Shown here piece by piece: positions 1-64,000 of a DNA stretch of 64,000 bases. Numbering within the stretch: the stretch's first letter is position 1; each line of letters starts with the position of its first letter. The stretch comes from Paenibacillus thiaminolyticus (GTDB lineage: Bacteria; Bacillota; Bacilli; Paenibacillales; Paenibacillaceae): contig NZ_CP041405.1 of assembly GCF_007066085.1 (NCBI RefSeq), positions 4,977,001 through 5,041,000 on the forward strand, read 5' to 3'. The notes under the pieces are model-generated. The model saw only the letters and a program-made list of their open reading frames with translations, had not been told where the DNA came from and searched no databases. The translations under genes and the position numbers were made by a program.

Positions 1-816
1 ATCTCGACCTTCATGGTTAATACGCTGCTGCTGACATCGGACGTCGTCATGAATCATAAAGAAAAGAAGGAGCGGGTGAAGGAGTTCATCAACCCGGATC
101 TGTGCGGGATAACCGAGGATCTCGTCTATACCGAGCCGTTCTATGATTGCCCGCGCAATGATGTGTTCCCGCCGCTGCTCCCGTTCGTTAAGGAATATTT
201 GTGGGAGGATGAAGCGCTGCTCCTGGAGACGGCGAAGCTGAAGTTCGAATTCATGAGCAATGCCCAGTCGCTGATTCACGGCGATCTGCATACGGGCTCC
301 ATCTTCGTGAAGCCGGACTCGACCAAGGTGATCGACCCGGAATTCGCCTTCTACGGACCGGCCGGCTACGACGTGGGCAATGTCGTCGCGAACCTGATCT
401 TCGCCTATGTCCATGCGGACAGCGTCATGGAGGACGGCGCGGAGAAGGAACGGCAAAGGGACTGGCTCCTGTCGGCGATACAAGATATGATTGATTTATT
501 CAAAGCGAAATTTGTGGCGGCGTGGAAGGTATCCGCGACGGAGCCATGTGCTTCCTACAAAGGCTTCGATCAGTATTATCTGGAGACGATTTTGCGGGAT
601 GCGGCAGGGGTCGCCGGACTGGAGCTGTGCCGGCGGACGCTCGGTCTCGCGCATGTCAAGGACATTACGTCGATTGCGGACGCGAACGCGCGCGCACGGG
701 CGGAGAAGATGTGCATCGTCATGGGCAAGCGGTTCATTATGGAGCGCCATCTGATGAAGAACGGGGCGGACTTCATGAAGGTCATTACGGCCGCTGGCGA
801 AGTGTACAGCAGATAA
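1..816 (+). CDS. mtnK: S-methyl-5-thioribose kinase, 5'-truncated by window
   Basis: C-terminal part of 5-methylthioribose kinase, which phosphorylates methylthioribose at C1 with ATP in recycling of methylthioadenosine. The frame is open from base 1, so the gene begins upstream; the first ATG in view (13) is internal. The aminoglycoside-phosphotransferase-like kinase fold shows in LIHGDLHTGSIF (catalytic HGDLH loop) and VIDPEFAFYGP (metal-binding DPE in place of DFG), followed by the GYDVGNVVANL helix typical of MtnK. mtnA follows 15 bases later with its own ribosome binding site, so the two form an operon. Family assignment is firm; the N-terminus is not visible. Confidence 0.93.
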   Translation: MSTFMVNTLLLTSDVVMNHKEKKERVKEFINPDLCGITEDLVYTEPFYDCPRNDVFPPLLPFVKEYLWEDEALLLETAKLKFEFMSNAQSLIHGDLHTGSIFVKPDSTKVIDPEFAFYGPAGYDVGNVVANLIFAYVHADSVMEDGAEKERQRDWLLSAIQDMIDLFKAKFVAAWKVSATEPCASYKGFDQYYLETILRDAAGVAGLELCRRTLGLAHVKDITSIADANARARAEKMCIVMGKRFIMERHLMKNGADFMKVITAAGEVYSR

Positions 817-831
817 GGAGGTCATGGGACG

Positions 832-1920
832 ATGGGAGACAACGGCGTGACAGCGACAATGATTCAATCGGTGACGTTGGATGATGCGAACGATACGCTG
901 GTCATTCTGGACCAGACGGTGCTGCCGAATGAGAAGGTATTTCTCAAGCTGAAGGAATTGAAGGATATTTGGGACGCGATCTACCATCTGAAGGTGCGCG
1001 GCGCGCCGGCGATCGGCATTGCGGCGGGATATGGCCTGTATCTGGGCGTCAAGGCTTCGGCGGCGGCGACGAAGGAAGATCTGGCGGAGGATTTCAAGCG
1101 TGTGAAGGACTATCTGGCTTCCTCCCGTCCGACGGCGGTCAACCTGTTCTGGGCGCTCGATCGGATGGAGGCGCGCTTCCAGCGGGAGCAGAGCGGAAGC
1201 ACCGCCGAGATCAAGGAAGCGCTGCGGGAGGAGGCCGAATCGATCCGGGCCGAAGACGAGCAAGTCTGCGAGCAGATCGGCCGCCATGCCTTGTCGCTGC
1301 TGGAGCCGGGCTGGGGCATCCTGACGCACTGCAACGCGGGGGCGATTGCGACGGCCAAATACGGCACGGCGCTGGCGCCCGTCTATTTGGGCGAGGAACA
1401 GGGATACGGCTTCAAGGTGTATGCCGATGAGACGAGGCCGCTGCTGCAAGGCGCGCGGTTGACGGCATGGGAGCTGCAGGAGGCGGGCATCGATGTCACG
1501 CTTATCTGCGACAACATGTCCTCCATCGTCATGAAGGAAGGCAAGATTCAAGCCGTCCTGGTCGGCTGCGACCGCGTGGCCGCCAACGGGGACACCGCCA
1601 ATAAGATCGGCACGTCGGCTGTGGCGATTCTGGCGAAGCATTACGGCATTCCGTTCTATGTGTGCGCGCCGTTGTCCACGGTCGATCTGCAGTGCGCGAC
1701 AGGCGACGACATTCATATCGAGTTGCGTCCGGATGAAGAGATTACGAGCAAGTGGTATGAAAAGCCGATGGCGCCGGCAGGAGTCAACGTCTATAACCCG
1801 TGCTTCGATGTGACGGATCACGAGCATATTACGGCGATCATTACGCAGCACGGCATTGCTTATCCGCCGTTCGCCGACAGTCTGCCCGCCATGTTCGCGA
1901 AGCAAGCATCGGGCAACTAA
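832..1920 (+). CDS. mtnA: S-methyl-5-thioribose-1-phosphate isomerase
   Basis: Converts methylthioribose-1-phosphate to methylthioribulose-1-phosphate, the step after MtnK. The 362 residues match the family length. Visible family motifs are [11 protein letters not shown] (about 56-66), HCNAGAIAT with the proposed catalytic Cys167, CDNMSS, and [17 protein letters not shown] with catalytic Asp247. The start ATG has AAGGAGG 11 bases upstream. It ends the mtnKA operon; mtnW/X/B/D genes of the classical methionine salvage route are not in view. Its product is a ketose-1-phosphate, a possible substrate for the class II aldolase encoded 1.5 kb downstream (inference). eIF2B-like relatives (ribose-1,5-bisphosphate isomerase) are the alternative, but the mtnK neighbour favours MtnA. 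Confidence 0.95.
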
Positions 1921-2013
1921 AACGGAAACGCTCGCTTAGAGACTGTACAGATCGAAAAACGGAAGCGGGCAAAACGGTGGAAGATGGATGAAGCAGTGAA
2001 ATGTTGCGTGGAT

Positions 2014-2187
2014 GCAGCAATTTCTGCTCTTTAAGACGCTATTTGATGAAATTCCTGCAAAAGTACATTATGTTCATTCGATTTTTGTCTTTTATTGATT
2101 GGATGGTCATAAATTGATGCCGTTTTGCAGGATTCCCAGTCACGGAGTACACGTTATAAAGGAAAGGTGTATTTTTGCAGTTTTTCC
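2014..2187. repeat. Intergenic degenerate repeat copies (GCAGCAATT / CCTGCAAAA family)
   Basis: The gap between mtnA and the DeoR gene has no convincing gene but contains GCAGCAATT (2014), ATTCCTGCAAAAGTACA (2051), its near inverse TTTTGCAGGATTCC (2123) and TATTTTTGCAGTTTTTCC (2170). The same words recur in a larger array at 30.69-31.1 kb, which suggests a dispersed non-coding repeat family. Short open frames here are not supported by ribosome binding sites or protein-like sequence. Confidence 0.45.
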
Positions 2188-2209
2188 GCGAGTCGAGCTT
2201 TGAGAATGA

Positions 2210-2262
2210 GGGGGCTGTCTCACTGTAGTGAAATACTACTTGTGCGACGACCCCCTTCTTTT
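2210..2262. terminator. Hairpin between convergent mtnA and DeoR gene
   Basis: GGGGG (2210) pairs with CCCCC (2251), enclosing an inner GTAGT-gaaat-ACTAC hairpin, followed by a T-rich TTCTTTT. The position between two convergent genes suits a terminator. The left arm GGGGGCTGTCTCA also resembles the ends of some insertion sequences, so a decayed element end is the alternative. Confidence 0.4.
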
Positions 2263-2319
2263 CGTTGTTTGTCTGCGTTGGATTCTGTTGGACTCAACGG
2301 CATCGCCGCCTGAGCTGCC

Positions 2320-3081
2320 TCAGACACATTCATGCAGCGAGATATTGCGCGAATCGAGGAACTCGTGCCAATCCTCTCCCAGCTGCTTGTCGGTGACGAG
2401 CGTATGGATGCGATCAAGCGGACAAATGCTGGCGAAGGAGGTGCGGTCGAACTTCGTGAAGTCCGCGACGAGATAGACCTTGTTCGCGCGCTCGACCGCG
2501 AGCCGGCGCACCTCTGCCTGCTGCTCGTTCGAATCGGTGATGCCGTGCTGCATGCTGACGGAGCGGCATGAGATGAAGGCCAGATCGAAGAAGTAGCTGT
2601 TCATATTCAGCTCGGCGTTCCGTCCGAGCGCGGACATGGAGCTGGAAGAGATGCCTCCGCCGATCATGACGAGATGGACGTTACTGTTATCGATTAAGGC
2701 GTTGGCGATTTTGAGCGAGTTGGTGACGACTGTAATGCGCTTATTCTCCAACTGCTGCGCAATATAGAGCGACGTCGTCGACGCATCCAAAAAGATGGAG
2801 TCGCCATTGGCGATGAATTCGGCGCACCGCTCGGCCATGCGCTTTTTGCCGTCGACGTGGATATGCTCCCGCAGGTTGACGTTCACGTCATTCTGCACCC
2901 CGTCCGGAACATAAGCTCCCCCGTATGTGCGTATTAGAACGCCCTCGTCCTCCAACTGCTTCAAGTCGCGGCGGATCGTTTCTTCCGTCACGTTGAACAG
3001 GGAGGTGAGCGCGGCGACGGTTACGCTCTTCTGCTCCATAATGATTTCTTTGATCTTGGCTTTTCTGGCTACTGGTAACAT
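2320..3081 (-). CDS. DeoR/GlpR-family transcriptional regulator
   Basis: 253 residues, the normal DeoR-family length. An N-terminal winged helix-turn-helix (about residues 5-60) contains SVTVAALTSLFNVTEETIRR followed by the wing sequence IRTYGGAYV; the rest is the DeoRC sugar-phosphate sensor fold with ANGDSIFLDASTT and ITVVTNSLKIANAL. These regulators usually repress a sugar-phosphate operon until a phosphorylated sugar binds. The gene diverges from the microcompartment operon across a 338-base gap and is most likely its regulator; the effector could be the ketose-1-phosphate used by the aldolase (inference). ATG at 3081 has TAGGAG upstream. Family assignment is firm, the target is inferred from divergent layout. 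Confidence 0.9.
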   Translation of the reverse strand: MLPVARKAKIKEIIMEQKSVTVAALTSLFNVTEETIRRDLKQLEDEGVLIRTYGGAYVPDGVQNDVNVNLREHIHVDGKKRMAERCAEFIANGDSIFLDASTTSLYIAQQLENKRITVVTNSLKIANALIDNSNVHLVMIGGGISSSSMSALGRNAELNMNSYFFDLAFISCRSVSMQHGITDSNEQQAEVRRLAVERANKVYLVADFTKFDRTSFASICPLDRIHTLVTDKQLGEDWHEFLDSRNISLHECV

Positions 3082-3106
3082 GTATCTATTCGCTCCTAAA
3101 AACAGA

Positions 3107-3299
3107 CATTTTATTGTTTTTCATTAAGTATAACATACTTTTCTTCTGATAAAAGTACTGTGTTTTATGGGTTGGTTGTCGTTTGTATTCCGATAAAGGC
3201 CTGATTCCATCTAAATATAGAATGAAAAGAAGAATGATGATGAATTTTGCACACGGAAAACAAACATAAAACAATAAGAGTCAAAATGAAACATTGACA
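3107..3299. promoter_or_regulatory. Divergent control region of DeoR gene and BMC operon
   Basis: The AT-rich gap between the two divergent genes carries TTATTGTTT (3111-3119) near the DeoR start and its exact inverse complement AAACAATAA (3269-3277) on the operon side. A TTGACA box lies at 3294-3299, without an obvious -10 at ideal spacing. The mirrored words are candidate DeoR operators, possibly looped. Protein binding is inference. Confidence 0.4.
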
Positions 3300-3419
3300 A
3301 ACAACGTATGAAGTAGGAAAATGAATGACATAAAGTACGTGTTCAAAAGCGGACTTTTTGAACAACCTCATAAGGGTATGTGCATATGTGCATTCAGGGA
3401 ATTTACAGGAGGTGACATC

Positions 3420-4241
3420 GTGCTAACCCAAGCAACACCCTACTATTCTGATTTTGAAGCGAAGAAAATGATCTGTGAAATCGGCAGAAGAATGTACCTC
3501 AAAAACTTCGTGGCTGCCAACGACGGGAACATTACGATAAAAACCGGTCCCAACGCGATCTGGGCCACGCCGACAGGAGTCAGCAAAGGCTTCATGACCC
3601 CGGACATGCTCGTCAAGCTGGATTTGGACGGGAAGGTGCTGGCCGGCAACCGGAAGCCGTCTTCCGAGATTAAGATGCATTTGCGGGTCTATGCGGAGAA
3701 TCCGGACGTGCGCGCGGTTACGCATGCGCATCCGCCGGTGGCGACCTCGTTCGCGATTGCCGGCATCGATCTCGATCAGGCCGTATCTCCGGAGGCGGTC
3801 GTTATCCTGGGAACGGTCCCGGTCGCGCCCTATGCGACGCCGGGGACGCAGGAGGTGCCGGACTCGATTGCTCCGTTCTGCAAGGATTACAATGCGGTGC
3901 TGCTGGCCAATCACGGCGCGTTGACCTGGGGCAAGGACATCATTGAGGCCTATTATCGCCTGGAGTCGCTGGAGCATTACGCGCTGATGCTGATGTACTC
4001 CGGCAAAATCATCGAGCAAGCGAATGAATTGAATTGCAGCCAAGTGTCCGACCTCATCGAGATTCGCAAGAAGATGGGCATTCAGAGCGGAGGGACGCCA
4101 AGCTGCAAGCCGGAGGGGGCCGTGAAGCCGAGCCGCGGGGAAGCCCAGCCCATGAGAGAAGCGGACAAGGAAGAAATCATCAGTCAGATTGTCGCCAGAG
4201 TGACGGACCAAGTGCTTCAGAAGCTTCAATTGAAGGGGTGA
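3420..4241 (+). CDS. Class II aldolase (fuculose-1-phosphate aldolase family) with C-terminal BMC-targeting helix
   Basis: Zinc-dependent class II aldolase that should split a ketose-1-phosphate into DHAP and an aldehyde. All hallmark residues are visible: Glu83 in SSEIKMH, zinc ligands His102 and His104 in THAHPPVATS, His165 in NHGALTWGKD. The 273-residue protein is longer than typical FucA (about 215) because of a linker and a C-terminal amphipathic helix, KEEIISQIVARVTDQVLQ, of the kind that packs enzymes into microcompartments. GTG at 3420 is chosen because AGGAGG lies 7 bases upstream; the frame is open farther 5' but lacks such a site. First gene of the BMC operon. Substrate unproved: fuculose/rhamnulose-1-P, methylthioribulose-1-P or 5-deoxyribulose-1-P are all family substrates; mtnKA nearby favours the last two. 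Confidence 0.88.
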   Translation: MLTQATPYYSDFEAKKMICEIGRRMYLKNFVAANDGNITIKTGPNAIWATPTGVSKGFMTPDMLVKLDLDGKVLAGNRKPSSEIKMHLRVYAENPDVRAVTHAHPPVATSFAIAGIDLDQAVSPEAVVILGTVPVAPYATPGTQEVPDSIAPFCKDYNAVLLANHGALTWGKDIIEAYYRLESLEHYALMLMYSGKIIEQANELNCSQVSDLIEIRKKMGIQSGGTPSCKPEGAVKPSRGEAQPMREADKEEIISQIVARVTDQVLQKLQLKG

Positions 4242-4246
4242 ACGAA

Positions 4247-5788
4247 GTGGGCATCCAGCTATCGGAATCGGATATCCAGAGCATTATTCAAGGCGTGTTG
4301 AAAAATATCGAGCAGAACTTGCCGGGCGGCCGGGCCGGACAGGCAGCAACCAAGCATGGGGCCATCAGGGATGCGGACGCCGGGCAGGCGCAGCCGGAAG
4401 CGGGGTCGACGAGCGCTTCGCCCGCAGAGAAGGGCGGCGAATGGGGCGTCTTCGCTGAGGCAGAGGCAGCCATTGATGCGGCTTCCGAGGCGCAGACGGC
4501 CTATATCCGGCAGTTCAATCTGCAGGATCGGGAGCGGTTCATCGCCGCCATCCGCCGCGCGACGCTTGAGCAGAAGGACGTGTTGGCGAGCATGACCTGG
4601 AAGGAGACGAAGCTCGGCCGCTATGAAGATAAAATCGCGAAGCTGGAGCTGACCGCAACCAAGACGCCCGGCACCGAAGACTTAATTGCGAAAGCGTTTA
4701 CGGGCGATGGCGGGCTGACGTTGGTGAAGGAAGGCCCGTTCGGCGTCATCGGCGCCGTGACGCCGGTGACGAACCCGGTCGAGACGGTGATCAACAACGC
4801 GATCGGGATGCTGGCGGCAGGGAATGCGGTCGTCTTCAATGTGCATCCGTCCTCCAAAGCCTGCTGCGCTTACGCGGTGCAAATGATGAACCGGGCGGTG
4901 CAAGAGGCGGGCGGGCCGGCGAATCTGGTCACGATGGTGAAGGAGCCGACCAAGGATACGCTGGACGCGATTGCGCAATCGCCGAAGGTGCAGCTGCTCG
5001 TCGGAACAGGCGGCCCCGGACTGGTGAGAGCGCTGCTGCGTTCGGGCAAGAAAGCGATCGGCGCCGGTGCGGGCAATCCTCCCGTCGTCGTGGATGATAC
5101 CGCTGACATCGAGCGGGCCGCCCAAGCCATTATCGCGGGCGCTTCCTTCGAGAACAACATTCTCTGCATTGCGGAGAAAGAGGTGTTCGTCGTGGACAAG
5201 GCGGCTGACGATCTGCTCTTCCACATGCTGAACCACGGCGCATACCGGCTGGACGACCGCGAACTCGAGCAGGTGATGAGCTTCGCGCTGGAAGTGAATG
5301 AGAGCGGGACGGCCAGCGGTTGCTCGCTCGATGCGAAGCGCGAATACCACACCGCGAAGGAGTGGATTGGGAAGGATGCGGCCCTGTTCTTGGATAAAAT
5401 CGGCGTCATTCCCGACAAGGAGGTCAAGCTGCTTATCTGTGAGGTTGATTTCGACCATCCGTTCGTGCAGCTGGAGCAGATGATGCCGATACTGCCAATC
5501 GTGCGCGTCAGCGATCTGGAGGAAGCGATTCGCCTGGCCGTCCTGGCGGAGCACGGCAACCGGCATACGGCATTGATGCATTCGACGAATGTGGCGAATC
5601 TCGCCGCCTTCGAGCGCGCGATCGGCACGACGATCTTCGTCAAGAACGCCTCGTCGCTCGCGGGCGTCGGTTCAGGCGGAGAAGGCTTCACGACGATGAC
5701 GATCGCCGGGCCGACGGGCGAAGGATTGACATCGGCCCGCACGTTCACGCGGAAGATGCGAAGCGTTCTTGCGGAGCGCGGAACCTGA
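4247..5788 (+). CDS. pduP: CoA-acylating aldehyde dehydrogenase (PduP/EutE type) with N-terminal encapsulation peptide
   Basis: Oxidises an aldehyde with NAD+ and CoA to an acyl-CoA inside the microcompartment. The chosen GTG at 4247 has AAGGGG upstream and gives 513 residues. The N-terminus, SESDIQSIIQGVLKNIEQNL, is a classic amphipathic BMC-targeting helix, followed by a Gly/Ala/Pro-rich linker (about 25-60). The dehydrogenase domain carries FGVIGAVTPVTNP, NAVVFNVHPSSK, VGTGGPGLV and the catalytic Cys307 in ENNILCIAEKEV, as in PduP and EutE. It follows the aldolase by 5 bases. It would convert the aldolase's aldehyde product, with PduL downstream recycling CoA. The exact aldehyde (lactaldehyde, acetaldehyde, methylthioacetaldehyde) cannot be read from the sequence. 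Confidence 0.93.
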   Translation: MGIQLSESDIQSIIQGVLKNIEQNLPGGRAGQAATKHGAIRDADAGQAQPEAGSTSASPAEKGGEWGVFAEAEAAIDAASEAQTAYIRQFNLQDRERFIAAIRRATLEQKDVLASMTWKETKLGRYEDKIAKLELTATKTPGTEDLIAKAFTGDGGLTLVKEGPFGVIGAVTPVTNPVETVINNAIGMLAAGNAVVFNVHPSSKACCAYAVQMMNRAVQEAGGPANLVTMVKEPTKDTLDAIAQSPKVQLLVGTGGPGLVRALLRSGKKAIGAGAGNPPVVVDDTADIERAAQAIIAGASFENNILCIAEKEVFVVDKAADDLLFHMLNHGAYRLDDRELEQVMSFALEVNESGTASGCSLDAKREYHTAKEWIGKDAALFLDKIGVIPDKEVKLLICEVDFDHPFVQLEQMMPILPIVRVSDLEEAIRLAVLAEHGNRHTALMHSTNVANLAAFERAIGTTIFVKNASSLAGVGSGGEGFTTMTIAGPTGEGLTSARTFTRKMRSVLAERGT

Positions 5789-5833
5789 TCACCTGATTTC
5801 GGGAACAATCCCGGGCAAGAGAGGTAGATGACG

Positions 5834-6160
5834 ATGGCAGAGGGCAAAGCATTGGGGTTCGTGGAGGTTCAAGGCTACAGCGTAGCCCTGGCGGTGATGG
5901 ACAAAGCCTGTAAGACGGCTGACGTGCATATTCTAGGTATTGACGCGAACAACCCGCCGGAGAACATGCAGACGTCGATCCCGCTAATGATCCAGGTGAA
6001 GTTCAGCGGGACGGTCAGTCATGTGCAGACGGCGCTCGAAGCGGCACGGGAAGAGGCCTTGACGTATTTGCGCGAGGATCAAGTGATTACGAAGTGCATT
6101 ACGTCAGGCAGCCCCGGCATCGCCTCCTTGCTGTCGAAGGGCAAAGTAGCGGTGAGATAG
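5834..6160 (+). CDS. BMC-H shell protein, divergent
   Basis: Single BMC-domain protein of 108 residues forming hexameric shell tiles. ALGFVEVQGYSVALAVMDKA aligns with the conserved ALGxIETxGxxxAIEAADA start of the fold, and GTVSHVQTALEAAREEA with the [13 protein letters not shown] helix. It departs from the canonical shell proteins downstream: the strand has MIQVKFSG where others have VxVxGDV, and it has an extra C-terminal stretch with GSPGIASLLSKGKV. ATG 5834 is preferred over 5828 because GAGAGG lies 9 bases upstream. First of five consecutive BMC-H genes; it may form a specialised facet or pore tile. Confidence 0.85.
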   Translation: MAEGKALGFVEVQGYSVALAVMDKACKTADVHILGIDANNPPENMQTSIPLMIQVKFSGTVSHVQTALEAAREEALTYLREDQVITKCITSGSPGIASLLSKGKVAVR

Positions 6161-6236
6161 ACAGGAAGCCGGCGTCCATGTCCGGTTATGGGCAGGAACA
6201 GGCTCGGGCTTCCCGGCAGGAAGGGGAGGGGGCGGC

Positions 6237-6542
6237 ATGAAGCGTGAAGGGAAGCAATCTCTTGGCATGATAGAAACGATAGGCATCACTCCGGCTATCC
6301 GCGCGGCGGATATGATGGTGAAATGCGCCTACATTACCGTAGTAAGCATTGAAAAGTCAGGAGCGGGCATCGTGACGGTGCTCATTCAAGGCAAGCTGGA
6401 TTCCGTTCAGGCCGCACTCGAGATCGGCGCGCTTGAAGCGCAAAATACGGGGGAGCTTGTCGCCGTCCATGTCATCAACAATCCGGATGACGGGCTCGCC
6501 GGGCTGCTGCCGTGCAATGGAACGGAGGGAACCCGAGAATGA
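6237..6542 (+). CDS. BMC-H shell protein
   Basis: A 101-residue BMC-domain protein: LGMIETIGITPAIRAADMMV, then GAGIVTVLIQGKLDSVQAAL and [16 protein letters not shown], all standard elements of hexameric shell subunits (helix A, central pore region, beta strands). A purine-rich AAGGGGAGGGGGCGGC precedes the ATG. Its stop overlaps the start of the next gene as ATGA, so the two are translationally coupled. The pore-lining loop around KSGAG differs from the canonical KIGSG of the two small paralogues downstream, suggesting a different pore chemistry (inference). Confidence 0.88.
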   Translation: MKREGKQSLGMIETIGITPAIRAADMMVKCAYITVVSIEKSGAGIVTVLIQGKLDSVQAALEIGALEAQNTGELVAVHVINNPDDGLAGLLPCNGTEGTRE

Positions 6543-7024
6543 CGTATGATGCGATTGGCGTAATCGAGGCCCGCTATTTCGCGACGGCGCTGGAGATAAC
6601 CGACGCGATGAGCAAGGCGGCCCAGGTGGAATGGCTCGCCAGCGAGAAGGCCTTGGGCGGCAGGCTGGTGACGATCATCGTCGGCGGCGATGTCGCCAAC
6701 GTGAAGGCGGCGGTGGAAGCGGCCAAGGCGGTCTGCGCCGGCAAAGCGGCCAATCCGCTCGCCCATGCGGCGGTCATCTTGAAGCCTCATGCGGAGATCA
6801 TGAAGTTCGTTATGCCTGCGCAGGCGGGGGAAGAAGAGCGTGCCGGATCTGGGGCAGCGGCGGCGGCTGCGGCATGGGACGAAGCCAAGGCATCGGCAGC
6901 TGCGGTATTAGACGAAGGCAAGACATCGGCAGCTGCGGCTGAGAAGAACAAGATGAAGGAGGAACAAGGAGATGAACCAAGCATTGGCGATTGTGGAGAC
7001 AAGAGGCTTGACGGCGGCGATTGA
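6539..7024 (+). CDS. BMC-H shell protein with Ala-rich C-terminal tail
   Basis: Residues 1-95 are a BMC domain ([57 protein letters not shown]). It continues into an alanine/acidic/lysine tail of about 65 residues, unusual for BMC-H. Part of the tail comes from a 33-bp tandem duplication (6878-6910 and 6911-6943) encoding the unit [11 protein letters not shown] twice in variant form. The frame runs 53 bases into the next shell gene, so the last ~17 residues (ending RLDGGD) are read from that gene's start in another frame; either a real overlap or a lost stop after the tail. ATG at 6539 overlaps the preceding stop. The tail could be a lumen- or cytosol-facing extension. Confidence 0.82.
6878..6943 (+). 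repeat. 33-bp tandem duplication inside shell-protein tail
   Basis: Two adjacent 33-base units, both beginning GACGAAG and containing CATCGGCAGCTGCGG, differ at a few positions only. They keep the reading frame and lengthen the Ala-rich tail by 11 residues. Copy number may vary between strains. Confidence 0.75.
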
Positions 7025-7247
7025 AGCGGCGGATGCGATGCTGAAGGCGGCGAATGTGGAGATTGCGGGCACGGAGAAAATCGGCTCCGGACTTGTCTCG
7101 GTTATGGTTCAAGGCGATGTCGGCGCGGTCAAGGCCGCTGCGGAGGTTGGAGCCGAGGCGGCGCAGCGCGTGGGCGAATTGGTCGCTGTTCATGTCATTC
7201 CGCGTCCGCATGGCGATGTGGCTAAGCTGATTGCCGCAGGGAAATAA
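6972..7247 (+). CDS. Canonical BMC-H shell protein (major hexamer), copy 1
   Basis: A 91-residue canonical shell protein of the PduA/EutM class: [60 protein letters not shown]. The pore motif KIGSG is the standard one for small polar metabolites. A good AAGGAGGAACAAGGAG precedes the ATG, inside the tail of the preceding gene. It is nearly identical to the next gene, so the pair arose by recent tandem duplication. Probably the bulk component of the shell facets. Confidence 0.95.
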
Positions 7248-7309
7248 GCCGGGCAAGCAGGAGCGGCGTCATAGAACTTCATTTTCATATCCACAAGGAG
7301 GCTATCCAA

Positions 7310-7585
7310 ATGAACGAATCATTAGGAATTATCGAGACGAGAGGCTTGACGGCGGCGATCGAGGCGGCGGATGCGATGCTGAAGGCGGCCAATGTGGAGA
7401 TTGTGGGCACGGAGAAAATCGGTTCCGGATTGGTGACGGTCATCGTTCGCGGCGATGTCGGCGCCGTGAAGGCTGCGACAGAGGTCGGGGCGGAAGCCGT
7501 GCAGCGGTTGGGCGAGCTGGTGGCGGCGCATGTGATTCCTCGTCCGCACAGCGATGTGCTCAAAATTCTCCCATCCCTGAAATAA
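7310..7585 (+). CDS. Canonical BMC-H shell protein (major hexamer), copy 2
   Basis: Also 91 residues, matching the preceding shell protein along its length ([59 protein letters not shown]). The differences are mainly conservative, with Q-to-R before GDVGAV and a different last dozen residues. CAAGGAGG precedes the ATG. Two near-identical BMC-H genes can co-assemble into facets or mixed hexamers; whether they have separate roles cannot be told here. Confidence 0.95.
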
Positions 7586-7619
7586 GCGGGATAACCGATC
7601 CAGCATGGCGGTGATAAAT

Positions 7620-8285
7620 ATGACGGAACAGGTTAATAAGGAACTAACGGATTATATTACGCAATTGGTTATGGAAGAACTGGAACGCTGCGGCTTGGCT
7701 CCTGACCGGGAGCCGCTCCGCTTCGTGCCTGTCGGCGTCTCTGCTCGTCATGTGCATCTGTCGCAAGCGGATATGGAACTGCTGTTCGGCACGGGCAAGC
7801 CGCTGACCAAGTTCAAAGATATTTCTCAGCCTGGCCAATACGCGGCGAACGAGAAGGTCACGGTTATCGGCCCGAAGGGAACGATTGAGAACGTTCGTAT
7901 TCTCGGGCCGTTCCGCAAGCATACGCAGGTGGAGATTGCGGCCAGTGAAGCGCGCAAGCTGGGCGTTCAACCGCCCGTTCGCGAGTCGGGCCGGATCGAA
8001 GGCTCCCCGGGCGTACAGCTCGCCGGTCCGCACGGTGCCGTGACGCTGGTGCAAGGATGCATCATCGCCGAGCGTCATATTCATATGACGCCTGCCGATG
8101 CCCGCGCGTATGGCGTGCGGCATGGGCAGAAGGTGCAGGTGAAGGTGCCGGGCGGCAAAGGAGGCATTATGGACCACGTATCAATCAAGGTGCGGGAGGA
8201 TTACGCGCTGGAAATGCATATCGATACGGATGATTCCAATGCCTTCGGCATCAAGCAGGGAGACGCGTTAGAAATATTGCGGTGA
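7620..8285 (+). CDS. pduL: Phosphate acyltransferase PduL
   Basis: BMC-type phosphotransacylase that exchanges CoA on the acyl-CoA made by PduP for phosphate, regenerating CoA in the lumen. Two tandem PduL (PTAC) domains carry zinc-binding histidine motifs: VSARHVHLS near residue 45 and AERHIHMTPADA near 155. The first ~20 residues, KELTDYITQLVMEELERC, form an amphipathic targeting helix like those of the aldolase and PduP. ATG 7620 is preferred to ATG 7605 because GGCGGTGAT lies just upstream. Its stop overlaps the next open frame. The acyl-phosphate would feed an acetate-kinase-type enzyme, not present in the window. Confidence 0.93.
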   Translation: MTEQVNKELTDYITQLVMEELERCGLAPDREPLRFVPVGVSARHVHLSQADMELLFGTGKPLTKFKDISQPGQYAANEKVTVIGPKGTIENVRILGPFRKHTQVEIAASEARKLGVQPPVRESGRIEGSPGVQLAGPHGAVTLVQGCIIAERHIHMTPADARAYGVRHGQKVQVKVPGGKGGIMDHVSIKVREDYALEMHIDTDDSNAFGIKQGDALEILR

Positions 8286-8302
8286 AAGCGAGGCTTATGG
8301 CA

Positions 8303-8581
8303 ATGAAGATGGGCAAAGTGGTGGGCAATATGATTTCCTCCCGCAAATATGACGGGCTTCAGGGCTACAAGCTTCTCCTTATTGAATTATGCTATATCGA
8401 GCCGAAGACGTATATCGTCGCCGCCGACACCATCGGAGCCGGCCTTGAGCAGCTTGTGCTGGTGGCGGAAGGCAGCAATATTCAGCAAGCGCTGACGAAG
8501 CCGGCGCCAATCGACGCGCTTGTCGTCGGCATCATCGACAGCGAGCCTGGGCTTCCCGCCGACGCCCCGTCTAGCGGGTGA
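8303..8581 (+). CDS. BMC-P vertex protein (EutN/CcmL family)
   Basis: Pentameric vertex protein capping the 12 corners of the shell. MGKVVGNMISSRKYDGLQGYKLLL is the recognisable EutN/CcmL start (shown here shortened: KVVGNMISSRKYDG), followed by YIVAADTIGAGLEQLVLVAEGS, matching the family's DxxGAGxGExVLxxxGS motif, and DALVVGIIDS near the C-terminus. ATG 8303 gives 92 residues, the usual length, with GCGAGG 9 bases upstream; earlier in-frame starts (GTG 8282, ATG 8297) would add residues without family support. Only one BMC-P gene and no BMC-T (double-domain) gene is seen in the operon. Confidence 0.92.
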   Translation: MKMGKVVGNMISSRKYDGLQGYKLLLIELCYIEPKTYIVAADTIGAGLEQLVLVAEGSNIQQALTKPAPIDALVVGIIDSEPGLPADAPSSG

Positions 8582-8593
8582 GGAGGACTTTCG

Positions 8594-8762
8594 ATGAATG
8601 AACCATTGAAGGTATTGGCGGTTGGCGATGCGGCGGGCAGGCGATATGCTGTGTGTGCTGTACGAGGAGATCGGCGCGGCGTTCCAAGGGGGGAGAAGCG
8701 CGGATGAGGCGCTGAAGCGGGCCGAAGCGCGTATTCTCGCCATGCAGCAAGGAGGAGGCTGA
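8594..8762 (+). pseudogene. Decayed small gene, possibly a deleted solute-binding-protein-like gene
   Basis: An ATG at 8594 with GAGGAGG upstream starts MNEPLKVLAVGDAAG, then that frame becomes arginine-rich and stops at 8707. From about 8640 another frame reads GDMLCVLYEEIGAAFQGGRS and ADEALKRAEARILAMQQGGG, ending at 8762, four bases before the next start. Joining the two by one frameshift gives a coherent ~58-residue product. The first segment resembles the start, and the second the C-terminal helix, of sugar-binding ABC proteins, so an internal deletion of a larger gene is possible. That identity is tentative; a small frameshifted BMC accessory gene is the alternative. Confidence 0.45.
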
Positions 8763-8766
8763 TCCT

Positions 8767-10098
8767 ATGAAAATCATCATTATCGGCGGAGTCGCGGCAG
8801 GCATGTCCGCCGCATCCAAGGTGAAGCGGACCTCTCCGGAGGCGGAGGTCGTCGTGTACGAGAAGGGAAGCTTCCTGTCTTACGGCGCTTGCGGCTTGCC
8901 CTATTATGTATCCGGAGCCAACGATGATTACCGGAACATGATCGCGCGCACCCGCGAGCAGTTCGAGCAAGCGGGAATCCAGACCCGCCTTCGGCATGAA
9001 GTCCTGAAGATTGTTCCCGAATCGAAGCGGATTATGGTGAAGGATCTGGACAAGAACAAGGTATTCCTCGACCACTACGACAAGCTGATGATTGCGACCG
9101 GAACCGTTCCGATTGTGCCGCCCCTGCCGGGCAAGGATGTGCCGGGGGTGCATCTGCTGAAGACGCTGGAGGACGGCATCGCGCTAAAGGAAAAGGTCGC
9201 TTCACCGGACGTGCAGGACGTGGTCATCGTAGGCGGCGGCTATATCGGCATCGAGGTGGCCGAGGCGATGGTCGAGCTCGGCAAGCGCGTCCGGGTCGTC
9301 GAGCTGGGCGATCGTATCCTGAAGACATTCGATCCGGAGATTACCGGCATCGCTTCCCGGGAATTGGCGGACAAAGGCGTTAGCCTGAACATCGGGGAGA
9401 AGGTCGAGGCGATTGACGGAACGGAGCGGGTGACCGGCATTCGCACGGACAAGGGCAGCTATCCGGCGGATATGGTCATCTTGTCGGCGGGAGTCAAGCC
9501 GGCGACCGGCTTCGTGAAGGGGACGGGAATAAGATTGGCCCGCAACGGCGCCATTATTATCGATCGCGAGATGAGAACAAGCGTGGAGGACATCTATGCG
9601 GCGGGGGATTGCGCCGAAGTATACAGCCGCGTCATGGAGGAGAACACGTATATTCCGCTCGGCACGACGGCGAACAAGTGCGGGCGGATTGCAGGCTTGA
9701 ATCTGCTGGGCAAGCATGAGAAATTCATCGGCACGCTGGGCAGCGCCGCGATCAAAGTGCTGGGCCTCGAGCTCGGCCGCACCGGCATGTCGGAAGAGGA
9801 CGCGCAGCGGCTGGCGATCGACTATGGAACGGTATGGGTCAGCGCCGCCGATCATCCGAAGTATTATCCCGACCCGACACCGATTCATCTGAAGCTGATC
9901 TATGAGAAAAAATCCGGCGTGCTGCTCGGCGCGCAGGGAATCGGCGAGAAAGGGGTCGTGCTCCGCATCGATATCTTGGCGGTGGCGATTCATAACCGCA
10001 TGACGGCGGCGGAGATGGGCATGGCCGATCTTTGTTACGCGCCGCCGTTCGCCGGCGTCTGGGATGCCGTTCATATCGCATGCAATGCTATTAAATAG
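8767..10098 (+). CDS. CoA-disulfide reductase / NADH oxidase-family flavoprotein
   Basis: FAD- and NAD(P)H-dependent pyridine nucleotide-disulfide oxidoreductase, 443 residues. The N-terminal FAD motif is IIGGVAAGMSAASK; the single redox Cys42 lies in SYGACGLPYYVSG, as in CoA-disulfide reductases and water-forming NADH oxidases. A second GGGYIGIEVAEAM nucleotide motif (about 158) binds NADH, and IYAAGDCAEV is the C-terminal FAD contact. It sits between the shell genes and the CoA-transferase-like pair. In this operon it could re-oxidise the NADH made by PduP (no alcohol dehydrogenase is present) or keep CoA reduced; both are inferred. No targeting helix is apparent at its N-terminus. Confidence 0.88.
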   Translation: MKIIIIGGVAAGMSAASKVKRTSPEAEVVVYEKGSFLSYGACGLPYYVSGANDDYRNMIARTREQFEQAGIQTRLRHEVLKIVPESKRIMVKDLDKNKVFLDHYDKLMIATGTVPIVPPLPGKDVPGVHLLKTLEDGIALKEKVASPDVQDVVIVGGGYIGIEVAEAMVELGKRVRVVELGDRILKTFDPEITGIASRELADKGVSLNIGEKVEAIDGTERVTGIRTDKGSYPADMVILSAGVKPATGFVKGTGIRLARNGAIIIDREMRTSVEDIYAAGDCAEVYSRVMEENTYIPLGTTANKCGRIAGLNLLGKHEKFIGTLGSAAIKVLGLELGRTGMSEEDAQRLAIDYGTVWVSAADHPKYYPDPTPIHLKLIYEKKSGVLLGAQGIGEKGVVLRIDILAVAIHNRMTAAEMGMADLCYAPPFAGVWDAVHIACNAIK

Positions 10099-10110
10099 GT
10101 GGTGGACCGA

Positions 10111-10947
10111 ATGAGTCGAAAAATAATTTCCCTCCAAGAATCTGCCGCGCTGGTGCGTGACGGCGATATCCTTGCTCTCGGCGGCAATGTGCTCCACCGT
10201 GCGCCGATGGCGCTGGTGCGGGAGCTGGTCAGACAGCGCAGGCGCCGCCTGCGGCTGGTGAAGACGGCGGGGGCGCATGACATCGATCTGCTGTGCGCGG
10301 CAGGGTGCGTGCAGTCGGTCGATGCGGGCTTCGTCAGCTACGAGACCGAATACGGTCTGGCGATGCATTACCGCAAAGCGGTGGAGCGGGGCGAGGTGCA
10401 GGGGCATGAGCATGCGTGCTATACGGTCATCTGCGCGCTGCGGGCGGCGGCCTCGGGTGTTCCGTTCATGCCGGTGGCCGGCTTGAAGGCGGGGGATCTG
10501 ATCGCCGCCAACGATTATTTCGAGGTCATCCCGAATCCGTTCGGAGATGAGCCTGTCACGGTGGTCAGCTCGATCGTGCCTGACGTGGCCGTGCTCCATG
10601 TGCAGGAATGCGACGAGGACGGCAACGCCGTCATTCTCGGCCCGAAGTTCGAGGATGTGCTGATGAGCCGCGCCGCCAAGCGGGTCATCTTGACAACCGA
10701 GAAGATCGTGCCGAAGAGCAAGATGCGGATGCGTCCCGACAGCGTCGATATTCCTCACTTCCTCGTCGAGGCCGTCGTTCACGCTCCGCGCGGCGCCGCG
10801 CCATGCTCCTGCGAGAAGAGCTATGAGGCGGACTCCAAAATGCTGGAGCGGTTCGTGAAGATGAAGACAGCGGCAGAGATCGAGGAGTATGTGCAGGCGT
10901 ATGAGAGCAAGGATCGAAGCGGGATGAAGGCAGGTGGTCAGTGGTGA
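10111..10947 (+). CDS. Class I CoA-transferase-like protein, subunit A (GctA/IpdA type)
   Basis: Alpha-type subunit of the class I CoA-transferase superfamily, 278 residues from ATG 10111, which has AGGTGGT upstream. Family elements include LVRDGDILALGGNVLHRAPMAL, then DLLCAAGCVQSVDAGFVSYE, PFMPVAGL and VPDVAVLHVQECDEDGNAV. Known relatives transfer CoA between acids (glutaconate, 3-oxoacid) or, in IpdAB, hydrolyse a C-C bond in a CoA thioester. Its partner gene follows with an overlapping start, so the two form a heteromer. In the microcompartment operon it may move CoA from the acyl-CoA onto another acid or process the product further; there is no direct evidence for the substrate. Confidence 0.82.
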   Translation: MSRKIISLQESAALVRDGDILALGGNVLHRAPMALVRELVRQRRRRLRLVKTAGAHDIDLLCAAGCVQSVDAGFVSYETEYGLAMHYRKAVERGEVQGHEHACYTVICALRAAASGVPFMPVAGLKAGDLIAANDYFEVIPNPFGDEPVTVVSSIVPDVAVLHVQECDEDGNAVILGPKFEDVLMSRAAKRVILTTEKIVPKSKMRMRPDSVDIPHFLVEAVVHAPRGAAPCSCEKSYEADSKMLERFVKMKTAAEIEEYVQAYESKDRSGMKAGGQW

Positions 10948-11693
10948 ATCAGTCGAATCAAGAGCAAGCGGCTGCGAAGCAGGCACGGGTCAGCGACATC
11001 ATGGTCTGTGCGCTTGCCCGCATGCTGCAGGACGGCGAGACGGTCTTTCACGGGGTGTCATCGCAGATGCCGATGGTCGCCATGATGCTGGCCCGGCAGC
11101 TTCATGCGCCCAATCTGGTGCATCTCAACATCCCGGGGGGCGTCAACCCTTCTTCCATTAAGAAGGCATCCTACTCCTCCGCAGGGGCGGATTTGCTGGC
11201 CAGCGCGGAAGCGTATTTTCCGCTGGAGCAGGTCTTCGACCTGTCGATGCGCGGCGGACTGGATGTCGCATTTCTTGGCGGCGTGCAGTTCGATGCGCGG
11301 GGCAATGTGAACGCCTCCGTCATCGGGGATTACCGTAAGCCGAAGGTCCGCTTGCCTGGCGGCGCCGGGAGCGCCGTGCTTATCCCGACCGCGAAGAAGG
11401 CGATTATATGGCGGACGAAGCATGATCGGCGCACCTTCGTCGACAAGGTCGACTTCGTGACGACACGGGGCAATGTATGGCGAATCGTCACCCCCTTGTG
11501 CGTGTTCGCGATGAAGGACGGGATGCTGATGCTCGACAGCATTCATCCGACTTCCTCCCTGGAAGAAGTCGTGCAGAACACCGGGTTCGAGGTCAAATAC
11601 GATGAGCTTCGCTTCACTCCGCTGCCGACAGCCAGAGAATTAAGCGTATTGAAGCAGATCGATCCGTTCGATTACCGCTCAAGCGAGTTTTGA
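10944..11693 (+). CDS. Class I CoA-transferase-like protein, subunit B (GctB/IpdB type)
   Basis: Beta-type subunit paired with the preceding gene; GTG at 10944 overlaps its stop (GTGA). Fold markers are LQDGETVFHGVSSQMPMVAM, GGLDVAFLGGVQFDARGNVN, and the C-terminal ELRFTPLPTARELSVLKQID that resembles beta subunits of this superfamily. Classical transferases carry a catalytic Glu here in a VESG/ENG motif after the first Rossmann segment; this protein instead reads HLNIPGGVNPSS with no Glu. IpdAB-type hydrolases also lack it. Thus the pair may be a hydrolase or lyase rather than a transferase, or the catalytic residue lies elsewhere. Last gene of the operon; a hairpin follows. Confidence 0.78.
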   Translation: MNQSNQEQAAAKQARVSDIMVCALARMLQDGETVFHGVSSQMPMVAMMLARQLHAPNLVHLNIPGGVNPSSIKKASYSSAGADLLASAEAYFPLEQVFDLSMRGGLDVAFLGGVQFDARGNVNASVIGDYRKPKVRLPGGAGSAVLIPTAKKAIIWRTKHDRRTFVDKVDFVTTRGNVWRIVTPLCVFAMKDGMLMLDSIHPTSSLEEVVQNTGFEVKYDELRFTPLPTARELSVLKQIDPFDYRSSEF

Positions 11694-11697
11694 TGAC

Positions 11698-11755
11698 AAT
11701 CCGCAGTTGAAGTCTTCCCTTTGCCGGGAGTGCTTGCTCTGCGGATTATTTTTAT
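11698..11755 (+). terminator. Terminator after BMC operon
   Basis: AATCCGCAG (11698-11706) pairs with CTGCGGATT (11739-11747), enclosing a nested TCCC/GGGA stem, and is followed by ATTTTTAT. It begins five bases after the last stop codon of the operon. Confidence 0.7.
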
Positions 11756-12024
11756 GGATTAGATCCTTCCTTTCTACCCCATTCAAGAAATTTCCCCCTC
11801 GCGAAGAGAAATTTATCCCATCAATTGTGGCAAGGTACAAAAATATTTAACATTTACATTAATATTACATTTAGAGGTAAAATGACCCAAACTAAAGACT
11901 GAATTTGAAAAGCCGCTATGTATTCGTTTTCTTGGTTATTCATGCGGTTTTACTTTTGCATGCCAATTAGGATAGGTTGAATAGTAGAAATGGCGTAATC
12001 TGTAAAGTAAGGAGGCGAGAGGAG

Positions 12025-12117
12025 TTGTTTCCGTTTGTTGAGATCGGCGTCAAGGAGCTTGGCTCTGACCTCAAAAAACGAGCAATTGCACCCAGAAATC
12101 AGCTGAATGTGAGATAG
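12025..12117 (+). CDS. Possible 30-residue leader peptide upstream of EPS genes
   Basis: A TTG at 12025 preceded by AAGGAGGCGAGAGGAG opens a 30-codon frame (LFPFVEIGVKELGSDLKKRA...) ending at 12117, 17 bases before the glycosyltransferase. The ribosome binding site is strong but the start codon weak and the product unlike anything I recognise. It could be a short peptide, a translational leader, or chance. The rest of the 11756-12024 gap is AT-rich and holds no other gene; it probably contains the promoter of the EPS operon. Confidence 0.3.
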   Translation: MFPFVEIGVKELGSDLKKRAIAPRNQLNVR

Positions 12118-12134
12118 AAAAAGGAGTGAGTGCC

Positions 12135-13484
12135 ATGCAGTACATTTTTTATGGAACAGCTGTGACGTTTCTGGTGTTTCAACTTCTGTATACGATCATC
12201 CCGTTGCTGTGCAGCAAGGTGAAGAAGCTGAATCCCGATCTTGCGGAAAAGTCGATTTCGGTGCTCGTGCCCGCTTATAACGAGGAGCTTACGATCAAAA
12301 ATTGCATCGATGCCATGGCGGGCCTGCATTATGAGAACTATGAAATCATCATAATTAACGACGGTTCCAAGGACGCCACCTTCGCCAGGCTGGACGAGCT
12401 GCTCGAATTGGAGCCGGATGACCGGGAAGCGGACAATAAGCTGGCTTATAAACCGATCAAAGGATTTTACCGTTCCCGGCAGTATCCCCGGATCTACGTT
12501 ATCGACAAGCTGAACGGCGGCAAGGCGGACTCGCTCAATGCGGGCATCGATTGCGCCGCATCGGATATCGTCATTACATTGGATGCGGATAGTATGCTGG
12601 AAGCGAACGCGTTGAAATATGTGAATCAATATTTTCATCAAGACGATGTGATTGCGCTGGGCGGCACGGTCAAGATTGTCCAGGGCGCAGAGAAGCAGGA
12701 CGGCGTCATCGTGGAGAGGTTCCGGGGCAGAGGGCTCATTAAGAGCCAAATCATCAACTATATTCATGGCTTCTATGTCCGCAAATTAACGCAATCCGTC
12801 TTTAATTCCATTGTGGTCATTTCAGGCGCATTCGGCGCTTTTTACAAAGATATATTAATCCAGGTAAACGGATTCCGCAGCACGGTGGGGGAAGACATCG
12901 ATATTACGCTGAAAATTCATGAGTATATGAAGGCGAAGCGGTTGAAGAAAAAACTAGTATACGCGCCGGAAGCGGTCTGCTACACCGAATGTCCGGAGAA
13001 CCTGCCCAACTTCTATAAGCAGCGCATTCGCTGGCAAAAGGCGTTTGTCGACTGCATCTTAATTTACTGGTCGAAGCTGTCGCACAAATTTTCCTCTGGC
13101 GTAAGCCTGTTTTTTGCGATCGATGGATTTATGCTGGGCACCTTCTCGGCGTTCACGACGCTATTTTATTTGTCCCAGGCTCTCATTGCAGGCGGAAATG
13201 TCATTCATGCGCTTATTTTTCTGCTGATCAGCCTGGTGTTCAATGCGGCCCAGATCCTCATTTCCTTATATTTATGCAAAAAGTTTGGCAGCACGTATTC
13301 TTTCAAGGACTATGTGAAAATGTTCCTATTCAGCCAATACGAATTGCTGACCTACCGGAATTTGCTGCTCTACATTAATATTGCCGGGACGTTCAAATAT
13401 TTTGACAATGATGAAGGCTGGGGCTTCGTCGAGCGCAAAGGCGTCGCCGCCATTAGCCAGAACATCGCTGCCGGATCAAATTAA
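12135..13484 (+). CDS. Processive family 2 glycosyltransferase, membrane-bound (IcaA/PgaC/HAS-like)
   Basis: Membrane GT2 synthase of 449 residues, probably polymerising a beta-linked exopolysaccharide and passing it through the membrane. An N-terminal membrane helix (YIFYGTAVTFLVFQLLYTII) precedes the GT-A domain with the ordered motifs VLVPAYNEE, INDGSKD, TLDADSML, GED and the processive QRIRWQ. Two or more C-terminal membrane segments follow. ATG 12135 has AAGGAG 8 bases upstream. First of three consecutive genes with an acyltransferase-3 and a GH18 enzyme, the set seen around poly-N-acetylglucosamine systems (IcaA, IcaC, PgaB-like hydrolase). A poly-GlcNAc product is an inference; hyaluronan- or cellulose-like polymers remain possible. 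Confidence 0.88.
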   Translation: MQYIFYGTAVTFLVFQLLYTIIPLLCSKVKKLNPDLAEKSISVLVPAYNEELTIKNCIDAMAGLHYENYEIIIINDGSKDATFARLDELLELEPDDREADNKLAYKPIKGFYRSRQYPRIYVIDKLNGGKADSLNAGIDCAASDIVITLDADSMLEANALKYVNQYFHQDDVIALGGTVKIVQGAEKQDGVIVERFRGRGLIKSQIINYIHGFYVRKLTQSVFNSIVVISGAFGAFYKDILIQVNGFRSTVGEDIDITLKIHEYMKAKRLKKKLVYAPEAVCYTECPENLPNFYKQRIRWQKAFVDCILIYWSKLSHKFSSGVSLFFAIDGFMLGTFSAFTTLFYLSQALIAGGNVIHALIFLLISLVFNAAQILISLYLCKKFGSTYSFKDYVKMFLFSQYELLTYRNLLLYINIAGTFKYFDNDEGWGFVERKGVAAISQNIAAGSN

Positions 13485-13502
13485 TGGAATGGAGGAGCAC
13501 GC

Positions 13503-14603
13503 ATGAGCAGCGTTTTTCACAATAAACGGATTTTATATGTAGATATATTGCGGATTCTATCTATTATCGCCGTCATTATTTTGCATTTTACCGCGGAATT
13601 GTTGACCAGCTCGAATGATTTCAACACCGCCTCATGGTGGATCAGCAATTTGTTTAATTCGATCTCTCGCTTTGCCGTTCCGGTATTTTTCATGATTAGC
13701 GGGGCGATGATTCTGAGAACCGAGATCCGATCCTATCCGGAGTTCTATAAAAAGAGGGTCGTGCCCTTGCTGATACCGCTTGTGAGCTGGTCGCTTATCT
13801 ATGGCTTGTACAATCAGTACTATATATTACAAAGCAAGATGAATGCCTATGAGTTCGTGCTGGACTTCGGCTATCGGCTGCTGACGGACAGAACCTATGT
13901 GCATTTATGGTTCCTGTATGCCATTATTGCGATTTACATGACGGTTCCCTTAATCAGCAAATTAATCAAAACATGCAGCGAGCGGGATCTTCGATATTAT
14001 TTGCTGCTATGGTTCATCGTCAGCATCGCCTATCGCTTCATCTCCGATGCCTTTTTTCGCGCTACCGATCAATATATCAACATTCCGATTATGAATATCC
14101 CGTTTTTCATGGGGTTTCTGGGCTATTTTATTTTGGGATATTATCTCTTTCATTACGAGCTGCCGCCGCGGGCGAAAAATATCGTGTTCAACCTCGGCAT
14201 CGTCTCCTTCTTCCTGACTCCGGTGGCGACGTATTTTGTATCGCAGCGGAGCGGCGTGCTGGATGAGATGTTCTACGGCAACTATTCCATTACCACCTTC
14301 TTCATGGCGGCCGGCATGTTTATTTATTTCAAGGAAAAGGAAGAGCAGATCAGCGAAAAAGTGAATCATAAAATCCAGAAATTAATCAGTTCCGTTTCCA
14401 AGGCCAGCTTCAGCATCTATCTAATCCATCTGCTCATCGAAATGATGGTATCCGGCCGAACAGAAGTGCAGGCGACGGTGCCGGAGGCGGCGCTCAGTTT
14501 GCTCGTCAATATTGCAGTTATCTTCAGCATCAGCTACATCACCGTCAAGGTGCTCAATCTCAATAAAGTGGTTACATACGTATTATTCGGCGGAAGAGGG
14601 TAG
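13503..14603 (+). CDS. Acyltransferase-3 family membrane protein (IcaC/OafA type)
   Basis: 366-residue integral membrane protein with about ten hydrophobic segments. The N-terminal pattern ILYVDILRILSIIAVIILHF carries the family's conserved first-helix histidine (ILHF), and SRFAVPVFFMISGAMIL is the second conserved block. Family members O-acetylate or O-succinylate glycans, and IcaC-type proteins act with a GT2 synthase. TGGAGGAG precedes the ATG and the gene lies 18 bases after the synthase and 4 before the GH18 gene, so all three are co-translated. It probably decorates the polymer made by the neighbour. Confidence 0.87.
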   Translation: MSSVFHNKRILYVDILRILSIIAVIILHFTAELLTSSNDFNTASWWISNLFNSISRFAVPVFFMISGAMILRTEIRSYPEFYKKRVVPLLIPLVSWSLIYGLYNQYYILQSKMNAYEFVLDFGYRLLTDRTYVHLWFLYAIIAIYMTVPLISKLIKTCSERDLRYYLLLWFIVSIAYRFISDAFFRATDQYINIPIMNIPFFMGFLGYFILGYYLFHYELPPRAKNIVFNLGIVSFFLTPVATYFVSQRSGVLDEMFYGNYSITTFFMAAGMFIYFKEKEEQISEKVNHKIQKLISSVSKASFSIYLIHLLIEMMVSGRTEVQATVPEAALSLLVNIAVIFSISYITVKVLNLNKVVTYVLFGGRG

Positions 14604-14607
14604 AGCG

Positions 14608-15744
14608 ATGAAAGTGAGCCTGTTGACGAAATGCTTTATGGTTGTGCTGCTGGCCGGCATGGGCCTGTATTTCTATCAAATCTCGAACGCGGGGGATCGG
14701 AAAGTCACCGCGGTCTATGTGGAAGCGTGGAAGGATTACAAGAATATCAAGCTGTCGGAAAAAAATGTGGATATTGCGTTTATCGCCTTTGCCAAGATCG
14801 ATGGCACGAATATTTATTTTCATGAAGACGGGACGACCAATGATCAGATCAAAGAAAATATTAAAAAGCTGAAAGAGCAAAATCCGAAGACCAAAATGGT
14901 CTTGGCGGTGGGCGGCTATGGCGCGGATGGCTTCTCTGATGCTTCCTTGGACGGCAACCGCTATCTGTTCACCGAGAGCATCATCAATATGGTGAAGGAG
15001 CTGGAACTGGACGGCGTCGATATCGACTGGGAATACCCGGCGTTCCACGCTTGGAATACGCAGAAGGCGCGCCCCGAGGATACGCAAAATTTTACGAGTC
15101 TAATGAAGGAATTACGAGAAAAGCTGTACCGGCTGCCTCACCCCAAAAACAAAAAATATCTGCTCACCTTCGCTTCGGGCACCCAGGACTGGTACTTCCA
15201 AAATGTCGAGGTCAACAAAGTCGAAAACTACGTCGATTACATCAACGTGATGACCTACGACTTCACCGGCAGATGGTCGGATACGACCGGGTATAACTCG
15301 AATCTGTATCCGGATCGCGGCAACAAAGCCAAGCACAGCATCGCTCAAGTCATCACGATGTACCTGGAGCATGAGATTGACAGCAAGAAGCTGCTGCTCG
15401 GCGTCCCGGCCTACTCCTACGGCTGGAAGGACGTGAAGAGCAAGACGGACGGATCCTTTTCCCCCGGCAAGCCGATCGATATCGACAAAACGGATCTCAG
15501 CTACAAAACAATCGAGAAATCTTACCTGAACAAAAACGGCTATAAGCGCTACTACGACGATCATGCCAAGACGGCCTACCTCTATAACGGCAGCACGTTC
15601 ATCAGCTATGAGGATAAGGAGGCCCTGGCGGAAAAAGTGAAATACATCAAAGCCAAAGAGCTGGGCGGGGCGATGGTCTGGGAATACTCGCAGGACGCGG
15701 AGGACGGGATTGTGAAGTTTTTGGGGGAGAGTTTGAATAAGTGA
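14608..15744 (+). CDS. Exported/anchored GH18 glycoside hydrolase
   Basis: Glycosyl hydrolase family 18 protein, 378 residues. The N-terminus (CFMVVLLAGMGLYFYQI) is an uncleaved anchor or signal peptide, so the enzyme acts outside the membrane. The catalytic DxxDxDxE motif is complete in LDGVDIDWEYP with proton donor Glu142; MVLAVGGYG and VMTYDFTG are the flanking GH18 strands and GGAMVWEYSQD closes the barrel. ATG 14608, four bases after the acyltransferase stop, has a purine-rich site. In this operon it more likely trims or releases the exopolysaccharide (as the GH18-like domain of PgaB does for poly-GlcNAc) than digests food chitin, though a spore-cortex-type or chitinase role cannot be excluded. 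Confidence 0.88.
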   Translation: MKVSLLTKCFMVVLLAGMGLYFYQISNAGDRKVTAVYVEAWKDYKNIKLSEKNVDIAFIAFAKIDGTNIYFHEDGTTNDQIKENIKKLKEQNPKTKMVLAVGGYGADGFSDASLDGNRYLFTESIINMVKELELDGVDIDWEYPAFHAWNTQKARPEDTQNFTSLMKELREKLYRLPHPKNKKYLLTFASGTQDWYFQNVEVNKVENYVDYINVMTYDFTGRWSDTTGYNSNLYPDRGNKAKHSIAQVITMYLEHEIDSKKLLLGVPAYSYGWKDVKSKTDGSFSPGKPIDIDKTDLSYKTIEKSYLNKNGYKRYYDDHAKTAYLYNGSTFISYEDKEALAEKVKYIKAKELGGAMVWEYSQDAEDGIVKFLGESLNK

Positions 15745-16100
15745 TAAGAGAAAGTACAAATGGACTAGAGGAGCGCGAATATCGTGCTCCTTTTACCGCT
15801 GGGGTTGTGGTGGTGGTGAAGGTTCTCATCAAGAAAAAGAATGCCAGACTTATGATGGAAGAGAAAATAAGACAGGCTGAAAAAGATACGATTAAGCTGG
15901 CTTCCCGGCGCAGCGGCTATCTTACGGCGGTGGACCTGACGTTGTATAGCGACATGACCTTGAAAGAGTCAGAGCTCATGCTAGAGCGGCTAAAATCTCA
16001 AGGCATTTGCGCTTTGCGGGTTGCCGGCAATGGGACTTTTGTCTATGAATTTGAATCGATCCTGACCTATGAGGAAAAGAGACAATCAGAACGGGTTTGA
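15741..16100 (+). CDS. Small protein with winged-helix-like segment, unknown function
   Basis: 119 residues from GTG 15741, which overlaps the GH18 stop and has GGGGGAGAG 9 bases upstream, so it may be translationally coupled. I do not recognise the family. After a hydrophobic VVVVVKVLI stretch and a basic region, the segment GYLTAVDLTLYSDMTLKESELMLERL followed by FVYEF reads like a small winged-helix (helix, turn, recognition helix, wing) as found in short Bacillota regulators (shown here in part: TLKESELMLERLKSQG). The start is uncertain; internal ATGs at 15852/15855 would remove the hydrophobic stretch. Confidence 0.55.
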   Translation: MIRESTNGLEEREYRAPFTAGVVVVVKVLIKKKNARLMMEEKIRQAEKDTIKLASRRSGYLTAVDLTLYSDMTLKESELMLERLKSQGICALRVAGNGTFVYEFESILTYEEKRQSERV

Positions 16101-16158
16101 TAGTGGGGGCCTATGGTAAAATCTTCATTTCAGAGTTTCCTCGGGGTTGCAGGATACC

Positions 16159-16392
16159 TTAGGAGGTACTGCCATCATTTTCTTCAATAAGATCAATTAT
16201 CTCCCGAATATCGTCGATGCCCAGCGCGTTGGCGATTTTTTCGATATGAGCGAAATTGATGTTCGAGCGTTTACCATTCGACAGTTCACTTAGTGCAGCA
16301 TGGCGGACATCTGCTAAGCGGGATAATTCCCGCAGCGATATTCCGTATTTTGTGGTTAGCCCAGCAATTTTTACTACGACTTTTTTGCCCAT
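16159..16392 (-). CDS. Small XRE-family (Cro/CI type) repressor
   Basis: 77-residue stand-alone helix-turn-helix protein: YGISLRELSRLADVRHAALS is the HTH, followed by NINFAHIEKIANALGIDDI, the usual Cro/CI helices 4-5, and an acidic tail IIDLIEENDG. ATG 16392 has TTGGAGG 8 bases upstream; a TTG farther out would overlap that site. Diverges from a short DWVKE-family gene, with palindromic sites between. The same divergent arrangement recurs at 48.0-48.9 kb, so the regulator probably controls its divergent neighbour and perhaps the McrBC-like genes downstream. Confidence 0.85.
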   Translation of the reverse strand: MGKKVVVKIAGLTTKYGISLRELSRLADVRHAALSELSNGKRSNINFAHIEKIANALGIDDIREIIDLIEENDGSTS

Positions 16393-16424
16393 TTCGGTGT
16401 CCTCCAAGCTTACATGATTTGACT

Positions 16425-16480
16425 ATACGCATCAACGTACCATATAATAAGTTTTGACCTGGTACGCATATGCGTATAAC
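16425..16480. promoter_or_regulatory. Palindromic operator sites between XRE gene and DWVKE gene
   Basis: A perfect 14-bp palindrome TACGCATATGCGTA (16463-16476) and a related imperfect copy TACGCATcaaCGTA (16426-16439) flank the AT-rich CATATAATAAG, which looks like a -10 box. Two spaced dyads over a promoter are typical for a Cro/CI-type repressor. Binding is inferred. Confidence 0.6.
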
Positions 16481-16512
16481 AAAGAGGGACAAGAAATAAT
16501 GGAGGAAATATC

Positions 16513-16653
16513 ATGCCAGACTGGGTTAAGGAAGCGCTTTGTCAGCGTCTTGAACTGCTTACAGTGAATGCCGAGATGTTACATGATGTCCTTCACCTAA
16601 AAACAAATTCAGAGCAAAGTGTTTACATAATCAATGTGCTCAATGGTCAATAG
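16513..16653 (+). CDS. Short DWVKE-family protein, probably truncated
   Basis: 46 residues from ATG 16513 (GGAGG upstream): it starts MPDWVKEALCQRLELL, closely matching the start MSDWVKETLHQRLEYL of the 102-residue protein at 48576. After ~28 residues the similarity ends and the frame stops, so this looks like an N-terminal remnant of the same family. Function unknown. Its promoter region and divergent XRE regulator are intact, so it may still be transcribed. Confidence 0.6.
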   Translation: MPDWVKEALCQRLELLTVNAEMLHDVLHLKTNSEQSVYIINVLNGQ

Positions 16654-16831
16654 ACTGTTGAGTTTTTTTATTTTCCATCATAAATCGACATGGAAAGAGG
16701 AACTTCTTCCAAAATCTCGAAACATATTATATAAGTCTTCAGATATAGTCTTACGTTCCTAGCGGGAGGAATTCTTTTATCGTAACACTCCTACAACTAA
16801 CAACCAAAATATTTTCATTCAGGTGAACGCC

Positions 16832-19036
16832 ATGACTTTACCAGTTGAACTCCAGGATATTTTCAAGGTCAAACAAAAATCATATAAAATGGTCCTAATC
16901 CTAGCGCTGTTGTCAGAAATGAAGGAATTAGGTCAAAGTAAGGTGCCGTTTGGACAAGTTAGAGAACGCTTCTTAGGTATGTTACAGGAACGCGAACGAA
17001 ACGGCCAGCGTGTAGACGTGCCACCGTTAAGTGTGGGATCTCAATGGAAAGAAATAAAAGTGAGTCAAATCCATACGATTATCGAGAATCCTCTTAACGC
17101 GTTATCCCATATCCTTGAGCATGATAAATTAGAGCAAACGCTAGAGTTTAAGCACGATCTACTCAGTCAGTGGAGTGAGCAAGTGCTTGATGAGCTTCAG
17201 CAATATGCTGGACGTGAATTAGAAGAATTTTATCAAGAACCTGACCATGGCTGGTCCTTACGAGAAGCCCTTCACCACATCATGGATAATTATCTACAAT
17301 CGAAGACAGAGCTGTTCAAGGGTAACCATTTAGGCAACATGGTACGTAGAACGATTCCAAGCGAGTTAAAAGGATTCTCGTTTATCTATGAACAATTAAA
17401 GGTTCAAGGCTCAGTTGGACAAGGGAACTGGGCTAATATCCCTTGGATTGCGATAATGGATAATCGTGTAACGACGACTACGCAACGTGGGGAGTACATT
17501 GTTTACCTTTTTGCAGAGGATATGAGTGCAGTCTATTTAACCTTTATGCAAGGGGTTACGATTCCTTTACGGGATTATGGGAAGGTAGAAGGTTATAAGT
17601 ATCTTCGACATAGAGTTGAAGAATTACGAGAACAATTACCTTTGATTGGGATGAATAAAGATGACAATATTCAATTAACATCAGGAGGTCTTGGCTACGA
17701 CTACCAGGTGTCCACTGTCGCCTACTACCGCTATGATCGAGATCAACTTCCTGACGATGAGGAACTCATAGCAGACTTACAAAATGTTGTCGAGAACTAC
17801 AGGCAATACGTGGAGGAGCATATGAACCAAGAGCAATTAACTTACGATGAAACAGAGGAAGACCAGGAGCATTCTGAAAAGCCTCTTATCGTCGCTGATG
17901 AGCTACAGCGTATTCAGGCGTATATTCGCCACAAAGGCTTCTCCTACCCTGAAAACCTTATCGCGAACTTCTACTTATCTTTGAAGACGAAGCCGTTTGT
18001 TATTTTGGCAGGGGTGTCAGGTACAGGAAAAACGAAACTCGTAAAGCTGTTTGCAGAGGCGTTAGGGGCAACAGCATCCAATCAGCAGCTTACGCTTATT
18101 CCCGTACGGCCGGATTGGAACGATCCTTCTGATTTGATAGGCTATAAGGATTTGTCTGGATCATTTCGTCCAGGACCGCTTGCTTTAGCGCTGGAAGAAG
18201 CGTTGAAGCCTAAAAATTGCCGCAAACCCTATTTTATTTGCTTGGATGAGATGAACTTGGCACGGGTAGAGCATTACTTTAGTGATGTACTTAGCGTGCT
18301 AGAGACGCAGGAATGGCAAGCCGATCGTATTGTAACAACGCGCCTTCTTCAGCCGGAGATGCTATTGCAGGAGGAAGATCGGGCTCGCTTCAGTAATTTA
18401 CATATACCTGATAACGTCTATTTGGTTGGAACGGTGAACATGGATGAGACGACACATCCTTTTAGCAAAAAGGTTTTAGATCGGGCCAATACCATCGAGT
18501 TTAACTATATTGCTCTTGATCAATACCCTGACCTTGAGGAATCGGCTGAGTTACTTGTAGAGCACTCTGTATCCAATGTTTTTCTGCGTAGCGATTATTT
18601 GCAGTTAGTTGATGTGTATCATGAACATCGAGAGTTCGTTCAGTTGGTTACAGAAAAGTTGGTCCGAATCAACCAAATTCTCGAGCCCATTCATGCGCAA
18701 ATCGGTTTTCGGATTCGGGATTCGGTATGCTTCTATATGATCTATAATAAGCAGTTCGGATTAATGAGCGAAGACGAGGCTTTTGACCACCAGTTGCTGC
18801 AAAAGATTCTTCCCCGAATTCAGGGTAGCAGCATGTCAATTAAGCGTGCACTGCTTTTGCTTATGAAGGAGGCATTAGGGAAGGACTTCTCAATCGATGA
18901 ACATATGGAGGATTCATCCCCATTGTACCTGCCACAAGATTGGGCCCAAGCACGTTATCCACGCAGTGGACGGAAGCTAGGCTTCATGTTAGGGAGGTTA
19001 GAAGAAGATGGCTTCACCTCATTCTGGCTCTCTTAA
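16832..19036 (+). CDS. McrB-like AAA+ GTPase/ATPase of a type IV-like restriction system
   Basis: 734-residue motor subunit. The C-terminal half is an McrB-type AAA+ domain: Walker A GVSGTGKTK (about 394-402), Walker B FICLDEMNLARVEHYF (Asp472/Glu473) with the McrB-typical LDEMNLARVE, and GTVNMDETTHPFSKKVLDRA as sensor/arginine region. The N-terminal ~350 residues hold an MrcB-N/DUF3578-like domain that should recognise the DNA or its modification. ATG 16832 has AGGTGA 5 bases upstream; a GTG at 16823 is in that site. It overlaps the McrC-like gene by 29 bases. Together they probably cut modified or foreign (phage) DNA. Base composition is clearly more A+T-rich than the flanks, consistent with lateral transfer. 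Confidence 0.9.
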   Translation: MTLPVELQDIFKVKQKSYKMVLILALLSEMKELGQSKVPFGQVRERFLGMLQERERNGQRVDVPPLSVGSQWKEIKVSQIHTIIENPLNALSHILEHDKLEQTLEFKHDLLSQWSEQVLDELQQYAGRELEEFYQEPDHGWSLREALHHIMDNYLQSKTELFKGNHLGNMVRRTIPSELKGFSFIYEQLKVQGSVGQGNWANIPWIAIMDNRVTTTTQRGEYIVYLFAEDMSAVYLTFMQGVTIPLRDYGKVEGYKYLRHRVEELREQLPLIGMNKDDNIQLTSGGLGYDYQVSTVAYYRYDRDQLPDDEELIADLQNVVENYRQYVEEHMNQEQLTYDETEEDQEHSEKPLIVADELQRIQAYIRHKGFSYPENLIANFYLSLKTKPFVILAGVSGTGKTKLVKLFAEALGATASNQQLTLIPVRPDWNDPSDLIGYKDLSGSFRPGPLALALEEALKPKNCRKPYFICLDEMNLARVEHYFSDVLSVLETQEWQADRIVTTRLLQPEMLLQEEDRARFSNLHIPDNVYLVGTVNMDETTHPFSKKVLDRANTIEFNYIALDQYPDLEESAELLVEHSVSNVFLRSDYLQLVDVYHEHREFVQLVTEKLVRINQILEPIHAQIGFRIRDSVCFYMIYNKQFGLMSEDEAFDHQLLQKILPRIQGSSMSIKRALLLLMKEALGKDFSIDEHMEDSSPLYLPQDWAQARYPRSGRKLGFMLGRLEEDGFTSFWLS

Positions 19037-21437
19037 GGAAGTCGTGGAGCTCCTACGGATTGAAACGAACTTGTTTACTTTATATATTCAGGGGAAACCA
19101 TTTCATCCTACGGTAGAGACGCTCCAACTGCATCGTAATTCTCATCAAGAGTGGGTTGATACTTATGTTCACGTTACTGCTGCTTCACGTGTTCAAGTTG
19201 AAGGAGTTCATCTGTATTCCCCCGTTGATGGAGAAATGCGAATCTGGCAAAAAGGTGATGCTTGGGTACCACTCTTCTATGAGACACAAGCTTATGAGTT
19301 AGTTGTAGAAAAAAAGGCTGATCTACCGCTTACCTTCTATCACGAGCACATTCAGCTTCGTCAGGCAGTCAGACCGTTAGGGAGCCGTATTTTGTCAGGT
19401 ATTCTGCGGTTTACGAATGAAATCGGACTCACCGAGTTGGAACTTCAATTGTATGGAGAAACGCTGCTGCGCATCCAGCTCGAGATTTTCCCTTCCAAAC
19501 TGGATTATAAACATGATTATTTGCTTATTTTGAATGAGGTGAATGCCCAAATTTCAAACCTAGCGTTTGATTTTTTGCGTAAAACCTTTCATTTCAGTGG
19601 TCTCAAGGAGACGAAGCATCAGAGCTTGACCGAGTTTTTCGTTATTCTTCAGCAGCTTTTTACTCAAATGCTGGAGGCAGTGGGGCGCATTCAGGCAGCC
19701 CCGCACACGAAGCTTCAAAGCGAGTACAGTAAAGTAGAGGCGGCTCGGATAAGAAGGGCAGACAAGGGCAATGCAGAATATGTAGCGAAGCATCCTCACT
19801 TGCTGCAACAAGCTAGTGCGAATGGAATTATCTCTATTCATGACAAACGTTATAACCCTTCACACTTGTTGGAGCAAAGGCGGCGGGTATCGTTCGATAC
19901 ACCTGAGAACCGATTTGTCCGGTGGGTGTTCTTACGAATGGAGCAAAAGTTGAAACAGATTCGGGTAAGTCTGCTGAACATGCAACGAACTCGTGATGAG
20001 CATCTACTCCGTCGACTTGACCAGATGCACAATCAGATTCGGCGAGTGATCCAGCAAGATTTTCTTCAAGTTGGTGAAATGAAGCATATGTCGCTTTCCC
20101 TTGTGTTGCAAATGGCACCGGGATATCGCGAGGTGTACCGGTACTATCTCATGTTGATGAAAGGGTTATCTATTCAGACTGACTTGTTCCGGTTGTCGGT
20201 GAAGGATTTAGCGCAACTGTACGAGTATTGGTGCTTCCTGAAAATACACCACTTATTAAGTGAAAAATATGAGCTTATCCAGCAGGATATTATTAAAGTA
20301 AATCGAGGCGGGCTATTCGTGACGCTGGATCGGTCGCGAAAGGCAACGGTGAAATACCGTAATCCTCGGAACGGGGAAGAATTTACTCTTTACTATAATG
20401 CCCTCCCTGCAGGAGAGGTTAGCAAGACCCTATCGCAGCGGCCAGACACGGTACTAACGTTGAAGAAAAATGAGTCAGCCACGGAGTACAAATATATTTT
20501 TGATGCTAAGTATCGCCTGAATCCGGCCTACGAAGGCACGCCCTATTGGTCTAGATACAAGCAACCTGGGCCAGAGGAAGAAGACATCAATACGATGCAT
20601 CGATATCGGGATGCGATTGTATATGAGGACCCTGCTAATCAGACGTATGAGCGTAGTATGTTCGGGGCGTATGTGTTATTCCCGTATGCGAACGAGGAGA
20701 AGTTCCAACATCATCGTTTCTATAAGAGCATTGAGTTGATTAACATCGGGGCATTTCCGTTTTTACCAAATGCAACGAAGCTGATGGAGAAGTTCTTAGA
20801 CGAGATAATAGAAGATAGCCCAGAAAAGGCCTATGAACGTTCCACACGGCCAAGAGGGACTGAGCAATACTATACAGACAAGCTATCGGGCAAAAATGTA
20901 CTCGTCGGTGCCTTAGGCCGAACAGCCAAGCAGCAGCTAGAAGCATCATTAGCGAATCACCATTACCATATTCCGCTGCAGCAGATAACGGATCATCGCC
21001 AGCTTACCCAAATCGAGTATGTGGCATTATATCAGTCAATGAAGCAATTTGGGAGTGAAGCGGGTATACGATATTACGGCCGTGTTCAGGAATGGAAGGT
21101 TCTGCACCGTCGCGAAATTACGTACATCCAATCCAGCCGTGGGGTGGCGGATGAACTATATGTACTCTTTACCGTGGAGCAATGGGAGAAGCGGGAGCAA
21201 CCAATTGTGCCGGGAGGACATTACGTGTATCACACTTTGTTTACGGCGAAGCCGCTTTTTGACCGTGCTTGCGAAGTAGCGGAGCTTCGGTTAGAAAGTG
21301 AAGCGGACATACGGCTATGGCGAGAGGCACGCCGTCAAGGCAAAGCGAAGGTCAAACTAGATCAAGAGCCCGTAGATTTAGCTACAAAGGTAACGCAAGT
21401 CATTCAAGAGGATGAAGATAGAGGTGACTCACCTTAA
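19008..21437 (+). CDS. McrC-like nuclease subunit (DUF2357 + PD-(D/E)xK)
   Basis: 809-residue partner of the McrB-like motor. An N-terminal DUF2357-like region is followed by a PD-(D/E)xK nuclease core: RPDTVLTL supplies Asp480 and YIFDAKYRL supplies Asp499 and Lys501, spaced as in McrC and related restriction nucleases. The next segment has conserved NTMHRYRDAI, a helix often following the core in this family. ATG 19008 lies inside the end of the McrB-like gene with GGGAGG upstream. A C-terminal domain of ~200 residues (from about 610) is unassigned and may contact DNA. The two genes form the whole module; no methyltransferase is present, which fits type IV restriction. Confidence 0.86.
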   Translation: MASPHSGSLKEVVELLRIETNLFTLYIQGKPFHPTVETLQLHRNSHQEWVDTYVHVTAASRVQVEGVHLYSPVDGEMRIWQKGDAWVPLFYETQAYELVVEKKADLPLTFYHEHIQLRQAVRPLGSRILSGILRFTNEIGLTELELQLYGETLLRIQLEIFPSKLDYKHDYLLILNEVNAQISNLAFDFLRKTFHFSGLKETKHQSLTEFFVILQQLFTQMLEAVGRIQAAPHTKLQSEYSKVEAARIRRADKGNAEYVAKHPHLLQQASANGIISIHDKRYNPSHLLEQRRRVSFDTPENRFVRWVFLRMEQKLKQIRVSLLNMQRTRDEHLLRRLDQMHNQIRRVIQQDFLQVGEMKHMSLSLVLQMAPGYREVYRYYLMLMKGLSIQTDLFRLSVKDLAQLYEYWCFLKIHHLLSEKYELIQQDIIKVNRGGLFVTLDRSRKATVKYRNPRNGEEFTLYYNALPAGEVSKTLSQRPDTVLTLKKNESATEYKYIFDAKYRLNPAYEGTPYWSRYKQPGPEEEDINTMHRYRDAIVYEDPANQTYERSMFGAYVLFPYANEEKFQHHRFYKSIELINIGAFPFLPNATKLMEKFLDEIIEDSPEKAYERSTRPRGTEQYYTDKLSGKNVLVGALGRTAKQQLEASLANHHYHIPLQQITDHRQLTQIEYVALYQSMKQFGSEAGIRYYGRVQEWKVLHRREITYIQSSRGVADELYVLFTVEQWEKREQPIVPGGHYVYHTLFTAKPLFDRACEVAELRLESEADIRLWREARRQGKAKVKLDQEPVDLATKVTQVIQEDEDRGDSP

Positions 21438-21457
21438 GGGCTCAAAGGCACAGCTTC

Positions 21458-21670
21458 TCAGACCAGAAAGTTCTGTAAACCAAACAGCATCATCACGATA
21501 CCTGCGATTAATCCCACGACCCCGCGAATTTGAATAATTAGCAATTCGTCATCGGTTGTTTCATCGAAGATGGATTTGAATATCCACGCATCGGGTTTTT
21601 TGATAGCAAGCAAGCCCAGTGCAAGCAGACCAGCACCGAGTATCTCTATGATGATACCCTTCGTAATCAT
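21458..21670 (-). CDS. Small two-helix membrane protein
   Basis: 70 residues from ATG 21670, which has AGAGGTGA upstream. Two transmembrane helices (ILGAGLLALGLLAI and VGLIAGIVMMLFGL) are separated by a polar loop with KKPDAWIFKSIFDE. This layout resembles small DUF6199-type membrane proteins of Bacillota, but I am not certain of the family and cannot assign a role. It is convergent with the McrC-like gene, and 228 bases upstream of the divergent sugar-transporter operon. Confidence 0.7.
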   Translation of the reverse strand: MITKGIIIEILGAGLLALGLLAIKKPDAWIFKSIFDETTDDELLIIQIRGVVGLIAGIVMMLFGLQNFLV

Positions 21671-21898
21671 TTGATCACCTCTTTGTAGATTGATACGAAG
21701 AATATAGGGATATGTTCCATTATCCGGTAACCATCCATCCTCAGCCGTGCCGTTCCCCCGGGAACCACGGTTTTTTCGCGCTCCGCAACAGTTGTATACG
21801 TAAGTAAACACCGGTATATAGCCCGAGGCTGAAAGCGCTACCTATAATGGAGATAGAAAGAAGACATAATCATGTCATTCAAAATGGGAGGGTCAGAC

Positions 21899-23575
21899 GT
21901 GAAGAGAGTGCGGTCATTCGGATTGATTCTTACGCTCATCTTGAGTCTCGTGGTAACGGCCTGCAGCAGTCAACCGGCGGAATCGCAGCAGCCGGCAGAC
22001 AAGCCGGCGGATAATGCTTCGGCAGGCACCCCTGCAGCTTCGTCGGAAGATACCGTCTTGGAAATATCGACAGTACGTGCGCAAGACCCGTATTTGAAGT
22101 TTGATGAAGGGGAGAATTTCGATAAAAACGCCGTCTATGATGCCTACGAGAAAGACGTCGGCGTCAAAATCACGAACCAGTGGGTGGTCGATGGCGTCGT
22201 GAACGGCGCTCAATTCCAGGAGAAGCTGAAGATGGCGATTGCCACCAATGACATTCCTGATTTCTTCCCGGCGACTCCGGCGCAGGTGCAGCAGTTGATC
22301 GAGGCCGATATGATTCAAGACTTGACCAGCGTGTACGATCAATATGCGACCGATGAGACGAAGGAGTTCATGCAGAAGGACGGCGGCCTGCAGATGAAGT
22401 CGGGCACGTTCGACGGCAAGCTGATGGCCATCCCGCAGACGGGGAACCCGTTTGCGCCGCAGCTCGTGTGGGTCCGCTCCGATTGGCTGAAGGAGTTGAG
22501 CCTGCCGGAGCCGAAGACGATGCAGGATCTGATGACGATTATGGAAGCCTTCGCGACAAAGGATCCAGGCGGCACGGGGACAGCCTACGGCCTGGCGCTG
22601 AATAAGAAGTTCGATGAAGGCGCGCTGGGACTGGTCGGCTTCCTGAATGGATACCATGCCTACCTGAATCAATGGATGGAAGACGGCCAAGGCGGGTTGA
22701 TGAACAGCGATATTCAGCCGGAGATGAAGGAAGCGCTGCGCGCGCTTCAGGAGATGTTCAAGAAAGGCCTGATCGACCCGGAATTCGCGGTCAAGGATAT
22801 GCAGAAAGCGTCTGAATTCATCTTCAGCGAGAAGATTGGCGTGCTGTATGGCGCGGAATGGACGCCTGCCCATCTGGCCCAGGCTGCCGTGAAGGACGGC
22901 AAGGTTGTGCAGGAATGGAGCGTATACCGTCTGCCTTCCATTGACGGCACGGAAGCGTCCACGCAGATCGAATTGGGGACGGAGAGCTACTATGTCGTGT
23001 CCAAGAACGCCAAGCATCCGGAAGCGCTGATCAAGCTGCTGAATCAATGGATCGCGGTCGACAATCATCCGACACCGGAGCAGAAAGTATATGAATACGG
23101 CAAGGATCTGAAGGAAAAAGGCAATAACTACTGGCTCCTTAACCCGGTCATGGCATTCAACCTGACGACCGATAACGGAGAAGTGCTGCCGAAGGCGATT
23201 GAGACGAAGGATGAAAGCTTGCCGAAGACGAAGGACCAAAAAACGCGCTTCGAACGGGCGATGAAATACGTGAATGGCGAAGATATCAGCATGTGGTGGG
23301 AATACCTCATCTCCGGACCGAACGGCGCGGTGTCGAACATCCCTTACTTGAAGGAGCACCATCTGTTCCATCAGAACAAGTTCTGGGGCGCGCCGACACC
23401 GACGATGGTGGAGAAGCGGGAGATTTTGAACCGCAAACGCGATGAAATCTTCATGAAGATTATTATGAACCAAGTCTCTATCGATGAATTCGACAAGTTC
23501 GTCGCTGACTGGAAGAAGCTGGGCGGAGACGAGATTACGAAGGAAGTCAACGAATGGTATGCGAAAAATAAGTAA
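21899..23575 (+). CDS. Sugar ABC transporter solute-binding lipoprotein (LplA/LipO-like)
   Basis: 558-residue extracellular binding protein. GTG 21899 has GGGAGGG upstream and starts a lipoprotein signal peptide (SFGLILTLILSLVVTACSSQ) whose lipobox VTAC gives an N-terminal lipidated Cys. The mature part begins with a Ser/Ala/Pro linker, then the large type of solute-binding fold found beside LplB/YtcP permeases (DIPDFFPATPAQVQQLIEAD, AYGLALNKKF, SYYVVSKNAKHPEALIKLLN). Such proteins usually take oligo- or acidic saccharides. The YesM/YesN pair downstream should control it. A hairpin separates it from the permease genes, which would raise its expression over them. Confidence 0.92.
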   Translation: MKRVRSFGLILTLILSLVVTACSSQPAESQQPADKPADNASAGTPAASSEDTVLEISTVRAQDPYLKFDEGENFDKNAVYDAYEKDVGVKITNQWVVDGVVNGAQFQEKLKMAIATNDIPDFFPATPAQVQQLIEADMIQDLTSVYDQYATDETKEFMQKDGGLQMKSGTFDGKLMAIPQTGNPFAPQLVWVRSDWLKELSLPEPKTMQDLMTIMEAFATKDPGGTGTAYGLALNKKFDEGALGLVGFLNGYHAYLNQWMEDGQGGLMNSDIQPEMKEALRALQEMFKKGLIDPEFAVKDMQKASEFIFSEKIGVLYGAEWTPAHLAQAAVKDGKVVQEWSVYRLPSIDGTEASTQIELGTESYYVVSKNAKHPEALIKLLNQWIAVDNHPTPEQKVYEYGKDLKEKGNNYWLLNPVMAFNLTTDNGEVLPKAIETKDESLPKTKDQKTRFERAMKYVNGEDISMWWEYLISGPNGAVSNIPYLKEHHLFHQNKFWGAPTPTMVEKREILNRKRDEIFMKIIMNQVSIDEFDKFVADWKKLGGDEITKEVNEWYAKNK

Positions 23576-23649
23576 TCGGTTGTGACCGGCAGTCGTGAAC
23601 CAAGAACTTCCATTCAGTATGACCAAGTGACCAAGCTAACGTGCTGTGC

Positions 23650-23682
23650 GGGGAATCGGAAGGCTTCGATTCCCCCCTTTTT
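23650..23682 (+). terminator. Intra-operon attenuating terminator
   Basis: GGGGAATCG (23650-23658) and CGATTCCCC (23667-23675) form a 9-bp stem followed by CCTTTTT. It lies between the binding-protein gene and the first permease gene, a common way to make more binding protein than permease. Confidence 0.8.
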
Positions 23683-23709
23683 CTAATTACTCCAAGCAGG
23701 TGATGCATA

Positions 23710-24615
23710 ATGAATCAATTGTCTCGGATGTGGAAGCGAGAATGGCCGCTGCATATCATGCTCATTCCTGGGCTCATCTTCGTCATCCTATTCAGCTACA
23801 TTCCGATGGCCGGCATTTTGATGGCCTTTCAAAAGTATATCCCGACCAAGGGGCTGTTCGGCTCTCCGTTCGTCGGATGGAAGAACTTCCAGTTCCTGCT
23901 CGATTATCCGGACATCGGACGAATCGTGTTCAACACCTTGTATATTGCCACGATGAAAATTATCGCGGGCCTCATCGTCCCGATTACGATCGCGATCTTG
24001 CTGAATGAGCTGCGCAAGGAATGGGTCAAGCGGGCATTCCAGACCATGGTCTATCTGCCTCACTTCTTATCGTGGGTGCTGCTGAGCGGCATTGTCATAG
24101 ACGTACTATCTCCATCTACAGGCATATTGAATCAGTTGCTGGGGCTGTTCGGCGTGAAGCCGATCTTTTTCCTCGGAGACAATAGCTGGTTCCCTTACGT
24201 GATGGTCATTACGGATGTGTGGAAGGAGTTCGGCTTCGGCACCATCATCTACCTGGCTGCGCTCACCAACATTAATCCGGCGCTGTATGAAGCCGCAGAG
24301 ATTGACGGCGCGGGGCGCTGGAAGCAGACCTTGTACGTAACCTTGCCGGGGATGATGCCGATCATTGTGCTGATGCTTACGCTTAATATCGGCAATGTGC
24401 TGAATGCGGGCTTCGACCAGATCTTCAACCTGTACAGCCCGCAAGTCTATGAGAGCGGGGATATTATCGACACCTTTGTCTACCGGATGGGGATCGAGCA
24501 GGCACAGTACGGATTCGCCACGGCGGTCGGATTGCTGAAGTCGGTCGTTTCGTTTATTTTGATTTCCGTATCCTACGTTCTGGCCTACCGCTTCGCCAAT
24601 TATCGCATTTTCTAG
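23710..24615 (+). CDS. Sugar ABC transporter permease (LplB-like)
   Basis: 301-residue membrane permease with six predicted membrane helices. The start WPLHIMLIPGLIFVILFSYIP and AFQKYIPTKGLFGSPFVGWK are typical of LplB/YtcP-partner permeases. The EAA loop that contacts the ATPase is ALYEAAEIDGAGRWKQTLYV. AGCAGGTG precedes the ATG. Works with the following permease and the upstream lipoprotein; no ATPase gene is present, so a shared MsmX-type ATPase encoded elsewhere is expected, as is known for this transporter class. Confidence 0.93.
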   Translation: MNQLSRMWKREWPLHIMLIPGLIFVILFSYIPMAGILMAFQKYIPTKGLFGSPFVGWKNFQFLLDYPDIGRIVFNTLYIATMKIIAGLIVPITIAILLNELRKEWVKRAFQTMVYLPHFLSWVLLSGIVIDVLSPSTGILNQLLGLFGVKPIFFLGDNSWFPYVMVITDVWKEFGFGTIIYLAALTNINPALYEAAEIDGAGRWKQTLYVTLPGMMPIIVLMLTLNIGNVLNAGFDQIFNLYSPQVYESGDIIDTFVYRMGIEQAQYGFATAVGLLKSVVSFILISVSYVLAYRFANYRIF

Positions 24616-24636
24616 CAAAGGAGAACGGTCATACTT

Positions 24637-25515
24637 ATGAAAAAGTCATTCGGCAGACGACTGTTTCTGGGCTGCAACTTCGTATTTCTCGCGGTGCTGT
24701 CGCTTCTGTGTCTCATGCCCATCATTCATATCCTCGCGATTTCCTTCAGCTCGGGCAATGCGGCATCTGCGGGCAAAGTACTGCTCTGGCCGGTAGAGTT
24801 CACGCCGGCGGCGTATCAGAACGTGTTCGGCAAGCCGGAATATTTGCGCGCCTTCTGGATTACGATTCAGCGCGTCGTATTAGGCACCTCGCTCAGTATG
24901 TTCTTGACGATTTTAACGGCTTATCCGTTATCGAAGGAAATAACTCAATTCCGGATGCGTACCCTTTATGTATGGGTCTTCGTCTTTACGATCCTGTTCA
25001 ATGGGGGATTGATTCCGTGGTATATGACCGTCAAGGCGGTCGGGCTCATCGATACAATCTGGGCCTTGGTGCTTCCGGGCGCGATTCAAGTGTTCAACAT
25101 CATTTTGCTGCTTAACTTCTACCGCAACCTGCCGAAGGAATTGGAGGAATCGTCGAAGATTGACGGGGCGGGCCATTTCACGACCTTGTGGAAAATCTAT
25201 GCGCCGCTCTCTCTGCCGGCACTCGCCACGACGGGCTTATTCACCATCGTCTGGCATTGGAACAGTTGGTTCGACGGAATGATCCTGATGAACCATCCGG
25301 ACAAATATCCGCTGCAGACCTTTTTGCAGTCGATTATTATCAAGATGGATCTTCGCTTTCTGAAATCCCAGGACATCGAGTTAATGCAGCAGCTGTCCGA
25401 CCGGACGAGCAAAGCCGCGCAAATTTTTGTCGCCGCTCTTCCTATCCTGGCGATCTATCCGTTCCTGCAGCGGTTCTTCATTAAAGGAATTGTGATGGGG
25501 AGTGTCAAAGAGTAA
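24637..25515 (+). CDS. Carbohydrate ABC transporter permease (YtcP/LplC-like)
   Basis: 292 residues, six membrane helices. The EAA motif is ELEESSKIDGAGHFTTLWKI, followed by the PLSLPALATTGLF helix. The loop FNGGLIPWYMTVKAVGLIDT before it is characteristic of YtcP/LplC-type permeases. The start has AAGGAG upstream, 21 bases after the previous stop. Second membrane half of the importer. Confidence 0.93.
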   Translation: MKKSFGRRLFLGCNFVFLAVLSLLCLMPIIHILAISFSSGNAASAGKVLLWPVEFTPAAYQNVFGKPEYLRAFWITIQRVVLGTSLSMFLTILTAYPLSKEITQFRMRTLYVWVFVFTILFNGGLIPWYMTVKAVGLIDTIWALVLPGAIQVFNIILLLNFYRNLPKELEESSKIDGAGHFTTLWKIYAPLSLPALATTGLFTIVWHWNSWFDGMILMNHPDKYPLQTFLQSIIIKMDLRFLKSQDIELMQQLSDRTSKAAQIFVAALPILAIYPFLQRFFIKGIVMGSVKE

Positions 25516-25554
25516 TAGTTCAACCCGATCAACTCACTCCTGGGGGAACGCGCG

Positions 25555-27288
25555 ATGAAGCTGTTATTCCGATGGAAAGACTCCTCGATTTTTATGAAAA
25601 TGATGGGCGTGTTCCTGATTGTGCTGCTCCCCCTCATGATGATTACATGGTTCATCAATGAACGGGGGGCGGATAGCATTCAGACGGAAATATCGCATTC
25701 GACCTTGAACACGACCAGCTTCTACCTCGATTCGCTGGATAAAGAGGTCCAGCGCATCGTGCAATATTTGCCGAACTATGTAATGGATAATGATCTGATG
25801 GAGCTGGCGGCGCTCGGCACCGATCTGACGTATTATGAGCGCGCGCACAGCATCACGCTCATTCAGAAGCGGCTTGACCTGATGAAGAATTCGAGCCCGT
25901 TCATTCGCGAAGCGAAGGCGTATGTGCCCAAGCTCGGGCGCACGCTGCTCAGCGTGCAGTACGAGACAGGGATGAGCCAGGAGGAATATGCCGCGATGCA
26001 GCATAGCGGGCCCTTCTACGACGACCCGTTCATCTACTGGAACGATCGCCTGTTCCTGACGATGCAGTATCCGACCAATACGTTCAAGGATCCGTTATAT
26101 GTCGTCGGCGTGGAACTGTCTACGCGCAAGATCAAGGAAGCTTTAGAGCAAATCACCAGTTCATTGGGCGGCGAAAGCATGCTGCTGAATATGGAGCGGG
26201 GCTGGATGATTCGCAGCAATGACCGCTCCAAGCTGGAGGAGCTGGCGCTCACCGAATTCGTACGCGAGAAGCAGCTTGCGGGAATGAAGCAAGGCTATGA
26301 GATGGTCGAGTTCGGAAGCGAACGCTATCTTACCGTCTTCAAGTATTCGGACGTATGGAAGTCTTATTCCGTCACCTGCATTCCGGAATCCGCGGTCCTG
26401 GGGCCGATTCAGACATATAAGCAATGGTTCTTGTGGGCATGCGGTCTTGCGGTTGTCGTGGGAACGTTTTTTTCATATTCGCTGATGAAGCTGATGTACC
26501 GCCCGTTGATGCGATTGATTCATGGCTTCAAGCGAGTGCAGAAGCTGGAGCTGGTGCCGGTTCCGATCGATCGCAGACGCGACGAGTTCGGTTATCTGTA
26601 TCAAGCCTTCAACGATACCGTTCATTCGCTGAAGACGCTAATCGAACAGAATTATGAACAGCAGATACGCAACCAGCGCTCCGAGCTGAAGCGGCTGCAA
26701 TCGCAGATTAATCCGCATTTTCTGTACAACTGCTTCTTCGTGCTCTGCCGGCTGATCAAGTCCGAGCACAAAGAGAAGGCATACCAATTCTGTCTCTACA
26801 TCGGTGAATATTTTCAATTTATTACCCGGGACGATGAGGATGTCATTCCGCTGGAAATGGAAGTGAAGCACTCGCGCACGTACGTCGAGATGCAGACGAT
26901 CTGTTACGGCGATCGCATCCGGGTCCGCTTCCATGTCGAGACACCGCCGCTGCGGGTTCCCCGGCTGGTGCTGCAGCCGATAATCGAGAATGCCTACAAG
27001 CATGGCCTTGGCGGTATGGCGGGACCAGGCGAGCTCTGGGTGCACAGCGAGGTACGTTCGGATGGAATCACCCTCTGCGTGGAAGACAACGGCAACAATT
27101 TGGATGATGACAGACTGGAGCAATTGCACGCCCGGTTAACGCATTCGGCTGACCGGATCGAGGAGACGACAGGACTCATTAACGTGCATCGGCGGATACA
27201 GCTTCACTACGGTGCGGAATACGGGCTGGAAGTATCGCGCTCTGCGCTTGGCGGACTCAAAGTGCTTATACATCTTGGCGTAGAATAA
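25555..27288 (+). CDS. YesM-family sensor histidine kinase
   Basis: 577-residue membrane sensor. Two membrane helices (about 15-35 and 290-310) bracket an extracellular dCache-like sensor; a HAMP segment follows (RPLMRLIHGFKRVQ). The phospho-acceptor His lies in QINPHFLYNCFFVL, the His_kinase (LytS/YesM) motif, and the ATPase domain has LVLQPIIENAYKHG (N box) and VEDNGNNL (G1 box). It follows the importer genes and precedes its response regulator by 15 bases. Such pairs sense a saccharide or the loaded binding protein and turn on the neighbouring importer. Confidence 0.93.
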   Translation: MKLLFRWKDSSIFMKMMGVFLIVLLPLMMITWFINERGADSIQTEISHSTLNTTSFYLDSLDKEVQRIVQYLPNYVMDNDLMELAALGTDLTYYERAHSITLIQKRLDLMKNSSPFIREAKAYVPKLGRTLLSVQYETGMSQEEYAAMQHSGPFYDDPFIYWNDRLFLTMQYPTNTFKDPLYVVGVELSTRKIKEALEQITSSLGGESMLLNMERGWMIRSNDRSKLEELALTEFVREKQLAGMKQGYEMVEFGSERYLTVFKYSDVWKSYSVTCIPESAVLGPIQTYKQWFLWACGLAVVVGTFFSYSLMKLMYRPLMRLIHGFKRVQKLELVPVPIDRRRDEFGYLYQAFNDTVHSLKTLIEQNYEQQIRNQRSELKRLQSQINPHFLYNCFFVLCRLIKSEHKEKAYQFCLYIGEYFQFITRDDEDVIPLEMEVKHSRTYVEMQTICYGDRIRVRFHVETPPLRVPRLVLQPIIENAYKHGLGGMAGPGELWVHSEVRSDGITLCVEDNGNNLDDDRLEQLHARLTHSADRIEETTGLINVHRRIQLHYGAEYGLEVSRSALGGLKVLIHLGVE

Positions 27289-27302
27289 AGGAGGAATCGG
27301 CT

Positions 27303-28970
27303 ATGCGTCGACTGCTCATCGTAGACGATCTGCCCATCATTGTTGACGGGCTGCTGGAATTGTTCCAGACCACGAAGCATCTGGAGCTGGAAGTGATGAA
27401 AGCGTATTCAGTCGATGAGGCGCTCCAGATCATGCGCAGTCATCGGGTGGACATCGTCATATCCGATATCAAAATGCCGGGACTGGAGGGCATCGAGCTG
27501 CTGCAAATCATTCAGGAGGATTGGCCGGCCTGCAAGGTCATTTTCCTTACGGGCTACAATGATTTCCATTATATCCGGAGCGCCATGGCGTATGGCGGCT
27601 TCGATTATATATTGAAGGTCGAGAGCGACGACAAGATTATCAGCTCGGTCGAGCGCGCGATGGCGAAGCTGGACGAAGAGGGCGACCAGCTCCGGATGCT
27701 GGAGCGGGCCAATGAACGGGCGCGCCAGGCGCTGCCGCTGCTGCAGAAGGAATATATATGGGAGCTGCTCCAGGGCAAGCAGGAGACTCCGGCCGAGCGG
27801 GCGCGCCATCTGCGGGAGCTGGGCATTCCGCTGCAGGCAGAGCGGCCGATACTGCTGCTGCTGGGCCGGGTGGACACGTGGAAGGAATCGTTCACGCCGC
27901 TGGACAAGGCGCTGCTGCTGTACGGCGTGCAGAACATTGCCGAAGAGTATGCGGCATCGCAGATGCAATGCTACTCCTGCGTCTGCGACAATTCCCGCAT
28001 CGTGTGGCTGCTGCAGCCCCGGGACGCAGGTTCCTCCGAGGCGGCGGCGTGGCAGAAGGGGTATGCCCATATCAGCGCGCTGCTGGAGAACATTCAGCAG
28101 ACATGCCAGCGGCTGCTGCGCGTATCGGTCTCCTTCGCCCTGAGCAGCGAGCCGACGAAGTGGCCCATGATCTCGGAACGCTTCCATATGCTGAAATATT
28201 GCTTCGTCTACGGGCTTGGCCTGTCTCCCGCCGTCATTGTCACGGACTCGGATCTGCTCAAGCTGCAGGAAGGCGAGGAAGGGGCGAACGACTATTGTCA
28301 CCATACCCGGCTGCAGCTCCTCCTGCAATGTCTGGAGAACAACCACCGGGAAGAGTTCAATAATCTGTATCTTCACCTGACCACGGTCTGGACGGATGAC
28401 TCGCATGGCTACGGGCGCAAGATGGAACTGTATCACGCTCTCGCATCCATTTTCCTGTCCTGCATGGATCAGAATGAACCGTTCCGGCAGGAGGTGCATG
28501 CGAAGCTGGACGCGACGCTGCTGTACCAGAAGGATGAAGCGGTCTCCTGGCCGGATGTGAAGCAGTATTTCTGGAATCTGGCCGACTGCTTCTTCACGCG
28601 CCAGGCTGCCCAAGGCGGTCAGGTGCCCGCCGATCTGGTCAAGAAGGTGCACCGCTTTATCGAGGAGCATCTGTCTCATGATATTTCGCTTATCGCCATC
28701 GCGGATCATGTCGGGCTCAATCCGTCCTACTTCTCGCGGCTGTATAAGCAGCTGACGGGAATCGGCTTGTCCGACTACATCAACGAATACCGGAATTTGA
28801 AGGCGAAGGAGTGGCTGTTGAACAGTCCGATGAAGGTCAATGAGATTGCCGCGGCGCTCGGCTACAATTCCGCGCTCGCATTTATTCGTTTTTTCAAAAA
28901 GCAGAATCAGGCGACCCCGCAGGAATATCGGCTCCAACGGCAGGCCAGGGAGGTCAAGAAGAGTATATAA
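27303..28970 (+). CDS. YesN-family AraC-type response regulator
   Basis: 555 residues: N-terminal receiver domain with acidic pocket LIVDDLP, phospho-acceptor Asp in IVISDIKMPG (about residue 56) and conserved Lys in DYILKVES; a long middle region; and a C-terminal AraC DNA-binding domain with two helix-turn-helices (ISLIAIADHVGLNPSYFSRL and VNEIAAALGYNSALAFIRFF). It should bind the importer promoter upstream of 21899 when phosphorylated by the adjacent kinase. AAAGGAGG precedes the ATG. Confidence 0.94.
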   Translation: MRRLLIVDDLPIIVDGLLELFQTTKHLELEVMKAYSVDEALQIMRSHRVDIVISDIKMPGLEGIELLQIIQEDWPACKVIFLTGYNDFHYIRSAMAYGGFDYILKVESDDKIISSVERAMAKLDEEGDQLRMLERANERARQALPLLQKEYIWELLQGKQETPAERARHLRELGIPLQAERPILLLLGRVDTWKESFTPLDKALLLYGVQNIAEEYAASQMQCYSCVCDNSRIVWLLQPRDAGSSEAAAWQKGYAHISALLENIQQTCQRLLRVSVSFALSSEPTKWPMISERFHMLKYCFVYGLGLSPAVIVTDSDLLKLQEGEEGANDYCHHTRLQLLLQCLENNHREEFNNLYLHLTTVWTDDSHGYGRKMELYHALASIFLSCMDQNEPFRQEVHAKLDATLLYQKDEAVSWPDVKQYFWNLADCFFTRQAAQGGQVPADLVKKVHRFIEEHLSHDISLIAIADHVGLNPSYFSRLYKQLTGIGLSDYINEYRNLKAKEWLLNSPMKVNEIAAALGYNSALAFIRFFKKQNQATPQEYRLQRQAREVKKSI

Positions 28971-29013
28971 GTGGTAGTTTGAACACCACTGAGGCACGTC
29001 AAGAAGAGTATAT
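28953..29013. repeat. 16-bp direct repeat spanning the yesN-like stop codon
   Basis: GTCAAGAAGAGTATAT occurs at 28953-28968, covering the end of the response-regulator gene, and again at 28998-29013. Between them AGTGGT (28970) and ACCACT (28985) form a short hairpin. This looks like a small duplication at the gene end; no T-run follows, so a terminator is doubtful. Confidence 0.5.
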
Positions 29014-29098
29014 GAATGTATGGAAAAGTCTCTTTCGGCTCCGCGTCCGGTGACGTACAATCAGGGCACAGCAATCACCATGACGAGGAGGAACCCTT

Positions 29099-30382
29099 GT
29101 GAAGACAGTAACTGCCGTATTGCTTGGAGCCGGCAGCAGGGGACGGTATATCTATGGTCCTTATGCGGAGAAGCATCCTGATGAATTGAAAATCGTGGCG
29201 GTCGCGGAGCCGAATGAGGAGCGCAGGCAGCGTATCGCGGAGATTCACGGCATCGCGCCGGAATATGTATATCGTTCATGGGAGCAGGCCTTCGAGAAGG
29301 GGCGCATCGCGGATGTCATGATTATTAGCACGCTGGATCGGCTGCACTACGTGCCGGCGATGAAGGCGCTTGAATTAAGCTATCATATCCTGCTGGAGAA
29401 GCCGATGTCGCCCGTGGCGGAAGAGTGCATCCGCATCGAGCAGGCCGCCCTCGCTCACCGCCGGGTGCTGACGGTCAGCCATGTGCTGCGGTATTCGCCG
29501 TTCTGGTCCGGCATCAAGCGCTGCATCGAAGCGGGAGAGGTCGGCACGATCGCGACGATCCAGCATTCGGAATATGTCGGCTACCGTCATATGACGCACA
29601 GCTACGTGCGGGGCAACTGGCGGAACTCGGATCAATCGAGTCCGATGGTTCTCGCCAAATCATGCCATGATCTCGACATTATCTCCTGGCTGATGGATGA
29701 GCCTTGCGTCAGCGTCAGCTCCTACGGATCGCTGCTGCATTTCCGGGAGGAGCACGCCCCCGCAGGCTCCGCGGCCCGGTGCACGGACGGCTGCCAGGCG
29801 GAACGCAGCTGCCCCTTCTCGGCGCTCAAGCTGTACAACCAGCCGCCGGAGCACCCGTGGGCGCGCTACATTACGCATGATCTGTCACCGGAAGGCATTA
29901 TGACTGCATTGAAGGAAGGACCGTTCGGACGGTGCGTCTACCGCTGCGACAATAATGTGGTCGATCACCAGATTGTCAACATGGAATTCGCGAACGGGGC
30001 CAATGCCAATTTCACGCTGTCGGCCTTCGCGGAGCAAGAGATCCGGAGTGTGCGCATCATGGGCACGAAGGGCGAGATTATCGGCAATATGGAGGATGGA
30101 ACGTATACGCTGAAGCGCTTCGCCACCGGCGAGCGGGTGGAGTTCCATTGCGGTGTCGCTGGCGATGGCCATGGCGGCGGGGACGAGCGAATGGTCGCCG
30201 AGTTCCTGCATCTGGTGCGCGAGCATCAGGAGGAAGCGATGGCGACGGCCCTGACCTCGGCGACGGCCTCCTTGCAGAGCCACTTGATCGCCTTCGCCGC
30301 AGAGGAATCCCGCCTCCAGGGAGGCATGCCCGTCAAGCTGGCGGATATGATCGGCCGGGTCGCGGCGGAAGCCGGCGTGTAG
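29099..30382 (+). CDS. Gfo/Idh/MocA-family dehydrogenase
   Basis: 427-residue NAD(P)-dependent oxidoreductase. The N-terminal Rossmann motif is VLLGAGSRGRYIYGPYAE; the catalytic EKP motif lies in HILLEKPMSP (about residue 100), and the second domain has MVLAKSCHDLDIISWL with a histidine typical of the active site. An unusual Cys-containing stretch (AARCTDGCQAERSCPFSALK) could bind metal. GTG 29099 has GAGGAGGAA upstream. It follows the YesMN pair and likely oxidises a sugar or cyclitol brought in by the transporter. The substrate is unknown. Confidence 0.9.
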   Translation: MKTVTAVLLGAGSRGRYIYGPYAEKHPDELKIVAVAEPNEERRQRIAEIHGIAPEYVYRSWEQAFEKGRIADVMIISTLDRLHYVPAMKALELSYHILLEKPMSPVAEECIRIEQAALAHRRVLTVSHVLRYSPFWSGIKRCIEAGEVGTIATIQHSEYVGYRHMTHSYVRGNWRNSDQSSPMVLAKSCHDLDIISWLMDEPCVSVSSYGSLLHFREEHAPAGSAARCTDGCQAERSCPFSALKLYNQPPEHPWARYITHDLSPEGIMTALKEGPFGRCVYRCDNNVVDHQIVNMEFANGANANFTLSAFAEQEIRSVRIMGTKGEIIGNMEDGTYTLKRFATGERVEFHCGVAGDGHGGGDERMVAEFLHLVREHQEEAMATALTSATASLQSHLIAFAAEESRLQGGMPVKLADMIGRVAAEAGV

Positions 30383-30458
30383 ATATACGCGTGTGGCTGT
30401 ACCTCGGGCTTCAGCCTAAGGGCGGCTTCCATGATGAAAACTTAGGCAGATAAATAGA

Positions 30459-30483
30459 AAGCCGGGGTCCGAGGCCCCGGCTT
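30459..30483 (+). terminator. Terminator after the Gfo/Idh/MocA gene
   Basis: AAGCCGGGG (30459-30467) and CCCCGGCTT (30475-30483) make a perfect 9-bp GC-rich stem with a 7-base loop. The downstream tract is only weakly T-rich (CTGCATGTTT). Confidence 0.75.
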
Positions 30484-30539
30484 CTGCATGTTTATGTTGC
30501 TTTCGGAGTGTTTACCCCTGTGTCTAGTCCCTGTGTCTG

Positions 30540-31120
30540 CTCCCTGAGCAGGGAAATCCTGCGTAAATCTGGCTGTTGGGAAAGTCCAAAGGATTTTTGG
30601 GCACTTCATCAGGACTTGTCTCTCAGTAGTAAAATTTTATCTGATCGAAGTGCCTGAAAACTGCACGGTTTCTCAAGACACGTTGATTCAGTAGGCAAAA
30701 TCCTGCTCAAATACAGCAATTCGGTAGGGACGACTTCACCAGAAAGGGAATCCTGTAAAACTGCAGCAATTTCACCCGTTTCTCTTCGACTTAGCTCAAA
30801 AGGGCCTAAAATGATGTAGCTGTGCAGCAATTCCTCGAAATATGGACTCATTGAGCCGAAACTCCTGTAAAATAGCAGCAATTCTCTCCATACGTCAAAA
30901 CCCCAGGAGATTATGATGTCTCCAGAAGGCGATGACGCTCTGAATGCCAAGTTTCGATCGATTAGGTAATCACCCGTCCGAAAAAAACAGGGGTTTTCCA
31001 ACAGTCTGAGTTTTGCAGGAGTTCCTGCAGCGGAGGAAACGTCATACTGGAAAACTGCACTTTTACAGTTTTTTCAGCAATGGCCGGAAGAAACGAGAGG
31101 CATCCAGCAAGCGGAGCGGT
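30540..31120. repeat. Non-coding array of degenerate CCTGTAAAA-GCAGCAATT repeats
   Basis: This 830-base gap has no credible gene. It carries spaced degenerate copies of a ~26-base unit approximating AATCCTGTAAAACTGCAGCAAT: at 30697-30724, 30747-30774, a partial copy ending 30842, and 30869-30896. The GCAGCAATT cores begin at about 30713, 30763, 30834 and 30885, i.e. spacings of 50, 71 and 51. Inverted or partial relatives (TTTTGCAGGAGTTCCTGCAG near 31012, GGAAAACTGCACTTTTACAG near 31049) follow. The same words appear at 2014-2187. Function unknown; a 130-codon minus-strand frame across the array is a by-product. Confidence 0.6.
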
Positions 31121-31211
31121 GAGAAGCAGGGGCCGGGTTATCTCGCTCCATCTAAAAAACTACTCATGGACGGCCCAGTGTTCCGCGGATGGTACGAATG
31201 AAATCCACGTT

Positions 31212-31793
31212 CTATTTTGTCCCGGCTTGCAGCGTGCGTACGAACAGAAGAAGATTCCGGCCCGTCTCACCGTCCATCATGGCCGGATTTTTTTTCAGCA
31301 GAGCTTGAAGCTCCGACAATACTGAGTCATCTGGCGTTATCCGGTAATCAGCGGGCTCGGGATCGAAGGCCGGCGCCGTTTTTGCCGCTGTTATCCCCAA
31401 TTTTTCCTCCTTCAGATACGTGTCCATCCAATGCTTGTTATCCGGGATGCGGTGGACGAACTCCAGCAAGACGCCGAACCAGTCCCCTCCGTTCACAATG
31501 GCTTCATGCATCTGTTGGTGTCCTTCCGGATCGAACCGCTTCATCAGATCGCCAATGTTGATATAATCGTCGGGCGCTCCCGCCGGCTTGGAGGGCATCG
31601 ATTCCGGCGTCGCAGGGCGATGCACGATCGCATCCTCCGCCAGCTTGCGTCCGGCCGGACTGATCTCAACCGTATCATAATTCGCGCCAATAGGACTTCC
31701 CGCTTCCAATTGCATGGTGCGTCCGGCTTGTCCTTCTGTCTTGCTCAGGTTGTACAGGTTAGGGGGAACCGGCGGGCCGTTGTTGATTTTCAT
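31212..31793 (-). CDS. Hypothetical protein, 193 residues
   Basis: ATG 31793 has GAAGGAG 8 bases upstream, and codon use looks normal for the region. I do not recognise the family. The N-terminal NNGPPVPPNLYNL is Pro-rich; a segment ANYDTVEISPAGRKLAEDAI is reminiscent of the short helix-forming motif in FlgM-like anti-sigma factors and several Bacillota proteins, but the rest (DYINIGDLMKRFDPEGHQQM, and MDTYLKEEKLGIT) is not. No signal peptide or membrane helix, so probably cytoplasmic. It stands alone between the repeat array and the protease gene. Confidence 0.7.
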   Translation of the reverse strand: MKINNGPPVPPNLYNLSKTEGQAGRTMQLEAGSPIGANYDTVEISPAGRKLAEDAIVHRPATPESMPSKPAGAPDDYINIGDLMKRFDPEGHQQMHEAIVNGGDWFGVLLEFVHRIPDNKHWMDTYLKEEKLGITAAKTAPAFDPEPADYRITPDDSVLSELQALLKKNPAMMDGETGRNLLLFVRTLQAGTK

Positions 31794-32248
31794 CGCTTAA
31801 TCTCCTTCTCCGTTAAGATAAGTGTGGTCTTATTTTTTAAGCTGCTAGATTCAGGATGTTATTTACTATATCGGCCATTCATTGAAAATGTTTGATATAA
31901 AGGAGGGGAGCTTACAGTATGATTGATTCCCCGAGAGAAGGCCGTAAAGCCGCAGAAAAACGGGCAGATGCTGAAAGCAGCAAGTTAGAATTTTAAGACA
32001 TATTTCGACACAGACGCATGCCGAACCTAGTTGCCAGCCGGGCAGATTGGTGGCGATCGAAGCTCTATTTTGACGACTTGGCTCGGGAATTCTTTCTTTC
32101 AGAATAGAAAAAAGTCGATAGTGAGATCTACATCCAAAAATGGATTACAAAATTATATTTACAAAATATTTCAATTTGTGTACAATTCTATCAACTTCTT
32201 GGGCTTGTTCATCAGGTTAATAGTATACGAGACAAGGAGGAATGGAAA
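31794..32248. other. Gap upstream of the giant protease gene
   Basis: No full gene seen. A 25-codon frame at 31919-31996 (MIDSPREGRKAAEKRADAES...) has AGGAGGGG upstream and could be a tiny peptide, but nothing else supports it. The last 100 bases (TTTACAAAATATTTCAATTTG) are very AT-rich and probably hold the protease promoter. Confidence 0.4.
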
Positions 32249-35200
32249 ATGAAAGGCAAAGCTTGGCTTCGGCGATGGCTGGTTCTCGTCATCGCGCTCA
32301 TTATGGGCGTTACTTCCGTACCGGGAATGTATGCGCACGCGGGAGAGCAGACCGATAATTCGGTCAGGATGGCGGAATCCAACCGGATTCGGCTGCCGTC
32401 CGCCATTGTAGATGGAGAAGTCTACAGTGAGTTCGGGCAGGAAGGGACAGGGACTTATATTGTGAAGCTGCGGGAGCAGAGTGACGTGGAGGCCGCTGCG
32501 AAGCTGGCCCGATCGTATTCCGCCTTGGGCGGGGAGACGTCCGCGAAGCGCAAGCTGACCGTGCGAAGCTTTGTCTTGAACGATTTGAAGGAGACGGCCA
32601 ATCGGACTCAGACCGGGATCACCGATGAGCTGGAAATGGGCCTGAGCAATGGCTCGGTGCAGGATTACCGCTCCTACTATATCGTGAACGCCATTGCGGT
32701 GACAAGCACGCGGGAGGTGATGGAACGGCTGGCAGCCCATCCTGACGTAGAGCGCATTACCCCGAATCGCAAATACTTGCTGGAGGTGCTTGACGAAGGG
32801 CAAGCTACAACCGATTCTGAGGCGCCGCAGGCAAATGGCACGGGGGAATCGGTCCAGGATTTGACGGGAAGAGATGCGGCAGGAGTCGAGTTGCCTTGGA
32901 ATTTGAGCAACTTGAATGTAGGTCAAGCGTGGGAGAAGGGCTTTGACGGCATGGGCATCGTTGTCGCCAACATGGATTCGGGAGTCGATCTCAATCATCC
33001 GGCGTTGAAGCGGAAGTGGAGAGGCTACAATGCCCAAGGACAGGTTGACCGGCCTGAGTTGAGCTGGTATGATGCGACGCCTGAAAAGAAGAAGCTGCCA
33101 TTTGACGGCAACGCCCACGGAACGCATGTGATGGGCACGATGGTCGGTTCGGAGCCCGATGGCCGCAACCCGATCGGGGTCGCGCCGCAGGCGAAATGGA
33201 TCGCCGCGCGCATCTTCAACTCGGCTGGCGAGGCGACGGATGCGGGTATATTGGCGGCAGGCGAATGGATATTGGCGCCGTCTGACGAATCGGGGCGCTC
33301 CTATCCCGAGCTGGCTCCGGATATTGTCAACAATTCCTGGGGGAGCGTGCAGGCCGGGAAGAATGAGTTTTTTCAGGATATTGTCCGTTCATGGCGCTCT
33401 GCCGGCATCGTGCCTGTCTTCTCGGCAGGCAATACGAGACCGCCTTATAATTACGGAGGGCCGGGATCTATCACCCCGCCGGGGAACTATCCGGAATCCT
33501 TCGCGGTCGGAGCGGTCAACAGCAGCAATGGGCTGGCTGACTTCTCGCTTCAGGGCCCGACTCCTTACGGCCAGATGAAGCCGGAAGTATCGGCGCCTGG
33601 CGTTAGTATCCGTTCCTCGGTCCCGGGCGGCTCTTACGCCCTCATGAACGGGACATCGATGGCTGCCCCGCATGTGGCCGGAGTTGCCGCGCTGGTGCTG
33701 CAGGCCAATCATTCGCTGACGGTGGATCAGGTGGAGAAGATTTTGAAGGACACGGCAATCGCATTGACGGACAGTAAGTTCCCGCAGAGTCCGAACAATG
33801 GCTATGGATCAGGCATCGTGAACGCCTTGAATGCCGTTTCCACCCAAGAAGAGGGTCTGGGCGAGCTTGAAGGGACGGTAACGGTGGATGGAGAGGATGC
33901 CGAAGAACCGGTCATCGAACATCATCCCCTGACGCTCGTGTACAATGCGCTGGATCAGGAAATATCTGCCCGAATTACGGACGACACAAGCGTCACCCGG
34001 GCGGAACTGGAAGTGAAGACAAAGGGGGAACAGGCTGGAACTGCAATACCGATGGTCCGGATGTCGGGAGATTACCGGGACGGAATGTATGAAGGCATCA
34101 TCCCGTCATCGCTGCTGGACACGGCTGGAATCGAATACCGGATTCGGGCAGAGGATTTCGGAGGTAACGAGGCGGTATCCCCCTGGTGGCCCGTAGAAGT
34201 GTCGGAGGGAGTCAAGCTCGGATACGCACAGGACTTCGAGACGGACATCGAAGGCTACGGCTTCGGCGGGGAACCGGGCATCTGGGAATGGGGCGTGCCG
34301 ACGAGCGGGCCGGGACAGGCGAGCTCGGGAAGCAAAGTGATGGCGACCCGGCTTGACGGCAATTACCCCACCGGGGCGGAAGAGTCCTACTTCGTCATGC
34401 CGCTTATCGATCTCCGGGACAGCGAGCATACGATTCTGAACTTCAAGCATTGGCATAAGCTCGGAAGCTGGTACTCTATTCTGCTGGATAAGGCGGAGGT
34501 TTTTATCGGGCGGGAGTCGAAGCAATTCGAATTCGAGCTGGTGAAGCAATTTGACGGGAAAAGCGGCGATTGGAAAACGGAATACATCGATTTGTCTCCG
34601 TACAAAGGAGATCGGATTTTGGTTCTTTTTAATCTCCGCGGCGCCTACGGAAGCGATGAAGGATGGTATGTCGACGATATCGAGCTTATCGGACCGACCG
34701 ATTTCCAGCCTGACGCTCCCAAGGTGAAGGCGCGGAGTAACGCACCGGGCAAGGTCATCCTCGAATGGGAGCAGGAGCCGCAAGGCGATGTGAAGGAGTA
34801 CGTCATCTACCGTTCGCCGGAGCCGGGCGGATCCTACGAGGAGATTGGCGTGAGCACAGGACGCAACTATGCCGACCATCCCTTGCCGCAGGAGGGGACA
34901 TACTTTTATATCGCCAAGGCAAGGACATACAGCCATGTGCTCAGCGAAGCTTCGAACGAAGTGGGCTGGACCTTTACCGGCGGGGAGCTTATTTACGGGG
35001 AAAATTTCGAAGGCGGGGACAAGGGGTGGACGCGTGAAGGCGACCCGAACGAGTGGGAGCAAGGGATACCCGATCCGAAGTATGGACCGCCGCAAGCCGT
35101 ATCCGGCAAGAACGTCATCGGCACGAACTTTACCGGATATGTCTCCGAAAATACGAATCAAAGCATTATTTCCCCGGAAATTGATTTGACGGGAATAAAG

Positions 35201-38200
35201 CATGCGTCCCTCTACTTTCAGCAGTGGTATGATCTGGAGGACGGGGATAAAGGCTACGTCGAGATTAGCGAGGATGGCGGCGCTGCGTGGCAAAGTCTGG
35301 CGGCCTATCCGAAGCCAACCTATAACACGAACCATCCCAAAAGGTTTTGGTATATGGATGAGATCGACATCGGCAAATACGCCGGCAAGAAGGTACACAT
35401 CCGCTTCCGGCTAAAGACCGGAGAAGCCTCTCTGGCCAAGGGCTGGTATTTGGATGATATTCAGGTGCGGGATACGCCGCCTGTCAAAACATTCATTCCA
35501 GCCGGGGCCGGGATCAAGCCTGCTGATGAAGCAGGGATGGGAGCGGCGGACCGGGAAGAACGAATGACTGCGCGGGAAGATGCGGCGGAGAAAGCGCCAG
35601 CGGCCCCGAGCTTGTCCGCGTGGAGAAGCATGAAGCAGGAGAAGGCTTCCTTTATGGCGGCAGACGGGGAGGAGAAACCTTCTTCCGGCCTTCCGGCCGC
35701 GGCGACGGTTACGATCGTCGATACGGATCGTTCGACGAAGACGGATTCAGGCACGGGCCGCTATCGGCTGAAGCACCCGCCAGGGACGTTCAAGATGCGG
35801 GTAGAAGCGTATGGTTATCATACGGTCGAACGGACGGTGACGATAATCGATCAGGAGCGGACCGAGGCGAATATTCATTTGCAACCGCTCTCAAGCGCCA
35901 CGATAAGCGGCGTCATTACCGACAAGACAACAGGACAGCCGATTGCCGGGGCGGTGGTACGGGTTCGGGAAGATGCGCATGTGCCATCCGCCGTTACGGA
36001 TGAACAGGGGAACTACACGCTGGAGGTCTATGCAGGAGATTACACGCTGCTCGTCTCTGCGCGCGGGTATTTGCCTTATGAGCAGCAGATCCGTGCAGAA
36101 GGGACTGTCACGAACCCGATTGCACTGCAATCTTTCCGCGGGACGGAGGACGAACTGGCTTACGATCGGGGGAAGGGGGATAATGCGGTAGCTTTTTATG
36201 ATTCAGGCAATGGTTATGCGGTGCGCATGACAACCGACGGCCCGGCCCAGGTGACCGGGGCGCGCATGTTCTTCTGGGATGAGGATTGGCCGATTCCGGG
36301 CGGAACGGCCCTCCGATATGCACTGTATGACGCATCGGGACCCGGCGGGCAACCGGGCGAGTTACTATCCGGCCCGCACGCGGGAACGGCCCGCTTGGAC
36401 GGGGAATGGACCGAGCTTTCTTTTCCGAACGGTCCGTTCGTGGACGGTGATTTCTATGTAGCGTATATTCAGGACGGATCTTATCCTGATGTGCCGGGAC
36501 TAGCCGTCGATGAAGAGGGCGTCAATCATGGGCGCTCCTGGAGGCTGGAAGACGGAACCTGGACACGGGCGGCGGACGAGCAAGGAAACTACATGATCCG
36601 CGCGCGCATTACGAGCCCTGATCCTAACCGGCCGGTGACGAAGATTACGGTTGAACCACGTGACATCAGCTTGCGAGAAGGGCAACAGCTTCAATTGCAT
36701 GTCAAGGCGGAGGATGAGGCCGGGAACGAGAGCGACGTTACCGCTCTGTCCGCCTACGTGGCAGATGCTGAACAGGTTATTGAGGTGAATGCGCAAGGCT
36801 TGATCACGGCGCGCTCGGCGGGCGAGGCGACGGTGACGGTAACGCATGAAGGTCTGACAGATACTGTTCAGGTCACCGTGACCCCGGCTCCGGACATCCC
36901 GGAGGGTGAGATTCGTTCGATTGCCGCCCATCCGCCGGAGCTATCACTGAAGGAAGGACAAACTTCGCAATTGACGGTCACGGCCGTGGTCTATTCAGAG
37001 GGCCAGGAACAGACGCTCCCGCTGGTGAAGGGTCTGGTGTTCCGTTCGCAGGATGCCGGCATTGCCGCGGTCGATGACGCGGGGCGGGTCACTGGTATTC
37101 AAGCGGGCGAGACGGAGGTAACCGTAAGCTATGGCGAGCTGGAGGATGTTGTACCGGTCACGGTAAGGAAGTCCGGTGTGCCTCCGACGGAGGAAGTTCG
37201 CTCGATCCATGTCGAACCTGAGGAGTTGACATTGAAGGCGGGGGAAGCGTCCCGGTTGACCGTCACGGCGGCCGTCTATGCCGCGGGCGAAGTGAAGCGC
37301 GTCCCGATTACGGAAGGATTGACCTTCACTTCCTCCAACCCTCAAGTCGCCCGGGCGGAAGCGGACGGCCGAATTGCCGCCCTGAGAGAAGGGGAGGCCC
37401 GCATCGATATTGCCTATGGGGCGCTGAAGACAGAGGCGATCGTGAAGGTGAAGGGAGCGGACATCGTGACGCCGCCAACGACTCGCCCGGATCCGCCATC
37501 ATCTGCTTCGGGGTCGAGCTCCTCTTCAAGCTCAAGCTCGAGCCCGGCTTCGCCAAGCGGGACCCCGATTCGGGCGGATGGCCGCTTGATCGGGACGCTG
37601 TACGTGACCGATGGCGAGGGCGGCAAGCAGGCGCGCGTGCGGATTGCTTCCGACTGGTTCGATAAGGAGCTGGACAAGGCGGAAGCCGGCGCCGCGGTTG
37701 CGCTCGATCTGTCCTCGTTGTCATGGAAGGAGTACAGAGCAGTTGTGTTGGAGATAGGAGCCTCTTCGGCCGAACGGCTGGTCAAGTCCGAAAAGGCGCT
37801 GCGTCTGAAGGGCTTCCGCTTCGCATTGACCGTACCAGCAGAAGCGATCTGGGATTTCATTGACCGGGATGGATTGAAGCTGACGCTCTCCGTCCAGGCA
37901 AGCTCCAGCTTGGGCGGCGCCCGCCAGGCTCTGGTATCGGGGGATACCGCGGCACTCGTGTCGGACATCATTGGTATTAAGACCCCGGTGCGCACCCAAC
38001 AGGCACAGGAGCCAAAACCGACAGCTGCGAATCAACAGGGAGCGGGGGGAGAGACGGACGAGCCGGGCATCGGCTCGAAGAGCGCCGCTTGGAACCAGCT
38101 CCTGCTGTTGGAGCTAGAACTGGACGAACAGCTGGTCCGGCGGCCGCAAGCTGCCGGCATCTACGGACGCCATAAAGCGGAACCGTGGGTCTATGCCGGG

Positions 38201-38761
38201 CTGCCGGAGCGGGTAGCCAACGGGGAGGGCAAAAACGGCACGCATGTCCTGACTGTCCCGGTACGGCAGCCGGGCGAATATGCGGGACTGGAATACACGA
38301 AAACATTTACAGATATCGCGCAGCATTGGGGCCGCGCCAAGATTGAAGCGCTGGCTTCCCACCATATCGTCTCAGGACGGAATGATCATCAGTTTGCGCC
38401 GAATGATCCGGTGACGCAGGCTGAATTCATGACCTTGCTGGACCGCATCGCGGGCAAGGAACCGGATTGGAAGCGGCGTTCCAGCGAGCCGGGGGCTCAT
38501 GAGCCGCTGCGGCGCGAGGATATGATCGTCCTGCTCGTGACGGCGCTCAATCCGGAGCTGCCGCAAGGTCCGGCCGAGGAGCTGGACGAGTCGGGGCTGG
38601 AGCAGGTGTCGCCGGAAGCGCGCGCAGCCGTAGCGTATGCCTATCAGGCCGGATTGGTCAAAGGCATGGGCACGGGCGGGTTCGCAGGGGATGCTCTGAC
38701 GACCCGGGCGCAGGTGGCGGTCCTATTGTACCGCGTATTGCAGCAAATAGGACAAATGTAG
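32249..38761 (+). CDS. Giant exported S8 (subtilisin-like) protease with SLH cell-wall anchor
   Basis: 2170 residues. A signal peptide (WLVLVIALIMGVTSVPGMYAHA) leads to an I9-type propeptide, then the S8 catalytic domain (about 215-525) with Asp243 in VVANMDSGVD, His290 in NAHGTHVMG, oxyanion Asn in FSAGN, and Ser470 in NGTSMAAPHVAG. Downstream come two MAM/InhA-like beta-sandwich repeats (DFETDIEGYGFGG and NFEGGDKGWTREG), a fibronectin-III-like domain between them, carboxypeptidase-regulatory-like repeats (about 1150-1300), three Ig-like Big_2 repeats (from about 1470), a Ser-rich linker, a further beta domain, and C-terminal SLH repeats (FTDIAQHWGRAKIEALASHH; the last ends TTRAQVAVLLYRVLQ). 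Likely a Bacillopeptidase-F-like cell-surface protease. AAGGAGG precedes the ATG and a strong terminator follows. Confidence 0.93.
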   Translation: MKGKAWLRRWLVLVIALIMGVTSVPGMYAHAGEQTDNSVRMAESNRIRLPSAIVDGEVYSEFGQEGTGTYIVKLREQSDVEAAAKLARSYSALGGETSAKRKLTVRSFVLNDLKETANRTQTGITDELEMGLSNGSVQDYRSYYIVNAIAVTSTREVMERLAAHPDVERITPNRKYLLEVLDEGQATTDSEAPQANGTGESVQDLTGRDAAGVELPWNLSNLNVGQAWEKGFDGMGIVVANMDSGVDLNHPALKRKWRGYNAQGQVDRPELSWYDATPEKKKLPFDGNAHGTHVMGTMVGSEPDGRNPIGVAPQAKWIAARIFNSAGEATDAGILAAGEWILAPSDESGRSYPELAPDIVNNSWGSVQAGKNEFFQDIVRSWRSAGIVPVFSAGNTRPPYNYGGPGSITPPGNYPESFAVGAVNSSNGLADFSLQGPTPYGQMKPEVSAPGVSIRSSVPGGSYALMNGTSMAAPHVAGVAALVLQANHSLTVDQVEKILKDTAIALTDSKFPQSPNNGYGSGIVNALNAVSTQEEGLGELEGTVTVDGEDAEEPVIEHHPLTLVYNALDQEISARITDDTSVTRAELEVKTKGEQAGTAIPMVRMSGDYRDGMYEGIIPSSLLDTAGIEYRIRAEDFGGNEAVSPWWPVEVSEGVKLGYAQDFETDIEGYGFGGEPGIWEWGVPTSGPGQASSGSKVMATRLDGNYPTGAEESYFVMPLIDLRDSEHTILNFKHWHKLGSWYSILLDKAEVFIGRESKQFEFELVKQFDGKSGDWKTEYIDLSPYKGDRILVLFNLRGAYGSDEGWYVDDIELIGPTDFQPDAPKVKARSNAPGKVILEWEQEPQGDVKEYVIYRSPEPGGSYEEIGVSTGRNYADHPLPQEGTYFYIAKARTYSHVLSEASNEVGWTFTGGELIYGENFEGGDKGWTREGDPNEWEQGIPDPKYGPPQAVSGKNVIGTNFTGYVSENTNQSIISPEIDLTGIKHASLYFQQWYDLEDGDKGYVEISEDGGAAWQSLAAYPKPTYNTNHPKRFWYMDEIDIGKYAGKKVHIRFRLKTGEASLAKGWYLDDIQVRDTPPVKTFIPAGAGIKPADEAGMGAADREERMTAREDAAEKAPAAPSLSAWRSMKQEKASFMAADGEEKPSSGLPAAATVTIVDTDRSTKTDSGTGRYRLKHPPGTFKMRVEAYGYHTVERTVTIIDQERTEANIHLQPLSSATISGVITDKTTGQPIAGAVVRVREDAHVPSAVTDEQGNYTLEVYAGDYTLLVSARGYLPYEQQIRAEGTVTNPIALQSFRGTEDELAYDRGKGDNAVAFYDSGNGYAVRMTTDGPAQVTGARMFFWDEDWPIPGGTALRYALYDASGPGGQPGELLSGPHAGTARLDGEWTELSFPNGPFVDGDFYVAYIQDGSYPDVPGLAVDEEGVNHGRSWRLEDGTWTRAADEQGNYMIRARITSPDPNRPVTKITVEPRDISLREGQQLQLHVKAEDEAGNESDVTALSAYVADAEQVIEVNAQGLITARSAGEATVTVTHEGLTDTVQVTVTPAPDIPEGEIRSIAAHPPELSLKEGQTSQLTVTAVVYSEGQEQTLPLVKGLVFRSQDAGIAAVDDAGRVTGIQAGETEVTVSYGELEDVVPVTVRKSGVPPTEEVRSIHVEPEELTLKAGEASRLTVTAAVYAAGEVKRVPITEGLTFTSSNPQVARAEADGRIAALREGEARIDIAYGALKTEAIVKVKGADIVTPPTTRPDPPSSASGSSSSSSSSSSPASPSGTPIRADGRLIGTLYVTDGEGGKQARVRIASDWFDKELDKAEAGAAVALDLSSLSWKEYRAVVLEIGASSAERLVKSEKALRLKGFRFALTVPAEAIWDFIDRDGLKLTLSVQASSSLGGARQALVSGDTAALVSDIIGIKTPVRTQQAQEPKPTAANQQGAGGETDEPGIGSKSAAWNQLLLLELELDEQLVRRPQAAGIYGRHKAEPWVYAGLPERVANGEGKNGTHVLTVPVRQPGEYAGLEYTKTFTDIAQHWGRAKIEALASHHIVSGRNDHQFAPNDPVTQAEFMTLLDRIAGKEPDWKRRSSEPGAHEPLRREDMIVLLVTALNPELPQGPAEELDESGLEQVSPEARAAVAYAYQAGLVKGMGTGGFAGDALTTRAQVAVLLYRVLQQIGQM

Positions 38762-38777
38762 TCATCAGATAACAGAG

Positions 38778-38818
38778 CCGTCCTGCAAGGGAGCAGAAGC
38801 CTTGCGGGACGGTTTTTT
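38778..38818 (+). terminator. Terminator after S8 protease gene
   Basis: CCGTCCTGCAAGG (38778-38790) pairs with CCTTGCGGGACGG (38800-38812) with one mismatch and is followed by TTTTTT. Confidence 0.9.
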
Positions 38819-39028
38819 GCGATGAAAAGTGAAGGCAAGGGGATGGCTGCGATAAGAAAGAATGCGGGGAGCCGTAGTGTGGGAGTCTGTGGAAGGCAGC
38901 GGGCAGAGTAATGAAAAAAGGTGAAAGTGAAAGCGATATCATTGAAATCGAGTGAAATATTCCTTGTTTTGACTTCATATGTTGGTTAAGGATGTTCGAT
39001 CCGACTTACAGAGAACAGGAGTGGTGGT

Positions 39029-39292
39029 ATGCACGCAATCGACACATTGGCTCGCCTCGTCAGTGAGGTGAAGGAGGAGCCGGCCTGGGAGCTGCGGCTG
39101 ACGCCGGAGACGAATCTGATTGACGATGTCGGGCTCGATTCGCTTCAGCTCATTCAGTTCATGCTGAAGGTGGAGGAGCAGTTGAAGGTGCGGATCGATT
39201 TCGAACGGTTCGAGTATGAGCATTTGCAGAGCGTGCGGGCGTTCCTGGGCTTCCTCGGGAAGCTGGATACCGGGGCGGAGCGGCATGCGTAA
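39029..39292 (+). CDS. Acyl/peptidyl carrier protein
   Basis: 87-residue carrier protein. The phosphopantetheine site is Ser38 in DVGLDSLQLIQFML, matching the DSL motif; helices before and after (IDTLARLVSEVK, EEQLKVRIDFERFEYEHL) fit the four-helix ACP fold. GGAGTGGTGGT precedes the ATG. It starts the operon and its stop overlaps the start of the ATP-grasp gene, so the two are translationally coupled. That coupling suggests the ATP-grasp enzyme loads a substrate on this carrier, as BtrJ loads glutamate on the carrier BtrI in butirosin biosynthesis (family knowledge; here inferred). Not the fatty-acid ACP: sequence and context differ. Confidence 0.92.
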   Translation: MHAIDTLARLVSEVKEEPAWELRLTPETNLIDDVGLDSLQLIQFMLKVEEQLKVRIDFERFEYEHLQSVRAFLGFLGKLDTGAERHA

Positions 39293-40820
39293 TTCGGCGC
39301 CGGAGGCAGTGCGGCCGCTGCTGAGGCCGGTCTATGACGAGCCTCGGATCGTACTCGGAACATTCGATGCCGAAGCGTATTGGCGTCCCGCTCATCTGGC
39401 GAAGCTGCCTGCGATTCGGGCGGCTCAGGGGCGAGCGGTCGCCGGATGTATGGACGAGCTGCTGTTCCCATTCTGCGGCGAGGACGGTGTGCTGATTACC
39501 CGGCAGCCGATGAATGCCGCCCACGCGGCTTATTTGCGGGAGATTGGCTTCCGCTTCGGGACGGTATCGGCAGGCTGGGGCGGAGTGATCGGAACTGGCG
39601 GAACCAGCGGAACTAGCGAAGATGACAGAACGAGCGAAAATGATGGAACTGGGGAACATAGCGGAACTAGTGCACGCGGCGGCACTGACGGATCAGGGGC
39701 CGGCGATGTCTTCCAGGCCATCGCAAGCCAGCCGGATCAGGCGCAATGGCGCCGCCGCCTGCAGGAATTGCCCTGGGCCGTCTATGCAGTCACCCCGTCT
39801 GCCGCCGTGCTGGCCCAGCGCTATGGTATCGGGACTCGGATTCCAGCGGCACACATCGCGTCGCGGGTCAATTCCAAGGTGTATTCGCACCGGCTGGCGG
39901 CCCGCTTGGGCTGGAATCCGCCAGGGCATGTGGCCGAGGATGCCGACGAAGCGATGCGCATCGGGACGGAGCAGCTGCGGGAGGCCGGGAAGCTCGTGCT
40001 GAAGGATCCGTACGGCGTTTCGGGCAGCGGCAATTTTGCTGTCGATTCTGCGCCGCTTCTGGAACGGCTGATCGGCTATATCCGGGACCAGCAGCGGGCG
40101 GGCAAGCCGGTGCAGCTTCTGCTGGAGCCGTGGCTGGAGAAAGAGATTGATTTCTCCTGCCACCTGCAGATTAGGCCGGACGGAGCCGTCTCGCTGCTTG
40201 GCGTTCAGCAGATGATGAACCGTGGGCATAATTACGGCGGATCGCACGCGGGCGAGCCCGAATTGGCCGAGCGGCTGAACGCTTCCGGGTACTTCGCAGC
40301 GATGGAGCAATTGGCGGCATGTCTGCATGAGGAGGGCTACTTCGGCCCGGTATGCGTCGACTCGATGCTGCTCGCCGACGGCCGCGTCCATCCCGTCGTC
40401 GAGATCAACGCGCGGCATTCGCTGGGGCTGCTCAATTACAGCCTCGACACACATTGGGAGCGATGCGGACAGCGAAGCTTCCTGTCCTGCCTCCAGCTTG
40501 GGCTGCCGGACGCGTGGAAGGCCTCGCCCGGGATGAGCGGAGAAATGGAGCGGGCCGAACGGGAGGAGGGCGCTTGGAGCGAGCAGGCGGAACGGTTCGC
40601 CGAACTGCTGGCCCGGCTTGATCGGAGCGGGCTGCTGTTCACGCCGGAACGGCGGGAAGGCGTCGTTCCGCTGTCCGCCAATACGCTGTTCGCGCCGGAC
40701 AGCGGGCGGGCGTCCGGACGCTGGTATGTGTCGCTGGCCGCCGGCAGCCGGGAAGCGAGCGAGCGGATAAGCCGCCGGCTCCGCGAGGCGTTGGCGGCGT
40801 ACGGCTTCCGCATCTATTGA
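39285..40820 (+). CDS. ATP-grasp enzyme, putative carrier-protein ligase (BtrJ-like logic)
   Basis: 511 residues from ATG 39285, overlapping the carrier gene's end. The ATP-grasp core has the Lys240-containing strand LVLKDPYGVSGSGNFAV, hinge LLLEPWLEKEIDFSCHLQI, and the metal ligands Glu373 and Asn375 in VVEINARHSLGLLN. ATP-grasp ligases activate a carboxylate as acyl-phosphate and join it to an amine or thiol. Next to an ACP, thioester loading is the most attractive role. Residues about 103-142 are an odd Gly/Ser/Thr/Asp run (GTGGTSGTSEDDRTSEND and onward), from short imperfect DNA repeats of GGAACTAGCG type, and likely a flexible insertion. Substrate unknown. Family certain; role inferred. 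Confidence 0.85.
   Translation: MRNSAPEAVRPLLRPVYDEPRIVLGTFDAEAYWRPAHLAKLPAIRAAQGRAVAGCMDELLFPFCGEDGVLITRQPMNAAHAAYLREIGFRFGTVSAGWGGVIGTGGTSGTSEDDRTSENDGTGEHSGTSARGGTDGSGAGDVFQAIASQPDQAQWRRRLQELPWAVYAVTPSAAVLAQRYGIGTRIPAAHIASRVNSKVYSHRLAARLGWNPPGHVAEDADEAMRIGTEQLREAGKLVLKDPYGVSGSGNFAVDSAPLLERLIGYIRDQQRAGKPVQLLLEPWLEKEIDFSCHLQIRPDGAVSLLGVQQMMNRGHNYGGSHAGEPELAERLNASGYFAAMEQLAACLHEEGYFGPVCVDSMLLADGRVHPVVEINARHSLGLLNYSLDTHWERCGQRSFLSCLQLGLPDAWKASPGMSGEMERAEREEGAWSEQAERFAELLARLDRSGLLFTPERREGVVPLSANTLFAPDSGRASGRWYVSLAAGSREASERISRRLREALAAYGFRIY
39594..39702 (+). repeat. Short imperfect repeats encoding a Gly/Ser/Thr insertion
   Basis: Several copies of a ~9-base unit close to GGAACTAGC/GGAACTGGC fill this stretch in frame, giving GT(S/G) repeats interrupted by acidic residues. 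It interrupts the ATP-grasp protein between conserved segments and may vary in length between strains. Confidence 0.6.
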
Positions 40821-40875
40821 GAACGGAGGAATGAGAACGGCCGAAGTTGACTGAACCGTCATGTGAGGCTCAAGT

Positions 40876-41997
40876 ATGAATGGAAAAAAGAAGGTGTCAT
40901 CTATGGAATCCGCTTCATCTGTTACTATCCTGACCTCGGGCAATTCACTCGGCGCTTATGTACCCGGCATCCGCCTGCTGGAGCGGCTCCGGAAGCGCGG
41001 AGTTCCGGCGGAATTTGAGGTGCTGGAACGCCTGTTCCCGGAAGAGACGCGGCAGCAGCTTGTCCGGACGAAGCAGGCGTTCCACGCCAGCTTCGCCACG
41101 GCTTTGATGGGCACGCGACTGGCGCGCGGCATCGGCCCGTCGCTCGCGGACGGGGCGGTGGATGCCCTGCTCGATCGCTGGCAATTCGAAGGACGCCGCA
41201 TCTTCCTGGCCGTGACGGGCTTCTGGGTGCCTATTCTGGAGCAATATGAACGGCGCGTTCATCCTGAGCCGATCCGGGCGGAATTTCTCCGGCTCGATGC
41301 GATCGACACGCCATCCTACCGCGTCTATCGGGAGACCTATCCCCGCTTCCGTCATCACTGGCTGTTCCGGCTGAAGGGAGAGCAGCTGCTGCTTCATTAT
41401 CGGCTCGCAATGTCCGATGAGCCGATCCTGCCTTATTCCGACCGGGATGAACGGATCGTGGTCCATGGCGGCGGCTGGGGCATCGGCAGCTACCGCGGCG
41501 TGATCCCGGCCCTTCAGGAGCGGTACGCGCTCGATCTCGTCGCCTATGATCCCGACGAGCTAAGGGCGGCGCGGCCTGGCGATCGCGTCTATCTCACCGA
41601 CCCGGAGTGGCATCCGTGGTCGGAGGAGCCGGCGCGGCCCGGGCAGCCGCCTTATCCGCCGATGGCGGAGTGGGAGGCGGGGGATGAGCCGCTCTATGAG
41701 CGGGGCCAGGACGGCCCGCGCTTATACGGCGCCATCCGCCGCGGCCTGGCCATCGTGAGCAAGCCCGGGGGCGGCACGCTCGTCGATTCACTGTCCGCGG
41801 CGACGCCGCTCGTCTATCTGGAGCCGTTCGGCGATCATGAGCGGGCCAATGCGCTGCTGTGGGAAGGGCTCGGCTTCGGCATTGCCTACGACCGATGGGC
41901 GGCGTCCGGGTTTGCGCGCAGCGCGCTGGAGCCGCTTCATCACAATCTGCTGCGACATGCGCTTTCACTATCCGATTACGGAGGGATGTATCCATGA
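40876..41997 (+). CDS. GT-B fold glycosyltransferase-like protein
   Basis: 373 residues. The C-terminal half has the nucleotide-sugar-binding pattern of GT-B enzymes: VHGGGWGIGSY, then SKPGGGTLVDSLSAATPLVY and EPFGDHERANALLWEGLGFG, equivalent to the donor site of UDP-glycosyltransferases and MurG-like proteins. The N-terminal half begins TILTSGNSLGAYVPGIRLLE, matching the acceptor-side start of this fold (GxxxGHxxP replaced by GNSLGAYVPG). ATG 40876 has GTGAGG upstream; ATG 40903 with AAGGTG is an alternative. Its stop overlaps the radical SAM start. It would glycosylate the product or an intermediate; donor and acceptor are unknown. Confidence 0.78.
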   Translation: MNGKKKVSSMESASSVTILTSGNSLGAYVPGIRLLERLRKRGVPAEFEVLERLFPEETRQQLVRTKQAFHASFATALMGTRLARGIGPSLADGAVDALLDRWQFEGRRIFLAVTGFWVPILEQYERRVHPEPIRAEFLRLDAIDTPSYRVYRETYPRFRHHWLFRLKGEQLLLHYRLAMSDEPILPYSDRDERIVVHGGGWGIGSYRGVIPALQERYALDLVAYDPDELRAARPGDRVYLTDPEWHPWSEEPARPGQPPYPPMAEWEAGDEPLYERGQDGPRLYGAIRRGLAIVSKPGGGTLVDSLSAATPLVYLEPFGDHERANALLWEGLGFGIAYDRWAASGFARSALEPLHHNLLRHALSLSDYGGMYP

Positions 41998-43178
41998 CAC
42001 AACCGAAGACAAGCGCCACCCTGACCCCGGCGGAATTCCTTTCCATGAAGCAGACGCTGCACAACCGGAGCGCGGCCAGCCGCGGACGGAAGCTTGACCG
42101 CTCCTTCGCCTTCGATCTGCCGCGCGATATCGGGATCAAGCTGAACAACGGCTGCAATCTGCGCTGCAAGCACTGCTTCGAATGGAATCCCGACGGCTAC
42201 CATCATGAGTTCGAGCGCCAGGAGGCTAGGCGCGAGATCGATTTTGCCCTGATCGAGCGAATTTTCGAGGAGACGAGGCCCTGCCGGTCCCGCATGTATT
42301 TATGGGGCGGCGAGCCCTTGATGTATTCCAAGTTCGACGAGCTGTGCGAACTGCTCGCCTCCGATCCGCGCATCTCGACCATTTGCACGAATGCGGTGCT
42401 CGTCGAGCCCAAGCTGGAGTCGCTGCTGAAGCTGCCGGAAGGGGTGACGCTTCTCGCCAGCCTGGAAGGCTTCGAGGCGGAGAACGACGCGATCCGCGGA
42501 CGCGGCATCTTCCGCAAGGTCATGTCTGCGATCGAGCTGCTGTTGGAGCGGAAGCGCGAAGGCGAATTCCGCGGAGATGTGTCGGTCAGCCTGACCATCA
42601 ATGACGCCATGGTCACCCGGCTGTACGATTTCATGGAATTTTTCGAGAAGGCCGGCGTCAATTCCGTCTACTTCGTCTTCCCTTGGTATATTCCGGAGGA
42701 AGTCGCGGAGCGGATGGACTCGTACTTCGCCGAGCATTTCGGCTGGCTTGAGGCGGCACGGCAGGACCCGGAGCCAACCCGCAAGAGCTGGCACTCCTTC
42801 ACCTACCATCTGTCGCCGGACAACATCGAGCCGCTGCTCGCGGAAATGGAGAAGCTGCGTTCCCGCGTTTGGAAGAACCGCATCCGCTTCCAGCCGGCGC
42901 TGGAGCCGGACGAGGTGCGGAGCTTCGTGCTGGGAACGGACCGGCCGGGCATGGGGCGAACCGAGTGCCTGGCCTTGTCGAACCGCATGGACGTACTGCC
43001 GAACGGGAAGGTGAATCCATGCAAGTTTTTCCCGGAATTCACGATCGCCGATCTGCAGGAAGGCACCCTGAAGGATGTCTTTCACGGCGACGGCTACCAG
43101 AACCATCGCGATGCGCTCGCTTGCGGCTTGACGCCGGTCTGCTCGAAATGCGTGCTGCTGTACAACAACGGCGCCTAA
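41994..43178 (+). CDS. Radical SAM/SPASM-domain enzyme
   Basis: 394 residues. The [4Fe-4S]-SAM motif CNLRCKHC provides Cys54, Cys58 and Cys61; YLWGGEPLMYSKFDELCELL supplies the GGE SAM-amino contact. The C-terminal SPASM-like cysteines appear in NPCKFFPEF and PVCSKCVLLYN, near residues 342-390, together with TECLALSNRMDVLPNGKVNP, a standard lead-in to auxiliary clusters. Such enzymes modify peptides (cross-links, epimerisation) or small molecules. ATG 41994 overlaps the preceding stop (ATGA). With ACP and ATP-grasp genes upstream, the substrate may be carrier-bound; no precursor peptide gene was found nearby. Confidence 0.9.
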   Translation: MTQPKTSATLTPAEFLSMKQTLHNRSAASRGRKLDRSFAFDLPRDIGIKLNNGCNLRCKHCFEWNPDGYHHEFERQEARREIDFALIERIFEETRPCRSRMYLWGGEPLMYSKFDELCELLASDPRISTICTNAVLVEPKLESLLKLPEGVTLLASLEGFEAENDAIRGRGIFRKVMSAIELLLERKREGEFRGDVSVSLTINDAMVTRLYDFMEFFEKAGVNSVYFVFPWYIPEEVAERMDSYFAEHFGWLEAARQDPEPTRKSWHSFTYHLSPDNIEPLLAEMEKLRSRVWKNRIRFQPALEPDEVRSFVLGTDRPGMGRTECLALSNRMDVLPNGKVNPCKFFPEFTIADLQEGTLKDVFHGDGYQNHRDALACGLTPVCSKCVLLYNNGA

Positions 43179-43233
43179 TCACTGGCCCCGGCCGGGAACA
43201 GGGAGGGGCTAGACAAGGGAGGAGAGAGCTGCC

Positions 43234-44280
43234 ATGAGCGCCATCACGGTGCGGGGATTGAGCAAGACCTTCGCTTACTACCGCAAGCAGAGCGGGCTTC
43301 GGCATTCGCTGCGCCATCTGTTCCGCCGTGAGCAGCTGTACCGCCATGCCGTCGACGGCATCAGCTTCGACATTGCCCAGGGCGAAGCCGTCGGCTTCAT
43401 AGGCCCGAACGGAGCGGGCAAGACGACGACGCTCAAGATGCTGTCCGGCATTCTGCATCCGTCGGCGGGAGAGGCGAGGGTGCTGGGCTATGTGCCTTGG
43501 GAGCGACAGCGGGAGTTCAAGCGCCGCTTCGCCATCGTCATGGGCCAGAAAAGCCAGCTCTGGTGGGATCTGCCCGCGAATGAATCCATTTATTTGAACA
43601 AATGCATTTATGGGCTCGGCGATCGCGACTACCGGATGACGCTGGATGAACTGGCCGCCATGCTTGACGTGAGGCATCTGCTCGGCGTGCAGGTGCGCCG
43701 CCTGTCGCTGGGCGAGCGGATGAAGATGGAGATCATCGCCGCGCTCATTCACCGGCCGCAGCTATTGTTCCTCGATGAGCCGACGCTGGGGCTGGACTTC
43801 GCCGCCCAGCAGAATGTGCGGGAATTCCTGCGGGCTTATAAGGAAGAGAAGCAGGCGACGATTCTGCTGACGAGCCACTATATGCGCGATATCGAGCAGG
43901 TATGCGGGCGGGCGCTCGTCATTCACGGCGGGAAGATCGCCTATGACGGGGAGCTTGCGCGAATAAGCGCATCCTTCAGCCGCCGCAAGCGGATGAAGGT
44001 GCGGTTCGCTGCGGACATTCCGCCGGCCGAGCTGCGGGCGCTCGTGCAGATGCTGGCGGAGGTCCGGGCCCATCACGGCTTGATGGCCGAGTTGGAGGTG
44101 GCAGCGGATGAAGTGAAGCCGCTGGCACGTCTGCTGCTTGACCATGATCTGGTCGAGGACTGGACGGTGGAGGAGGTCCCGGTCGAGGAAGCGGTCGAGC
44201 GGCTGTATACAGCCAAGTCGGAAGGTGAAGGAGAGCGAGCGGATGGATACGAGGCGCCCCGGCATGCGACGGAAGGATAG
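43234..44280 (+). CDS. ABC-2 exporter ATPase
   Basis: 348-residue ATP-binding subunit of an ABC-2 type exporter. Motifs: Walker A GPNGAGKTTT, Q-loop MGQKSQLWW, signature LSLGERMKMEI, Walker B LLFLDEPTLGLD, H-loop LTSHYM. The start SAITVRGLSKTFAYYRK and ~100-residue C-terminal extension match NatA/YadG-like transporters of natural products and lipids. GGAGGAGAG precedes the ATG. Two permease genes follow, so the product of the cluster is probably exported. Confidence 0.94.
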   Translation: MSAITVRGLSKTFAYYRKQSGLRHSLRHLFRREQLYRHAVDGISFDIAQGEAVGFIGPNGAGKTTTLKMLSGILHPSAGEARVLGYVPWERQREFKRRFAIVMGQKSQLWWDLPANESIYLNKCIYGLGDRDYRMTLDELAAMLDVRHLLGVQVRRLSLGERMKMEIIAALIHRPQLLFLDEPTLGLDFAAQQNVREFLRAYKEEKQATILLTSHYMRDIEQVCGRALVIHGGKIAYDGELARISASFSRRKRMKVRFAADIPPAELRALVQMLAEVRAHHGLMAELEVAADEVKPLARLLLDHDLVEDWTVEEVPVEEAVERLYTAKSEGEGERADGYEAPRHATEG

Positions 44281-45358
44281 CGGCGAACAGCGGTGGCGGG
44301 AGGGCAGCGGCACGAATGACCAACCGGATGATCAGCCAGATGATCAACCGAATGTCCGAATGGGTGAGGAGGCGGGTGACCAGCCGCTGGAGAAGCCGGG
44401 GAGCAAGCAGGGCAGCGGCGGCCTGCCGGGCAACCTGCTGCATGGCAGGGCCGGATTCGATAACGGCGGCCTGCCTGCGCGCGGAACCGGGACGGCGGAC
44501 GGCAAGCAGCCCGCAGCCGGGGCGGGCAGCTCCTGGGCCGGCCGCTTCCGGCTCGCTGCCGGCAAGTATGGCGCCGCGTTCAAGATCGGGCTGCAGGCCT
44601 CAATGGAATACAGGCTTCAATTCCTGATCGGGCTTGTCAGCTTGATCTTTCCTATCGGCATCCAGTCCCTAATTTGGACGGCCGTCTACCGCTCGTCCGC
44701 CGACGGGGTGTTGTACGGGTACGATTACAGCCAGATGATTCTGTACACGCTGCTGTCGGGTATCGTGACGAAGCTCGTCATGACCCAACTGGAGCACACG
44801 ATTGCGGAAGATATTAAGAGCGGCGGACTGAACGCGTATCTGGTCCGCCCCATCAGCTATTTTGGTTATCGGCTCTCTGCCTATGCCGGGAGCAGGGTCA
44901 TCTCGGACACTGTGCTGCTCGGCCTCGTGGCCGCCGTGCTGCTCATCGCCGTCCGCTACGGACATGCTCCGCTGCCGCCTGTCCGCCTCGCCCTGTTCGC
45001 CGCAGCCCTCCTGCTGGCCGCGGCCGTGCAATTCCTGCTGTCCTACGCGATCTGCGCCTTGGCTTTCCGGCTGGCGGAGATTTCGTATTTTTTCGTCATC
45101 ACCGGGCTTATCGTGCAGATCGTCAGCGGCGGCATCGTGCCGCTCGAGGTGTTCGGCGAGACGGTGAACGGATGGTTCAGCCTGCTGCCGTTCAAATATA
45201 CGATTTATTTTCCGGTCAATGTGCTGACCGGCCGAATTCCCGCAAGCGAGTCGCTCGGCGGCATTGCCATCCAATGCGGCTGGATCGTAATTCTGGCCGG
45301 GACCGCGCACATCGCATGGCGGGTTGGCCTGAAGCGGTATGTCGGGTTAGGAGGATGA
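44243..45358 (+). CDS. ABC-2 exporter permease 1, with unusual acidic N-terminal extension
   Basis: 371 residues from ATG 44243, which has AAGGAGAG upstream and overlaps the ATPase gene by 38 bases. The C-terminal ~265 residues form a six-helix ABC-2 permease (YRLQFLIGLVSLIFPIGIQS, YDYSQMILYTLLSG, SGGIVPLEVFGETV) of the DUF990-like group. Residues ~20-95 are hydrophilic and low-complexity, with NDQPDDQPDDQPN, rich in Gly, Pro and charged residues, unlike usual permease N-termini. A later start is possible: no good site is obvious, but GCCGGCAAGTATGGC (44557) is not preceded by a clear ribosome binding site. Works with the ATPase and the next permease. Confidence 0.8.
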   Translation: MDTRRPGMRRKDSGEQRWREGSGTNDQPDDQPDDQPNVRMGEEAGDQPLEKPGSKQGSGGLPGNLLHGRAGFDNGGLPARGTGTADGKQPAAGAGSSWAGRFRLAAGKYGAAFKIGLQASMEYRLQFLIGLVSLIFPIGIQSLIWTAVYRSSADGVLYGYDYSQMILYTLLSGIVTKLVMTQLEHTIAEDIKSGGLNAYLVRPISYFGYRLSAYAGSRVISDTVLLGLVAAVLLIAVRYGHAPLPPVRLALFAAALLLAAAVQFLLSYAICALAFRLAEISYFFVITGLIVQIVSGGIVPLEVFGETVNGWFSLLPFKYTIYFPVNVLTGRIPASESLGGIAIQCGWIVILAGTAHIAWRVGLKRYVGLGG

Positions 45359-45365
45359 GGCGGCG

Positions 45366-46202
45366 ATGGGGGGAGAGAGACGAGCGCGCTTCCGGGACGC
45401 ATGGCGCACGGGAGTGGAGTATATGCGCCTGTATGGCGTTTTTATCCGCAACTGCCTGGCAGCCAGCATGGAGTACCGCTTTAATTTCTGGATGGGCATT
45501 GCGGTCGAAATTGCTTTTTTATGCGCGAAGGCGCTGTACATTTTGATTGTATACCAGACGAATCTGCATATTGGGAAGCTGACGCCGGATCATATCCTGC
45601 TGTTCATCGGCACCTACACGATGATGACGGGATTTTATATGGGCTTGTTCTATGTCAATTTCATCCGGCTGCAGCAATATGTGCGCGACGGGACGCTCGA
45701 TCTGATGCTGACGAAGCCGATTTCCCTGCAATTTCTCGTCTCGCTTCGCTATGTCGACATCGGCTTGCCGGTGCCGAACGTGCTGGCCGGAGCCGCTATG
45801 ATCGCCGTCGGCTGGTCCCGCGCCGGGCTGCCGCTGAATGCGGCGAATCTCGTTGGCTTCGCCGGGCTGCTGCTGGCGGCGCTGGCTGTCACCTACGGCC
45901 TGATGCTGCTGCCGGCCTTGCTGGCCTTCCGCTTCGTGCAGACCGGGGCGGTGACGGAGATCGCGCATTCGATCTGGGATGCGAACAATATGCCGCTCGA
46001 TATTTTCCCGCCGTGGCTGCAGCGCATTGGGATTTACGCAATCCCGGTGTTCCTCATCAGCAACTATGCGCCCAAGTTCGTCATGAACGAACTGAGCGCC
46101 GGGGATATCGCTTGGGCGGCTGCGGCGCCGCTTCTGCTTCTGTTGCTGGCAAGATGGTGCTGGAAGCGGGCGGTAAGCGGGTACAGCAGCGCGGGCAGCT
46201 AG
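45366..46202 (+). CDS. ABC-2 exporter permease 2
   Basis: 278 residues with six hydrophobic helices, of the DUF990-like ABC-2 group. SMEYRFNFWMGIAVEIAFL closely parallels the same segment of permease 1 (SMEYRLQFLIGLVSLI), showing the two are paralogous and likely form a heterodimer with the ATPase. YVRDGTLDLMLTKPISLQF is the conserved cytoplasmic element near the ATPase contact. ATG follows eight bases after the preceding stop with GAGGCGGCG upstream. Confidence 0.88.
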   Translation: MGGERRARFRDAWRTGVEYMRLYGVFIRNCLAASMEYRFNFWMGIAVEIAFLCAKALYILIVYQTNLHIGKLTPDHILLFIGTYTMMTGFYMGLFYVNFIRLQQYVRDGTLDLMLTKPISLQFLVSLRYVDIGLPVPNVLAGAAMIAVGWSRAGLPLNAANLVGFAGLLLAALAVTYGLMLLPALLAFRFVQTGAVTEIAHSIWDANNMPLDIFPPWLQRIGIYAIPVFLISNYAPKFVMNELSAGDIAWAAAAPLLLLLLARWCWKRAVSGYSSAGS

Positions 46203-46265
46203 TGAGGGGCCGGCGGTACGGCATGATTCATCATCATGACAAGATGAAGGAAGGAGAGCGTTGCT

Positions 46266-47270
46266 ATGATGGACGTACGAGAGAGACAACGGTTCGAGAC
46301 TGGCTTCTTCAATTGCCGGGCCATTCAGTTGTCTCTGGCGCTGCAAGAGTGGGGAATGCCGGTCGAGGCGCTCTATTATAACGCGTGGGAGAGCACGAAG
46401 GAGATTTACGAGCATTTATATGTGAAAAAATCGAAGCCATGGTTTTACCGTTCCCCTTGTCTGGAGCCGTCCGAGCTGGAGCTGATCGGTATTCCTTATG
46501 AACAGGTCCCTTATGCGGATGATGAGGAGATTGCCCCGCTGCTGCAGCGCATCGATTACGGCGCTTGCGCGGCGTTTCTCTGGATCTCCTGCGGGGAAGC
46601 GCCTTATGTGAAGCCGGGAACGTTCGGCGACCCGGAAGCGGCGCATTCGGTATGGGTCTGCGGGTGGTCGCCAGAGCCTGGCGGTTCGGGCCGCTATGCG
46701 ATCCGCGATACGTATCCCGGCTATGAAGGGGATATATCGGAAGAGGACCTTCGGCGGATGTGCAAGGTTCCGGCGTTGAACACAGAGGACAGGGCCGTTT
46801 TTCTAATGCGCAAGCCGGAAGCGAAGGCGAGTCCGGACTGGAGCCGGATTCGCAAGAGGTATGAGGAGCGCATGGCGCGCCAGCAGGGGGATACTGCATA
46901 CTATGAGATTGTCCGCGCCTATGCGTCCGGCGGCGGGACGGGGCCGTTCACAAATCTGGCCGAGCTGTATGACTGCCATGCGCATGCTTTCAAATTCATT
47001 GCAGGCTCCCGCTATGCCTTCTCCTGCTTCGTGGAAGCGGCGGAGGGGGACCGAAGCCTGGTGCAGTTGCTGCGCGGCATAGCGCGCAAGGCGGATATGC
47101 TGAAAAATTTCTTCCTCATGGCCATCCACGGCGGAAGCGATCATGCGGCAATCATCGCGCAGTTGTGCAGTGAGATTCAGGAGCTGGAGGAACTGGCTTG
47201 GGGCTATATCGTATCGCCAAGCGGCGTGGCTCCCGGCATCGCGCCGCAAGTAACGAATTTCCTCGCGTGA
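46266..47270 (+). CDS. BtrH-like C39/papain-fold acyltransferase
   Basis: 334 residues with the arrangement of BtrH N-terminal domain proteins (papain/C39-like): candidate Cys17 in FFNCRAIQLSLALQEWG, His127 in AAHSVWVCGWSPE and Asp148 in AIRDTYPGY, a plausible Cys-His-Asp triad. In butirosin synthesis BtrH moves an acyl chain from the carrier BtrI onto the acceptor. Here the gene lies at the end of an operon that begins with a carrier protein and an ATP-grasp enzyme, so the same transfer step is the best guess. The C-terminal part (about 180-334) is helical and may bind the carrier. Start ATG 46266 or 46269. The proposed family is based on motif recognition and needs a profile search. Confidence 0.72.
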   Translation: MMDVRERQRFETGFFNCRAIQLSLALQEWGMPVEALYYNAWESTKEIYEHLYVKKSKPWFYRSPCLEPSELELIGIPYEQVPYADDEEIAPLLQRIDYGACAAFLWISCGEAPYVKPGTFGDPEAAHSVWVCGWSPEPGGSGRYAIRDTYPGYEGDISEEDLRRMCKVPALNTEDRAVFLMRKPEAKASPDWSRIRKRYEERMARQQGDTAYYEIVRAYASGGGTGPFTNLAELYDCHAHAFKFIAGSRYAFSCFVEAAEGDRSLVQLLRGIARKADMLKNFFLMAIHGGSDHAAIIAQLCSEIQELEELAWGYIVSPSGVAPGIAPQVTNFLA

Positions 47271-47548
47271 GGCCGATCGCAGTATGGAGCTTTTGCGACA
47301 TTCATGCTCGGCTTGTGATGAACGGCGAGGCCTCTGATCCAACCCTATCCTATATTTCAGATCCAGCCAAGCTTCGGCACACTTCATACGTTTAATGGGC
47401 CTTTCAGACTGGAATTGATATTGCGAGAAAGCAGTCCCTGGACATATGGGGCAGAACCGAGACAAGCGAGGTAGAAAGTGCCGGATGGAGAAAGGAAAGT
47501 CCTATATTCCGAAATGCGGAAGAAAAGGAGAAGAAGTTCGAGAAGCCT

Positions 47549-47744
47549 ATGTATACAAATGAGGAAGCCATTGCAACGATGAACCCGTTAATGAAGAAGA
47601 TATTTCGGCGTTGATCTGACAGGCTATCATGTCAAAGTGAACAAGGATTGGTATACATTCTCTAAGAAAGGGGCGATCCTCTCGGCGCAAATTAATGGTG
47701 CGGGAAATGTTTATCAAGTTAGCCGGTCTAGTCTACGAAAATAA
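47549..47744 (+). pseudogene. Frameshifted remnant of a secreted-type protein gene
   Basis: From ATG 47549 the frame reads MYTNEEAIATMNPLMKKIF then stops at RR*. One base later another frame continues seamlessly as VDLTGYHVKVNKDWYTFSKK, GAILSAQINGAGNVYQVS and ends at 47744. Joined, it is a coherent ~65-residue stretch with a globular look; the ends are missing or not recognisable. A single-base frameshift best explains it. I do not recognise the family; PepSY/YcdB-like surface proteins are a possibility. Confidence 0.55.
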
Positions 47745-47789
47745 AGAAGACCATCTAATCTGTGAATAGACAATTGGAGGTACGCTATC

Positions 47790-47896
47790 ATGAAACCGTT
47801 CAGAGTATTTCTTTATTCCATTGTTTGACCGTTACGGCGAAAGTCAATGAAAAAGGAAAGATTTACGGGGTGGACCAAGCCGGCCCAAGGAAATAA
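47790..47896 (+). pseudogene. Frameshifted small secreted protein remnant
   Basis: ATG 47790 with TGGAGG upstream starts a signal-like MKPFRVFLYSIV, then stop. In a neighbouring frame the sequence goes on as LTVTAKVNEKGKIYGVDQAG and ends at 47896. A deletion or frameshift inside the signal peptide has broken it. It closes with a strong terminator at 47944. Confidence 0.5.
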
Positions 47897-47943
47897 AGAT
47901 AGGGCGGCATGAAAAGAACATCGAGGCAACCCGATGGATATCC

Positions 47944-47974
47944 ATCAGAGAGCGCACCGCTCTCTGATTTTTTT
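47944..47974 (+). terminator. Rho-independent terminator
   Basis: ATCAGAGAGCG (47944-47954) and CGCTCTCTGAT (47958-47968) form a perfect 11-bp stem with a 3-base loop, followed by TTTTTT. It ends any plus-strand transcript through the decayed genes. Confidence 0.92.
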
Positions 47975-48009
47975 GCATTACGGCTCCGGGAAGCGGCGGG
48001 GGCAGACCA

Positions 48010-48396
48010 TTAACGCCTCTTATTTTCTTTGGCAGCTTGGGCATCTATCGTTTCAAGAAAGTCCTTTGCGGTCCGAACGACATATTTGACCTCGTCAATC
48101 GATCTTTCCATCAGCGCAATTTTATGGAGATCAAGCAGCATTTGCTTCTCTTCGATGCCAGCCTTGCCGTGGAGCTTCTGAAAATGAAACAATTCGGCCG
48201 GTCCAATATCCAGTGCATGCATAAGCGATTCCAATGTTTTCAAGGTTACGTTGACTTTTCCGGATTCGATATCCGAAATTCGTGACTTGCTCATTCCTTC
48301 TTTACCTGTTCTTTCCGCAACCTGCTCCTGACTTAATCCCTTTGCGGATCGAATCATTCTTAGCTGTTCGCCAACAAGTTTTAGTAAATCTGACAT
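48010..48396 (-). CDS. XRE-family transcriptional regulator
   Basis: 128 residues. The HTH is GLSQEQVAERTGKEGMSKSR with the following DIESGKVNVTLKTLESLMHA, a classic SinR/Xre-like domain (about 10-70); the C-terminal half is helical (EEKQMLLDLHKIALMERSID), possibly for dimerisation or ligand sensing. ATG 48396 has GAGGTGA 5 bases upstream. Diverges from the DWVKE-family gene with an inverted repeat over the intervening promoter. Parallel to the XRE/DWVKE module at 16.2-16.7 kb. Confidence 0.9.
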   Translation of the reverse strand: MSDLLKLVGEQLRMIRSAKGLSQEQVAERTGKEGMSKSRISDIESGKVNVTLKTLESLMHALDIGPAELFHFQKLHGKAGIEEKQMLLDLHKIALMERSIDEVKYVVRTAKDFLETIDAQAAKENKRR

Positions 48397-48449
48397 GATA
48401 GTCACCTCAGTTAGAGGTTAGTAAAACATTGAAGAAAAAGAGATATCAC

Positions 48450-48485
48450 TATAACATAACAAAGACAAAAATGTTATACTATAAT
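48450..48485. promoter_or_regulatory. Inverted-repeat operator and -10 box between XRE and DWVKE genes
   Basis: TATAACAT (48450-48457) and ATGTTATA (48471-48478) form an inverted repeat with a 13-base spacer, adjacent to a consensus TATAAT -10 box (48480-48485) reading toward the DWVKE gene. Likely operator of the divergent XRE regulator. Confidence 0.65.
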
Positions 48486-48575
48486 AGAACGTTTCATAGA
48501 GATTCCAATTCAAGCAATTCAAGCAGATCAAGGAGGCAAAGCTGATAGTTCAGAAATCGATGTGGAGGAAGTAAT

Positions 48576-48884
48576 ATGTCCGATTGGGTAAAAGAAACCT
48601 TGCATCAACGCCTGGAATATCTAAGAGAACAAGTGGAACTGCAGCCGGAGATCGCAATATTGCAGAATAAACGGAAAGCATTGGAACGCGCATTGCAGCG
48701 CGAATTCGAACGACAAGAAAGCGGCTTGCACATGGAATGGCTGGATGCGCACGAGGAACTCGCCTTAGTTAAGATGGGCTGGTTCTACGCCAAGGGGGTT
48801 CAGGACGGATTGAAAATGCTCATTTTTTTGCAAAACTCGGAAGAAGAGCTGGAGAAAAGCATGACGACAACCATGAAATCCTAA
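48576..48884 (+). CDS. DWVKE-family small helical protein
   Basis: 102 residues from ATG 48576 (TGGAGGAA upstream). No recognised domain. The start MSDWVKETLHQRLEYL is shared with the shorter protein at 16513. The rest is predicted all-helical and charged: LQREFERQESGLHMEWLDAH, then KMGWFYAKGVQDGLKML, looking like a helical hairpin or coiled coil. No signal or membrane helix. A small cytoplasmic protein tied to a divergent XRE regulator could be an antitoxin, stress or phage-derived factor. I cannot assign a function. Confidence 0.75.
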   Translation: MSDWVKETLHQRLEYLREQVELQPEIAILQNKRKALERALQREFERQESGLHMEWLDAHEELALVKMGWFYAKGVQDGLKMLIFLQNSEEELEKSMTTTMKS

Positions 48885-48945
48885 TTTGCAGCGGAAAAGG
48901 GCAATCCCTCTCCCGGCTTTTGATCAAGAGGGGAACAAGGAAGCC

Positions 48946-48988
48946 AAAAGGCCGAGTCAGGGTTCATGTACCCGGAACTCGGCCTTTT
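48946..48988. terminator. Bidirectional terminator between DWVKE and MFS genes
   Basis: AAAAGGCCGAGT (48946-48957) and ACTCGGCCTTTT (48977-48988) make a perfect 12-bp stem with A/T runs on both ends, between two convergent genes. Confidence 0.93.
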
Positions 48989-49047
48989 GCCTTGTGCATT
49001 CCAACTTACAGTCTGAAGAGTTTGCCTTCTTCATAGGCTTCCCAAGC

Positions 49048-50253
49048 TTACATTCTCTGCTCTGCCGATGCGGAACTCCGCTTCGCGTTGCGCTGTGACC
49101 AGGATGCGAGCCCCATCGTGGAGAGGAGCAGGATACCGGTCACCCAGAAGACGGCATGAATGGAGAACACGCCGCTGATCGCGCCGCCGACCAACGGGCC
49201 GAGCATGCCGCCAAGCTGATTCGCCGTCTGATTCAGGCTGAACGCGCGGCCCCGGAACTCGCTGTCCGTCGAGCGGACGACGAGGCCGTTCAAGGCCGGG
49301 AACACGGCGCAGAAGAAGATGCCGTAGGCGAACCGGATGAACGAGAACCACCAGATGTTGTGGAACGGAATCTGGGCGAGCGTTCCGATGCCGCCGGCGA
49401 GCAGGCCGATCATCAGGACGCGCTGGAACCCGACCCGATCGGCCATCTTGCCCCAGCGCGGCGCGAAGATGATGCTCGCTACCCCGACGAGGGAGAAGAC
49501 GAAGCCTGCCGCGAGCGAGGCGTTCTTGTCGGAGATGCCGAGCTCGACAATGTACAGCGGCAGCACCGGCTCGATCGTCATGACGGAGAACTGGGTGCAG
49601 AGCGACAGAACGAGCACGATCAGGAGCGGCTTATTGTGGGCTGCCAGGCTGAACGTGTGCACGATCGAGACCCGGTCCTTGCTTGGCACGAACGATTCTT
49701 CCTTAACCCAGAAAATAATGAGCAGTGTCGCCAGGAAGCAGAGCACTCCCGCGCTGCCGAACGCAATCCGGTTGTCGAATATTCTCGCCAGCACGCCGCC
49801 CAGCATCGGCCCCATGATGCTGCCCGTCGCCGTCGCCGTGGACATCATGGACAGCGCATACCCGACCTTGCGCTCCGGCGTATTGGTGCCGACCAGAGCG
49901 ATCGAGCCCGGAATGAATCCCGACAGCAGCCCCTGCAGCAGCCGCAGAATAAGCAGCTGAACGGGACTGGTGACGAAGGCCGTCAGCAGATAGATGACGC
50001 AGAGAGCCAGCCCGGCCCGGATAATCATCGGCTTCCGTCCGTATTTGTCCCCGACGGCTCCCCAGAACGGAGAAGAGATCGCTCCGGCGAGGAAGGCGCT
50101 GCTGAACAGAATTCCGGACCACAGCTCCAGATGATCCTTGACGCCGATCTGAATCAGGAAGAGCGGCAGAAAAGGAACGACCATGGAGAAGCTGGAAGAG
50201 ACGATGAATGCCCCGAACCACAGTATCCACAGATTTTTCTTCCATGTTTCCAT
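49048..50253 (-). CDS. MFS multidrug-type efflux transporter (MdtG-like)
   Basis: 401 residues with 12 membrane helices. The MFS signature GAVGDKYGRKPMIIRAGL lies in the loop between helices 2 and 3, and RLLQGLLSGFIPGSIALVGT is the helix 4-5 antiporter-type segment (LQGxxxGxxP). The start LWILWFGAFIVSSSFSMVVP and central VFSLVGVASIIFAPRWGKMADR resemble MdtG/YfiS-type drug exporters. ATG at 50253; transcribed toward the terminator at 48.96 kb. Substrate not predictable. Confidence 0.9.
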   Translation of the reverse strand: METWKKNLWILWFGAFIVSSSFSMVVPFLPLFLIQIGVKDHLELWSGILFSSAFLAGAISSPFWGAVGDKYGRKPMIIRAGLALCVIYLLTAFVTSPVQLLILRLLQGLLSGFIPGSIALVGTNTPERKVGYALSMMSTATATGSIMGPMLGGVLARIFDNRIAFGSAGVLCFLATLLIIFWVKEESFVPSKDRVSIVHTFSLAAHNKPLLIVLVLSLCTQFSVMTIEPVLPLYIVELGISDKNASLAAGFVFSLVGVASIIFAPRWGKMADRVGFQRVLMIGLLAGGIGTLAQIPFHNIWWFSFIRFAYGIFFCAVFPALNGLVVRSTDSEFRGRAFSLNQTANQLGGMLGPLVGGAISGVFSIHAVFWVTGILLLSTMGLASWSQRNAKRSSASAEQRM

Positions 50254-50489
50254 TAGATCTTCACTCCCGATATCCCTTTTTCAACGTACGTTTCGATTGG
50301 AGTGTCATTCTAACGGCACTCGATATGTCAGACCGAACACATTATCCGCTTCCTATTATACAGCAAGCAGTCAATCTTTTTTTGCTCCGGCACGGCCGGA
50401 GAACAGGAGCTTGCCTTCGTCGAGTGCGGTTGCCGCAAGGGAAATCGGCGGGGGAAAATATTTTTTATTTTGGGGGATTACGCTAATTA

Positions 50490-50597
50490 TGAACCTAGTT
50501 GATTCACGGCCGAGGCCCCTTCTAAATAAGCGTCAGACGCCGCGCAGAAGCTCTCCGGGTCGGGGTGTCCGTTGATCACGAGAATATTCGGTTTCAT
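50490..50597 (-). pseudogene. N-terminal fragment of a flavodoxin-fold NAD(P)H oxidoreductase
   Basis: ATG 50597 with AGGAGG upstream begins MKPNILVINGHPDPESFCAA, the start of NAD(P)H dehydrogenase (quinone)/Kef-ancillary flavodoxin-fold proteins. After DAYLEGA the sequence loses similarity and stops within 8 codons. So only ~28 residues of a ~190-residue gene remain; the rest has been deleted. The remaining 50254-50794 gap shows no other gene. Confidence 0.7.
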
Positions 50598-50794
50598 AGT
50601 CGTTCCTCCTCTTAGGTTGTCTCTTCTTCTACTCACTGACCTTAACACCGCCGTTCGCGATATAATATAGGGGTGCATGTCTATAATCAGCATAGAACGA
50701 ATGCTCATCTTGAGCATGATATTTTTCGTTCTCGCTATTCTTGCTTTTTAACTATGTTATAATGAAAGTTAAAATGTGGGAGAGGGGTTATCCT

Positions 50795-51235
50795 ATGCCA
50801 GTTGAGACGTTTAGAGCAACCGCACATTTACAAAATGGGCTTGTCGTAAAGGCGAGAGCGAGAAACTTCGAGATTACGATCGATGAACCGAAATCGCTGG
50901 GCGGCACCGACACGGCTATGAATCCGGTGGAGGTCGTGCTCTGCGCTCTGGGGGCCTGCCAGTCCATCGTCGCCAGAGCCTATGCGCGCAAGTTCAAGAT
51001 CGATCTTGAGGAGTTCTGGGTGGAATTAGAAGGGGATCTGGATACGGACGGCTTTATGAACAAGTCGGATGTGCGCCGCGGATACTCGGAAATCCGTTAT
51101 AATATTCATATCAAAAGCAACGCCTCCTACGAGCAGGCGAAGGAATTCGTCGAGTTCATTGAACGCACTTGCCCGGTCGGCGACACGATCAATAACCCGG
51201 TGCGTCTCGTCTTGAATGACATTGTGTTAGAATAG
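50795..51235 (+). CDS. OsmC/Ohr-family peroxide-reducing protein
   Basis: 146 residues. OsmC-family proteins reduce organic hydroperoxides with two cysteines. Both are visible: CALGACQSIVARAY and ERTCPVGDTI, with the conserved Arg-type neighbourhood and MNPVEVVLCALGACQ block. ATG 50795 has GAGAGGGG upstream. Likely a cytoplasmic OsmC (YhfA-like) rather than Ohr. Ends with a strong terminator. Confidence 0.92.
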   Translation: MPVETFRATAHLQNGLVVKARARNFEITIDEPKSLGGTDTAMNPVEVVLCALGACQSIVARAYARKFKIDLEEFWVELEGDLDTDGFMNKSDVRRGYSEIRYNIHIKSNASYEQAKEFVEFIERTCPVGDTINNPVRLVLNDIVLE

Positions 51236-51244
51236 AACAGTCCG

Positions 51245-51289
51245 GCCTCCTGCGATTGGGCAACCTTTTGCAGGAGGCTCATTTTATTT
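51245..51289 (+). terminator. Terminator after OsmC-family gene
   Basis: GCCTCCTGC (51245-51253) pairs with GCAGGAGGC (51270-51278), followed by TCATTTTATTT. Confidence 0.85.
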
Positions 51290-51416
51290 GCATCATTCAC
51301 ACAGCCCGTGTTGCGCATTTTGACTTTTCCAAAATAGAAGCGCTGTCCGACGATAGAATGCAGGTATATACATAGAACAGGCCAGTGGAAGTATTTCCGG
51401 ACTTTTACCGTGCACT

Positions 51417-52259
51417 TTAATCGTTGTGGCTGCTCCCCGCCTCGCTGTCCTCTGCTGCGATGCCGTAGCGGGCGAGCGCCTTCGCCGCGCTTTCGCGCAT
51501 GCGCCGCTGCAGCTTATCTCCATCCACGATGCGGACGCGCATGCCGAGGAAGCGGATTTTGGACAGCACATACTCGCATTCATCGCCCAGGAAGGTGAGC
51601 CGAATCCGGTAGGTGTCCTCCTCGTCCGCATACTCCACTTCCTTCTCGAAGCAGGAGAAGGCATACATGATCCGGGACAGCTCCCGGTTGTACATCCGGA
51701 CGACCTCGATCACGGCATGCTCCTTGCGGGTGTCCAGGACGGCCGCGATTCGGCTCAGCCATATCTCGGCCATGCCGGCCGGCACCGGTTCCATGTCCGC
51801 CTCCGCGATGTTCCGCAGCCGCGTGGACATGAGCATGCGCCGCCGCGGATTGTACCAGAGCAAGTACCATTCGCGCTTCACCATGGAGTATTCCAGCTTG
51901 TAAGGGAAGCCGGACTGCGCAGGCTGCATGCCTCCATGCTTGAGCTGGTAAGAGACGCGGATGCCCTGTTGGGCCGCGATAATGCGGCGCAGAGGGCGAA
52001 GGAGCGGATGGTACGCATGGCGCTCGATGCTGGCGGCCTTCTCCGCAACATGCTCGGCCAGCTCGAAGTCGGCCTCGTCCCGCAGCGCCGCCGCCAGCTT
52101 CGCCAGCGTCTCCGGCGAGAATGCTTCTGCCGAGGCAGGATGATTCAGCATCGCTTTCAGCCACGAGCGCTCCTGCGAGGTGATGGCGAACGCGCCCGCT
52201 TCCCCCAGCTTGGACATAATCTGATAATTAAAAATTTTCTCGAACAGGTTCATCGCCAT
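51417..52259 (-). CDS. WYL-domain regulator, second of a pair
   Basis: 280 residues from ATG 52259. The WYL domain (about 90-195) has RVSYQLKHGG, PYKLEYSMVKREWYLLWYNP and STRLRNIAEADM, the same Trp-Tyr-Leu core seen in its upstream partner; residues 1-85 are helical (AFAITSQERSWLKAMLNHPA) and not a clear winged helix. Together with the preceding overlapping gene it forms a PafB/PafC-like tandem. The C-terminal WCX-like extension (EYVLSKIRFLGMRVRIVDGD) matches WYL regulators. The start is uncertain: a TTG at 52289 is in frame. Confidence 0.82.
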   Translation of the reverse strand: MAMNLFEKIFNYQIMSKLGEAGAFAITSQERSWLKAMLNHPASAEAFSPETLAKLAAALRDEADFELAEHVAEKAASIERHAYHPLLRPLRRIIAAQQGIRVSYQLKHGGMQPAQSGFPYKLEYSMVKREWYLLWYNPRRRMLMSTRLRNIAEADMEPVPAGMAEIWLSRIAAVLDTRKEHAVIEVVRMYNRELSRIMYAFSCFEKEVEYADEEDTYRIRLTFLGDECEYVLSKIRFLGMRVRIVDGDKLQRRMRESAAKALARYGIAAEDSEAGSSHND

Positions 52260-53559
52260 AGTACGCTTGAATCTCCTTCCACTCGGCAATCAGCTCCTGC
52301 CGGAGCTTGCGCGGCTCCAGCACCTCGCAGCTTGACCCGAAGCTGCGCAGCCAAGGCTTGATCTCCGTAATGCCGTTGACCGTAATCTCATAGAGGAACC
52401 AATCCTCGTTCTCCTCGATGATGCGTCCCCATTGTCCCTGCATCAGCACGCGCTCTTTGACGAAGTTTTTGCGCGCTCCTTCCGGGTTGAAGAACCGGGC
52501 CCGCACCGTGACCGGCTCCCCGGTATCAATAAGCCAACTGAAGCGCATCTGCTCCTCCAGCTCCCGCAGCCTTCGGCCGAACCGCTCTTCCGGCACGGCT
52601 TCTCCTTCCCGAATCTGCGTCAAGCCTTCCATCCGGTATTTCATCAGGCCGAGCCGGGAAGTGTGGCCGAGCAGATACCAGCGGCCGTATTGATGGTCGT
52701 AGACGATCTTGAGCGGGAGCACGGTTTCCTGCTTGCCCTCGGCCTCGCGCATGAAGAGCGGATTCGTATTTTGCGAGGCATAGGCTGTTCCCTTCTTCGG
52801 CGAGAAATAGAGAAAGGACAGCATCCGCCGCTCCCGAATCGCCTGCAGCGCCGTATAGAGATGCGCCTCATCCAGAATGCGCGAGAAAAAATGATATTTA
52901 TATAGAAACGGTTCTGCCGCAACCCCGGCCATCTTCCTCCGCTTCATCGCTTGCTTGAGATTATCCCGCAAAAGATAGCCCTGCACGGAAGGAACCTGCG
53001 TATTCGCCATTACATTGACGTAATCGTATAGATCAATCAATTCCTCGTCTCTTAAGTCGTGGGTCAGATCATGATTCATCGAATACCGGTAAGGCCGGCC
53101 GCCCTTTTCCTTGCGAATGACGCCGATTTCCTCCAAATATTTCAGATCGGAGCGGACCGTCTTCTCGTCAGGCAGCGGATTCGGCTCCGGGATGCGGGAA
53201 CTGCACTCGTCCATCAGCTCCATTGCCGTCAACGGCTGCTCCTGCAGGACGGTCAAAATGATCGCCAGGCGAAGACTTTCGGATTCTTTGACCGATTTGG
53301 CACGGAACAAGAACAGGAGCATCGGATCCGCCGAATCATAGTAGCTGAAGCGCAGCATCTCTGCGAACTGCTGCCCCTGATCCACAGGAAGCTGCTCGGT
53401 GACCGTATGTACAATCTCCTTCAAGCGGCGGATCGTCTTGTCGAAGGTGTGGACCGAGATGCCGAGCCGCTGCGCGAACTGGTCCCGGCTATATGCGCCG
53501 CTCGTCAGGACGAGCATGCGAAGGAACTGAATTTCTTTATCGAAGCTTTCTTTTGCCAT
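52228..53559 (-). CDS. WYL-domain transcriptional regulator with N-terminal HTH, first of a pair
   Basis: 443 residues from ATG 53559 (AAGGAGG 11 bases upstream). An N-terminal DeoR-like winged helix (SGAYSRDQFAQRLGISVHTF, DKTIRRLKEIV) and a second HTH-like segment (KTVRSDLKYLEEIGVIRKEK) precede a WYL domain with RRMLSFLYFSPKKG and PLKIVYDHQYGRWYLLGHTS. The C-terminal WCX segment is VLMQGQWGRIIEENEDWFLY. It overlaps the next WYL gene by 32 bases. WYL proteins sense nucleic-acid or nucleotide ligands and often control DNA/RNA damage or phage-defence genes. It diverges from the nucleotidyltransferase-RtcB operon, which it may regulate. Confidence 0.88.
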   Translation of the reverse strand: MAKESFDKEIQFLRMLVLTSGAYSRDQFAQRLGISVHTFDKTIRRLKEIVHTVTEQLPVDQGQQFAEMLRFSYYDSADPMLLFLFRAKSVKESESLRLAIILTVLQEQPLTAMELMDECSSRIPEPNPLPDEKTVRSDLKYLEEIGVIRKEKGGRPYRYSMNHDLTHDLRDEELIDLYDYVNVMANTQVPSVQGYLLRDNLKQAMKRRKMAGVAAEPFLYKYHFFSRILDEAHLYTALQAIRERRMLSFLYFSPKKGTAYASQNTNPLFMREAEGKQETVLPLKIVYDHQYGRWYLLGHTSRLGLMKYRMEGLTQIREGEAVPEERFGRRLRELEEQMRFSWLIDTGEPVTVRARFFNPEGARKNFVKERVLMQGQWGRIIEENEDWFLYEITVNGITEIKPWLRSFGSSCEVLEPRKLRQELIAEWKEIQAYYGDEPVRENF

Positions 53560-53748
53560 CGTCTGAGAAGCCTCCTTATGAGCCCGGCTGGGCTTATCTT
53601 TCATTGTAGCAGGGGAGGCCTAAGGGGAGAACGGAAAACTTTTGATCTCCTCGTAATACTTTCGCCATGTTCCCGCTTCCGAAAATAAGCGAAGATAGGG
53701 GTGTGAAGCCGACATATTACCCATTTTGAGAAAAGAGGAGGGACTTCC

Positions 53749-54546
53749 ATGTCCACACTATCCACGATTCATCAGAGAATAAAACAGGAGCTGTGGCAGA
53801 TCGAGCGCCAGGAGAACGTGCACATCATCTATGCCTGCGAATCGGGCAGCCGGGCATGGGGGTTCCCGTCGCAGGACAGTGATTATGATGTCCGCTTCAT
53901 CTATGTGCGGCCCGTGGACTGGTACTTGTCCATCCGGGACCGCAGAGACGTCATCGAGCGCCCGATAAGCGATCAGCTCGACATTAACGGATGGGATCTG
54001 CGCAAGGCGCTGCAGTTGTTCCGCAAGTCGAACCCGCCGCTGCTCGAATGGCTGCAGTCGCCGATTGTGTACGAGGAGTCATCCTCCGTGACGGAGCGCA
54101 TTCGCAGCCTGTCTTCGCATACCTTTTCACCGAAATCATGCATGTATCACTATCTTCATATGGCCAAAGGCAATTACCGCGAATATTTGCAGGGCAGCCA
54201 GGTCAAAATCAAAAAATATTTTTATGTGCTGCGCCCGTTACTTGCATGCGGCTGGATCGAGAAGCATAATGCCATGCCACCGATGGAGTTTGACGCTTTG
54301 GTTCGGGAGAGCGTTCCCGAAGGCAGCGAGCTGCGCCGTAATATTGAACGGCTGCTGGAGCGGAAGCGCTCGGGGGAGGAATTGGATGTGGAATGCCGAA
54401 TTCCTTCTATAAATGCGTATCTCGAAGAGCGCATCGAGCACTACACGCGTACGGCGGTTCATCTGCGATCGCCGGCTGGACAGCAACGTCAGGATCAAGA
54501 GCTCGATAAGATGTTCCGTTCCGCCTTGCAAGAAGTATGGGCATAG
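53749..54546 (+). CDS. YcgL-like nucleotidyltransferase
   Basis: 265-residue minimal-type nucleotidyltransferase related to B. subtilis YcgL. The NTase signature is complete: GSRAWG (33-38) and the metal ligands Asp45 and Asp47 in QDSDYDVRF. It has the conserved RPVDWYLSIRDRRDVI and NPPLLEWLQSPIVY of this family. AAGAGGAGG precedes the ATG. RtcB (RNA ligase) follows by 145 bases in the same direction. Together with RtcB it may act in RNA end processing or repair, though the substrate of YcgL proteins is not known to me. Confidence 0.88.
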   Translation: MSTLSTIHQRIKQELWQIERQENVHIIYACESGSRAWGFPSQDSDYDVRFIYVRPVDWYLSIRDRRDVIERPISDQLDINGWDLRKALQLFRKSNPPLLEWLQSPIVYEESSSVTERIRSLSSHTFSPKSCMYHYLHMAKGNYREYLQGSQVKIKKYFYVLRPLLACGWIEKHNAMPPMEFDALVRESVPEGSELRRNIERLLERKRSGEELDVECRIPSINAYLEERIEHYTRTAVHLRSPAGQQRQDQELDKMFRSALQEVWA

Positions 54547-54691
54547 CTGCACAGTGGAGCCATCAGCAAAGCATCTTGTGAACGGAGCGGGCGGAAGGGA
54601 AGAACATGTTCAAGGAGTGCGAGGATGAATATTTTTGCTCTATTTTATATAAGCTCAACCACGGATGGTAGAGTAAGGAGAGTTGACAGCA

Positions 54692-55918
54692 ATGGCATAT
54701 ATAACAACAGACGGCGTGCGGGTATGGGGCCAGCCGGAGGAGAGTGCGGTCGCCCAGGCGAAGACCTGCGCGCGCCACGGGCGCGTCGTCCAGGCGCTGC
54801 TGATGGCCGACCATCATAAAGGCTACAGCCAACCGATTGGGGGCGTCATCGTGTATGATGGGCAAATCTCGCCTTCCGGCGTCGGCTATGACATCGCCTG
54901 CGGCAACAAGGCAGTGCGGACGAATCTGTACGCGGCGGATATCCAGCCGCGCATCGGCGTAATCATGGACGAGATTGCGGGCAAAATTTCATTCGGCGTC
55001 GGCCGCAACAATAAGGAGCCGGTGGATAATGAGCTGTTCGATGATCCGGACTGGGCGGTCTATCAGGCGATTGGGCGTCATGAGCATGACACACTGAAGG
55101 CGCTGGCCCGCAACCAATTGGGCACTGTCGGCAGCGGCAATCATTATGTCGACCTGTTCGTGGAGCCGGAGAGCGGGAGACTGTGGATCGGGAATCATTT
55201 TGGCAGCAGGGGCTTCGGCCATAAGACGGCGAGCGGGTTCCTGAATCTGGCCGCCGGGCAGGAATTTCTCGGCAAGGCGCCAGGCGAGAGCATGGATCAG
55301 CCGCCGGTGCTGCTGGAGCTGGACAGCGAGCTCGGCGACATGTACTACCGCGCCATGAAGCTGGCCGGGCGGTACGCCTACGCCGGCCGGGAGTACGTCA
55401 TCAGCCAAGTCTTGTCCATCCTCGGGGCGGAGGCGGACTTCGAAGTGCATAATCACCATAACTTCGCGTGGCAAGAGCGGCATAACGGGCGGGACACCAT
55501 CGTCGTCCGCAAGGGGGCCACGCCTTCGGCGCCCGGACAGCTTGGCTTCATCGGCGGTAGTATGGGCGATATTTCCGTCATCGTGCGCGGCACAGATTCA
55601 GAGGAGAACCGGGATGCTTATTATAGCACGGTTCATGGCGCCGGCCGGATGATGAGCCGGACCCAGGCGGCTGGCCGCATGAACTGGAAGACGCGTACCC
55701 GGACGGGCGGACAGATCACGCCGAAGCAGATGCAAGAGGCGGTCCGGAGCTTCGGCGTCGAGCTGCGCGGTGCAGGCACCGACGAGAGCCCGTTCGTCTA
55801 CCGCAAGCTGCAAGCCGTTCTCGATGCGCACCAGAACACGCTCGACGTGCTGCATGTGCTGAAGCCGATCGGCGTCTGCATGGCCGGTGCGAACGAGTTC
55901 GACCCGTACAAAGACTAG
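54692..55918 (+). CDS. rtcB: RtcB-family RNA-splicing ligase
   Basis: 408-residue GTP- and Mn2+-dependent RNA ligase that joins 2',3'-cyclic phosphate (or 3'-phosphate) ends to 5'-OH ends. The metal site residues Asp67 and Cys70 lie in GVGYDIACGNKA; others are in LGTVGSGNHYVDLF, GSRGFGHKTA and HNHHNFAWQE. The guanylylated histidine lies in STVHGAGRMMSR. ATG 54692 has AAGGAGAG 10 bases upstream. No archease or RtcA gene is adjacent. With the YcgL-like gene it forms a probable RNA-repair operon divergent from the WYL pair. Confidence 0.93.
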   Translation: MAYITTDGVRVWGQPEESAVAQAKTCARHGRVVQALLMADHHKGYSQPIGGVIVYDGQISPSGVGYDIACGNKAVRTNLYAADIQPRIGVIMDEIAGKISFGVGRNNKEPVDNELFDDPDWAVYQAIGRHEHDTLKALARNQLGTVGSGNHYVDLFVEPESGRLWIGNHFGSRGFGHKTASGFLNLAAGQEFLGKAPGESMDQPPVLLELDSELGDMYYRAMKLAGRYAYAGREYVISQVLSILGAEADFEVHNHHNFAWQERHNGRDTIVVRKGATPSAPGQLGFIGGSMGDISVIVRGTDSEENRDAYYSTVHGAGRMMSRTQAAGRMNWKTRTRTGGQITPKQMQEAVRSFGVELRGAGTDESPFVYRKLQAVLDAHQNTLDVLHVLKPIGVCMAGANEFDPYKD

Positions 55919-55960
55919 ACATCTTAGCCGTCCTTTCTCAACTATCAACTACCTTCACAT

Positions 55961-55995
55961 AACAAGCAGGGCACAAACACAGTGCCCTGCTTGTT
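55961..55995 (+). terminator. Strong hairpin after rtcB
   Basis: AACAAGCAGGGCAC (55961-55974) and GTGCCCTGCTTGTT (55982-55995) form a perfect 14-bp stem with a 7-base loop. The T-run is short (CTTGTTCC), so termination may be partial. Confidence 0.8.
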
Positions 55996-56073
55996 CCGCG
56001 TTGGCAGAGAAATGACTATGCGGCCCGCGATGCCTTATAAGCGTTTGCTTACAAAAAAATGTTTTGTAACTTA

Positions 56074-56125
56074 TTGACAACTGCGACAACTCGTCGTATA
56101 TTCAAACTACGACGAGTTGTCGCAG
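56074..56125 (+). promoter_or_regulatory. BlaI-type promoter buried in an 18-bp inverted repeat
   Basis: TTGACA (56074-56079) and TATATT (56097-56102) are spaced 17 bases, a good sigma-A promoter for blaI. CTGCGACAACTCGTCGTA (56081-56098) and its exact inverse TACGACGAGTTGTCGCAG (56108-56125) cover it, spacer 9. Each arm has an internal CGAC/GTCG dyad, so two repressor dimers may bind. The sequence differs from the TACA/TGTA half-sites known for staphylococcal BlaI/MecI. Confidence 0.88.
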
Positions 56126-56147
56126 TAATGTTCAGAGGTGCGCGCCA

Positions 56148-56528
56148 ATGAAAAATTTAGGAAGACTGTCTGAAACCGAAATGGAAGTCATGGAGGTGAT
56201 ATGGGGATTAGAAACGTCTGTAACGGTTAACCAGATCATGGAAATATTTAAAAGCAAGGACTGGAAAACCTCCACGTTATCGACCATACTGAAACGGCTC
56301 ATTGAAAAAGGTTTTTTGACAAAATCAATGAGTGGCAAGGTGAACTATTACAATCCTGCTTTGACATTGAGTGAGTACAAAAAGTATGAGACCCAAAGTT
56401 TTATTAGCCGCTTATACAATGGGAAAGTAAAAAATTTTATTGCTGCCTTGGTTGATGATAATGAACTCAGTCATGAAGACATCGCGGAGCTAAAAGATTG
56501 GTTTGCCCGCAAGGATGGTAAGAAATGA
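56148..56528 (+). CDS. BlaI/MecI-family repressor
   Basis: 126 residues, the normal length. An N-terminal winged helix (LSETEMEVMEVIWGLE, VNQIMEIFKSKDWKTSTLST, ILKRLIEKGFLTKSMSGKVN) is followed by a C-terminal dimerisation helix region (DIAELKDWFARKDGKK). BlaI repressors are cleaved when the partner M56 peptidase is activated. GAGGTG precedes the ATG. It overlaps the M56 gene (ATGA). It probably represses its own operon via the inverted repeat upstream. No beta-lactamase or penicillin-binding gene is near, so a cell-wall or other stress is the likely signal. Confidence 0.93.
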   Translation: MKNLGRLSETEMEVMEVIWGLETSVTVNQIMEIFKSKDWKTSTLSTILKRLIEKGFLTKSMSGKVNYYNPALTLSEYKKYETQSFISRLYNGKVKNFIAALVDDNELSHEDIAELKDWFARKDGKK

Positions 56529-57799
56529 TGTCTTTAGCCGTGTCCCTCATTATTGCATCATTCGTTGGAATGGGCATTTGGATCTTGCAAAGCAGCATAA
56601 AGCCTGTCACGAAAAGAGTATTTTCTCAAACATGGCATTATTTTAGCAGCATGATTCCGGTCTTTTTTCTTCTTGGCGGTACAGAGATTATAAACAGACT
56701 TATTCCTGTTTTACGTTCTGTCTTGACCGGAATAGGACCACCTCCAGCATCAGGAACGATTGCGGAACAATATGCGCACGTCACTCCGCTCGAGCATACG
56801 GCAACAAACAGCTCATTATTGATGAGGGAACTGTTTGACTATCTGGTACGTTTTGATCATCTAGAGGAACTTGTTCTATCCGCAACTTTAATTTGGGCTG
56901 TCGGAGCCATTGTCTTTCTTGGTGTAAATATTAAAAAATATCGGGCCTTTAAACAATCGGTCTTACAAGAAAGCTGGATATGTAATGCGGTACGATGCCC
57001 TGTAAAGGTAATCGTAAGTACTCGTGTAACAACGCCAATGGTTATGGGGTTGTGGAAACCTGTTGTTGTACTGCCGAACGTCCACTTTGAGGAAAAAAGG
57101 CTTGCCATGATACTATCCCACGAACTCGTTCATATACAGCGCGGAGATCTCCTTGTGAAGCTGTTGATGCTTATAGCCAATGCGGTTCACTGGTTTAATC
57201 CGGCAGCTTATTGGCTCAATAAACAGATAAATACGCTGTGTGAACTGTCTTGTGATGAAAAAGTCGTTAAGGAAATGGATATGGAAAACCGAAGATTTTA
57301 CGGTGAAACGCTTTTATCCATGCTCGAATATGGCGTTATGCAGAAAAATGTAGTTTGCACCAGCAGTTTATGCAACACGAAAAAAAGCATGAAAAGGAGA
57401 CTTTTAAATCTTATGAATGTGAAGAAAACAAACAAGTCTATTATGATGCTGTCCCTTGTTGCAGCAATTGCACTGGTTGGAAGCGGCGGATTTGCTGCGT
57501 ATGCTGCCGGAACGGCTATGCCGTCTTCCGTATCCAAGGAAGTTGAAGGGCTTAATGTCAGCGTAGAATATCCAGACGGAAAAGTTGAATCTTTTGATAA
57601 GGATGGCAATCGGATAGCAGCCAAAGCGAAAGTTAGGTACAAGCCGAAGAAATTAACCACTGAGGAGATAGTCGATCGCACGAAAAAACATATTGAAAAG
57701 GGGCTTGATGTGCCGCAGGGATATATTGATGATCTGCCGCAAAAAGATTTGGATGCACTCAATGAGACATATGGCTTGGAGCTTCAAAAGTCAAAATAA
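56525..57799 (+). CDS. M56 (BlaR1-type) membrane metallopeptidase with short sensor tail
   Basis: 424 residues. Four membrane helices surround a cytoplasmic zinc peptidase: HELVH with His199, Glu200 and His203, and CELSCDEKVV downstream as the third ligand region. Unlike BlaR1/MecR1, which carry a ~250-residue penicillin-binding sensor, this protein has only ~100 extracytoplasmic residues after the last helix (MLSLVAAIALVGSGGFAAYA), including VEYPDGKVESFDKDGNRIAA. It should cleave the adjacent BlaI when its small sensor reacts. The signal is unlikely to be direct beta-lactam acylation. Coupled to blaI; AT-rich like its neighbours. Confidence 0.9.
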   Translation: MMSLAVSLIIASFVGMGIWILQSSIKPVTKRVFSQTWHYFSSMIPVFFLLGGTEIINRLIPVLRSVLTGIGPPPASGTIAEQYAHVTPLEHTATNSSLLMRELFDYLVRFDHLEELVLSATLIWAVGAIVFLGVNIKKYRAFKQSVLQESWICNAVRCPVKVIVSTRVTTPMVMGLWKPVVVLPNVHFEEKRLAMILSHELVHIQRGDLLVKLLMLIANAVHWFNPAAYWLNKQINTLCELSCDEKVVKEMDMENRRFYGETLLSMLEYGVMQKNVVCTSSLCNTKKSMKRRLLNLMNVKKTNKSIMMLSLVAAIALVGSGGFAAYAAGTAMPSSVSKEVEGLNVSVEYPDGKVESFDKDGNRIAAKAKVRYKPKKLTTEEIVDRTKKHIEKGLDVPQGYIDDLPQKDLDALNETYGLELQKSK

Positions 57800-57819
57800 A
57801 AGAAGGATTCGTAGGGGAG

Positions 57820-58413
57820 ATGATGATTTTGTCAAAAACAAAATGGAAATTTATCTCTATGAGCTTGCTTGTCGTCCTGTTGACCGGAAAAATAACATAT
57901 GCCGCAGAGAATTTTTTTTGGTCGGATGTTGAACCTGCCCTTTCCTGTTACACAAGCCGAGACGGGGAAGCTAAGGAAATGGGTGTAGTGGTAGATGGCA
58001 AAAAAGTTAGCCAGGATATTCTCCCTTGTGAAGAAGCAAAGAAAAACCGTGTAATCGTCCTGGTAAATGGGAACTATTTGCATACCGGAGCCGGAACCGG
58101 GGCAGAGCCGTTTATTGAGAAGGGTCGTACGATGATTCCGTTAAGGGCACTTGGGGACGGATTCGGATTTGAAGTAGGATGGGAACAAAGTGAAGGCAAA
58201 ATTACGTTGAACAAAGGCGATAAGAGTATCATGATGTATACTGGAAAAACGGAGATGTTGGTTGACGGCAAAGAGGTAAGTTTTGAAGAGGCAGCACCTA
58301 TGGTTAAAAACGGCGTGACATTCTTACCCGTCAGACAACTTGCTGACATACTTGGCGTTAAAGTTGACTGGGATGGTAAAACAAGGACCGCGACGTTTAC
58401 AGAAAAAGAATAG
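57820..58413 (+). CDS. Secreted stalk-domain (copper amine oxidase N-terminal-like) protein
   Basis: 197 residues with a signal peptide (FISMSLLVVLLTGKITYAAE). A stalk/copper-amine-oxidase-N-like domain (about 85-195) has RTMIPLRALGDGFGFEVGWE and VTFLPVRQLADILGVKVDWD, the paired repeat typical of Paenibacillus/Clostridia cell-surface proteins. The ~55-residue N-terminal portion (ESWSDVEPALSCYTSRDGEAK-like) is unassigned. GGGGAGATG precedes the start. Third gene of the BlaI/M56 operon; likely part of the sensed envelope response. Not an amine oxidase: only the stalk is present. Confidence 0.85.
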   Translation: MMILSKTKWKFISMSLLVVLLTGKITYAAENFFWSDVEPALSCYTSRDGEAKEMGVVVDGKKVSQDILPCEEAKKNRVIVLVNGNYLHTGAGTGAEPFIEKGRTMIPLRALGDGFGFEVGWEQSEGKITLNKGDKSIMMYTGKTEMLVDGKEVSFEEAAPMVKNGVTFLPVRQLADILGVKVDWDGKTRTATFTEKE

Positions 58414-58421
58414 ATTTTCTC

Positions 58422-58460
58422 AGCCTTAGTTCAATTCAATGGACTAAGGCTATTTTATTT
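58422..58460 (+). terminator. Terminator of the BlaI/M56 operon
   Basis: AGCCTTAGT (58422-58430) pairs with ACTAAGGCT (58443-58451), followed by ATTTTATTT. Confidence 0.88.
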
Positions 58461-58527
58461 GGAGAGACTTATGCTCTGACCGGTGAAAGATTGGTTTAGA
58501 GACTGACCCACCTTGGTCATAAAGAAG

Positions 58528-58572
58528 ATCCCCTTACGTCAACTGAGGATAATCAGTTAGCGATAAGGGGAT
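58528..58572 (-). terminator. Terminator of the minus-strand secreted-protein gene
   Basis: ATCCCCTTA (58528-58536) and TAAGGGGAT (58564-58572) enclose an inner AACTGA/TCAGTT stem. On the minus strand the hairpin is followed by CTTCTTTATG, on the plus strand by TTTCTTC. It lies 15 bases beyond the stop of the 58587 gene. Confidence 0.75.
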
Positions 58573-58586
58573 TTTCTTCACTCAGT

Positions 58587-59192
58587 TTAATCTGTAAATG
58601 ATCTCAGTCTGGCAGTAGACGGATACATTTCATTAGTGCTGACTTTGGCCGCGTACTTCTCATTAGGATAAGCTGCTTTCATCCAAACGATTTGATCCTG
58701 TTGAATGTTGGCCAACCAACCTGTATCATCACCAAATTCATTTGAAAAACTAACGTTGATCGTAGGCATTGAAGTTTGTGGCAAGGATACGACATGGAGA
58801 TTCACATACACATCCGGGGAAACAGTATAATATCCCCCTACGACCGCACCTTGATTACCATTTATGTTTTTTGGGACATACATATTTATTTCACCTGAAT
58901 TATAAGACATTGTCCCGATCTGATCCGTTGAGGTTGGGCTGAACTCGGCAAGCTTCTCTTCGATTTGTTCTTGCGTTAAAAAGATCGTTGTTTTCACGCC
59001 GTTATCGTCATACGACTCCAGTTTCCCATCTTTCAATGAAAGAACGTTAACATTCCTGCCCTCCAATGAAAAATCAATTTCGGCGGAATTTTTTTCACGG
59101 GCCGACACGGATCCGTTATCTGCCGCAAATACCGGAGTAGCCATTAACATCACAATAACAAGCATTAAAGAAAACAGTTTGTTTACTTTCAT
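58587..59192 (-). CDS. Secreted protein of unknown function
   Basis: 201 residues from ATG 59192 (GGGGAGGAA upstream). Signal peptide FSLMLVIVMLMATPVFAAD. No known domain recognised. The segment VLSLKDGKLESYDDNGVKTT resembles the tail of the nearby M56 peptidase (VEYPDGKVESFDKDGN), hinting at a shared small beta motif. The C-terminal half is beta-rich (YYTVSPDVYVNLHVVSLPQT). AT-rich like the neighbouring genes. It may be part of the same envelope-stress group but stands alone on the opposite strand. Confidence 0.75.
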   Translation of the reverse strand: MKVNKLFSLMLVIVMLMATPVFAADNGSVSAREKNSAEIDFSLEGRNVNVLSLKDGKLESYDDNGVKTTIFLTQEQIEEKLAEFSPTSTDQIGTMSYNSGEINMYVPKNINGNQGAVVGGYYTVSPDVYVNLHVVSLPQTSMPTINVSFSNEFGDDTGWLANIQQDQIVWMKAAYPNEKYAAKVSTNEMYPSTARLRSFTD

Positions 59193-59585
59193 GAGTTTAT
59201 TCCTCCCCAATTTTTTTTTGCAAAAGCGACAATAACAATTAGCAAATCGGCCTTCAATCAATAAAGACAATTCACCTCCCATAAGCCGCTATTATCTTTT
59301 CGGGGGTATTCTTGGGTGTCCGCTTCGGCATTAGGCAGCCCTACTCAGATATGCATCAGAGCATGCAAGCGAGCGAATCTACGCTTATAACGATTTATCT
59401 CCAGCAAACTTGACGAAATAAATGATGCCGGACGAAAAGATTTTTGTAGAGAGCTTAAACAAAGCATAATTCCTTAAAATAGCGTATAATCTAATTCTGT
59501 GTGTAATTAACAAAATATGTCTATCAAGAAACTTAATACTTTCAAATAATCATTCTAAGAAAATTATGGTGTTGGAGGTACAAGC
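59193..59585. other. Gap between secreted-protein gene and ECF sigma gene
   Basis: No gene seen. It must carry the divergent promoters of both genes; I could not identify boxes with confidence. The stretch just before the sigma gene is very AT-rich, with GTTGGAGG as ribosome binding site. Confidence 0.5.
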
Positions 59586-60149
59586 ATGGAGCAATGGCTC
59601 ACGTTTTTACGTGGCAATTTCCATCACCTAGACAAATCATCTCAAGAATTGATTTATCATTCTTTTCGGGAACTGATCTATCGTGACATATGCTTGCTGT
59701 TCAGGGATCATGCATTAGCCGAAGATGTTGTGCAAGAATCCTTCATAAAAATAGTTGAGCAAGCGCCAAAACTGAGAAATACTACAAATATGAAAGCTTG
59801 GATTAAGAAAGTGGCCCGGAATACAGCTTATGACTATTTGAAAAAAAATAAAAAATATCGTTATGTTTCGGACTTGCAGCTCGTTAAGGAAAGTGAATTC
59901 GTTGCCCCATCCATACAAGTTACGATACCCGAACAGGTGGAAGAACAAGTTCGTGACGAAATGCTCCATGAAGCTCTCAACCAGTTGAATATAAAATACC
60001 GGAATGTGTTATTTTTATTTTACGTCGAAGAAAAATCATACCGGGAAATTGCAGAAAAATTACAACTATCGGAACAAGCTCTCGGCCAAACATTAACAAG
60101 AGCGCGCAAGAAATTATTACATTACTTTTCAAGAAAATGGGTTGATTAA
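59586..60149 (+). CDS. ECF-type RNA polymerase sigma factor
   Basis: 187 residues. Region 2 carries DHALAEDVVQESFIKIVE (-10 recognition) and region 4 has YRNVLFLFYVEEKSYREIAE and LQLSEQALGQTLTRARKKLL (-35 HTH). GTTGGAGG precedes the ATG. ECF sigma genes are normally followed by an anti-sigma gene; here only a 21-codon frame follows (60151-60216), so the anti-sigma may be lost or elsewhere. Its targets may include the adjacent secreted proteins; not shown. Confidence 0.92.
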   Translation: MEQWLTFLRGNFHHLDKSSQELIYHSFRELIYRDICLLFRDHALAEDVVQESFIKIVEQAPKLRNTTNMKAWIKKVARNTAYDYLKKNKKYRYVSDLQLVKESEFVAPSIQVTIPEQVEEQVRDEMLHEALNQLNIKYRNVLFLFYVEEKSYREIAEKLQLSEQALGQTLTRARKKLLHYFSRKWVD

Positions 60150-60150
60150 A

Positions 60151-60216
60151 ATGAAGACCTGGCTCGACGGGATAGTGATGCAAAGAGCGGTAACGTATAA
60201 GGGCTTGCTCCAATAA
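60151..60216 (+). pseudogene. Truncated gene start after ECF sigma factor
   Basis: ATG 60151, one base after the sigma stop, opens only 21 codons (MKTWLDGIVMQRAVTYKGLL...). The place is where an anti-sigma factor gene would be expected. Probably the remnant of one, but no family motif survives. Confidence 0.35.
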
Positions 60217-60328
60217 AGATGGCAGAAATAGCTGCCAAGGGGGCTAGCGAGGGGACAACGCGGATATGCGATTGCGATTTATTGTCCGCAGTGTGTTAAT
60301 GATGGCATTCAATACATTTATACAGCAG

Positions 60329-60362
60329 AACAGGCTAACGGCGCATTCGCACCGTTAGCCTG
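60329..60362. terminator. Bidirectional terminator between sigma gene and LPMO gene
   Basis: ACAGGCTAACGG (60329-60340) and CCGTTAGCCTGT (60351-60362) form a perfect 12-bp stem with a 10-base loop between convergent genes. Confidence 0.8.
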
Positions 60363-60390
60363 TGTCATGAGCGGGCTTATCAGGCTTGCC

Positions 60391-61437
60391 TTAAAGCTTT
60401 TTCCACACTTCCGCTTGGCCTGGCTCTTCGCCGGAGGTCCACCAGCGCGCCTCGTAGACAGCGCCTTTATGGGTTACCCGGTCGCCACCAAGGTAGGTCT
60501 TGCTTGCGTCCCAAGCCGGATATTGCGGGCTGTCGCCCAACGTTTTGACGGTCAGGGCCACAGATGGCTGTGATTTGTTGCCTGCCGTATCGACGGCTCT
60601 TATCGTGTATGTGTAGAAAGTATTCTCTGTTAATCCCGTATCGGTGTACGAGGTCTGTGCCGTCGTTCCGATCAGCGTGCCGTTGCGGTATACTTCGTAC
60701 TGCTGAATTCCGTTCGGGCCTGAAGAAGGACTCCAAGTTAAGGAGATGCTCGTCTGCGTCTGTGAAGGCGAAGCTACGCCTGCTGGAACGGATGGCGTTA
60801 CGCCACCGGAACCATTGTTCAGGTTGACGTCAATGACTTGATAGAACGCGTTGCCGGTATCGGCAACTTCCCATACGCCGAGGATAATATAATAGCCGCT
60901 GCGATCGGTTGGCACGCTGCATTGATGCGAGACGGATTTGTTCGGCCGTTGCCCGCCATCGTTATAGTAGCAGAATGGGTCCGGCTCAAGCTGGGCCCGG
61001 GTCAATGGCTGATTTGGATCCCAGTCTTTTTTCGTAATATAGTATTTCCATTCTTTCGTGGCATGCGGCGCTGTCAGATACCAAGTGAAGGTGTTGTTGC
61101 CGCCGTTCATATCGACTTTGTTCCAGCGGGTAGATGATTGTGCATCCAACTCCGGGAACACGCCGCCCCCGGCGATATGGCCGTCCGCCGGACCGCCGAT
61201 CGGGAAGTTGCCCCTCGCTTCAATGCTTTGCGGCTCGTACTCCACGAGTCCGCAATTGGTGTTCTCCCCGAGCTTGCACTGATAGGCGCGGCTGTGCGGA
61301 GATTCGATATAGCCATGGGCGGACGCCTGCCCGGCGAATACCATCATGCAGAAGAAGGCGGCCAATACGGCGCCAAAAGCGACAAACATCGGGGATACTT
61401 TGGACGCTAGCGGATTCCAGACTCGCAACTGATTCAT
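60391..61437 (-). CDS. AA10 lytic chitin monooxygenase with FnIII and CBM5/12
   Basis: 348 residues from ATG 61437 (AGGAGG upstream). Signal peptide ends ASA before His41, which becomes the N-terminal copper ligand of the histidine brace (HGYIESPHSRAYQC); the second ligand His is in LTAPHATKEWKYY. Typical AA10 segments (GPADGHIAGGG, WYLTAPHATKEW, QVIDVNL) follow. After the catalytic domain (about 41-215) come a fibronectin-III domain (SISLTWSPSSGPNGIQQYEV) and a C-terminal chitin-binding CBM5/12 (YPAWDASKTYLGGDRVTHKG). Secreted copper enzyme that oxidatively cuts crystalline chitin. Ends at a shared terminator. Confidence 0.94.
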   Translation of the reverse strand: MNQLRVWNPLASKVSPMFVAFGAVLAAFFCMMVFAGQASAHGYIESPHSRAYQCKLGENTNCGLVEYEPQSIEARGNFPIGGPADGHIAGGGVFPELDAQSSTRWNKVDMNGGNNTFTWYLTAPHATKEWKYYITKKDWDPNQPLTRAQLEPDPFCYYNDGGQRPNKSVSHQCSVPTDRSGYYIILGVWEVADTGNAFYQVIDVNLNNGSGGVTPSVPAGVASPSQTQTSISLTWSPSSGPNGIQQYEVYRNGTLIGTTAQTSYTDTGLTENTFYTYTIRAVDTAGNKSQPSVALTVKTLGDSPQYPAWDASKTYLGGDRVTHKGAVYEARWWTSGEEPGQAEVWKKL

Positions 61438-62128
61438 AACAATACCTCCTAAAAAGTTGAATTTGGACAAGTTCTACACAACGTCAGACCGCTGCTTTGG
61501 AAGAGATGACCACCTCCTTGATAGAATGAAACCGTTTTAAAATAAAGTTATCTCGTTTTAACTTTTCCGCGTAAAAAAGAAAAGTAACCGGTAAAAAAGG
61601 CTGAAATAGCGTCATTTACAACAAGAAAGCAGAAGTCAGGTCATGGATTGGAAGCTGGTGCTGCTAGCAGATTGTTGATTAATATGCTGGACTGGAGCTG
61701 TCGCATGTTGGCGGCATCTATCGCAAAGGCAGAGTATGCGCGCAAGGTGCCGAAAAAGAAGTCGGATTCCACGATGAAGTCTTCGTGTCGCCGCGTCTAC
61801 TGCTCAGGATTCGACAGGAGTGGAGCGGGACATTCGTTGGTTTCATATTACAAAATTTTAACCAAATTGGCTATAACTAATTTTCATTATTTTGGAATAA
61901 AGTCAAATTGCATCCTTTGATTGGAGAATTATCCGAGGCTGAGTTTACGTTTTATCGTGAATATGAAAGGGGACATCTGTCTTTCCTTCACTTTACTTCA
62001 CCAAGAGGATGAAGTCTTCTTTTGCAGTAAGATAGTATTATATAATTGTTCAGCGATAGATTCCGGACCATCTTGTTGGGCGATGCGGATGTTGCTATGA
62101 TGGGAGGAAACATAGAGGTAAGGAGACG
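61438..62128. other. Gap between LPMO and N-acetyltransferase genes
   Basis: No complete gene. A stop-free plus-strand stretch 61683-61880 reads protein-like in part (HVGGIYRKGRVCAQG, HDEVFVSPRLLLRIRQEWSG) without a start or ribosome site, so it may be a remnant of a lost gene that I cannot identify. The stretch next to the LPMO gene (61500-61620) is AT-rich and likely holds its promoter. Confidence 0.4.
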
Positions 62129-62917
62129 ATGAAGTTGGAGAGACGCGAGCATTTGAAGTCTGATGTATACGCTTACTTGAAGCGGATAGGTTATGATGGT
62201 CCGCTTGACGGCGGTGCCGCTGTGCTGGCCGATCTGCAGGAATGTCATCTGCATGCCGTGCCCTACGAAAATTTTGATATTTTGAACCGAGTGCCGTTGT
62301 CGCTCGACATTCCTGATCTGATAAACAAAATTATAATCCGCCGCCGGGGCGGTTACTGTTTCGAGCTGAATGCATTGTTTGGATGGCTGCTGCGGGAGCT
62401 TGGCTATCCGGTCACCGATTTGATGGCTCGCTTTTGGCGAGATGAACCGAATCTCCCGCCCAAGCGCCGCCACCAGGTTCTGCAAGTCCGGGCCGGGGAC
62501 AAGACGTATCTGTGCGATGTCGGAGTAGGCGGAATTGTTCCGCGCCGGCCGGTACGCATCGAAGCGGGCCTGGAGCAATGGCAGGGGGATGAATGCTATC
62601 GGCTGGAACGGGATCCGGACTATGGCTGGATGCTGTTCGAGTTCAAGCGGGACGGATGGAGCCGTCTCTATTCCTTTACGGAGGAGCCGCAGCTCCCGCG
62701 GGATTTCATTATGCCTTCGTTCTGGTGCGAGCATGCGCCGGAGTCCATTTTTACCCAACAGGCGATGGCGGCGGTCCGCACTCGTGAAGGGCGCAATACG
62801 CTCGCCGGAGATGAATTCCGCATCTTCACGGCCGATGGCGTCCATACCTTTATTCCACAGTCGAAGGAGCAATATGATGAAGCGTTGAAAACCTACTTCG
62901 GCATCGTGCTCGGATAA
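62129..62917 (+). CDS. Arylamine N-acetyltransferase
   Basis: 262 residues. Transfers acetyl from acetyl-CoA to arylamines/hydrazines through a Cys-His-Asp triad: Cys77 in RRRGGYCFELN, His115 in KRRHQVLQV and Asp130 in YLCDVGVGG. Family hallmarks HAVPYENFDIL and RGGYCFELN are complete. GTAAGGAG precedes the ATG. Cytoplasmic detoxification or secondary-metabolite role. Confidence 0.94.
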   Translation: MKLERREHLKSDVYAYLKRIGYDGPLDGGAAVLADLQECHLHAVPYENFDILNRVPLSLDIPDLINKIIIRRRGGYCFELNALFGWLLRELGYPVTDLMARFWRDEPNLPPKRRHQVLQVRAGDKTYLCDVGVGGIVPRRPVRIEAGLEQWQGDECYRLERDPDYGWMLFEFKRDGWSRLYSFTEEPQLPRDFIMPSFWCEHAPESIFTQQAMAAVRTREGRNTLAGDEFRIFTADGVHTFIPQSKEQYDEALKTYFGIVLG

Positions 62918-62934
62918 GCTTGAGGCCGCACGCC

Positions 62935-63001
62935 AAAAAGAGCGCTCCCTTGCAGGCAATGCCTTATCTTAATGACATTGCCCTTGCGGGACGCTCTTTT
63001 T
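62935..63001. terminator. Bidirectional terminator between NAT and mqnD
   Basis: AAAAAGAGCG (62935-62944) and CGCTCTTTTT (62992-63001) are the outer arms; inner CAATG/CATTG and CCC/GGG pairs extend the stem. A and T runs on both sides suit two convergent genes. Confidence 0.88.
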
Positions 63002-63072
63002 GCCTTCTTCGCTTCCTTCATCTGGTGCCGTTCAAGTTCCCCATGCTACAGTTGCTTGGCGGTGAACGGAGG

Positions 63073-63906
63073 TTATAAGCGCAGCAGGGCCGGATCGAAG
63101 GTTGGCACAAGCCCTTCTTCTGCGGCTCTTCTCAGAAGAGCCTCTACGGCAGCGTATCCGTCCTCGCCTAGATTTGCGGTGAACTCGTTCACATAGAGAT
63201 TGATATGGGCTTGCGCCACCTGCGGATCCATTTCCTGCGCATGGTGCAGCACGTAAGACAGGGACGCCTCCGGGTGCGCCCAGGCATATTCCACGGATGC
63301 GCGCGCCCATTCGGCGATCTTGCCTGCATCAAGGGTCCGGCGGGCAATGATTGCCCCGAGCGGGATAGGCAGGCCGGTATCGGCTTCCCACCAGCTTCCC
63401 ATATCGGCCAGCAAGGTCAACCCGTAAGACGGGTAGGTGAAGCGCGCTTCATGGATAACGAGTCCGGCGTCGATATGGCCGTCGCGCACCGCCGGCATAA
63501 TCTGATGGAACGGCATGACGACGATCTCCCCTACGCCGCCGGGCACATGCTTCGCTGCCCACAAGCGGAACAGCAGGTAAGCCGTCGAGCGCTCGCTCGG
63601 AACGGCTACCCGCCGGCCGCTGAGCGCCGCCGGATCGCTTCCGCCTTCCTTCGTCAGCACGAGCGGGCCGCAGCCCCGGCCGAGCGCGCCGCCGCATGGG
63701 AGCAGCGCATAATCGGACAGCACCCAGGGAAGCGCCGCATAGGAGATTTTAAGCACCTCCGGTCCTTGGCCGCTGGCCGCCAGACCGTTCGTAATATCGA
63801 TGTCCGCATAGGTTACGTCCAGCTCCGGCGCTCCGGGAATAAGCCCGTGCACCCAGGCATGGAAGACAAACGTATCGTTCGGACAAGGGGAAAAGGCAAT
63901 TTTCAT
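63073..63906 (-). CDS. mqnD: 1,4-dihydroxy-6-naphthoate synthase
   Basis: 277 residues from ATG 63906 (GGAGGTG upstream). MqnD converts cyclic dehypoxanthinyl futalosine to 1,4-dihydroxy-6-naphthoate in the futalosine menaquinone pathway. The start IAFSPCPNDTFVFHAWVHGL is diagnostic for MqnD, and DITNGLAASG, KISYAALPWVL, VPSERSTAYLLFRLW and DAGLVIHEARFTYP follow. It lies two bases after the end of mqnB. Menaquinone is therefore made by the futalosine route, not MenF-MenC. Confidence 0.95.
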   Translation of the reverse strand: MKIAFSPCPNDTFVFHAWVHGLIPGAPELDVTYADIDITNGLAASGQGPEVLKISYAALPWVLSDYALLPCGGALGRGCGPLVLTKEGGSDPAALSGRRVAVPSERSTAYLLFRLWAAKHVPGGVGEIVVMPFHQIMPAVRDGHIDAGLVIHEARFTYPSYGLTLLADMGSWWEADTGLPIPLGAIIARRTLDAGKIAEWARASVEYAWAHPEASLSYVLHHAQEMDPQVAQAHINLYVNEFTANLGEDGYAAVEALLRRAAEEGLVPTFDPALLRL

Positions 63907-63908
63907 GA

Positions 63909-64000
63909 TTACAGCACCTCCGGTAAGACTGAACAAGCGGCTTCCAATGCTTTCAGCGCCTCTGGGATGCGCCATGCCGCCCGGTTGCGCGGACCGACCG
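63909..64000 (-). CDS. mqnB: Futalosine hydrolase, C-terminal end
   Basis: The last ~29 codons in view on the minus strand (VGPRNRAAWRIPEALKALEA and CSVLPEVL, then stop) match the C-terminus of futalosine hydrolase, where VGPRxRxAWRI is conserved. The gene runs off the window's right end (upstream in its direction). MqnB removes hypoxanthine from futalosine, two steps before MqnD. mqnB-mqnD adjacency is common in this pathway. Confidence 0.85.
   Translation of the reverse strand, partial: VGPRNRAAWRIPEALKALEAACSVLPEVL

Follow-up and report, generated by a model that had tools for sequence, protein, structure and literature searches.

A candidate DHAP-shunt metabolosome for methylthioribose and/or 5-deoxyribose encoded beside mtnK-mtnA in Paenibacillus thiaminolyticus

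Introduction

In the window, the 64,000-nucleotide stretch of the P. thiaminolyticus genome analysed here, an operon for a bacterial microcompartment (BMC) with a class II aldolase as signature enzyme lies beside mtnK and mtnA, raising the question of which sugar phosphate the shell would serve. The anatomy of the locus fits the published "PVM-like" BMC type, the substrate of which, in the accessible parts of the literature (Axen 2014; Sutter 2021), is considered to be fucose/rhamnose or related to 1,2-propanediol; compared with these published loci, mtnKA, a CoA-disulfide-reductase family flavoprotein (CDR) and the two CoA-transferase-fold subunits CtA and CtB (CtAB) belong to the locus here. 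A DHAP shunt is described in the available text on DrdK/DrdI/DrdA of B. thuringiensis, which convert 5-deoxyribose and, in tandem, methylthioribose (PMC6079011), the aldolase products being DHAP and acetaldehyde or methylthioacetaldehyde (PMC6079011, PMC10986504). A first-pass annotation of this DNA had proposed that the shell serves methylthioribose or 5-deoxyribose; its reasoning did not include the CDR-CtA-CtB module, the importer, or the single mtnA shared with classical methionine salvage.

Results

Gene order and shell inventory

The genes are arranged in the order importer, mtnK, mtnA, divergent deoR, aldolase, pduP, five BMC-H genes, pduL, eutN, CDR, CtA, CtB (Table 1). Profile matches bear out what the first-pass annotation had described, i.e. 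mtnK-mtnA, a DeoR regulator and then a BMC operon in this order, with PduP and PduL beside the aldolase, and without a diol dehydratase, ethanolamine lyase or glycyl-radical enzyme (0 of 15 proteins scanned from positions 1-11693). It was likewise right that the window holds no fucose/rhamnose-type kinase, yet an ABC sugar importer of the RbsBAC type sits directly upstream of mtnK outside the window, as does the 5' end of mtnK itself (whole ORF 414 aa, L100 11573-12817).

Table 1. Features of the mtnKA-BMC locus, in positions of the window
Feature	Position	Strand	Evidence
mtnK, S-methyl-5-thioribose kinase, 3' part	1..816	+	TIGR01767 312.8 bits, cut-off 275
mtnA, methylthioribose-1-phosphate isomerase	832..1920	+	TIGR00512 421.6 bits, cut-off 279
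DeoR-family regulator, divergent from BMC operon	2320..3081	-	PF00455, PF08220
Class II (FucA/DrdA-type) aldolase, signature enzyme	3420..4241	+	PF00596 175.7 bits
Shell-targeting-like C-terminal helix of aldolase, last 24 residues	4167..4238	+	Position, linker, relatives' tails
PduP-type CoA-acylating aldehyde dehydrogenase	4238..5788	+	NF011927 634.7 bits, cut-off 403
BMC-H shell protein 1	5828..6160	+	PF00936 54.7 bits
BMC-H shell protein 2	6237..6542	+	PF00936 77.3 bits
BMC-H shell protein 3, C-terminal extension	6539..7024 (ORF opens 6512)	+	PF00936 64.5 bits
BMC-H shell protein 4	6972..7247	+	PF00936 96.2 bits
BMC-H shell protein 5	7310..7585	+	PF00936 106.8 bits
PduL phosphotransacylase	7605..8285	+	PF06130 258.9 bits
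EutN/CcmL-type vertex protein (BMC-P)	8282..8581	+	PF03319 78.5 bits
CDR, CoA-disulfide-reductase family flavoprotein	8767..10098	+	NF007123 577.8 bits, cut-off 458
CtA, CoA-transferase-fold alpha subunit	10099..10947	+	PF01144
CtB, CoA-transferase-fold beta subunit	10941..11693	+	PF01144

A metabolosome is indicated by the five PF00936 proteins together with one PF03319 protein and by the CoA-acylating aldehyde dehydrogenase with the phosphotransacylase, and a DHAP shunt by the clustering of MtnK-, MtnA- and FucA-type aldolase genes. No alcohol dehydrogenase for NAD+ recycling was detected among the operon's genes by profile matches; several published BMC types are without one, according to the accessible text of PMC4207490. 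Searched for a SAM riboswitch controlling mtnKA, the window and 8 further sources matched nothing in Rfam, and 7 more sources gave three unrelated matches. As to DeoR operators shared by the aldolase and the importer, AT-rich 16-mers (1-3 mismatches) recur upstream of both, in the window as in relatives, an observation uncorrected for AT-richness on which we base no claim.

The aldolase and targeting tails

For the aldolase, whose ORF opens at ATG 3321, the GTG at 3420 with AGGAGGTGA ahead of it is the more probable start. It carries SSE, HAH and NHG, which we take to be the catalytic motifs, and DrdA (6BTD) is its third-best PDB match. The scores stay below the cut-offs of the fuculose-/rhamnulose-phosphate aldolase equivalogs (TIGR01086, 64.8 of 400.25 bits; NF005302, 109 of 264; NF002963, 53.9 of 170) and of the MtnB model TIGR03328 (82 bits, cut-off 137.05). 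Among NCBIfam models the highest score is that of 3-oxo-tetronate 4-phosphate decarboxylase (NF043034, 130.8 bits, below its cut-off of 250), and none of the 25 NCBIfam matches listed attains an equivalog cut-off.

The C-terminal tail of the aldolase follows a linker and has similar tails in relatives, and none of 266 other scanned segments has as high a hydrophobic moment. The same scan, which took a wrong start for PduP, flags the ends of CtB, mtnK and PduL (the PduL segment is not the expected helix); because the ends of CtB and mtnK are also flagged, the moment does not discriminate and is no proof of targeting. The GTG start of pduP overlaps the aldolase stop, its product has the Cys in CIAEK, and by eye its N-terminal helix resembles a targeting peptide; none was seen by eye in CDR, CtA or CtB.

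Linkage of mtnK and mtnA to the BMC

Among 80 loci fetched, 19 contain the aldolase with CtA and CtB, and all 19 also contain CDR. Conserved mtnK-mtnA-BMC adjacency, which the first-pass annotation had named as a check of its proposal, was found in 16 of these 19: mtnK/mtnA lie inside the locus in 14 and directly after CtB in two more (L179, L183). Two others (L017, L037) stop at contig ends where mtnK/mtnA would be judged, and these genomes have another contig whose end follows directly on mtnA or whose start immediately precedes the importer; in the last (L019), mtnK/mtnA are elsewhere and unlinked. There are at least four gene orders, with mtnKA upstream of deoR, upstream without deoR, downstream of CtB, or between CtB and pduL, the last in L045/L177. 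The run of genes leading on to pduL, pduP and the shell genes includes mtnK-mtnA in Treponema (L046/L178) and in Clostridia (L045/L177).

A blind prediction gave the same result. A plasmid collection of 1358 records yielded 19 that cover 80% of the aldolase, one of them at 60-80% identity, a 2.6 Mb record of Acetoanaerobium noterae that is labelled plasmid and carries no annotation there; with deoR, the genes from aldolase to CtB and the importer in view, mtnK and mtnA were predicted to follow, and both are there.

As a control, a lower-identity aldolase group has mtnK/A in 0 of 21 shell loci and CDR or CtAB in 0 of 37 loci, and the higher-identity group has CtAB in 18 of 20 loci with shell and PduP. 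Fisher tests, which ignore kinship, give p 1.1e-6 for mtnK/A (14/20 vs 0/21) and p 9e-10 for CtAB (18/20 vs 0/21). CtAB and mtn adjacency showed no covariation in an independent-pairs test, which was uninformative (5 pairs, median p 1), and L047 has mtnKA and a shell and lacks CtAB. In L042 the same core adjoins other sugar genes, in a genome without an mtnA match. Some aldolases of the clade bear the tail with no shell genes nearby, and the genomes of L031, L038 and L041 have no PF00936 match; shell genes occur somewhere in 6 of 10 genomes with an unlinked aldolase, and the five such places that were fetched have no aldolase homologue or CtAB beside them. On the linkage counts, we reject chance adjacency of mtnKA and the BMC.

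CDR, CtA and CtB

CDR has 3cgb as best PDB match (E 3e-121); as for CoA-disulfide reductases (3cgb, NF007123), it scores above the equivalog cut-off, but it sits in a shell operon. CtA and CtB match best to 5mzw_A (E 2.8e-36) and 5n03_D (E 5.3e-32), their best solved relatives being AibAB, which we take 5mzw to be, and glutaconate CoA-transferase (1poi). At the beta-subunit position where class I CoA-transferases have the catalytic Glu, and where 6 of 6 glutaconate-CoA-transferase (GCT)-like paralogues have it in the same alignment, the window CtB has Ile64, as do all 19 operons; AibB has a Cys there, presumably the catalytic one. CtA, in turn, has Cys107 where GCT-like paralogues have Asn. 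This Cys, present in 19 of 19 CtAB operons by alignment, is at the apparent-Sec position of relatives: 12 of 15 CtA relatives outside BMC loci have an in-frame TGA opposite the Cys (U entered as C) and none has TAA or TAG, and SelA is above cut-off in all 15 genomes; the TGA probably encodes selenocysteine. As a candidate SECIS-like hairpin, 11 of the 12 TGA genes have all six pairs of a stem located 15 bases behind the TGA, two of these pairs showing changes on both sides, whereas none of 23 Cys genes has them all (at most 4 of 6). The register of this stem was, however, picked on the very same folds, and folding energies over the whole folded stretch are unremarkable.

Sulfhydrylase-type genes lie in two loci (L028, L029), of two lineages only. 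The C-terminal tail of the L028 sulfhydrylase is present in one other protein and is not reached by the other matches in 17 of 19 CtAB genomes, as judged from alignment ranges, a regular expression for tails having missed most loci; the hydrophobic-moment scan does not single it out (26 of 425 core segments as high). A sulfhydrylase-like fragment (36%) is found in L048.

Classical methionine salvage and sugar enzymes in the genome

The P. thiaminolyticus genome contains mtnW, mtnX, mtnB (L097 7516-8160, TIGR03328, 195.5 bits) and an ARD, and mtnA has a single match genome-wide; mtnKA therefore does not serve the shell alone in this genome. ARD (MtnD) is below cut-off in 12 of 19 CtAB genomes, drafts included, so that there mtnKA could not feed the classical oxygen-dependent pathway. 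The genome has three PF00596 genes, the BMC aldolase, AraD and MtnB, and four FGGY kinases, GlpK, gluconokinase, ribulokinase and one other for which the N-terminal 241 residues gave no match at 1e-30.

Discussion

We suggest, with a probability of roughly 0.8, that the locus encodes a DHAP-shunt metabolosome for methylthioribose and/or 5-deoxyribose; the proposal of the first-pass annotation thus gains genomic support from the mtnK/mtnA linkage. From the gene families we infer the reactions up to the acyl-phosphate: (i) the RbsBAC-type importer would bring in 5-methylthioribose and/or 5-deoxyribose, (ii) MtnK and MtnA would convert it to the ribulose-1-phosphate, (iii) the presumably shell-targeted aldolase would yield DHAP and methylthioacetaldehyde (or acetaldehyde), and (iv) PduP would form the acyl-CoA and PduL the acyl-phosphate within a shell of five BMC-H proteins and one BMC-P protein.

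The choice between the two sugars is informed by the CDR-CtA-CtB module and the importer. The Cys/Sec position of CtA, the missing transferase Glu of CtB and the O-acetylhomoserine sulfhydrylase in two loci lead us to lean to methylthioribose as the likely main substrate. The Cys-dependent CtAB may split methylthioacetyl-CoA into acetyl-CoA and a methylthio mixed disulfide, which CDR would reduce to methanethiol with the NADH from PduP; as CDR would consume this NADH, we propose that no alcohol dehydrogenase is needed. The volatile, toxic methanethiol would be kept at the shell and handed to O-acetylhomoserine sulfhydrylase, which would turn it into methionine without oxygen; from its shell-targeting-like tail, the Gracilibacillus enzyme may itself be shell-targeted. 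We put forward tentatively, at somewhat below even odds, an oxygen-independent methionine-salvage compartment in which CtAB, as a novel type of CoA-transferase-fold enzyme, uses Cys (Sec in relatives) in place of the Glu nucleophile.

Alternatively, the shell could serve 5-deoxyribose from 5'-deoxyadenosine and not methylthioribose, acetaldehyde then yielding acetyl-CoA, acetyl-phosphate and ATP. This would be a special case of the DHAP-shunt metabolosome and opposes the sulphur part alone. DrdK takes both sugars with nearly equal specificity constants, according to the accessible text of PMC6079011, PduP and PduL suffice for acetaldehyde, and the genome has the genes of the classical methionine pathway, in parallel to the universal pathway of B. 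thuringiensis, where the shunt disposes of 5-deoxyribose (available text of PMC10986504). Given that this alternative leaves CDR, CtA and CtB with no evident task, yet CtAB is a near-constant part of the higher-identity loci, and that two loci include a sulfhydrylase, we regard it as a serious but rather unlikely option.

The two readings that dispense with these sugars are far less probable. A compartment for fucose/rhamnose with lactaldehyde as aldolase product, which is the published role of PVM and the one presumed for PVM-like loci, is weakened by the linkage of mtnKA, which the lower-identity shell loci lack, together with the genome's PF00596 and FGGY inventory, and we consider it improbable. 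Slightly more improbable still is an accidental neighbourhood in which mtnKA work only in classical salvage and the shell handles another sugar phosphate: the classical genes and single mtnA of this genome, the divergent regulator between mtnKA and the operon, and the other sugar genes beside the L042 core are in its favour, but the linkage persists across different gene orders and also where the genome shows no ARD match, and mtnK-mtnA are embedded in the shell gene run of Treponema and Clostridia.

Among known systems, the proposed metabolosome resembles DrdK-DrdI-DrdA of B. thuringiensis and MtnK-MtnA-Ald2 of E. coli in its kinase, isomerase and FucA-type aldolase, but the available text of these descriptions mentions no shell, PduP, PduL or CtAB (PMC6079011, PMC10986504), and the word compartment is absent from that of PMC6079011. 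SPU microcompartments likewise have an aldolase that yields acetaldehyde from a sugar phosphate (PMC8217296, accessible text); in contrast, theirs is a DeoC-type aldolase with RpiB, acting on deoxyribose phosphate. The shell locus of GRM5 in Clostridium phytofermentans includes a class II aldolase homologous to this one (accessible text of PMC4207490), but there lactaldehyde is turned into propanediol and a glycyl-radical enzyme takes part, neither of which is found here. A search of freely accessible journal articles found none joining microcompartment and 5-deoxyribose; two contain both microcompartment and methylthioribose, of which one deems the neighbouring kinase unrelated to BMC function and the other is an alpha-glucan review. 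Four that pair microcompartment with methionine salvage deal, to judge by their titles, with different topics.

With the proposed function, a type of aldolase microcompartment that the literature has filed under fucose/rhamnose by analogy acquires a substrate open to testing, and the salvage of SAM by-products would be joined to bacterial organelles. It also suggests a way in which anaerobes and bacilli lacking MtnD could regain the sulphur of methionine, by the inferred release of methanethiol by CtAB and CDR. CtAB, moreover, may represent a Cys/Sec branch within the CoA-transferase fold.

Results

Gene content of the locus

The genome is a single contig of 6.61 Mb, and the gene order at the locus is mtnK (its 5' end outside the window), mtnA, a divergent deoR, the aldolase gene, pduP, five genes for hexameric shell proteins (BMC-H), pduL, eutN, a gene for a CoA-disulfide-reductase family flavoprotein (CDR), and ctA and ctB for CoA-transferase-fold alpha and beta subunits (together CtAB). 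Because genes for a periplasmic sugar-binding protein (PF13407), an ABC ATPase (PF00005) and a permease (PF02653) precede mtnK outside the window, importer, mtnK and mtnA form a single co-oriented run. The Paenibacillus dendritiformis counterparts of the operon proteins are 92-100% identical over the best BLAST stretch, with one shell protein at 68%. The aldolase C-terminus is a helix of the shell-targeting kind, with similar tails in relatives, and by eye the PduP N-terminus has a similar helix; a hydrophobic-moment scan for targeting helices gave no discrimination. That the aldolase reaches no equivalog cut-off among the models listed counts against reading the locus as a metabolosome for methylthioribose or 5-deoxyribose.

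Genome-wide there are three PF00596 genes: the window aldolase, AraD (408.4 bits, cut-off 389.1; adjoining ribulokinase) and MtnB (195.5 bits, cut-off 137.05; within the run mtnW-mtnX-mtnB). The FGGY kinases are GlpK, gluconokinase, ribulokinase and a fourth to which a scan of its N-terminal piece gave no assignment. From the single mtnA copy, mtnWXB and one candidate for ARD (MtnD) elsewhere in the genome (106.3 bits), it follows that classical oxygen-dependent methionine salvage is present and must share the mtnA beside the shell operon, which counts against the proposed reading. The genome holds 19 PF00936 shell domains at three places.

Coordinates of the window and of individual features
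Feature	Locus	Coordinates	Remark
Window	G000:C1	4977001-5041000	
McrB/McrC-like pair	window	16823-21437	by eye; matches PADLOC candidate system PDC-M26A/B
Two further shell loci	L098, L099, same genome	about 570-583 kb and 2675-2689 kb	by eye, glycyl-radical enzyme and activase in one, EutABC-like genes in the other
Aldolase type with shell genes	L042, Clostridium asparagiforme	9992-14648	
Aldolase of the window's type	L055	10019-10819	neighbours as in L042 (by eye); core seems reused for another sugar
Shortened CtA frame before CtB	L030, Clostridium bovifaecis	17935-18588	candidate frameshift or assembly error
Cluster c19 protein	L023	15489-16658	solute-binding-protein fold; PF01547 in this scanned copy

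Linkage of mtnK and mtnA to the shell operon

The best 80 of at least 566 aldolase relatives were taken as loci and window homologues marked in each. Among the 43 loci with aldolase identity of at least 58%, mtnK and/or mtnA occur in 32, shell genes with PduP in 20 and both in 14; among the 37 below 58% the corresponding numbers are 2, 21 and 0, and CDR, CtA and CtB are found in none. In a tree from a quick search, in which the program flagged long branches, a 35-row clade (100% SH-aLRT) has 21 loci with shell genes and a single one with mtn genes. CtA and CtB occur together in 19 loci, every one in the higher-identity group and every one with CDR.

The first-pass annotation had made its assignment to methylthioribose or 5-deoxyribose salvage depend on conserved adjacency of mtnK-mtnA and the shell operon, and this adjacency held up: 16 of the 19 CtAB loci have it, two lie at contig ends and one (L019) has mtnK/mtnA apart. 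In 14 of them the mtn genes lie inside the fetched stretch, and extended fetches placed importer, mtnK and mtnA directly 3' of CtB in L039 (L179) and L040 (L183). At L017 the locus start and the end of the mtnKA contig of that genome both fall between mtnA and deoR; L037 stops within CtB, and another contig of the same genome starts 100 bases 5' of the importer. In a later match, Acetoanaerobium noterae, with deoR, the genes from aldolase to CtB and an importer at the locus end, mtnK and mtnA were predicted beyond the importer and both then found. In L045 (L177) and Treponema L046 (L178), mtnK-mtnA lie within a gene run leading to pduL, pduP and shell genes. Among the points against the proposed reading is a comparison of CtAB with mtn adjacency over independent pairs, which was uninformative (5 pairs, median p 1).

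Likewise, the genomes of L031, L038 and L041 have no PF00936 match despite tailed aldolases. At L031, L032, L034 and L035 a tailed aldolase adjoins mtnKA and a CDR gene, and shell, PduP and CtAB genes are missing beside them. In L042 the aldolase and shell genes lie beside PTS, RpiB-like, TIM-like and RuBisCO-like genes (named by eye, the RuBisCO-like cluster excepted), and the genome has no mtnA match; the core therefore seems usable for another sugar. In eight loci (L023, L024, L030, L033, L037, L039, L040, L049), cluster c19 proteins have no evident signal peptide and in most are encoded between eutN and CDR.

A probable cysteine/selenocysteine branch of the CoA-transferase fold

Among solved structures, CtA/CtB come closest to 5mzw/5n03 (AibAB) and to glutaconate CoA-transferase. 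CtB relatives at E 1e-20 or better occur in 52 of 398 Bacillota genomes, and apart from the window itself the sample comprises the surrounding genes of the 15 highest-ranking ones, the other 36 lying outside it. In 12 of these 15 non-BMC loci CtA is two same-frame ORFs split by one TGA (TAA or TAG in none), which aligns, with U entered as C, with Cys107 of the window CtA. This position is Cys in the other three and in 19/19 BMC proteins; six glutaconate-transferase-like paralogues have Asn (five) or a gap (one). The beta position of CtB is Glu in 6/6 paralogues, Ile or Leu in 15/15 non-BMC and Ile in 19/19 BMC proteins. SelA is above cut-off in all 15 genomes of non-BMC relatives, with no match above cut-off in the window's genome. 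A six-pair stem 15 bases 3' of the TGA, in a register picked after seeing the folds, is complete in 11/12 TGA genes and 0/23 Cys genes, with both sides changed in two pairs; the L138 hairpin has a different register, and the folding energies of the 48-base segments are unremarkable. We conclude that CtAB is no ordinary CoA-transferase and that it probably uses a thiol or selenol.

L138, L139, L142-L150 and L152 encode an apparent selenoprotein, a CoA-transferase-fold alpha subunit with a single in-frame TGA opposite Cys. Families resembling CoA-transferases are absent from the consulted parts of two selenoproteome reviews, although one gives a Sec form of CoA-disulfide reductase. In L143 the neighbours of the TGA-bearing gene are heterodisulfide-reductase-type subunits (Fe-S, CCG and flavin), and in L139, L144-L147 and L150 a Glu-bearing glutaconate-transferase-like pair is also nearby. 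A CDR-type flavoprotein adjoins CtAB in three non-BMC loci, with a rhodanese domain in the one scanned.

Discussion

Combining the gene families, their linkage and the Cys/Sec and Glu exchanges, which the sequences themselves document, we suggest a pathway in which (i) kinase, isomerase and aldolase would act in turn, (ii) acyl-CoA and acyl-phosphate would be formed, both stages being those expected from the families, (iii) CtAB would cleave methylthioacetyl-CoA thiolytically, with CDR carrying out the subsequent reduction and NADH balanced between CDR and PduP, and (iv) methanethiol would be captured. The kinase, isomerase and aldolase steps are performed on both sugars by DrdKIA of B. thuringiensis, according to the part of PMC6079011 consulted. 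As CDR and CtAB have no visible targeting peptide, they may be located outside the shell.

At the sulphur end, an O-acetylhomoserine sulfhydrylase-type gene (PF01053; named from a G. ureilyticus relative) precedes the importer in Gracilibacillus oryzae (L028) and Clostridium polyendosporum (L029). The L028 enzyme carries at its C-terminus an extension similar to the aldolase tail, and a tail-restricted search with it gave one more protein, from G. ureilyticus. Sulfhydrylases are present in 17/19 CtAB genomes, the L028 copy alone aligning through to the tail end; a second copy in that genome does not, and that of the window's genome is tailless and far from the operon. Gene neighbourhoods do not distinguish the two sugars, and what favours methylthioribose over 5-deoxyribose is limited to CDR-CtAB and the sulfhydrylase.

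The operon anatomy fits the PVM-like microcompartment in the consulted parts of PMC4207490 and PMC8156839, where analogy with PVM supplies its assumed substrate, and in A. woodii a methylthioribose kinase beside the pdu locus was called unrelated to BMC function (PMC7593272, consulted in part). The organelle kind is already known. Since the portions of the literature searched contain no proposal of a methylthioribose or 5-deoxyribose microcompartment, the functional assignment is, as far as searched, new.

ARD matches occur in 14 of the 32 genomes behind these loci, above cut-off in 13. Among the CtAB genomes 7/19 have a match above cut-off (in one case 28.7 bits for a cut-off of 27) and 12/19 do not, absences that are soft as many are drafts. 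In P. thiaminolyticus MtnB and the window aldolase would be rivals for methylthioribulose-1-phosphate. In the 12 CtAB genomes with no ARD above cut-off, mtnKA must serve another purpose, for which the aldolase is the candidate.
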